The notes: generated by a model from the letters alone, not told the origin. Numbered from the stretch's first letter, positions 1 to 32,731 are shown. The stretch is DNA of 32,731 bases from Candidatus Woesearchaeota archaeon (GCA_030154045.1 JASKKU010000010.1:1-32731); one strand, 5' to 3'. Numbers and translations: made by a program.

Positions 1-1
1 G

Positions 2-1432
2 TCTTTTTTAGTTGGTGCGTTGGCTTTTGGTTTGAGTTTATTTCCTGTTAAATCTTTTCCAGCTAGCAATCCTGCTAATGATTATGCTGTGATTTACAAT
101 GTTGATATTAATAAGCGCAATACTGACTTAGGCGATATTAATCTGAGTTTTGATGTTGAGACTTTTGATGATGACAATTTGTTTTCTTTGAAGATTTTAG
201 CAAATGATGAAGTTATTTATGATTCCATTACTCGTGGGGTTTATAAGCCAAAGGGTGATGGTGCCACTTATGAATTTTTTAGAACTTTAGATTTAGACGT
301 TTTTGATTCAAATTTAAAGCCATTGAACTTAGAGATTATAGTTTCTGATGATAAAGATCCTAACAAGATTACAAAGTACGCAACAACCGTAACAATTCCC
401 GAACCAATAATAGGTGTAAAAGATGAAGATTTAGTTGGTGAGTTTACAAAGATTACTGATTTAGTTTTTGATCAATTAGCAGATTACGTAGGTTTTCCTC
501 CTTATCAAAACATATATTTCGCAGAAACAGAAGATTCTTATTATGTATTAGAAATAAAAGGTAGATACGACTTGCATCTAAAAGGGTATTTTGTCTATGA
601 TTTGTATAAAATCCCCAAAGATGCTAAAGATGAATCTGAAGTTTTAAAGTTAGAATGGGGAATAGACTTTAAAGGACTTGAGGCCGCTAAAAAGGATGAA
701 TTATTGATTTATTATAAAGAAGGCTTAGCAGATTTATCTTATATCCTTGATTCAGACTTGTATGATTTACTACGTGAATGGTCTAACGATAAGTTCTACA
801 TTAGAAAAGAGGGTGATAACTTTTATGTACCAAGTCCGAATAAAATACTAAATGAATTTGAACACAATGATAAAATTAAGCTTCTTTTCTCAAGAAATTG
901 TTTTGGTATTTCAGATCTTCCCGGCATTTTTGGAAAAGACAAGATTTATTTAGATAATTCTGGTAATATTACAGACATTCCAAAAGAGGTTTATTTCTTT
1001 GAAGGTGAAAAGAGTAGTGAAGATTTTGTGTATGTTGGTAAAGATACTGGAAATCTGATTGCTCTGAAATTTCGTCAATCAGGAGGTGGTGAGCGTACTG
1101 ATGGTTATATATACTCTTCTTCTTTTTGGGGCATCTTTTTAGGTAATTCAGCATATCTTAAATTCCCAAAGGAGCATGATGAACTACAGGTTTATACTAA
1201 TCTTTATTTTGATAAAGATTTGATTGATTTTTTAAACGGAAAGGATGAAGGAATTGTTGTGGTTGATACATACTATAGTTTTGTTCGTGATCCTGAGTTT
1301 TATTTTTATCCTAACTTAAACCTTTTAAATACAGAATATTTAGAAGAATTATATAAAGGTGTTTATAAAGAAGCTCATTCTGAAATTAAGCAGTTTGTAG
1401 ATGGATTTAAAGAGAAGTATGGGAAAAAGTAA
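2..1432 (+). CDS. Secreted/surface protein, 5'-truncated by window edge
   Basis: Frame is open to the window edge (SFLVGALAFGLSLFPVKSFPASN..., signal-peptide-like). The TTG at 20 in the track is inside the hydrophobic stretch, so the real start is probably upstream. The region after the signal looks beta-rich. Confidence 0.75.
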   Translation, partial: SFLVGALAFGLSLFPVKSFPASNPANDYAVIYNVDINKRNTDLGDINLSFDVETFDDDNLFSLKILANDEVIYDSITRGVYKPKGDGATYEFFRTLDLDVFDSNLKPLNLEIIVSDDKDPNKITKYATTVTIPEPIIGVKDEDLVGEFTKITDLVFDQLADYVGFPPYQNIYFAETEDSYYVLEIKGRYDLHLKGYFVYDLYKIPKDAKDESEVLKLEWGIDFKGLEAAKKDELLIYYKEGLADLSYILDSDLYDLLREWSNDKFYIRKEGDNFYVPSPNKILNEFEHNDKIKLLFSRNCFGISDLPGIFGKDKIYLDNSGNITDIPKEVYFFEGEKSSEDFVYVGKDTGNLIALKFRQSGGGERTDGYIYSSSFWGIFLGNSAYLKFPKEHDELQVYTNLYFDKDLIDFLNGKDEGIVVVDTYYSFVRDPEFYFYPNLNLLNTEYLEELYKGVYKEAHSEIKQFVDGFKEKYGKK

Positions 1433-1457
1433 TTTAATTTAATTCTCAAAACAAAAT

Positions 1458-1467
1458 TTTATAAATA
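1458..1467 (+). promoter_or_regulatory. Archaeal TATA box for the pilin-like operon
   Basis: tttataaata, about 26-28 nt upstream of the ATG at 1490, compatible with a leaderless transcript. Confidence 0.6.
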
Positions 1468-1489
1468 AGTATTTTAAAGATAGCCTTGT

Positions 1490-1603
1490 ATGAAATCTAA
1501 AAAAGCTATGCTTTCTTGGATTGATATTTTATTAATGTCAATTTTATTTATTGTAGCACTTCTAATTGCTCGTAGGATAACGCATCTCTTTTTAGCAAAA
1601 TGA
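1490..1603 (+). CDS. 37-aa small membrane protein, first gene of operon
   Basis: MKSKKAMLSWIDILLMSILFIVALLIARRITHLFLAK*. Its stop overlaps the next start (ATGA at 1600). Below the track length cutoff. Confidence 0.7.
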   Translation: MKSKKAMLSWIDILLMSILFIVALLIARRITHLFLAK

Positions 1604-2385
1604 AAACGACTCTAAGAAACCTAATCCTGGGATTGATAGTCTTTGTGGTTTTGTTAATACTTGTTAATAATATGGTGAGAGGACTTTGGTCAGCAGATGT
1701 CTCTTGTTCAGCATTGATTTCAGCAGCGACTAATGTTAAAGATGATGAAAGTAAAAAAGAGTTTTTCACAGAAAAGATGATAGATAAGTGTCAACCTGAT
1801 TTTGTTCAAATTGGGTTAGATCATGTTTCTATAAACGGAATTATAGAACGAGTTCCAACGAAAAATGGTATCAAACCAAGTTTTGAACCTGATGAACTGG
1901 AAGATATTGTTTATTATATCTTTGCTAATGAACTTACGAAGTGTTGGAAATTAGCTTTAGAAGGAAAAGCAGAGTTGTCTGAAAAGTTTAAAAAAGGCAT
2001 AATCTGCTCAAAAATATCTTTAACGAATCCAGCACAGGAATTAATCCTTAATAACAAAATGACTTTTTCAAACTTTTATAATTATCTTAAAACTCATAAG
2101 ATTCCTGAAAAAGAGATTACTTATCAACAATATTTCTTGGAAAATGACTTTTCAGATTTGCCAATTATTGTTGGTTTCTATACTGAAATAGGAATAATTA
2201 AAGAGACTCTCTTAAATTCAGATTTTAAAATAAATCTTCCAAATACATATTATATCTTGTTTATCTCAGAACCTTTATACAAGGATGACTCAGTATCAAA
2301 GCTTTATCTTTTAGGTTCAAGTAATTTCTCAGATTTGCTTTTAGAAACTATTGATTATATACCTATTTATAGAATCTTAAACTAA
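1600..2385 (+). CDS. Single-TM N-terminally anchored protein with conserved-looking Cys/Trp motif
   Basis: ATGA overlap with upstream ORF; N-terminal TM (LILGLIVFVVLLILVNN); ...LTKCWKLALEGKAEL...GIICSKISL. Confidence 0.8.
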   Translation: MKTTLRNLILGLIVFVVLLILVNNMVRGLWSADVSCSALISAATNVKDDESKKEFFTEKMIDKCQPDFVQIGLDHVSINGIIERVPTKNGIKPSFEPDELEDIVYYIFANELTKCWKLALEGKAELSEKFKKGIICSKISLTNPAQELILNNKMTFSNFYNYLKTHKIPEKEITYQQYFLENDFSDLPIIVGFYTEIGIIKETLLNSDFKINLPNTYYILFISEPLYKDDSVSKLYLLGSSNFSDLLLETIDYIPIYRILN

Positions 2386-2387
2386 AG

Positions 2388-2981
2388 ATGAAATTAATAA
2401 ACAAAAAAGGACTTGCATCAAGAGTTTTGGCTGAGTTAATCCTTGGTTCAGTTCTCGTTGTAATTCTTATTGCATTAATTTATTCTTCAGCTCGAAATTC
2501 AAATACAACTGAGAGCGCTTGCCTTCAAAGTCTGATGCTTTATAAAAAAATGGACGACCCAAATGTAATAAAGTGCCCTTTTAATACTGTTAACATTTCA
2601 TCAAAAGATTTGGCTGATTCGCTTATTGCTAAGGAAGTGTTATCTTGTTGGGTAAAGTTTGGTGCAGGTGAAGATGTTATAAATCTTAAAACTGGAGAAA
2701 GCTTTTGTTATACTTGTTCAATTGTAAAAAACTCGCTAAGTGAAACAATCAGATTTGATGTAACTAAAATCTTGGATAATCTGCTTAACCTTGACAGGGG
2801 AGATACTTTACATTTTGGCGAAAATAATTTAAAGATGGAAACGAGTGAATTAAGCCAAGGGGATTTGTTATATATCTATATTGTTATGAATAAAACAAAA
2901 GATTCAATTTTCATGCCTTATGTTGAAATATCTAATCAAAAGAAAGAATTTTGTAATTTTGAAGCTAATTCATTGAGGTGA
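2388..2981 (+). CDS. Pilin-like (KKG-type N-terminus) single-TM protein
   Basis: MKLINKKGLASRVLAELILGSVLVVILIALIYSS; LSCWVKFGAGEDVINLKTGESFCYTCSIV parallels the upstream gene. Confidence 0.8.
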   Translation: MKLINKKGLASRVLAELILGSVLVVILIALIYSSARNSNTTESACLQSLMLYKKMDDPNVIKCPFNTVNISSKDLADSLIAKEVLSCWVKFGAGEDVINLKTGESFCYTCSIVKNSLSETIRFDVTKILDNLLNLDRGDTLHFGENNLKMETSELSQGDLLYIYIVMNKTKDSIFMPYVEISNQKKEFCNFEANSLR

Positions 2982-2985
2982 ATTT

Positions 2986-3138
2986 ATGAACAAAAAAGGT
3001 TTGGCTTTAAGTGAGCTCGGTAAATGGATTTTGTTTATCATTTTTTTGTTAGTGCTCATAATCTTGATTTATAGATTTGGTGCAAAGGGTAATGTAATAC
3101 TAGATAAGATTGTCAATGTTTTCAGGTTTGGTGGTTAA
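2986..3138 (+). CDS. 50-aa pilin-like small membrane protein
   Basis: MNKKGLALSELGKWILFIIFLLVLIILIYRFGAKGNVILDKIVNVFRFGG*, preceded by GAGGTG (SD). Not in the ORF track. Confidence 0.75.
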   Translation: MNKKGLALSELGKWILFIIFLLVLIILIYRFGAKGNVILDKIVNVFRFGG

Positions 3139-3140
3139 AG

Positions 3141-4337
3141 ATGTCGTTCGCAGCATCTAATCTGGGAAAAGCAATCCTGGTTTTGATAGTTATTGTTGTT
3201 AGCACCTTGATTTTTATATCTAAACTTCAAGGCGCTTCTATTCCACTTCTCAACTGGGGCGAAAATCCGGATTCTTCTCAAGGTTCTCCTGTGCTTTCTG
3301 ATATTGAGCTTGCTGATAGAAATATACAATCTTTTTTGGATACTCTCTCAGAAAAAAATTTTGCAGAAGCTAAATTTGATTTGGGGGAAGGAGACTTTTT
3401 TGTTTACTTTGGTATTCTAAATGGAGAATGGTATTATCTGTTGTTTAAGAAGGATCCAAAATTAGGAGAAGGTAATAGTTATAGTGTCAGTCTTGATGAA
3501 AATCTTAAACTTAAAAAAAAGCGATGGTGGTGGTTTGATAAGGTTTATCAGCCAGACTTTATTAAGAATATAAACTTTCAGGTTTATAATGCAAAAAAGT
3601 ATGAGAAACCATTACTATTTTGTGAAAAAAATAAATTTTGCGTTACTGCAAAACTTGTAAATGGCAAAACTTATTACTCTTCTAAATATTTCGAAGAAAA
3701 TGGTTGTAAAAAGTCTTTTTCAAAAACAGTTTTTATATCTTTAAAAAACAATAAATTTAAATCTCTTAATGAGCTTCCTGAATGCATAGATGTTTATGAG
3801 CTTTCTGATAAACTGTTTGATGAGCTTCTTGATAATCTCTCAAAAAAAGGTACCTTATCTCTTGAAGGGTTTAGTGAGCTAACGCCAAATTATATTTATA
3901 TCTTAGGATTGTATAATGATGGTTCTTCAATTAAAAACTTGCTTTTAGGTTATGATATCTCAGACTATGTTCAAAGTGTAAATGAATTGCACATGTTTAT
4001 TAATAATCGATTATGTAATCAGGATTATGATAAAATTGAATTTAATATGTTTTTTGAACAGTATAAGGATCTTTATTTTATGGTTTTAAACAAGGCTTTT
4101 GTTTTTGATAGAACCATAATTTTAAATGATTATCTTAAGGCAAATGGAGTAGAAAATTATGTGACTAAAAAAGGTGAGTTTGTTCCGATTTTAATTATTT
4201 ATAAGGATGGTTATGCTTTATTTTATAGGAATAAAAACAGTTATTATGGATTCTTGGAAGTAACTTGTGATTACAATGGAATTCAGAAAACTATCTCTAT
4301 TAACTGTGAAGATAATCATTACTGTTATCTAGAATAA
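3141..4337 (+). CDS. N-terminally anchored extracytoplasmic protein
   Basis: MSFAASNLGKAILVLIVIVVSTLIFISKLQG TM, then a ~360-aa soluble region; 2-nt gap from previous stop. Confidence 0.8.
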   Translation: MSFAASNLGKAILVLIVIVVSTLIFISKLQGASIPLLNWGENPDSSQGSPVLSDIELADRNIQSFLDTLSEKNFAEAKFDLGEGDFFVYFGILNGEWYYLLFKKDPKLGEGNSYSVSLDENLKLKKKRWWWFDKVYQPDFIKNINFQVYNAKKYEKPLLFCEKNKFCVTAKLVNGKTYYSSKYFEENGCKKSFSKTVFISLKNNKFKSLNELPECIDVYELSDKLFDELLDNLSKKGTLSLEGFSELTPNYIYILGLYNDGSSIKNLLLGYDISDYVQSVNELHMFINNRLCNQDYDKIEFNMFFEQYKDLYFMVLNKAFVFDRTIILNDYLKANGVENYVTKKGEFVPILIIYKDGYALFYRNKNSYYGFLEVTCDYNGIQKTISINCEDNHYCYLE

Positions 4338-4338
4338 A

Positions 4339-5010
4339 ATGATTCCATTTAAAAAACACAAAAAAGGGGAAGCAGCTGAAAAAAGCCAGATGGAATTAGT
4401 TGGATTAATCCTTTCTTTGATAATCATAGTTGTTGTTATCATCATAATCTTCAAGTTTATTAGAATCTTTTCTCCGCATGAAGACCCTTATGCTAAGGCT
4501 TTTTATCAAAGGTTTGTCCAGTCTTTGAAATACCTTGAACCTAATTCTTCAACAGTTGTCGTGTTGACAGGAGAAACAGATGAATATTTTAAAGGTAAAG
4601 ATGGGAACTGGGGAGTGATTGTTATCCCACGAAATTATGATTATAACAATCCTCAACCAATTAATTGTAGTTATAGGAAGGTGCTTTCTGGAGACCTAAA
4701 ACTTGTTAGTCTTGATGAAGGTATTCAATCAATTGAAGGGGTTACTCGCTCAGAGAAAGTATCTTTTTCGTGCGATGAATCCAAGATGTGTGCTTGTTTA
4801 GTTTTTATTAACAAAGATAAGAATATTATTTATGCTAAATGTGATTCTATTCAAACAAGGTTAAATGCAGGAGATCTTGCTTGTTATATCCTTAAGTTTC
4901 CACAACAAACTATTTTAGATTCAAGCGAATCCTTGATAGGCTTCAGATTAGGAATTTATAAAAACAAAGAAGAGAGTCCTGTGCCCGTTTTTAGTTATTC
5001 AGGTGTATAA
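4339..5010 (+). CDS. Pilin-like (KKG-type) single-TM protein
   Basis: MIPFKKHKKGEAAEKSQMELVGLILSLIIIVVVIIIIFKF; Cys-containing soluble domain. Confidence 0.8.
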   Translation: MIPFKKHKKGEAAEKSQMELVGLILSLIIIVVVIIIIFKFIRIFSPHEDPYAKAFYQRFVQSLKYLEPNSSTVVVLTGETDEYFKGKDGNWGVIVIPRNYDYNNPQPINCSYRKVLSGDLKLVSLDEGIQSIEGVTRSEKVSFSCDESKMCACLVFINKDKNIIYAKCDSIQTRLNAGDLACYILKFPQQTILDSSESLIGFRLGIYKNKEESPVPVFSYSGV

Positions 5011-5012
5011 AA

Positions 5013-5243
5013 ATGAAAAAAGGAATGGCGTTTCAAACTCTCGTAGCATTTATTTTAATGATTGTGGTTGTTTTAATAGTTGCAATGATTTTTTATAGAG
5101 GAGCACATAGCGCTTCACAAACATCAGAAAACAAATGCGAGAAATGCGTTGCTTCAGAAAACGAATGCTCTTTAGATGAAGTTCCTGTAAGAGGTTTTGG
5201 TTGTTCTGAAACAGAATATTGCTGTGTTAAGCAAAACATTTAG
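5013..5243 (+). CDS. 76-aa pilin-like small protein with Cys-rich domain
   Basis: MKKGMAFQTLVAFILMIVVVLIVAMIF..., then CEKCVASENECSLDEVPVRGFGCSETEYCCV (six Cys in ~31 residues). Confidence 0.8.
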   Translation: MKKGMAFQTLVAFILMIVVVLIVAMIFYRGAHSASQTSENKCEKCVASENECSLDEVPVRGFGCSETEYCCVKQNI

Positions 5244-5244
5244 G

Positions 5245-5661
5245 ATGATGTCTTTAAAAAAAAAGGGACAAAGTAGCGCAATAATGATGATTATTTTAGA
5301 GTTGATATTACTTTCTTTGATAGGCATTAGTTTAGTAGGTTTTGTTTCCCAAGTTGTCAAGATGGATGATTATAAATTGAAGTCAACCTCGAGAGAGGTT
5401 GCTTTGATTTTTTCCTCTATGTATATGATGAACGATGATGTAAATTTAACTTACATAACTCCTTTTAATAATAAAGATTACTATATCAAAGCAGATGGGA
5501 CTGCGGTTTATGTTTTAAAAAAGGATAATGAAAAACTCTTTCCTTATGTTCATAATACTTCTTCACAGATGAAGTTTAAAGAAACAAGGCTGATAATGTT
5601 AAATTTATCAAAGAGAGGTAGTGTTTTTAGAGGTGAAAGCAGTGAAGAGAGCGGAAATTAG
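5245..5661 (+). CDS. Pilin-like (KKGQ) single-TM protein
   Basis: Start re-assigned from 5197 to ATG 5245 (MMSLKKKGQSSAIMMIILELILLSLIGISLVGF), just after the stop at 5241-5243. Confidence 0.75.
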   Translation: MMSLKKKGQSSAIMMIILELILLSLIGISLVGFVSQVVKMDDYKLKSTSREVALIFSSMYMMNDDVNLTYITPFNNKDYYIKADGTAVYVLKKDNEKLFPYVHNTSSQMKFKETRLIMLNLSKRGSVFRGESSEESGN

Positions 5662-6121
5662 CGAAAACAGTGTTAAGATGATTTTTCATTTTACCTTTGC
5701 AATCTTGGTTCTTGTGATAGTTACAGGTTTGGTGCTGCATTATTTTCAAGGCAGGATTAATTCAGAAGATTTAGAAACACAGGTTTATGCAAACATTGTT
5801 GAAAAATGTTTAAGTAAGGTCGTTAATGACAGAGTTTATGTTGGAGTGATTGACCCTGCAAGAAAAAACAGTTTTCAAGAGTGTTTTTATGTAAGCGCTT
5901 CAGAACCTTATAAAGACATAATGGCTGTAAATGCCAGTCTTTTGATTGATGATAAGAATATTTGGAGTGTGTATTATAATCCTGAAAAATACGAATTTTG
6001 GCGTGCTTCAATAACTAAAAAAGGTCAGTTTAAAAGATATATCTTAGAAAAGAATGTTATTTATGAAGCAGGTCCAAAAAGATATAACGCAAGGTTGTTA
6101 ATAGATGTTATTTATCCGTGA
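5633..6121 (+). CDS. Single-TM N-terminally anchored protein
   Basis: GTG at 5633 or 5621; TM IFHFTFAILVLVIVTGLVLHYF; overlaps the previous gene's end. Confidence 0.7.
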   Translation: MKAVKRAEISENSVKMIFHFTFAILVLVIVTGLVLHYFQGRINSEDLETQVYANIVEKCLSKVVNDRVYVGVIDPARKNSFQECFYVSASEPYKDIMAVNASLLIDDKNIWSVYYNPEKYEFWRASITKKGQFKRYILEKNVIYEAGPKRYNARLLIDVIYP

Positions 6122-6729
6122 AAATGATCTTGAGAAAGTCGAACAAAAAGGGAATGTTTGTTGATCTAGAAGCAGATTTAGCAGGAGTTATTCTTTTTCT
6201 TGTAGCTTTGCTGTTTTTTATGACTCTTTTCTGGATAAAATCTTGCGGCGATACTAGGTCTTCAAACTTTGGTGTGCGCTTTGGAGATAACCTTCAAGCG
6301 TTTTTAAGTTTAGAAACTTTGAAATCATTGAATCTCAATACTGATTTAGCAATAAAAGAGGATGATGCTCAGAAAACATTAACGCCTAAAGATTTACTTT
6401 GTTTGTATTATACAAAAGATAACTTTGAGCTTTATAATATTTCAAAAGGACGAAATGTCTATTTAAGCAAGGATGAGCTTTTGGATTACACTTTTGATGT
6501 CTTGAACAAGTCATTAACTATGGATTATTACAAAAATGAATTGCTAATTAAATTTGAGTTATTTCAAATGTATCTTAATCCAGAGGATGATTCAGGTTTT
6601 TATAGTTCGTTTATTCCAAAAGTTAAACCTGTTGAGCATGTTGAGTTTGTGAGTTATCATTTTGTTCCATGTTCAAATTTTTCAGTGAGAGTTAATTTTT
6701 TAATAAAACCCGAAATCTTTGAAAAATGA
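6118..6729 (+). CDS. Pilin-like (KKG-type) single-TM protein
   Basis: MKMILRKSNKKGMFVDLEADLAGVILFLVALLFFMTLFW; GTGA overlap with previous stop. Confidence 0.75.
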   Translation: MKMILRKSNKKGMFVDLEADLAGVILFLVALLFFMTLFWIKSCGDTRSSNFGVRFGDNLQAFLSLETLKSLNLNTDLAIKEDDAQKTLTPKDLLCLYYTKDNFELYNISKGRNVYLSKDELLDYTFDVLNKSLTMDYYKNELLIKFELFQMYLNPEDDSGFYSSFIPKVKPVEHVEFVSYHFVPCSNFSVRVNFLIKPEIFEK

Positions 6730-8750
6730 TTCCTAAAAATAAGAAAGGACTTGCATTTAATGTTTTTATTGCAGTTTTTGGGATAATTGCTTTAAGTATT
6801 GCATTGTATAGTTTTTCTACACAGAATCTTGAGCATGAATTGGGTGAACCAATTCTAAAGATGTTAAGATTTTATTCTGATTCTGAAAGATTAAAAAATT
6901 ATTTGGATGATGCTGTTAGACTTGAGGCAAATAACCTCACTTTTAAATTTGCTGAGAAAGGCGGGATTTTAGAAGACTGCTTTATTTACAGGAACAAAAC
7001 TTTGTGGACCCAAAGAAACAAGAAATGTTTTACTTTAGAAAAGCTTAATCAATCATTTAATAATCTGCTAAACAAGAATTTAAAGGAAAGGTATAAAGAA
7101 TATCCTTTTGAGTTCTTTGATTTTGATTATGATTTCATATTTGATAATGATGTTTTGATTGGTAAACCTCAATCTGATTTAAAGATTGTGAGAACAACAT
7201 CTTTTCCAGAGTACCTCTCGTTAGAAAAAGTTAAAGTTCCGCAAGCATTTACTAATGTTTCTGATTTGGAGATACCTTCGACTCTTTTTGTAAAATTTTT
7301 GAAATTGAACTTCTGTGATTTATCAAGCTTTTCTAATAAAGAACAAGAATATTATGAAACTCGTACAGCAATAATAGTTCCTAGAACATATAATCCTGAT
7401 GATTTTAAGTTTTACATTAATTCTTATGACTCTGATAAAAGATGTATTTATTTAGATTATAAAGGAAATAACTCGTTGTATCCTTCACCTTTTTTTAATC
7501 CTGTGCCAACAGTTCGTGAGAAAATAAAGTTTTGTGGTTTAACTTTAATTTATGATTCAGGCGTTCTTAAGATTTGTGATGATGAAAAAAATCGTATAAT
7601 CGAAACGAGAGTTGATGTTCCTAAAACGCAACTTTTTGTAAATCCGATTGTTAACATAGATTTAGGTTTGGATTATCTTGAAGTTTATGAGAATATAAGC
7701 AAGGTTTTAAATGAATTGAAAAGTATTTGTGGTAGTAAAAAAGATGTAGAAAATTGTGTCGAGGATAACAAAGAAATTTTTGAAAAATATAATCTAAATG
7801 TTGTTGATTTGCAAAGCAATAAAGAGAAAGCATTTTATGATTTTGTTGATGATATCATGATGTGCGAGCAGTCTGATGATAAAAACTGTGCTTGCAATTT
7901 CAGGAAAGTAAATAAGGATAATGATTTAAGTGTTATGTGGTTTAGTTCTTTGCCTAATGAGGGTTCTTTTCTCAAATCATCTTTTGATGGGTTTAATGGT
8001 GATTATAAACAAGCATTTTTCTCGTTTTCTGATGTCAATTCTTTTGCTTTTGCTTATAATTTAAATAAATCTGGCTTGATGAATACTCCAAACTGCGCTG
8101 TTAATCCTTTGGTAGAACCTTTCTTGTATTTGCGTTTTTTTGATGAATTTTCCTTGAAAACTTATCGAGGATTTGATTTTCCATTGAATTATGAAGATAA
8201 AATAAAAGTGATTACTGTTGGAGATTCTAATTTAATTAATAATGTTGAAACGAATTTAGATCATTCTCTAATAAAGACTTTTAATGGAAAAGTTTGTTTG
8301 GTCGATCCAGAAGTTCCTGAAAGTATAGCTACAATTTATTATTTCTTGTATGCAAACTATATTGGAGAAAAAATAAGAAACCCAACAGATCCAGATATTG
8401 AAGAAAAAATTCTAAACCCTTTGCAAAAATTTTATGATAATAATTTTGGTAAATTTTCTAAGTTTAATTTCTTAAACTTCTGTGATATTTTGAAAAACTA
8501 TAATTTTGATTACGAAACTTTATTCCCTGAATGTAATTCCTTATTTGATGAGAATAGTCAATTGCGGCCTTCAATTGTGAAGCATGTAGTCTTTGATAAC
8601 TTTAAAGAAGACTTGAAAAAACTCAAAAAGAAGAAATGTAATGTTGAAAGACATTACTTCAGGTTTGATTTGGAGTATAATAACTATGTTTTTAATTACA
8701 AAACATTTAAGTTTGAGAAACCTGTTTTCAGTTTTTCAGCATATATCTAA
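6726..8750 (+). CDS. Large pilin-like (KKG-type) anchored extracytoplasmic protein, last gene of operon
   Basis: MIPKNKKGLAFNVFIAVFGIIALSIALYSF; ATGA overlap with previous stop; 674 aa. Confidence 0.8.
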   Translation: MIPKNKKGLAFNVFIAVFGIIALSIALYSFSTQNLEHELGEPILKMLRFYSDSERLKNYLDDAVRLEANNLTFKFAEKGGILEDCFIYRNKTLWTQRNKKCFTLEKLNQSFNNLLNKNLKERYKEYPFEFFDFDYDFIFDNDVLIGKPQSDLKIVRTTSFPEYLSLEKVKVPQAFTNVSDLEIPSTLFVKFLKLNFCDLSSFSNKEQEYYETRTAIIVPRTYNPDDFKFYINSYDSDKRCIYLDYKGNNSLYPSPFFNPVPTVREKIKFCGLTLIYDSGVLKICDDEKNRIIETRVDVPKTQLFVNPIVNIDLGLDYLEVYENISKVLNELKSICGSKKDVENCVEDNKEIFEKYNLNVVDLQSNKEKAFYDFVDDIMMCEQSDDKNCACNFRKVNKDNDLSVMWFSSLPNEGSFLKSSFDGFNGDYKQAFFSFSDVNSFAFAYNLNKSGLMNTPNCAVNPLVEPFLYLRFFDEFSLKTYRGFDFPLNYEDKIKVITVGDSNLINNVETNLDHSLIKTFNGKVCLVDPEVPESIATIYYFLYANYIGEKIRNPTDPDIEEKILNPLQKFYDNNFGKFSKFNFLNFCDILKNYNFDYETLFPECNSLFDENSQLRPSIVKHVVFDNFKEDLKKLKKKKCNVERHYFRFDLEYNNYVFNYKTFKFEKPVFSFSAYI

Positions 8751-9025
8751 AGTACTATTCTGAAATCGTCAAAGTTTTCGTTGTCACAATCTTCAATATT
8801 TATTCTGTTAACTATGGCATAACTTGGTCCTTTGTAACAAAGTTCTATAAGCTTTTCAACATTATCTTTATTGCCACAAATGACAGCCTGCACGGTTCCA
8901 TCGTTTAGGTTTTTGACATAGCCTTTTAGGTTCAATTCTTTAGCGTTCTTATAAATAAACCATCTAAAGCCTACGCCTTGGACATAACCAAAAATCCTTA
9001 TTCTCTTGCATATTTCTTTGGCCAT
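8747..9025 (-). CDS. acyP: Acylphosphatase
   Basis: RIRIFGYVQGVGFRWFIYKNAKELNLKGYVKNLNDGTVQAVICG matches the acylphosphatase signatures (G.VQGVGFR; GyV.N..DG.V). Convergent overlap with 6726-8750. Confidence 0.93.
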   Translation of the reverse strand: MAKEICKRIRIFGYVQGVGFRWFIYKNAKELNLKGYVKNLNDGTVQAVICGNKDNVEKLIELCYKGPSYAIVNRINIEDCDNENFDDFRIVL

Positions 9026-9030
9026 TTTTA

Positions 9031-10224
9031 TTACTTGAAACCAAAAATTTCTTTTAAAGCTTGTTCTTTGCTTAATTCAACATCGGGTTGGTTAAACGGG
9101 TTAACTTTTCTTAATAATGCAGAGTAATATGAAGTCATGTAAAAAAACATTAGTAAAAGGCCAATGTTCTCATAACTTATTTCTGTTGTTAAGTAAGCCG
9201 TTGGAATATTTTTTGAGACTGCTGTTTCTAATGTGCCCAAGCATTCCTTCTTAACTAAATCATTAAAATCAATGTCAGAAAGTTTTCTTAAAGAATACCC
9301 ATTGTACTTAATGTTTGGTATAAGGTCCTTGTTTAGTTTGAAGTTTTCATTGCTTTTAGCATAGATGATTAAAGCTTGGGAATCTTTTCTACCACCAAAG
9401 AATCTCTGATTGCTATGATGCTGGGTTTCTGGGGCTAAACCGCCATAAATCGTTAAACCTTTTTTGTTCTTGCCAAAGGTTTCGTGGAATAATTGTGAGA
9501 GCATTAAGAATAAAGGATTCAGTTGTGTTGAATAAATTGGGATGTATAAAGTAGTGTAGCCTTTTTTTTCGTTTTTGTAAAGAAACTCTGCTAGTTTAAA
9601 CGCTTCCTTAAAATCAACTTTCAAAGCGCCGTTAATTATTTTTTTAACGCTGGCAAGATTTAATCCTAAGAATTGCAGAGGAATTAGAGTTGATTCACTA
9701 AACCCTGAGAACCTGCCAGAGATCTTTTTATCACAAAAGAACAATTTGGCTTTTCTTTTAATAGCCAACTTTGCTAAGGTGCTTTTTTTGTTGCTGGTAA
9801 TTACTACAGAATCATATTTGGATAGAGTCAAGTAATTGAATATAACTGTGCTGGTTTCTCCTGATTTTGAGATTGCTATTACTAAACTGTTCTTTTTGTT
9901 TAAACTTAATGCTTTTTTGATTAGATAAGGGTCTTCAGAGTTTAAGACAAGTATGTTTTTATTCTTTGGTTTGAAAGGATAATATAACGTTAACAAAGGA
10001 TTAATTGAGCCACCGTTTCCTATGAGAATAAAGCTCTTATACTGCTTGTTTTGTCTTATGCTTTTTAAACTCTCCAAAAGTTTTTTTGCCTTTGAGAAGA
10101 AGTAAGGCTCTTCATAGTTATAACTGAATTTGGATTTAAAGTCAGGGAAGTATTCTAAGTTTATCTTGGTAAGAGTTTCGTTTGAATTCATGTTTGGCTT
10201 TAAATAATTTGACTTTAAAAACAT
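9031..10224 (-). CDS. pgi: Glucose-6-phosphate isomerase family protein (SIS domains)
   Basis: IGNGGS, ISKSGETS, GRFSGFSES, QLFHETFGKNKKG, QHHSNQRFFGGRKDS: PGI/SIS motifs in the expected order. Confidence 0.82.
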   Translation of the reverse strand: MFLKSNYLKPNMNSNETLTKINLEYFPDFKSKFSYNYEEPYFFSKAKKLLESLKSIRQNKQYKSFILIGNGGSINPLLTLYYPFKPKNKNILVLNSEDPYLIKKALSLNKKNSLVIAISKSGETSTVIFNYLTLSKYDSVVITSNKKSTLAKLAIKRKAKLFFCDKKISGRFSGFSESTLIPLQFLGLNLASVKKIINGALKVDFKEAFKLAEFLYKNEKKGYTTLYIPIYSTQLNPLFLMLSQLFHETFGKNKKGLTIYGGLAPETQHHSNQRFFGGRKDSQALIIYAKSNENFKLNKDLIPNIKYNGYSLRKLSDIDFNDLVKKECLGTLETAVSKNIPTAYLTTEISYENIGLLLMFFYMTSYYSALLRKVNPFNQPDVELSKEQALKEIFGFK

Positions 10225-10249
10225 TTTGTTGTTTTGTATTTATGAAAAG

Positions 10250-10257
10250 ATTTAAAT
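10250..10257. promoter_or_regulatory. Palindromic TATA box (ATTTAAAT), possibly shared by divergent genes
   Basis: 26 nt from the pgi-like ATG (minus) and 32 nt from the ATG at 10289 (plus). Confidence 0.5.
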
Positions 10258-10288
10258 ACTACCTTCTTTTAACTACTTTGGAGTTAAG

Positions 10289-11224
10289 ATGTTTGGAAAA
10301 AATAGTCTAGATAAGCTTGTGGAATCTACCTTTGAGTTTGTGTCTACTGTTGATAGATACTATCAAACCCTGGTTTTATCAGGGAAACCCATGAAAGGTT
10401 TAGACCAACTTTCTGAACTGCATAAGGTTCATTATGGATTGAAAAACCATCCTATTGTTAGGTTGGACTTTGATTTTCCCCTAGGCCTTTTTGGCGAGTC
10501 TGTCAAAAAGAAAATTCTTAAAAGAAAAATTGTTTCTGTTGGAACAACTTCATATATTTTGGAATTAAAAGAGAGTTATTTTCGGTCATTAGAAGAAATA
10601 AAGCGAGTGAAAGAGAAAATAGAGAAGGATAAGGATTTGTCAAGCATATATCCTACAGATTATCTCGCTGTTGATATAAGAAAACATAATTTCACTATTG
10701 ATGAGGCTTTAACCCAGTATTCGCTTCTGCAGGAATTCTCTCAAGAAGTACTGCACACTCTTGATCACTTTGAATTTTTGGATTCACCTAAACTTTTTTC
10801 ATATAAGAATCATAAAAAGTATTGTGAAAGTTTTGAAAGCCTCGTGAACAGGTATGAAGAGTTTTATGAATATTATAAAATAACCAAAGATAGAATCAAA
10901 TTTGATCTAAAAAATGGTGATGAGCCAAAGTTTTTGGCGAAGTTTTCCCTGAAACAATTATACGAGAATATTAACACTTTAAAGGAAATTTTGGACAACA
11001 TTTTTTCAAAGAATTTTAAGAAATTCAAAAATGATAAAGGACTTTATTACTATCGTGATAAGATTAATTACCAAATTGATGAATTGATTAAGAGTTATAA
11101 CTCTGTTTTAAAGAATATGAGTGTTAAGGAGCTTGAGAAAGGAATTAACTTGATTGAAAGCCAAAACTCAAAATATGTTAAGAGTGTAGGAAAGTTGCTT
11201 TATTATCAAAACCAATTAAAATAA
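10289..11224 (+). CDS. Coiled-coil-rich protein, tandem paralog family member 1
   Basis: Shares the C-terminal motif (LEKGINLIESQNSKYVKSVGKLLYYQ) and internal motif (KFLAKFSLKQLYENI) with the next four ORFs. Confidence 0.75.
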   Translation: MFGKNSLDKLVESTFEFVSTVDRYYQTLVLSGKPMKGLDQLSELHKVHYGLKNHPIVRLDFDFPLGLFGESVKKKILKRKIVSVGTTSYILELKESYFRSLEEIKRVKEKIEKDKDLSSIYPTDYLAVDIRKHNFTIDEALTQYSLLQEFSQEVLHTLDHFEFLDSPKLFSYKNHKKYCESFESLVNRYEEFYEYYKITKDRIKFDLKNGDEPKFLAKFSLKQLYENINTLKEILDNIFSKNFKKFKNDKGLYYYRDKINYQIDELIKSYNSVLKNMSVKELEKGINLIESQNSKYVKSVGKLLYYQNQLK

Positions 11225-11240
11225 TGCTTGGGTGAAAAAA

Positions 11241-12191
11241 ATGAATAAAGAAGAGTTTAAAGCGTATAAGGCGTTGGATGTTTTGGTTAATGAGGTTATT
11301 AATTTAGAAAAAATCTCTAAAACCTTTGCTGATAAAGTCAATAGTAAAGATTTGATATATGTTTTAGAACAAGATTCTTATAAAGTTAGCGAACCTTTTA
11401 AAGCGCCTTATTTTGAGAAAAGAATTAGTAATGCAGCAAGCCTTGAGGTAATTTTGCCTAACTTTGAGGTTCTTTTGAAAAGTGGAGAAAAACTTAATTT
11501 AGAAAAACTTAAAGAGATTAAAGAGGATAATGCTGCTCTTGAAAAGTATTACTCTAAACTTCAGGATGCTTTAGGCTATTTGATTGATTTAACTCATACA
11601 GATGATGGTTTAACACATTCTGATTTAACGCAAGTGCTTAACGATTTTGCTGAATCGCCTGTGATTAATACCGATGAAGGGTCTTTGGCACAAACAGCAG
11701 TTTCTGTTGAACCACAAGAGCAAGAAGAATTAACCTTAAAGGATTATAAAGATGCTTTTAGAAAGGTTTATTCCTTATGGCTTGATGTGTCTAAAGAGTA
11801 CAAATCTTTGGTTTCAAAGGGAGTAATAAAACCTGAAACTGATGATTTTGGGCTTTATTTTAAGATAGACATCTTTAAGCTGGTTGAGGGTGTCAAGGAA
11901 TATTCAAAAAAGATTAAAGAATTAGAGGATATGTTTGACAACCTGAAGCTAGAGAATTATGAACTTAAGGATCTTGAATGGATAAAGAAACAGTATGCTG
12001 TTATTAAGGAGCGTGTTAAGAATATTTTAGATTTCTCTTCTCAGTTTGCGAATACAGGATTGTTGCAGAAGTTGTATGGTGGTATGAATTTGCTGGATAA
12101 GGAAAATAAATCTTTCCTAAATCCTTTGAGCAAGATATTCTATTACCAAAACTTCCAAAGAACTAATCAAATGGGTGAAAAGTATGAGTGA
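11241..12191 (+). CDS. Coiled-coil-rich protein, tandem paralog family member 2
   Basis: Start placed at ATG 11241 after SD GGGTGA; SYKVSEPFKAPYFEK and GMNLLDKENKSFLNPLSKIFYYQ. Confidence 0.75.
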   Translation: MNKEEFKAYKALDVLVNEVINLEKISKTFADKVNSKDLIYVLEQDSYKVSEPFKAPYFEKRISNAASLEVILPNFEVLLKSGEKLNLEKLKEIKEDNAALEKYYSKLQDALGYLIDLTHTDDGLTHSDLTQVLNDFAESPVINTDEGSLAQTAVSVEPQEQEELTLKDYKDAFRKVYSLWLDVSKEYKSLVSKGVIKPETDDFGLYFKIDIFKLVEGVKEYSKKIKELEDMFDNLKLENYELKDLEWIKKQYAVIKERVKNILDFSSQFANTGLLQKLYGGMNLLDKENKSFLNPLSKIFYYQNFQRTNQMGEKYE

Positions 12192-13008
12192 AAAAAATAA
12201 AATCAAAGGACACAAGGCTTTGGATAGTTTAGTTGATGGACTTATTTCTTTAGAAAAGAAGTCTAAGGCCTTTGCTAGTGATGTTAACAATAGGGGATTG
12301 TCTTCTGTTTTAAGAGGTGAGTCCTATAAAGTTAGCGAACCTTTTAAAGTGCCCCATTTTGAAAAGAGTTTTGATGATATAATTGAGATTGGGTTATACT
12401 TTCCTAATTATGAAGTTTCGTATGATTCTGAAAATGTGTTCAATGAAAACAAACTAATGAACTTAAAGGCAACAAATTCCGGACTTAAGGACTACCATGT
12501 TAAGATCCAGGAGGCTTTGACATTTTTGGAATGTATCCTTGAACCACAGCAAGATATGTCAGAGAAAGAGTATCTGAAGTTATTCAAGAATGCTTACTAT
12601 GCTATCACTAATGTTTTTGAAGAGTATACCAACTTAGTATCTGACGGTGTTATAAAACCAAAAGACGATGATAAGCCAGGGTTTTATGTAAAAATTGACC
12701 TACAAAAACTCATTGGTGGTGTTGATAAGTTTAAGGATGCTTTTGCAAACATAGAAGGAAAGATTGATAATTTAGAGGGCAAAAACAGCAGAAGGTTAGG
12801 GTTGTTTGGTTTTGCATTGAAGAGAAAATATAAAACTATTAAAGACTATGCTGATAAAGTTTTAGAGATTTATTCAAATCTTTTGGAAAATGGTTATGTT
12901 GAAGAGTGGAATAAAGGAATAAATTTGCTTGATAAAAGTAATAAGAAGTATCTTAAGCCTTCAGCAAAACTTATGTATCAAAGCAAATCTAAAAAATGGA
13001 TTGATTAA
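12184..13008 (+). CDS. Coiled-coil-rich protein, tandem paralog family member 3
   Basis: Start placed at ATG 12184 after SD GGGTGA, overlapping the previous gene; SYKVSEPFKVPHFEK and KGINLLDKSNKKYLKPSAKLMYQ. Confidence 0.75.
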   Translation: MSEKNKIKGHKALDSLVDGLISLEKKSKAFASDVNNRGLSSVLRGESYKVSEPFKVPHFEKSFDDIIEIGLYFPNYEVSYDSENVFNENKLMNLKATNSGLKDYHVKIQEALTFLECILEPQQDMSEKEYLKLFKNAYYAITNVFEEYTNLVSDGVIKPKDDDKPGFYVKIDLQKLIGGVDKFKDAFANIEGKIDNLEGKNSRRLGLFGFALKRKYKTIKDYADKVLEIYSNLLENGYVEEWNKGINLLDKSNKKYLKPSAKLMYQSKSKKWID

Positions 13009-13012
13009 AACA

Positions 13013-13828
13013 ATGAGTCTAAACTTTTCGGCTCTGGAAAAGATTGTAGAAAGTTATAAGGATTTGAAAAGGGGCTATGGAAAGTTAGTTAAAGAAGTTG
13101 ATGAATTAAATCTGCAGTGGCCTGTTAAAAAAAAGAGAAAAATCATGTATGAGAAGTATAGTTTAAGCGGTTTTGATTTTTCTTTTAAAGAAAGTGTTGT
13201 TAAAATTAATCCGAAAATTTCAGCTTATAAGTTAAGCAAGGCTTATGAAAGGAATTATTCAATTAATCCTGACGATGAAATTATTAAGAAGAATAATAAA
13301 GCTTTAGATGACTTTTTTAGAATGGATGACGATTTGGTTTTAGAATACAACGATTTCAAGAGTTTAAAAAACCCGAACAACTTTTCTTCGAAAAAAGAAT
13401 ATGTTGAAGAGTTTTCTAAAGCTGTTGATTTTTTGTTCGATATCAATAAGAAGTATAATTCTTTAAGAAACGAGCACGTATTATTCGGCAAAGATTTTCA
13501 TTATAAAATAAAGCTTAATTTTAAGGAACTATATGAAAAAGTATCAAAGTATAATACTTTTCTTGAACATAGGATTAAAGAACTTGAAGCTTATGAATCC
13601 ACAAAAGGTCAAAAATCTAAAAATGTTTCTCAAGTTATAAAATCTTTACATTATGAAAAAGGCAAAGCTAAGGAGTTTTTGAAAACTTATGATGCTATAA
13701 ATAATAAGATGGGTCTGTTGATAACAGAGCTTTCACAAGGATTAGATATTCTCGATCCGGATTTGAAACTATCTAAAAGGCATATAAAATCGCTTGCAAA
13801 ATTAATCTTTGAGTTAGGAACTCTTTGA
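13013..13828 (+). CDS. Coiled-coil-rich protein, tandem paralog family member 4
   Basis: Start re-assigned from 12929 to ATG 13013 (MSLNFSALEKIVESY); QGLDILDPDLKLSKRHIKSLAKLIFE. Confidence 0.72.
   Translation: MSLNFSALEKIVESYKDLKRGYGKLVKEVDELNLQWPVKKKRKIMYEKYSLSGFDFSFKESVVKINPKISAYKLSKAYERNYSINPDDEIIKKNNKALDDFFRMDDDLVLEYNDFKSLKNPNNFSSKKEYVEEFSKAVDFLFDINKKYNSLRNEHVLFGKDFHYKIKLNFKELYEKVSKYNTFLEHRIKELEAYESTKGQKSKNVSQVIKSLHYEKGKAKEFLKTYDAINNKMGLLITELSQGLDILDPDLKLSKRHIKSLAKLIFELGTL
13346..13419 (+). repeat. 74-bp exact direct repeat, copy 1 (in paralog 4)
   Basis: tacaacgatttcaagagtttaaaaaacccgaacaacttttcttcgaaaaaagaatatgttgaagagttttctaa, identical to 14251-14324. Confidence 0.9.
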
Positions 13829-13875
13829 TTTCTCTATGTATTTTTTGGAATTTTATGTATTGCTTAAACGAAAAA

Positions 13876-13883
13876 TTTATAAA
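13876..13883 (+). promoter_or_regulatory. TATA box upstream of paralog 5
   Basis: tttataaa, 32 nt before the ATG at 13915; GGTGA SD between. Confidence 0.55.
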
Positions 13884-13914
13884 TTGATAAGATTTACCCC
13901 TATTTGGTGATAAT

Positions 13915-14712
13915 ATGGGTTTGTTTAAATCAAGCCTTGAAAGTATTGTGGATAGTGTTTTGGACATGCCAAATGTTTCTAAGAGATTAAGCGAGAAGAT
14001 CAACTCCTTAGGCATACCTGTTGTTGAGAAACATGACGGATATTCGTTAAAGAATAATTATCAATTAAGTGAGTTATCTTTGGAGTATGATAGAAAGAAA
14101 ATTTTTAATGTTATTCCAAAATTTCCAGTTTATAGATTAAGCAAGGCCTATGAAAGGAACTATTCAATTAACTCTGATGACGAAATTATTAAGAATAATG
14201 AGAAAGTTTTAGATGAATTTTTTAGAATGGATAGAGAGTTCATCTCTTGCTACAACGATTTCAAGAGTTTAAAAAACCCGAACAACTTTTCTTCGAAAAA
14301 AGAATATGTTGAAGAGTTTTCTAAGGCTATTGATCGGTTATTTGAATATAATGATCTCTATAAATCTTTGAAAGAAAAGGGAGTACTTACAGGACCAGTT
14401 TTCGAATATAGAGTTAAGTTTAATTTAGAGGAATTCTTAAAACCGCTTTATGGCTATCATTCGTATTTGAGCGAGCAAATTGAACAACTTAAATCTATGG
14501 GTTCTAAGGAGGGTGTTGAAAACGCAATTGATTATCTTGAACACGAGAAAAAACGGTTAGAGAAAATTATGAAGAAATATGATACATTCAAAACTAAAAA
14601 TGGTGAGTTATTATCTAAACTAAAGAAAGGATTGAACATCTTTGAATACGGTAAAAAAGAAAGCAAGAAAATAATAAAAACAGTAGCTAAGTTTTTGTAC
14701 GAAGCCGCATAA
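13915..14712 (+). CDS. Coiled-coil-rich protein, tandem paralog family member 5
   Basis: LSKAYERNYSINSDDEIIKNN... is near-identical to paralog 4; KGLNIFEYGKKESKKIIKTVAKFLYEAA. Confidence 0.75.
   Translation: MGLFKSSLESIVDSVLDMPNVSKRLSEKINSLGIPVVEKHDGYSLKNNYQLSELSLEYDRKKIFNVIPKFPVYRLSKAYERNYSINSDDEIIKNNEKVLDEFFRMDREFISCYNDFKSLKNPNNFSSKKEYVEEFSKAIDRLFEYNDLYKSLKEKGVLTGPVFEYRVKFNLEEFLKPLYGYHSYLSEQIEQLKSMGSKEGVENAIDYLEHEKKRLEKIMKKYDTFKTKNGELLSKLKKGLNIFEYGKKESKKIIKTVAKFLYEAA
14251..14324 (+). repeat. 74-bp exact direct repeat, copy 2 (in paralog 5)
   Basis: Identical to 13346-13419; flanks are diverged. Confidence 0.9.
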
Positions 14713-14754
14713 AAAAATAAAAAATAATGTTTGATTTTTGTTTTGGTTAACTCT

Positions 14755-16122
14755 TTATTTTACTTTCTTTTCAGATTTTTCCTCTTGTTCTAATAATTTT
14801 CCCAAAGATTCTATCTGTGCGGTTATTTCATGTAGTTCCGAGTCTACTTTCTTTTCTAATTTCATAATCTCTGGCAATAATACTTTATCTTTATGTTCAA
14901 TTAATGCCTCAAGGTGTGTTATTCTGTCTATAATCCTGCTAATATGCTCATTGCTAGGTATTTCACTATGGGTTAATCTGTCAAAGAGAGATTCAACCTC
15001 GGTAATTATGCTTTTAATCTCTGAGGATTGTTGATTAAATTCATCTTCCAACCTTTGCTTAGTTATCTTATATTCTTGATCAAAAGTATTTATTATGGTA
15101 TTTACTTCTCGTTGAGCTTTTCTGACTTGTTCTCTTAGTCTTTCTTTTTGATCCTTACTCATCCTTGTTTTTTCTATTCTTTTCATAATGTCTTCAGAAG
15201 TTTCATCAAAAGCTCTCTTCGTGTCTCTGAATTCTTTTCCTAGAAGATTCTCAAGTCTTACTAACTTTTGTTGATATTCTGTTTCATCACCAAACTCTCT
15301 TTGAATCTTCTTAATTAATTTCTTAATTCCAGGGATATATTTTTTGATTTCAGTGAATGCTGTTATTCTTTCACTTTCGCTTTTGATAACTGCAAGATTT
15401 TGAATTATCTTTTCTAAATTTGTTAAAACTTCTTTAAGTTTCTCTAAAGGTTTGATCTCTTGTTCATCATTTAGGTCTATCCTTTTTAATTCTTTTAGAA
15501 TGCTTTTTGATGTTTTGATATCTCTTGTAACTTCCTTTGCTTCAAGTTGGCTCTCTCTGATCATCTTTTTGTCTGAAGCAAGGTCTTTGTAGTAATCTTT
15601 TTTAAGATTTATTCCTTCTTTATGCCCATGTAATCCAAGTCTTAAGAAGATAAATACAAGGAATAAAGCAACTACTGTATAAAGAACGATAGACCCTGAG
15701 AAAACCAATAGGATTACAAGGTATTTTGTAGTGTCTGTAAAGAAGACTACTAATGAAGATATTAAGAGAGTAAATACAATTGCAGGACCTTTTTTGTCTC
15801 TTTTTATCTGATTCTTGAAAGGAGGGACCTCTTCAATAAGTCCATATAATATTATCGTTACAACGATAAATGTTAAAAGCACAAAAAGTAATGGCATCGT
15901 TTGTTTTCCGTTTGTGCCAAATTGGAACGACTTACAGAGCACATTTTCTAATGTTTCTGTTGGAATCAATTCGTTACATTTCGATTCCGCTCCACGAATT
16001 ATTCCTATATTTTTTGCATCCAAATTTTTAACAGCCCCAATTATTAGAGGCAATACTATAAATATAATCACTATTATGAACAAAAACCAGCCGATAAAAT
16101 TACCTTTTTTTGACATTCTCAT
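14755..16122 (-). CDS. Multi-TM membrane protein with long C-terminal coiled coil
   Basis: MRMSKKGNFIGWFLFIIVIIFIVLPLIIG..., about four hydrophobic segments in the first ~170 aa, then ~280 aa of charged heptad-like sequence. SD AAGGTGG upstream on minus strand. Confidence 0.78.
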   Translation of the reverse strand: MRMSKKGNFIGWFLFIIVIIFIVLPLIIGAVKNLDAKNIGIIRGAESKCNELIPTETLENVLCKSFQFGTNGKQTMPLLFVLLTFIVVTIILYGLIEEVPPFKNQIKRDKKGPAIVFTLLISSLVVFFTDTTKYLVILLVFSGSIVLYTVVALFLVFIFLRLGLHGHKEGINLKKDYYKDLASDKKMIRESQLEAKEVTRDIKTSKSILKELKRIDLNDEQEIKPLEKLKEVLTNLEKIIQNLAVIKSESERITAFTEIKKYIPGIKKLIKKIQREFGDETEYQQKLVRLENLLGKEFRDTKRAFDETSEDIMKRIEKTRMSKDQKERLREQVRKAQREVNTIINTFDQEYKITKQRLEDEFNQQSSEIKSIITEVESLFDRLTHSEIPSNEHISRIIDRITHLEALIEHKDKVLLPEIMKLEKKVDSELHEITAQIESLGKLLEQEEKSEKKVK

Positions 16123-16359
16123 TTTACCACCTTAAAGATATTTTAGTTTACACGATATTTCATTAGTATACTGATTTATATATTTTTTTATTTTTGATTA
16201 TATTTCTATATTAATGCAATTTTGTATTCGAGAAAAAGAGAAATACGAATTTTTATACGAGTTATAAAATATTCCAGTATACTTTTTTGTTTCACTAAAT
16301 CCTTTTTGGTTTATTTATATATACGAGAACTTCTTGAGGATTTGGCACTTTTTACAGAC

Positions 16360-16393
16360 TTCATTTTTTAGTTTTTACAAAAAATATTTATAT
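16360..16393 (+). promoter_or_regulatory. Conserved promoter block (secreted paralog 1)
   Basis: ttcattttttagtttttacaaaaaatatttatat; counterparts at 17312 and 22175. Confidence 0.65.
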
Positions 16394-16427
16394 ACCTAAT
16401 TGTAAATTAAGTAGTAACTTATACTTA

Positions 16428-16479
16428 CAAGGATACGAAAATCCATATTGGTTTGTTTTTGTGGGTTTTTGTATCCTTG
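16428..16479 (+). promoter_or_regulatory. Long hairpin in predicted 5' UTR of secreted paralog 1
   Basis: caaggatacgaaaatccat...gtgggtttttgtatccttg: about 18-19 consecutive pairs including G-U; 9 bp (CAAGGATAC/GTATCCTTG) are strict Watson-Crick. Confidence 0.7.
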
Positions 16480-16501
16480 AAAAGAAAGAGGTGGTTTTAA
16501 A

Positions 16502-17200
16502 ATGGAGAAAAGGTTTATGGCTGTATTAATGGCGGTTGCGATGGTGTTGTTTTTAGCGAATAATGTATTTGCAGCAACGCCTGGTGGTGCGCAGGTTACA
16601 GATAACGGAGAAAATACCTATACGCCTGAAAGTCCGCAGACTGTTGATGTGAATGCAGGTGCAATTCGTAATGCAGACCTAACTGCAGAGATGTCAACAT
16701 ACAGGTGGGCAGGTCTATTTGGTAATGCAAGTGGTACTATTGTTTTAGCAAGCGGCAGTGGTTTATCTGCAAATAAAATGTTTGAATGGTCTGCTAATGC
16801 AACTTTGGTGTTTGCATCTACTGCGGGAAGTGTAACTTGGAGTTCCCTAGCAGCAGCAACTGAAGCACAGGTTACTACAGCTTTTAGTCATTTAAATAGT
16901 GGTTCAGACAGTTATGCAAATACTTTTACAGGAAGTGAAGCTTTAACAACACAAACTGTTGCAGCAGGATCTATAGCAAGTGCACCATATGCAATAACAA
17001 AAGATGATACTGCATCAGATTACTGGAAGACCTATGCTCTATACGATGGTGCTAATGTGGTCTTTGCAGGATTAGTTGTTCCAGCAGGTCATAACAGCTA
17101 TAATGGAACATTGTCACAGTATCAGATGATCTTGCCAGAAGATGGAACTAACACAGACAGCAACCCAACAACCTATAATGTTTGGTTAGAGCTAATATAA
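16502..17200 (+). CDS. Small secreted protein, 'WAGxxGNxSG' family, paralog 1
   Basis: Signal peptide MEKRFMAVLMAVAMVLFLANNVFAA; ATPGGAQVTDNGE...YRWAGLFGNASGTIVLASGSGLSANKMFEWSANA; SD gaggtgg. Confidence 0.85.
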   Translation: MEKRFMAVLMAVAMVLFLANNVFAATPGGAQVTDNGENTYTPESPQTVDVNAGAIRNADLTAEMSTYRWAGLFGNASGTIVLASGSGLSANKMFEWSANATLVFASTAGSVTWSSLAAATEAQVTTAFSHLNSGSDSYANTFTGSEALTTQTVAAGSIASAPYAITKDDTASDYWKTYALYDGANVVFAGLVVPAGHNSYNGTLSQYQMILPEDGTNTDSNPTTYNVWLELI

Positions 17201-17212
17201 AAAGAGATAAAA

Positions 17213-17257
17213 AGAATTTTTTTGATTTTTGTTTTATTTCTTCTATTTTTTTATACA
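17213..17257 (+). terminator. T-rich terminator-like tract
   Basis: Multiple T5-T7 runs just after the stop at 17200. Confidence 0.4.
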
Positions 17258-17311
17258 TTGTTCTAAGTTGGATTCTTGGTTTTGCTGTTCTTCATTCTTA
17301 AATAAATTTTT

Positions 17312-17344
17312 TTCATTTTGAAGTTACCACAAAAAATATTTATA
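17312..17344 (+). promoter_or_regulatory. Conserved promoter block (secreted paralog 2)
   Basis: ttcattttgaagttaccacaaaaaatatttata. Confidence 0.65.
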
Positions 17345-17410
17345 CTTCCAAGCATAAAAAATTAAAACAGGATAGAAAAAAATATACTGTAAGCTTTTGG
17401 AGGTGTAAAT

Positions 17411-18100
17411 ATGAAGAAACATTTGATATTACTTGTTGTAGCAGTATTGTTAATTTTGCCATACTATGCTCTTGCAGTAACGCCTGGTGGCGCTCAAATA
17501 ACAGATAATGGAGAAACAGGTTATACAGAAAGAAGCCCTGACAGTGTAAATGTTACTGCAGGTTTCATAAGAAGTGCTGACCTTTATGCAGAGATGTCAA
17601 CATATAGATGGGCAGGTCTATTTGGTAATGTTTCGGGAACAATTGTCTTAGCAAGTGGCAGTGGTTTATCTGCAGATAAAATGTTTCAATGGTCTGCTAA
17701 TGCTAGTGTTGTTTTTGCATCAGAAGCAAGCTCTGTTGCTTGGAGCAGTTTAACTAATGTAAATGAGACACAGGTTCTAGCTAATTACTCTTTTCTAGGA
17801 AGTGGGTCAGATAACTATAATGCAACATTCAATAATGTTGGTACTCTTAACACAAACACTGTTCTTGGTGGTTCAATCAATGCAAACTTTGCAAACACTT
17901 TAGATAATGAATCCAATGCGTTCTGGAAAACGTTTATACTAGGAGATGGAAGTAATATTGTGTTTGCAGGAGTTGTAGAACCAGCAGGTCACGCCAGTTT
18001 TAATAGCTCAATTGTTCAGTATCAGATGATCCTTCCAGAAGATGGAAGTAACGGAGATACAACCGCAACCGCCTATAATATCTGGGTAGAGTTAATATAA
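17411..18100 (+). CDS. Small secreted protein, 'WAGxxGNxSG' family, paralog 2
   Basis: Signal peptide; VTPGGAQITDNGETGYTERSPDSVNVTAGFIRSADLYAEMSTYRWAGLFGNVSG; SD ggaggtg. Confidence 0.85.
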   Translation: MKKHLILLVVAVLLILPYYALAVTPGGAQITDNGETGYTERSPDSVNVTAGFIRSADLYAEMSTYRWAGLFGNVSGTIVLASGSGLSADKMFQWSANASVVFASEASSVAWSSLTNVNETQVLANYSFLGSGSDNYNATFNNVGTLNTNTVLGGSINANFANTLDNESNAFWKTFILGDGSNIVFAGVVEPAGHASFNSSIVQYQMILPEDGSNGDTTATAYNIWVELI

Positions 18101-18117
18101 ACCTTTTCTCCACCCAC

Positions 18118-18143
18118 CTTTTTTTGTTTTTTTTTATTTTTTT
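18118..18143 (+). terminator. T-rich terminator-like tract
   Basis: cctttttttgtttttttttatttttttac shortly after the stop at 18100. Confidence 0.45.
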
Positions 18144-18498
18144 ACTCAATTTAATTCTATGATTCTATTAGGTTTTAAGAACTTGTTCTCACTTTAAGAT
18201 TGTGATGTTTTCTTTTAATTGTTACAAAGGTTCTAATAAAAGGATAAGAGAGTTTTTAAACATTAGCTTGCTAATTCTAAGGTTTGTTTTTTATTTTATT
18301 AGGTCATATTTTTTTATTATGTTATGGTTTAGGCGAATCTTTTTTATCATCAAGACTCTTTAAGCCTTAATAAAAAAGTCTTTGTATTATTAAACATTAT
18401 ATCCTTTACATTATATTCTTTAAACTAGAACACGATTTTTATTATTTGAACTATGCTTGTTTTGTATTGTTGTTTTATTTGAGTTTTTAACTTTGAAC

Positions 18499-19371
18499 TT
18501 ATAATGCGCCGAGATTTCCATAAACCAAGAACTCAATTATAGAGAGTAATGCAATAAGTATGCCTAAGTAATAGCTGGACCTTATTGAAACGCTTGTTTC
18601 TTTGGAAGTGGCTTTTTCAAACGCTTCTTTTAATTCAGTTTTATCTGTAATATGGTATGCTGTTCCATTAGTTTCACTAGCAATTCTTTTTAGGTTTGTT
18701 AAATTGAATTGCATTTTATTGTATAAATCCAAGAACTCTTCAGGGATTTCTGAGGTGTTAATGATTTCTGTATCCTCATCTGAACCTATACCAAAAGCCA
18801 ATATCTGGATACCTTCAGATTTTGCTTTAGCAAGCGTTTTGTTGTCAACATCTTTTGTTCCGTCGCTAATTAATATCACTCTCTTGTTCTTATCGCTCTT
18901 TGAAAGAAGTTGGTAAGCAAAATTCAAAGCATAATCTAATGAGGAGCCTGCTTTTGAGTAATCTATTGTTATTTCTTTTATAGATTCCTTGACCTTTCTC
19001 TTATCTAAAGTCAAGGGAACATAACTTTGTATATCTGATGAGAACGCAACTAAGCCAACCCTTGTAGAATTAGGCAAGAAATCCACCCATTCTGAAGATA
19101 TCTCTTTTGCAGCTTCTAATCTGTTAGGTGGATAATCTGTTTTTGTCATAGAAGGCGAAGCATCAATTACTAAAACATAATCTCTGTCCATTAGAGGAAC
19201 TCTTTTGCTGATGCTTATGGAATCCGTTGCTACTAAAAACAGAAGGGCAACCAGTAGAATTTTTAAGAATAGTACTGAATAACTGACATCAAATTTCTTA
19301 AACCCATGAACTTTTTCTATTGTTCTAATGTTCCCAAAGTAAAGTGCTCTTCTTTTTCTTAATCGCACCAT
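18499..19371 (-). CDS. vWA-domain (BatA-like) membrane protein; N-terminus probably extends upstream to about 19479
   Basis: DRDYVLVIDASPSMTKTDYPPNRLEAAKE (MIDAS DxSxS), ISDGTKDVDN, TMs at both ends. The upstream in-frame region encodes another TM. Confidence 0.82.
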   Translation of the reverse strand: MVRLRKRRALYFGNIRTIEKVHGFKKFDVSYSVLFLKILLVALLFLVATDSISISKRVPLMDRDYVLVIDASPSMTKTDYPPNRLEAAKEISSEWVDFLPNSTRVGLVAFSSDIQSYVPLTLDKRKVKESIKEITIDYSKAGSSLDYALNFAYQLLSKSDKNKRVILISDGTKDVDNKTLAKAKSEGIQILAFGIGSDEDTEIINTSEIPEEFLDLYNKMQFNLTNLKRIASETNGTAYHITDKTELKEAFEKATSKETSVSIRSSYYLGILIALLSIIEFLVYGNLGAL

Positions 19372-19472
19372 TAAAAAGAAACTGATTACTGTTAATGTGA
19401 TTAAACCAATGAGTAAAGTTACTTCTAACCAAGGATAGATTATTTGTACAGTGTAACCAGCAATATTAAAGC

Positions 19473-20378
19473 TTAAGATAGTTCCACCTCTTCTGCACCA
19501 AAGGCTTTGAAGAAGCTGAGGTCAAATCTCTCATTTAAATTAACTTTAAAAAACAATTGGCCGGCTTCATGAAACGCTTCTTTTATTCTTTCAATCTCTC
19601 TTTTGCATAACATCTCATACTCTTCAGCAACCTTGTGAGCATCAATTAAGTAAACAGTATTGCCGTCAGGATCTTTTATATAAACCCTTCCAATACCCTT
19701 TGGCAGTTTCTCTTCAATTGGATCTCGAACCATAATTCCGTAAACTTTGGAAAAATAAGCCGAAAGTTCTGGGATGAATTTAGTTACATCTGTATCAATG
19801 AAATCAGAAATTATGAATAGGATTGATTGGCTGTCGTAATTGCCAATTAGTAAATTTGTGAATTCTCCCCAAGATTTTTTTCCGCCATAATTGTTCTTAT
19901 CACTTAAAACATTTAAGATTCTGGAAAAGTCGTTATCCGGGTCAAGAAAAAGTCTTACTTTATCAGAAAACATTGCTATTGCAGGGTTATCATTAGCTTC
20001 TGTAGCCGCAAATGCTAAGGAACCTGCTGCTAAAGCCGCAAACTGGTTTTTTGTGTATTCTGTTGTCCCTAGAAGCATTGAATTAGAAACATCTAAAGCA
20101 ATAATTACATCAAATGTTCTTTCCTCTTTAAACTTTCTAACCATCAATTGCCTTGTTCTTGCATAAACTTTCCAGTCAATTCTTCTGGGGTCATCACCTA
20201 AGGTATATGCTTGGATTTGTTCAAAATCTAGTCCTTTTCCTGAAACCAAGAGCAAATAAATTAAATTAAACTTGAAATAATCTATTAATTTTATCGAGTT
20301 CTCAATAGTTTCTCTAGTCAAATCTTCAAAGGGTTGAATATTAATTACAAGTTCCTCTTTTTGTTTAGGTTTAAGCAT
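19473..20378 (-). CDS. DUF58 domain protein
   Basis: SGKGLDFEQIQAYTLGDDPRRIDWKVYARTRQLMVRKFKEERTFDVIIALDVSNSM matches the DUF58 core; follows moxR. Confidence 0.88.
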   Translation of the reverse strand: MLKPKQKEELVINIQPFEDLTRETIENSIKLIDYFKFNLIYLLLVSGKGLDFEQIQAYTLGDDPRRIDWKVYARTRQLMVRKFKEERTFDVIIALDVSNSMLLGTTEYTKNQFAALAAGSLAFAATEANDNPAIAMFSDKVRLFLDPDNDFSRILNVLSDKNNYGGKKSWGEFTNLLIGNYDSQSILFIISDFIDTDVTKFIPELSAYFSKVYGIMVRDPIEEKLPKGIGRVYIKDPDGNTVYLIDAHKVAEEYEMLCKREIERIKEAFHEAGQLFFKVNLNERFDLSFFKAFGAEEVELS

Positions 20379-20415
20379 TTTAATAATTAGATGTTGTAAA
20401 GTGTTTCAATATTGT

Positions 20416-22008
20416 TCACTCAGGTTTAACTTTTATTAAAATTTCGTCAATAATCTTGTCAGTAGAAATATTGTGAGCTTTTCCTTTGAAGTTTAGAATT
20501 AATCTATGCCTTAATATTGGTTTGGCTACAGCAGCTACATCCTCTGGGAGAACAAAGTTTCTACCTTGCATTAAAGCTCTTGCTTTTGAAGCGATGCCTA
20601 AATAAATTGAAGCCCTAGGACCTGCACCATATTTGATAAATTGCATTCCTTCAATGCTTTTGTTTTTGCCTCTGGTTGCTTCAACAATATCTAAAATGTA
20701 TTCTTTTATTCTATCAGAGATAAATACGTTCTTTACTTTTGATTGTAATTCCAATACATCTTCTTTTGTAACTCTTGGTAGAACTTTCTTCTCAACAACT
20801 TTGCCGATAATGCTGTTTTCATTGATAACCCTTTTTTCAGATTCTCTGTCAGGATAATCTAATATAATCTTGAATAAGAACCTGTCTAGGATAGCTTCAG
20901 GCAAGTTATAGGTTCCTTTGTTTTCTAATGGGTTCTGCGTTGCCAAAACGAAGAAAGGCCTATCTAAGATGTATGTTTCATCGTGAATGTTTATCTTTTT
21001 CTCCTGCATAGCCTCCATTAAAGCAGCGTGTGTCTTTGGCGGCGCCCTGTTGATTTCGTCTGCTAAAATGAAGTTTGCGAAGATTGGACCTTTAAATGTT
21101 GTGAACTTATTAGTGCTTGGATCATAAATTAAGCCTCCAATAATGTCTGAAGGCAACAAATCAGGCATGAATTGGATTCTGTTGAATGAAGTTCCGGATA
21201 TGACTCTTGCCAAAGTTTCAACTAATAGAGATTTAGCTAAACCTGGGACACCTTCTAATAAAGCATCTCCTTCACAAAGCAATGCTATCAGAGTGTATTC
21301 AATAACTTCATCCTGACCGAAGATGACTTTTTTAATCTCTTCTTTAACTAGATTTAGCATCTGACCAATTTTTTGCGCTTCTTCATCTGTTAGTCTGTTT
21401 TCTGATTCAGAACTTGTGTCTCTATATTTGCTCGTGTCAGTTGTTTTTATCTGAATGGGCATCTGTGGTTTATTGCTTGATTCATAAGGTTGAGATGATG
21501 TTTCAGGTTTGTTTGTTGAATTTTGGAATTTATTACTTATATTGTTGCTTAATGTAGAATCTCCTTTTTTCCAAGGGAGTTCAACATCATCGTCTGTTTT
21601 ATTGTTTTGATTATTTATTTCATTATTTACAGAAGAATTGTCTTTTTCTTTAAACAAGCTAAGAATCTTATTCTTTTTCTCAGGTTCAAGCTCCTGGTTA
21701 TTAGCCTCGTTTTTTTGTTTTTCTTGTTGCTTTAATTTCTGATTTTCTGAAGTTGTAAGGTAGAGTTTTATCGCTTCAACTAAGCTTTCTTTATTACTAA
21801 TCCCTCTTACTATCTTTGCAAGTTCTGGTAAGCCCAATCCAAACTGGATCCAATTTGCGAAATCATTTCTTTCTGAATTCACATGATATTGAAACAAATC
21901 GGCATCTGAATTTTCTAGTTTCTCAATTAATTCTTTAAGGTTTCTTGCTTGAGAATTATCTTTGAAGATAAAAGGCGGATTCTCTCTTTCATTCAATTCT
22001 GAGTTCAT
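20416..22008 (-). CDS. MoxR-family AAA+ ATPase with ~210-aa N-terminal extension
   Basis: VIFGQDEVIEYTLIALLCEGDALLEGVPGLAKSLLVETLA (Walker A-like), FILADEINRAPPKTHAALMEAMQEK (Walker B), LATQNPLENKGTYNLPEAILDRF. Confidence 0.9.
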   Translation of the reverse strand: MNSELNERENPPFIFKDNSQARNLKELIEKLENSDADLFQYHVNSERNDFANWIQFGLGLPELAKIVRGISNKESLVEAIKLYLTTSENQKLKQQEKQKNEANNQELEPEKKNKILSLFKEKDNSSVNNEINNQNNKTDDDVELPWKKGDSTLSNNISNKFQNSTNKPETSSQPYESSNKPQMPIQIKTTDTSKYRDTSSESENRLTDEEAQKIGQMLNLVKEEIKKVIFGQDEVIEYTLIALLCEGDALLEGVPGLAKSLLVETLARVISGTSFNRIQFMPDLLPSDIIGGLIYDPSTNKFTTFKGPIFANFILADEINRAPPKTHAALMEAMQEKKINIHDETYILDRPFFVLATQNPLENKGTYNLPEAILDRFLFKIILDYPDRESEKRVINENSIIGKVVEKKVLPRVTKEDVLELQSKVKNVFISDRIKEYILDIVEATRGKNKSIEGMQFIKYGAGPRASIYLGIASKARALMQGRNFVLPEDVAAVAKPILRHRLILNFKGKAHNISTDKIIDEILIKVKPE

Positions 22009-22174
22009 GTTATATCACTCTGGAGTATTATATTAAATTGAGTATTATTAAATTATGTATTTGGTTTATTTATCGATTATGAATAGGGCTTTTTAATGAT
22101 TGCAAAGTTTTGTTCGAATAGATTTTATACATCTGTTTTTTTAAAAATTATGAACTCCTTTAGAATAAGTTCTT

Positions 22175-22208
22175 TTCATTTTTGAGTTTCAACAAAAATT
22201 ATATAAAG
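22175..22208 (+). promoter_or_regulatory. Conserved promoter block (secreted paralog 3)
   Basis: ttcatttttgagtttcaacaaaaattatataaag. Confidence 0.6.
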
Positions 22209-22209
22209 G

Positions 22210-22285
22210 AGTTGTGTCTAAGAAGTACTAATATAGTAATGTGGTAAAAACACAACTGATTGCCTTTATGTATATATAAGGCAAT
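22210..22285 (+). promoter_or_regulatory. Two adjacent inverted repeats upstream of secreted paralog 3
   Basis: AGTTGTGT (22210-22217)/ACACAACT (22250-22257), then ATTGCCTT (22259-22266)/AAGGCAAT (22278-22285). Confidence 0.6.
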
Positions 22286-22332
22286 GTGTTTATACAAAGA
22301 TATAAAAAAACAAAAAGACAAGAGGTGGGTTT

Positions 22333-22980
22333 ATGAAAAGATTTTGGGTTTTATTTGGAGTGGTTTTGTTGATGCTTTACAGTTTTACAGGTTTTGTAAG
22401 AGCAGATCCTACTGGTGCAACTGTTACTGCAGGAACAGCAGTAACTGGTAGTGGTACAACTTCTGATAATATAACTATCAATGCAGGAGAAGTAATGTCT
22501 GCAAATATTTATGGTAAAACAATAACAACAAAGTGGGCAGGTTTCTATGGTAACATCTCGGGAGGAATCTCCTTAGAAGATAGTTCAGGAAATGTGTTTT
22601 ATAACTGGAGTGTTTCAGATGTAACAGGTGCAGTGGTTTATGCTGCAAACGATACGGTAAGTGATTGGACTTTATCCAATGCAAGCGAGGCAGATATGCC
22701 TGCATATGTACAAGGCACAGCAACAGACAGCTTTAGCAATACTTTCACAGCATCAGAGCAGTTTACAAGCCCAACAAAAACAGTTGATAATGTATTGTAT
22801 GCAGTAACTTATGGTACTGGAACCTTTAAGACTTATGCATTAAAAACAACAAGTGAGATTATCTTTGCAGGTAAATCTCCAGGTACCGCAGCAGGTTTCA
22901 ATGGCAACAATGTAGATTATCAGATATTAGTTCCAGCACAGAGCAATACCAACTATTACTTTTACCTAGAGTTGCCATAA
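22333..22980 (+). CDS. Small secreted protein, 'WAGxxGNxSG' family, paralog 3 (divergent)
   Basis: Signal peptide MKRFWVLFGVVLLMLYSFTGFVRA; GKTITTKWAGFYGNISGGISLEDSSGNVFYNWSVSD; SD gaggtggg. Confidence 0.82.
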   Translation: MKRFWVLFGVVLLMLYSFTGFVRADPTGATVTAGTAVTGSGTTSDNITINAGEVMSANIYGKTITTKWAGFYGNISGGISLEDSSGNVFYNWSVSDVTGAVVYAANDTVSDWTLSNASEADMPAYVQGTATDSFSNTFTASEQFTSPTKTVDNVLYAVTYGTGTFKTYALKTTSEIIFAGKSPGTAAGFNGNNVDYQILVPAQSNTNYYFYLELP

Positions 22981-23200
22981 AGACTTGGATTTATTTTTTA
23001 TTTTATTTCTATTTTTATTATATCTGCGTTCTATTATTTGATCATAGTGTCTCTATTATTCTATTTATACTATTGTATGTATTTAAAACGAGTTCCTATT
23101 AATTGCACAATAAAAACAAAAAATTTATAAAGGTCTTTCTGATTAAGCTTATTGGTTTGAGTTCATTTTGGTTTAAACATCTTTTTTGAGGGGGGTAAGA

Positions 23201-24937
23201 TTGGACAAGAAGTTAAAGGGTAGAAGTTGGGTGTTATTCCTTCTTTTTGCAATTATTTTAATCCTTAATACGAGTTTTGCTTATAGTATTGAACTCAATG
23301 TGGCAAACTCAAAAGATTGGAGAGATGTTTTCTCAGTTATGTTGTATTCTTCATTAAAAGGAGAATCAGCAACCTTTTTGAACTCAGAATCATTAGCAGG
23401 CTTTACTTCTGTTGTTAAGGAAGGCACTGATATTAATGTTTATGAGTCCCAAGAAATGCCTTACATCCCCAATTTGAAGAGCCAATTAAGCATTATTGGT
23501 TTTAATGTTCTTAATGAGGTCAAGGGTAAAAGATTTAACCTTGAGTTAGTGCCTAAAGGTATAAATAAATTTATTGTGGTTTCTTCAGATAATTACAGGT
23601 TGTTGCCGTCTCTGGCTTCTTTTGCAATAACTAATAAGTACTGGGTCTTTATTGTTGATGAAACGAATGTCGATGAAGTTGAAAGTTATTTGAAGAAGGC
23701 TCAAGAGGTTATTGCTGTTGGGAACTTTAGAAGGGATTTAGCTAATAGGTTACAACCTTATTTTGATAAATGGATTAATCACGAAAGCATTTTCCGTGAT
23801 TCGATCGAGTTGGCTGAGAGCTTTAGTTCATATAACACTGTCGTTTTATCAGATGGTTTTTCCTTGGAATCAGAGTATTTCAGGACAACAAATCCTGTTT
23901 TAATCGTAGGTTCGAATAAGCTTGTGGATGATGTTTATAATTTCCTTGTAAAACACAATGTTAAATCAGTTGTGGTAGTAGGAAACTCTTTAGCAACAGT
24001 TGGTGAACAGATAAGAACTAAGAGTAATAAAACTATTAGCGTGTTTATTAAATTTGGTCAGGCTGATGCTCAGAATACAGGGAAGATATATGCTTTAACA
24101 TTCTTCCCACTGCCTGCTCCAAAATTGTTTTTAGAAATTACAAATGTGATTTATGACCCACAACAGAAGAAGTTGATTGTATATTTTAAGAACAGCGGAA
24201 ATGTGGGTATTTATGAATTAACTACAGTTAGCGTTAAGAACGGAGATGATGAATTGGCAAGCGCATCTCAAACGGAAGCAGTGTTTATTGGTGCAAGGGA
24301 AACTCTCCCTGTAAGTTTTGATATGGAACTGCCTGTAGCAGAGTTATCTAACAACACTCAGGCTGTCTTTTATACTTCTTTTGGATTAACGCCTGTGGAA
24401 CTAGATAATTATTTAACCTTGCCAGGCAAATATGTTCCACCATACATTACTTCATTAAAAGTTAAAGAATTGGATGTTGAGAATTTAAACTTTGATATCG
24501 TTGATGTAGCATATTATCCAAGTTTGAACAGGATAGGCATTGATATGATAAACAACGGAAGTGCGCCTGTTTATTATTCTTTGAGAATCAAGGATTTGAT
24601 AATAAACGGTTTGCCTGAGACTCTATCAAAAGAAGGCGTTTTACAGCCAAGCGGTAGTGTTGAAAGGGTTTATATCTCAGCTAAATTGGATGAAGTTGAT
24701 ATGGAGGAAAACAAGCAATTCAATTTGATTGCATATTATGGTCCTGACGAAGAAACTAAGATTAGCAAATTGGAAAAAACTTTTGAATTTAAGACCGCAA
24801 GCGCAGGCTTCTTAACTGGTTTCTTTAGTTTTGATAGTGCGGGTTCAATCTCTTTGATTGCTATCATTGGAGCTGTAATTTTGTTTGTTGTAGTTTTATT
24901 TATAAGAAAGAAAGCTAAATCAAACATAGGTTATTGA
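23201..24937 (+). CDS. Secreted surface protein with C-terminal TM anchor (possible S-layer-type protein)
   Basis: Start re-assigned from 23186 to TTG 23201, just after GAGGGGGG. Signal RSWVLFLLFAIILILNTSFAYS; C-terminal ISLIAIIGAVILFVVVLFIRKKAKSN. Confidence 0.75.
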   Translation: MDKKLKGRSWVLFLLFAIILILNTSFAYSIELNVANSKDWRDVFSVMLYSSLKGESATFLNSESLAGFTSVVKEGTDINVYESQEMPYIPNLKSQLSIIGFNVLNEVKGKRFNLELVPKGINKFIVVSSDNYRLLPSLASFAITNKYWVFIVDETNVDEVESYLKKAQEVIAVGNFRRDLANRLQPYFDKWINHESIFRDSIELAESFSSYNTVVLSDGFSLESEYFRTTNPVLIVGSNKLVDDVYNFLVKHNVKSVVVVGNSLATVGEQIRTKSNKTISVFIKFGQADAQNTGKIYALTFFPLPAPKLFLEITNVIYDPQQKKLIVYFKNSGNVGIYELTTVSVKNGDDELASASQTEAVFIGARETLPVSFDMELPVAELSNNTQAVFYTSFGLTPVELDNYLTLPGKYVPPYITSLKVKELDVENLNFDIVDVAYYPSLNRIGIDMINNGSAPVYYSLRIKDLIINGLPETLSKEGVLQPSGSVERVYISAKLDEVDMEENKQFNLIAYYGPDEETKISKLEKTFEFKTASAGFLTGFFSFDSAGSISLIAIIGAVILFVVVLFIRKKAKSNIGY

Positions 24938-25203
24938 TTTTGTTTTTGTTTTGTTTTCTGGTTATATTTATTCTTTTTAATCTATTTCTTGATTCCTTTA
25001 TTTTTTAATTTTAGTCTTGTTGTTTAAGTTCCATTCTGTTGAAAATTCAGGATTTTCTCCCAAAGCATTTTACTATTTAGCAGTGGTTCTCGATGATAAA
25101 ATCGAAATATTTTTAAGGTGCTGAGTTCTTGTTTTACCTAATTTAATGGAATAAATTGAGATATTGCTTAGCGCTTATTTTTTATGTTTGATGGGGGGAA
25201 AGT

Positions 25204-28200
25204 TTGGATTTTAATTTTTCAAGTTTGAGGAGGAATGTAGTCATAACTTTATTTATCTCTTTAGTTAGTTTAATCTTTCTATTCGCTTTGGTTTCTGCAA
25301 TCAATTCAAGCAATTCAAGTCTAAATTCGTCTTCTCAAACTATTGCTGTTAATAATTCTGAAATACTAAATCAAAATAATTTGAAGCAAGATTTAACAGA
25401 TAATTCTTACGAGAGCATAAAAACAAAGTTGAGTTTGGGCTATTATTCCATTGTTTCTTTGGAAAGACAGCCAATTATTTTTGGAAAACCTGTTGAATGG
25501 TTTTTGACGGTTTCAGACGGCTTGTATACATATTTGGTTGAGTTTCAGACCTCACCGATTTTTCTCAAGGAGTATGACAACAAAGATAACTCCACCTGGA
25601 ACAAAACCTTAGTTCTATATACGAATTATTCTGGAGTTTACAAGGATGTAGAAGTAAATGTTTCGTTGCCGAGCGATAATTTTGTGGTTGTGCCTGCTTT
25701 AAACTACACTTATTCAGATAATGTTCTCTCTTTGTTAATTCCTGAGCTGAATAAGAGTACAAAGATTGTTATTGTTGGGAGTTTTTCTAATGAGAGCATA
25801 AATCTTTCTCAGTTAAATGTATCGTTAAATGTTTCAATAAATGAAAGTCTGTTCAATGAAGAGGAAGTTAATTCGTTATCTAATTCTGTATTTGCAACTG
25901 ATAAAGAGCAATACTTTGTAAATGATACAGTTAATTTTGTTCTGCTTCAGAACATTTCTGGCTATTCTATTTATGTCGACACCCCATCAGGAAATACTCT
26001 GTATGTAGAAAATACTTCTTTAAAAGTTAGCGAACCTGGGGATCATTTGGCCACGCTTATTTTCAATGGTTCATATTACTCCTTAAGATTTAAAGTAGTC
26101 TCAAGGTCACGGACTTCTTTTGAAAATGGTTTTGGAGTTTTTAACATAACTTCATCTTCGGGAGTTGTTGAGAATTTCTTTGTTGATGATGATTTAAACA
26201 TATTCTTTAGGATTGGAAATTTAAGTTTGGGCCAAAAGGTTGCTGTTAATATTTTATTACCCTTCCAGATTCCTGAGGGAGTTTATTTCTATGTTTGGAA
26301 AGATAGTGGTAAAGGTAAAATAAAGGTGCCTTTTAATCTAAGTGATAGCAGAGATAGAATAACTTTGTTTTTGCAAGATGGTGTTATAGATGACGATGGT
26401 CTGATTAATGGAATTATTGAAGACCCATTGAAACTTTTTATTCCTAATTACAACGTGAATGTTAGTAAAATTAACAAAAATGAAGCTCATATAGAAATTT
26501 CGCATAGAAAAGTAAAACTTACTTCTAAAGGAGGAGACTTAAAACAGACTCATGTTGTTGACCCGTTAAATCTTCCAAGTACCCCTGTAAGTCCTGATAA
26601 GTTCAAGTATAAGCTTTTGAAGTTTAGGATTGAGAATGTAAGTTCAGGTTCTTCCGATATAATCTTGAATTATGAGTCTTTGCCGGAAAGGTTTGAGCTT
26701 TGGAAGTTTAATCCTAATACTTTAGAATGGTATAACTTTCCTTACGAGAGAATAAACGATACTGCAATCAAGATAACGATATTTGATGGCGGTTTTGGCG
26801 ATGATGATGGAATAAAAAACGGAATCATAGAAGATGATCTGGGAATAACATATCAATGGTGGAATGATTCCTGGCCTTGGAGAAGAGCCTATAATATTTC
26901 AAACACTGCCGGCGACCTTACGGATTTCCAGGTTAAGCTTAATTTTAACAGCACTAATTTTAATTTCTCCAAGACAAATAGCGATGGAAGCGACTTGAGG
27001 TTTACATATTACAATGCAAGTTCAGATTCTGAAACAAAGCTTAATTACTGGATTGAGTATTTTAATGCCACTCAACAACAAGTAATAGTTTGGATTAAAG
27101 TTCCTTATCTTCAAAATAATACAAACACGACTATTTTTGTTTATTACGGAAATTCTCAAGCAACAAGCGAGAGCAATATGTCAAATGTTTTCATTAGGGT
27201 TATTGATGGTTTGGTTTTATCTTGGAGTTTAGATGAAGATCAAGGAAGTACTGCTGTAGATACTAGCGGTAATGGTTATGATGGTAACATTTATGGCGCA
27301 AGCTGGTCTAGTAACTGTAAGTTTGGTTCTTGTTTGTATTTTTCAGGAGGCACAACTGATTATATCATAAGGAATCCGTTTAATCATCCTACAGATAATG
27401 TTACTGTTGAGTTCTGGATGGAAAGTAGTGATACTGCTAATAGCGGAACCCCTTATTCTTATGCTACAACAAATAGCGGCAATGAGTTTTTGATATATGA
27501 TTACAACGCTTTTAGGGTTTATCGTGCTACCACTTATAGGAAAACAGGTATTGCTGCTAACGATGGTTCCTGGCATCATATTGCTGTTAGCTGGACATCC
27601 AATGGCGGAAACTTATATATGTATGAAGACGGAACTCAGGTATATTCTAATACCTTAGCATCCGGAGTTTCAATACCTAGTGGCGGCTCTTTGGTTATTG
27701 GTCAAGAACAAGATAGTGTTGGAGATAACTTTGCTCCAGATCAGAGTTTTATAGGTTATCTTGATGAAATTAGAGTTTATAACAGAACTTTAACCTTGCA
27801 GGAACTTCAGGATTTATATAATTACTCGGGTTACACGACTCCTCACGCTCCTGGAAAAGTGCTCGTTAGAAAGTTTGTGAATCCTAGTTCGCAATCCACT
27901 CAAGACATAGGCGAAGAATATCTTGGAGTGCTTAATATTACTTCCGATGAGCCTGCAAATAATTCGGATTTAATTAGGAACCAGCAGTTTGTTATGAACT
28001 CAACTGTTGTCTGCGAGCGAGGAGAGTGTGGTGACACAAATGTTTATTATCAATATTACTCTTCGGTAACGCCTACCCAATCTTACTCAGAATCTTCACA
28101 ATCTGATTTTGAATCTTATGAACAAATGGATAACTTAACTATTGTTAATGATACGATTATTTTGTCACAACTTAATTCTAACATTCCTTGGTGGGATTAT

Positions 28201-31200
28201 CACTGGCGTTATAGGATCTACATTAATTTCTCTAATCCTGGAAGTGATTTGATAGACTATCCACTTAAAATAATCTTAAATTCATCAAATGTTGGCTCAA
28301 ACTTTAATTGGAGTACTGACTATAATTCGTTGAGGTTCCTCAAATATGATTGGAATAGTAAAACATACACAAAACTCAATTACTGGATCGAGTATTTTAA
28401 TGCTAGTGCTCAACAAGCTATAGTCTGGGTGAAGGTTCCTCAACTTGATGCTGGAAATAATTCGATTTTTGTTTACTATAAGAATCCCAATGCTGTAAAC
28501 GAAAGTAATGTTTCAAATGTTTTTGTCAGGGTTATTGATGGTTTGGTTTTATCTTGGAGCTTAGATGATGGTCAAGGAAGTACTGCTGCTGATAGCAGTG
28601 GTAATGGTTATAATGGTAGCATATATGGCGCAAGCTGGTCTAGTAACTGTAAGTTTGGTTCTTGTTTGTATTTTTCAGGAGGCACAACTGATTATATTAT
28701 AAAGAACCCTTTTAATCATCCAACTGACAATATTACTGTTGAGTTTTGGATGAATACAAGTGACACAACAAATAGCGGAACGCCATACTCTTATGCAACG
28801 ACAAATAATGGAAACGAATTCCTTATCTTTGACTACAAGGCTTTTAGCCTTTATCGTGCTACCACTTATAGGCGAACAGGTATTGCTGCTAACGATGGTT
28901 CCTGGCATCATATTGCCGTTAGCTGGACATCCAATGGTGGTAACATATATATGTACAAAGATGGAGTTCAAGCATATTCAGATGCTTTAGCATCCGGAGT
29001 TTCAATACCTAGTGGCGGCTCTTTGGTTATTGGTCAAGAACAAGATAGTGTTGGAGATACTTTTGATCCCAGTCAAAGTTTTATTGGATACATGGACGAA
29101 ATTAGAGTCTATAACAGAACTTTGATGTCTGATGAAATTACAGATTTATATCAGAATTACGGATATACTTTGGATGAATTCCCTGGAAAAGTTTTTGTAG
29201 GCAAAAGGGCAAATCCAGAACCAGTTCAATTAAGTAGTTCTTCAGAGGAAGGGTATAATCAGGCAACTAATGGTGTTTATGTTTCATCAGTTTTTGATGC
29301 CAAAACGTCTCAGGTTGATTATATCAATATCAGTTGGAATGCAACAACTAATGAAAATACGAGCATTAAAGTTTATACGCGAACTTCAACTGGTCAAAGT
29401 GCTGAGTGGTGGGATCCAGATTGGTTGTATCGTAAAGAGATCAATGTCTCAAATTCAGGCTCTTCAGTTAATAATTACACTCTCAAACTTTCAATCAACA
29501 CAACACAACTTTATAATGAAGGTAAATTAAGAAGTGATTGTGGAGACATAAGGTTTGCTCAGAAATCTACGTCCTGGTCTGAACTAAGTTATTATATTGA
29601 AGAGTGTAATGTTTCTGGTGGAAATTCCACAATTTGGGTAAACATCCCAACATTATTATCTGGAACAAATACCTTGTATATATATTATGGTAATCCTAGC
29701 GCTCATACTACATCAACGCTTAATGCATTGCCTCATTTGGAATTTGGTACAGTAACTCTTGAGAATAGCATTGATGGTGGTGTTGTAAAAACAGTTAATT
29801 TGAACTATACTTACACAGACCCTGTTGTGGTTGCTTATGTTATTACGAGGAATGATGATAATTCAGTAGATGTAAGGGTAAGAAATGTTCAGAATTCAAG
29901 TTTTGAAATTTTTATGGAACAACCGGATAATGGTTTACATAGTTCTGAAACCATAGGTTGGATTGCTGTTGAAAAAGGTTCTTTTATAGACTTGAATGAC
30001 TTGCTGAGGGTTGAATCAGGAAAGCACAGGACAGATAATGTTCACAGGGAAGGCAATGCTTTTTCAGGTGATACTGTTTCATTTAGCAATGCTTTTGGTT
30101 CTGCTCCTGTAGTGCTTTCAACCTTGAATACATACAACAACAGTGCATTTATGTCAGCAATATCTTATAATCCTTCAACCACTGGATTTTATTTGCAACA
30201 AGAAGCAGGTGGTTCAAGTTCTCCAGCTGCTAATGAAACAATAGGATGGATAGCATTTTCTCAGGGTTCTGGAACAATTGATGGAATTTCCTATTCTATT
30301 GCAGCAATAGCTTCAGATGGAGATAACGATGGTGTTGATGATGCTAGCCCTGAAGTGGCTACATATTCTTTTTCAGGCAACCCTGTTATAGTTGTTGATG
30401 GAACAACTTCAAATGGTGCTGATGGCTACTGGGCAAGAGGTGCAGGAACTTATACAAACACTCAAGCAGACTTTTATGCAGAAGAGGACTCTGTTGGTAA
30501 TACCGAAAGAACACATGCTTCTGAAGGATTTAACTGGGCTGCATTTTATCCCGAAGGGAGCATAACATTAAAGAGTTATATTCCATCTACACCTAGTGTA
30601 ACTTTTGGAAATGAAGGCAACTATAGCTCCTTTTCTTATAATTCTAGTAATTTAATCTGGTCCCCTTGGTACCTTGAAACAAATGGAAACGAGCCAAGTT
30701 CACCAGATAACAGGTTTATGCAGTATAAAGTTGAATTTAATACTACTAACGAGAATCAGACACCTAGTTTTAATTCAATAGCTATTCAGTATAAGACAGT
30801 TTCTTCTGGTTGGAGGGATATGAGTCTTTCAGATTCCTTTTTTAGAACTGAAAATCCGTATGACTGTGGAACTTTAAACCAAAGTGCTAAGTATTGTTAT
30901 CCTACTCGTTATGTATCTCCTTTGACTGCTGGAGAGTTCCTGTTAAGGTCCTGTGTAAATTCTGCAACTTATCCGGAAATTGAAGAAAAATGTACAGAAC
31001 CAGTTAATGTTTCTGTTTGGAAGAAGCCTGAATTAATTGATCTTACTTTCTCAAAAGACCCGATAGGTAAGGGAGATAATCTTACTATAAGTGTTAGACT
31101 CATTAGTGATGATGGTGTAACTCCGTTGTCAGGTTATAATCTTACTTTTGTTGATATTACTGGAAATGGCAGTTCGTCATATTATATAGGTTATGCCTTA

Positions 31201-32731
31201 ACAAATACACAAGGTTATGCAACTATTGTTTACACAATTCCACAAGACGCATATCTTGGAAATCACATAATTAATGTTTCTTATTCAGGAGATTTGAGTC
31301 AATATACGTTGGCTGCATCTAAAACAAAAACCGTTCTTGTATCATCTACTCCAAAGATTAACTCTGTGAACGTAACACCTAGCAAGGTTGGTTTTGGATA
31401 TAATGTGACCATTGAAGCAAATGTTACTGATGAAAGGGGCTTAGCTGAAGTCTATTTGAATATAACTAATAGTTCTGGCAGCTCAAGCAGTTATCCAATG
31501 ACTCACATTTCAGGAGATATCTATAGATTTGTGTTTACGGATACTTGGCATGTTGATGATTACAGTTTTAAGGTTGTTGCAAATAATACTGATGGCATTG
31601 TTTCTGTTTCGGATAAAAACGAGTTTTCTGTTGAAGTTTTTGCTAACATAAGTGTCAAAACTGTCTTAGATAATTATAAGAACAGAGAGAATGTCTTGTT
31701 GAAGAATTATACAACTTCAAGTTGGTATTATGATTCATGGGATTATAGGTCTCCAATAACTATTAAGAGCAACACACAGCAACTATCTGAGTATCAGGTG
31801 TATTTGGATAGAGATTTATCTTTGCTTTATTCAAACAATAAAATTAAAGTTGACTGCTCAGACCTTAGATTTACATTTTATAATGACTCTACCCAACAGG
31901 AGACAGAAATCCCGTACTTTATTGATTATTGTAACCTTTCTCAAAGTACGAATGCAAAGATATGGATAAAGGTTCCATACATTTCCAATACAAGTAATGT
32001 AACAGTGTATATGTACTATGGTAATCCTTCCGCCACTGACGCTAGCAATATTAGTGCAGTATTTTCCTATACAGAACCAAAGTTAATCGGTTATGTTGTT
32101 TCACAGAACATTGTAAACAATGGTTTGCGTGTAGTTAGTTTAGAAGACGGTAATAATATTACAGTTGGTTCAAATTCGTATTTGTTGGATTCTCTAGGCA
32201 CAACGACTATTTCTAGTGGTTTGTCGATAGCGACGCCAATAAAAGTTACCAAGTTGGCTAACTTTGAAGGTGCAGGAAACAATGATGATGTGATTGTTCC
32301 GATATCTTGGGCAGGCACAGAATTCATTTACGGTGGTATGAGAGATAGCAATGATGAGTTTTGTATGCTGGCTCCTTTTGGTGATGCTAGTGTTACTATT
32401 TATGATGGCGGTGTTTCAGAATGGTCTGGTACTGTTACTTCAGCAGGTATGTGCGTTCAAAATGACATAACCCAAGGCAATGCTGCCAGAATTGTGTCAG
32501 ACAAACCTATTTTAGTGTTTCGAGAAGGCGCAGGTCAATCACGAGATGCTTGGGCATTCTATCCTGCAACAACTAAAGACTTATACTTGCCTTCAGTAAG
32601 TACTGATGCTTATGTAGCTGCAGGAATACTTAGTTCAACAGTTTATTATTATACAGATTCAGGTTCTTCAGGCAGTTCTTCAGTGAATGCTAATGTTGAT
32701 TTAGATCTAGGCACTTTAACAGGTACAGGCA
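25204..32731 (+). CDS. Giant surface protein (at least 2509 codons, 3' end beyond window) with DUF2341-like, LamG-like, lectin-like and Ig-like modules
   Basis: Frame read codon by codon from TTG 25204 to the window end with no stop. In-frame TGA at 25189; GGGGGG SD at 25192-25197. Signal LRRNVVITLFISLVSLIFLFALVSA; modules such as LNYWIEYFNATQQQVIVWIKVPYLQNNTNTTIFVYYGNSQAT and GLVLSWSLDEDQGSTAVDTSGNGYDGNIYGA. Confidence 0.9.
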   Translation, partial: MDFNFSSLRRNVVITLFISLVSLIFLFALVSAINSSNSSLNSSSQTIAVNNSEILNQNNLKQDLTDNSYESIKTKLSLGYYSIVSLERQPIIFGKPVEWFLTVSDGLYTYLVEFQTSPIFLKEYDNKDNSTWNKTLVLYTNYSGVYKDVEVNVSLPSDNFVVVPALNYTYSDNVLSLLIPELNKSTKIVIVGSFSNESINLSQLNVSLNVSINESLFNEEEVNSLSNSVFATDKEQYFVNDTVNFVLLQNISGYSIYVDTPSGNTLYVENTSLKVSEPGDHLATLIFNGSYYSLRFKVVSRSRTSFENGFGVFNITSSSGVVENFFVDDDLNIFFRIGNLSLGQKVAVNILLPFQIPEGVYFYVWKDSGKGKIKVPFNLSDSRDRITLFLQDGVIDDDGLINGIIEDPLKLFIPNYNVNVSKINKNEAHIEISHRKVKLTSKGGDLKQTHVVDPLNLPSTPVSPDKFKYKLLKFRIENVSSGSSDIILNYESLPERFELWKFNPNTLEWYNFPYERINDTAIKITIFDGGFGDDDGIKNGIIEDDLGITYQWWNDSWPWRRAYNISNTAGDLTDFQVKLNFNSTNFNFSKTNSDGSDLRFTYYNASSDSETKLNYWIEYFNATQQQVIVWIKVPYLQNNTNTTIFVYYGNSQATSESNMSNVFIRVIDGLVLSWSLDEDQGSTAVDTSGNGYDGNIYGASWSSNCKFGSCLYFSGGTTDYIIRNPFNHPTDNVTVEFWMESSDTANSGTPYSYATTNSGNEFLIYDYNAFRVYRATTYRKTGIAANDGSWHHIAVSWTSNGGNLYMYEDGTQVYSNTLASGVSIPSGGSLVIGQEQDSVGDNFAPDQSFIGYLDEIRVYNRTLTLQELQDLYNYSGYTTPHAPGKVLVRKFVNPSSQSTQDIGEEYLGVLNITSDEPANNSDLIRNQQFVMNSTVVCERGECGDTNVYYQYYSSVTPTQSYSESSQSDFESYEQMDNLTIVNDTIILSQLNSNIPWWDYHWRYRIYINFSNPGSDLIDYPLKIILNSSNVGSNFNWSTDYNSLRFLKYDWNSKTYTKLNYWIEYFNASAQQAIVWVKVPQLDAGNNSIFVYYKNPNAVNESNVSNVFVRVIDGLVLSWSLDDGQGSTAADSSGNGYNGSIYGASWSSNCKFGSCLYFSGGTTDYIIKNPFNHPTDNITVEFWMNTSDTTNSGTPYSYATTNNGNEFLIFDYKAFSLYRATTYRRTGIAANDGSWHHIAVSWTSNGGNIYMYKDGVQAYSDALASGVSIPSGGSLVIGQEQDSVGDTFDPSQSFIGYMDEIRVYNRTLMSDEITDLYQNYGYTLDEFPGKVFVGKRANPEPVQLSSSSEEGYNQATNGVYVSSVFDAKTSQVDYINISWNATTNENTSIKVYTRTSTGQSAEWWDPDWLYRKEINVSNSGSSVNNYTLKLSINTTQLYNEGKLRSDCGDIRFAQKSTSWSELSYYIEECNVSGGNSTIWVNIPTLLSGTNTLYIYYGNPSAHTTSTLNALPHLEFGTVTLENSIDGGVVKTVNLNYTYTDPVVVAYVITRNDDNSVDVRVRNVQNSSFEIFMEQPDNGLHSSETIGWIAVEKGSFIDLNDLLRVESGKHRTDNVHREGNAFSGDTVSFSNAFGSAPVVLSTLNTYNNSAFMSAISYNPSTTGFYLQQEAGGSSSPAANETIGWIAFSQGSGTIDGISYSIAAIASDGDNDGVDDASPEVATYSFSGNPVIVVDGTTSNGADGYWARGAGTYTNTQADFYAEEDSVGNTERTHASEGFNWAAFYPEGSITLKSYIPSTPSVTFGNEGNYSSFSYNSSNLIWSPWYLETNGNEPSSPDNRFMQYKVEFNTTNENQTPSFNSIAIQYKTVSSGWRDMSLSDSFFRTENPYDCGTLNQSAKYCYPTRYVSPLTAGEFLLRSCVNSATYPEIEEKCTEPVNVSVWKKPELIDLTFSKDPIGKGDNLTISVRLISDDGVTPLSGYNLTFVDITGNGSSSYYIGYALTNTQGYATIVYTIPQDAYLGNHIINVSYSGDLSQYTLAASKTKTVLVSSTPKINSVNVTPSKVGFGYNVTIEANVTDERGLAEVYLNITNSSGSSSSYPMTHISGDIYRFVFTDTWHVDDYSFKVVANNTDGIVSVSDKNEFSVEVFANISVKTVLDNYKNRENVLLKNYTTSSWYYDSWDYRSPITIKSNTQQLSEYQVYLDRDLSLLYSNNKIKVDCSDLRFTFYNDSTQQETEIPYFIDYCNLSQSTNAKIWIKVPYISNTSNVTVYMYYGNPSATDASNISAVFSYTEPKLIGYVVSQNIVNNGLRVVSLEDGNNITVGSNSYLLDSLGTTTISSGLSIATPIKVTKLANFEGAGNNDDVIVPISWAGTEFIYGGMRDSNDEFCMLAPFGDASVTIYDGGVSEWSGTVTSAGMCVQNDITQGNAARIVSDKPILVFREGAGQSRDAWAFYPATTKDLYLPSVSTDAYVAAGILSSTVYYYTDSGSSGSSSVNANVDLDLGTLTGTG
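27190..27735 (+). repeat. Internal direct repeat (LamG-like module), copy 1
   Basis: Matches 28522-29067 at a constant offset of 1332 nt, with long identical patches. Confidence 0.88.
28522..29067 (+). repeat. Internal direct repeat (LamG-like module), copy 2
   Basis: See copy 1. Confidence 0.88.

Follow-up and report, generated by a model that had tools for sequence, protein, structure and literature searches.

Gene content and layout of the operon

The window, by which we mean the whole stretch of 32,731 nucleotides analysed here, is the complete contig C14 of a Candidatus Woesearchaeota archaeon genome (G000; 805 kb, 29 contigs, 95% complete). Between positions 1490 and 8750 its plus strand carries eleven consecutive ORFs of 37-674 aa (Table 1), which are separated by gaps of 1-4 nt or joined by 4-nt ATGA/GTGA overlaps, with a single 20-nt overlap at 5642. 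Each encodes one N-terminal hydrophobic helix and no further transmembrane (TM) segment. An earlier note on this DNA had described a tightly packed run of eleven ORFs with one N-terminal TM each, seven of them with [K]KKG; the coordinates and spacing bear out the packing, the TM helix is found in 11 of 11, and the seven motifs are joined by KKA in the gene at 1490 and KRA in the gene at 5642. A basic pair followed by G or A thus stands ahead of the TM in nine of the eleven proteins, W02 having no such site and W05 only a weak one.

Table 1. Genes at the start of contig C14, with subunit names and the matches on which the assignments rest (E-values from phmmer unless stated otherwise).
Gene	Position	Strand	Length (aa)	Features	Subunit	Basis
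W00	20..1432	+	at least 470	Soluble; truncated by contig start; same strand, upstream of W01		Operon membership uncertain
W01	1490..1603	+	37	KKA+TM, tiny	F	Position only; small gene before G in L032, L035, L047
W02	1600..2385	+	261	N-terminal TM without class III-like site	G	L036 gene 11357-12838, E 4.7e-11
W03	2388..2981	+	197	KKG+TM	H	L032 E 1.3e-9, L047 E 1.6e-9
W04	2986..3138	+	50	KKG+TM, tiny	I	L032 E 6e-11, L035 E 9e-8, at equal operon position
W05	3141..4337	+	398	Weak site (GKA)	J	Position
W06	4339..5010	+	223	KKG+TM, E-like N-terminus (QMELVGL)		E-family profile A2 E 1e-3; L033 E 3.7e-5
W07	5013..5243	+	76	KKG+TM, Cys-rich, small	K	L044 E 7e-9 and others
W08	5245..5661	+	138	KKKG+TM	O	L032 E 2e-8, L035 E 5e-7
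W09	5642..6121	+	159	KRA+TM	P	L030 E 5e-15, L031 1e-9, others
W10	6118..6729	+	203	KKG+TM	Q	L030 E 1.3e-4; position as Q in relatives
W11	6726..8750	+	674	KKG+TM, distal large subunit	R	Best matches G001 E 1.6e-22, G005 2e-12; N-module profile A7

The subunit names B to R denote families obtained by reciprocal matching of the relatives' loci. All window genes of the run except those at 1490 and 3141 can be matched by sequence to the equivalent operon in other genomes, and phmmer maps W02, W03, W04, W07, W08, W09, W10 and W11 collinearly onto G, H, I, K, O, P, Q and R. W06 resembles subunit E and occupies another place in the operon; the family of W07 has 19 members. The genes at 1490 and 3141 are assigned by operon position alone. 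W01, too short for the purpose, gave no phmmer match against the relatives' loci, where subunit F measures 35-55 aa, and a phmmer search of the same loci found no relative of W05. The truncated W00 has neither a Pfam match nor a relative among the fetched loci.

Conservation in relatives and the second half of the gene set

A search of 60 relatives with W11 gave matches in 19 genomes, all of low identity. In the loci fetched from these relatives (18), KKG/KKA proteins with a single TM follow one another in a long series of conserved order, and named genomes, scanned independently with a four-row alignment of the C family, yielded 12 loci with the same families in order, all of them in Candidatus Woesearchaeota, Nanoarchaeota or Nanoarchaeia records. 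The homologs are not scattered; the same operon order is found in relatives. RPA, often with RadA, comes after the operon in many genomes, and neither gene is adjacent to it in G000.

Members of the R family share a conserved N-module after the TM, with invariant G40, C, W and C, and a place at the end of the operon, all of which are found in W11, whose N-module spans about residues 1-155 and whose C-module runs from residues 303-412 onward. With a profile of the N-module, 256 of the 292 genomes of the order are positive. Outside the order, but within the class, 49 genomes have a short form of R, whose open frames measure about 150-310 aa among the matches listed.

In G000 the operon is split. 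Subunits B, C, D and E lie in one run on contig C7, preceded by a 2,057-aa surface protein, and giant homologs of the latter (about 1,700-2,200 aa) stand directly upstream of B in relatives. With its eleven genes the window contains half of a conserved surface machine that most members of the order Woesearchaeota share; the order is very large, and its archaea are tiny and probably depend on hosts. The proposal of one multi-subunit surface complex in the earlier note holds as to the class III-type signals and the synteny in relatives, with the correction that the window contains only half of it, B-E being on C7.

Signal motifs, leader peptidase and fold

Among the operon proteins of G000 and its relatives, a basic pair followed by G, A or S precedes the TM in 201 of 225, compared with 5 of 43 other proteins with an N-terminal TM; these sequences are related, so the p-value of the enrichment is only indicative. 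A leader peptidase of the A24 family is encoded on contig C1, at 47 bits over the cut-off, and a weaker copy on C4 occurs with Arc_PepC.

Searches of the operon proteins against Pfam and NCBIfam returned no pilin family; for the archaellin family PF01917 the best hit (E 0.21) lies below the cut-off and involves the N-terminus of W07 only. The structure model of subunit E (pLDDT 83) consists of the TM helix, further helices and four C-terminal strands, and it has no Foldseek match below 1e-3 among PDB structures, pilins included. A sequence search of the PDB with the R N-module, the E family and R gave nothing significant, and the model of W11 is unusable (pLDDT 39). Because the E model lacks a significant PDB match and the W11 model cannot be used, we say that the system works in the manner of a type IV filament, without classing it as a type IV pilus. 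The term pilin-like is accordingly apt for the layout of signal and TM and for the motor, and is not backed by a pilin family match or by a significant Foldseek match of the E model.

Candidate assembly ATPase and membrane partner

The earlier note had seen no assembly ATPase, which is correct for the window, a whole contig, and incorrect for the genome. The search for GspE/FlaI and TadC/FlaJ genes that it proposed brought up T2SSE ATPases and a T2SSF pair on other contigs: C2 encodes one T2SSE ATPase and two T2SSF proteins, and C10 a T2SSE ATPase (750 aa) partnered by a multi-TM protein (709 aa) that has no Pfam T2SSF match. ATPases of the 750-800-aa type are present in 29 of the 32 genomes tested, and their neighbourhood is kept in relatives. 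A second T2SSE type of 480-560 aa was considered as the one that tracks the operon and was rejected, since several R-positive genomes (G040, G086, G090, G156, G178 and G193) have the 750-800-aa type alone.

Genome G311 has an ortholog of each member of the C10 pair, matching the ATPase at E 9e-273 and the multi-TM protein at E 1e-179. There the two are immediately succeeded by a run of genes in the same orientation: F, G/H, I, J, K, a KKG protein that bears SLT, O, P, Q, R and RPA. This cluster is the strongest evidence for the C10 pair as the motor; in G000, where the C10 ATPase is unlinked to the operon, we infer the connection from G311 and from co-distribution.

Peptidoglycan hydrolases on subunit R

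Of the first 18 loci, 16 have a hydrolase in R or in the gene that immediately follows. As these had been chosen by similarity to W11, 60 further R proteins were sampled, mostly one or two per family, and at least one hydrolase domain is present in 26-33 of them (the range allows for multi-domain proteins). Pfam counts at E 1e-4 in this sample are M23 11, SLT 8, Amidase_2 4, VanY 4, M15 3, NlpC/P60 3, 3D 2, Amidase_3 1 and M74 1, and the R protein of locus L118 carries an amidase, M23 and SLT in tandem. Both metal-binding motifs are intact in 14 M23 domains. The hydrolase sits between the N-module and a C-module that is shared with W11.

No hydrolase was detected with Pfam in 70 sampled proteins from other positions of the operon. 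An exception outside the order is the KKG subunit of G311 with SLT, whose C-terminal part appears amidase-like from reading its sequence. In several loci separate secreted hydrolases (GH25, SLT, M23, VanY) adjoin R, and some hydrolases of these genomes are encoded away from the operon. We considered whether the outer orders with short R might be free of hydrolases and rejected this, as several of their genomes have SLT or M23 elsewhere and G311 has one on an operon subunit. Contamination as the source was rejected for G011, a single-contig genome whose sole M23 lies within the operon. Domains of the secreted binding type, LamG/pentaxin and Ig-like, are encoded nearby.

The wall transpeptidase domain PF00905 is absent from 14 of the 16 genomes tested and present in G011 and G049. 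Its absence leaves the hydrolases without an evident substrate in the producer, and from these gene contents own wall synthesis in these archaea seems unlikely.

Proposed function and alternatives

Hydrolases on the last subunit of many relatives suggest a pilus-like device that may serve to open bacteria. Building on the computed gene set, its order and spread, the signal motif, the presence of ATPase and peptidase, the G311 cluster and the hydrolase domains with intact M23 motifs, we think it probable, with some reserve, that Woesearchaeota and neighbouring DPANN archaea possess a type IV-filament-like contact apparatus whose membrane-anchored subunits come from this operon and in which R is a swappable envelope-attack module. 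The eleven window subunits F-R and B-E from C7 would insert via their N-terminal TM, the A24 leader peptidase would cut most of them at KKG/KKA, and the 750-aa T2SSE ATPase with its 709-aa multi-TM partner would pull them out of the membrane. O-P-Q-R, the last subunits, would form the distal tip with R exposed. R would present the swappable domain, a peptidoglycan hydrolase in much of the order and in W11 no recognisable one, and the hydrolase may open the wall of a contacted bacterium for predation, parasitism or feeding. The surface protein of about 2,000 residues, here called A, would be the adhesin. The wider reading, for which we have somewhat less than even confidence, is that of an undescribed archaeal contact weapon or host-entry machine, core to Woesearchaeota and related DPANN orders, with the distal subunit tuned to the envelope of the partner, such that the domain carried by R, or in cases like G311 by a sister subunit, could predict whether the partner is a bacterium.

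The subunits might instead form a non-filamentous scavenging complex in the membrane, with signal-anchored proteins displaying R at the surface of the cell, where it would break down peptidoglycan debris to yield amino sugars and amino acids. Such a complex would agree with the E model having no significant Foldseek match to pilins, with the half of R proteins that lack a hydrolase, with soluble parts of very unequal size (a few residues up to more than 1,000), and with the LamG/pentaxin and Ig-like domains around; we nevertheless rate it as unlikely, because the [KR][KR][GA] class III-like motif points to an assembled, energised structure, as does the linkage to the T2SSE ATPase and multi-TM partner in G311. 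Type II secretion pseudopili are built of the single-TM subunits GspG-K, with a large terminal GspK and a T2SSE/F motor. The present system shares with them several single-TM subunits, one of them large and terminal, and a probable T2SSE-type motor; it differs in having more subunits, no secretin or outer membrane, and a cargo domain fused to a subunit.

An enzyme-secreting pseudopilus of this type, with R as a GspK-like cap, diffusible hydrolases used as weapons or for feeding, and the R fusions as a by-product, would look alike in its many different single-TM subunits and ATPase and would suit the separate secreted hydrolases beside R. We find it distinctly improbable, however, since in most cases the hydrolase is part of a TM-anchored subunit and hence would not be released, and since archaea are not known to have an outer membrane to house a T2SS secretin. 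Competence pili belong to the type IV filaments, and the RPA and RadA genes behind many of the operons could be taken as a sign of a DNA-uptake or DNA-transfer device whose hydrolases aid the crossing of a bacterial partner's wall. But both are housekeeping genes, not adjacent to the operon in G000, and the diversity of the hydrolases is better suited to envelope attack, which makes such a device very improbable in our judgement.

Relation to known systems

In layout, the contact apparatus proposed here is comparable with the Kil (Tad-like) pilus of Myxococcus xanthus, whose 14 minor pilins include tiny adapters as well as large pilins with variable domains at the tip, and which serves in prey detection and killing (PMC12075869, PMC8460266); membership in the Kil/Tad group is not claimed. 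Both have many minor subunits including tiny ones (the Flp adapter KilO has 59 aa, comparable to W01 and W04) and a set that ends in one large protein with a variable distal domain; the exposure of that domain and the T2SSE-type motor, both features of Kil, are probable for our system. Contact with other bacteria, a property of Kil, is proposed here too. Kil, however, is bacterial and its toxicity depends on a needleless T3SS, whereas here the hydrolase is built into a subunit; neither peptidoglycan nor hydrolase appears in the text of the Kil paper (PMC12075869).

Archaeal type IV pili and the archaellum resemble our system in their class III-like sites, A24/PibD-type peptidase, T2SSE ATPase with membrane partner (PMC4858521) and several small single-TM subunits in one cluster. 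They differ from it in that here Pfam finds no pilin or archaellin domain, the subunits number 15-17 and are unlike one another, and wall hydrolases are fused. DPANN and Woesearchaeota go unmentioned in the text of the archaeal type IV pilus census (PMC4858521). The earlier note's "possibly undescribed" agrees with our finding no description of such a system, or of a pilin operon in Woesearchaeota, in the open-licence literature, though earlier work may exist.

Reports exist of bacteria-killing archaeal peptidoglycan hydrolases (PMC12352652) and of lytic transglycosylases in "vampiristic" Woesearchaeota (PMC9723730). These reports share with our loci the presence of bacterial wall hydrolases in archaea without peptidoglycan, prominently in Nanoarchaeota/Woesearchaeota, but their texts draw no link to pilins, pili or an operon (PMC12352652, PMC9723730), whereas many of the hydrolases found here sit on an apparatus subunit. 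Wall hydrolases in Woesearchaeota are thus known; of a tie between them and this operon we found no report in the open-licence literature. The scattered archaeal wall hydrolases reported earlier gain a possible delivery device.

Cultivated DPANN archaea have been described as ectosymbionts of archaeal hosts (PMC11291902), and the partners of Woesearchaeota, among the largest archaeal orders, are largely unknown. With a near-universal apparatus and fused bacterial wall hydrolases in many lineages, attack or dependence on bacteria, and on which bacteria, becomes testable from genomes and purified proteins.

Hydrolases in the source genome

W11 and its family mate from G001 have both the N-module and the C-module but no hydrolase cassette recognisable with Pfam, a lack shared by about half of the R proteins sampled; W11 gave no Pfam match of any kind. 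A hidden M23 domain in W11 was considered and rejected, since neither G000 nor G001 has PF01551. Elsewhere in G000 two SLT proteins are encoded, one of 369 aa on contig C18 and one of 814 aa on C16, the latter with multiple TM segments and adjoining a 401-aa KKGQ protein.

Genes accompanying the apparatus and its proposed motor

The locus of the 750-aa T2SSE-type ATPase, the proposed motor (L137-L140, L144), also encodes three paralogous 5-TM proteins in tandem, each ~180-210 aa long, as well as a pair of small soluble proteins, and both sets are kept across families. Around the apparatus itself, ssDNA-binding and recombination genes are a persistent neighbourhood in L032, L033, L035 and many of L077-L136: RPA follows the distal large subunit R in these loci, and RadA is also nearby in several of them. 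This RPA/RadA neighbourhood is absent in the window lineage.

Peptidoglycan-related domains

SLT or M23 domains occur on giant secreted proteins (~2,200 aa) in other orders of the class. In L145 and L146 the giant protein adjoins a gene for a relative of the KKGQITFF protein that G011, a single-contig genome, encodes upstream of the apparatus. Elsewhere in the window's own genome (G000), an SLT protein lies beside a KKGQ protein. The latter has a weak N-terminal match to subunit Q, which precedes R, and the pair is perhaps a second system related to the apparatus. Transpeptidase-type domains (PF00905) were found in two of 16 Woesearchaeota-type genomes tested, which should be without peptidoglycan.

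Other proteins in the window

The coiled-coil-rich proteins look like paralogs of one another and lie directly 3' of a divergent acylphosphatase/SIS-type gene pair; in G001, of the same family, such a pair is likewise followed by similar soluble genes (L030). A Pfam search with the 455-aa protein gave no significant match. The small secreted proteins are possibly surface-layer or adhesin paralogs.

Locations of the features discussed
Feature	Location	Strand	Remarks
Giant SLT/M23 proteins	L145 2202-10843; L146 3182-11940; L147 7252-14025		
SLT multi-TM protein (814 aa), adjoining KKGQ protein (401 aa)	L142 (G000:C16:1-7967) 2452-6126	-	
PF00905 domains	G011:C1:1062871-1063686; G049:C263:5644-6258		
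Five soluble coiled-coil-rich proteins	window 10289-14712	+	in a row
455-aa protein	window 14755-16122	-	SKKG ahead of first TM; more TMs; long helical C-terminus; outside operon
Three small secreted proteins	window 16502-17200, 17411-18100, 22333-22980	+	mutually similar; TPGGAQ.TDNGE / DPTGATVT
MoxR-DUF58-VWA-like gene set	window 18499-22008	-	interleaved with small secreted-protein genes
Surface protein, at least 2,509 aa	window 25204-32730	+	DUF2341, pentaxin/LamG, H-type lectin domains; gene cut by contig end
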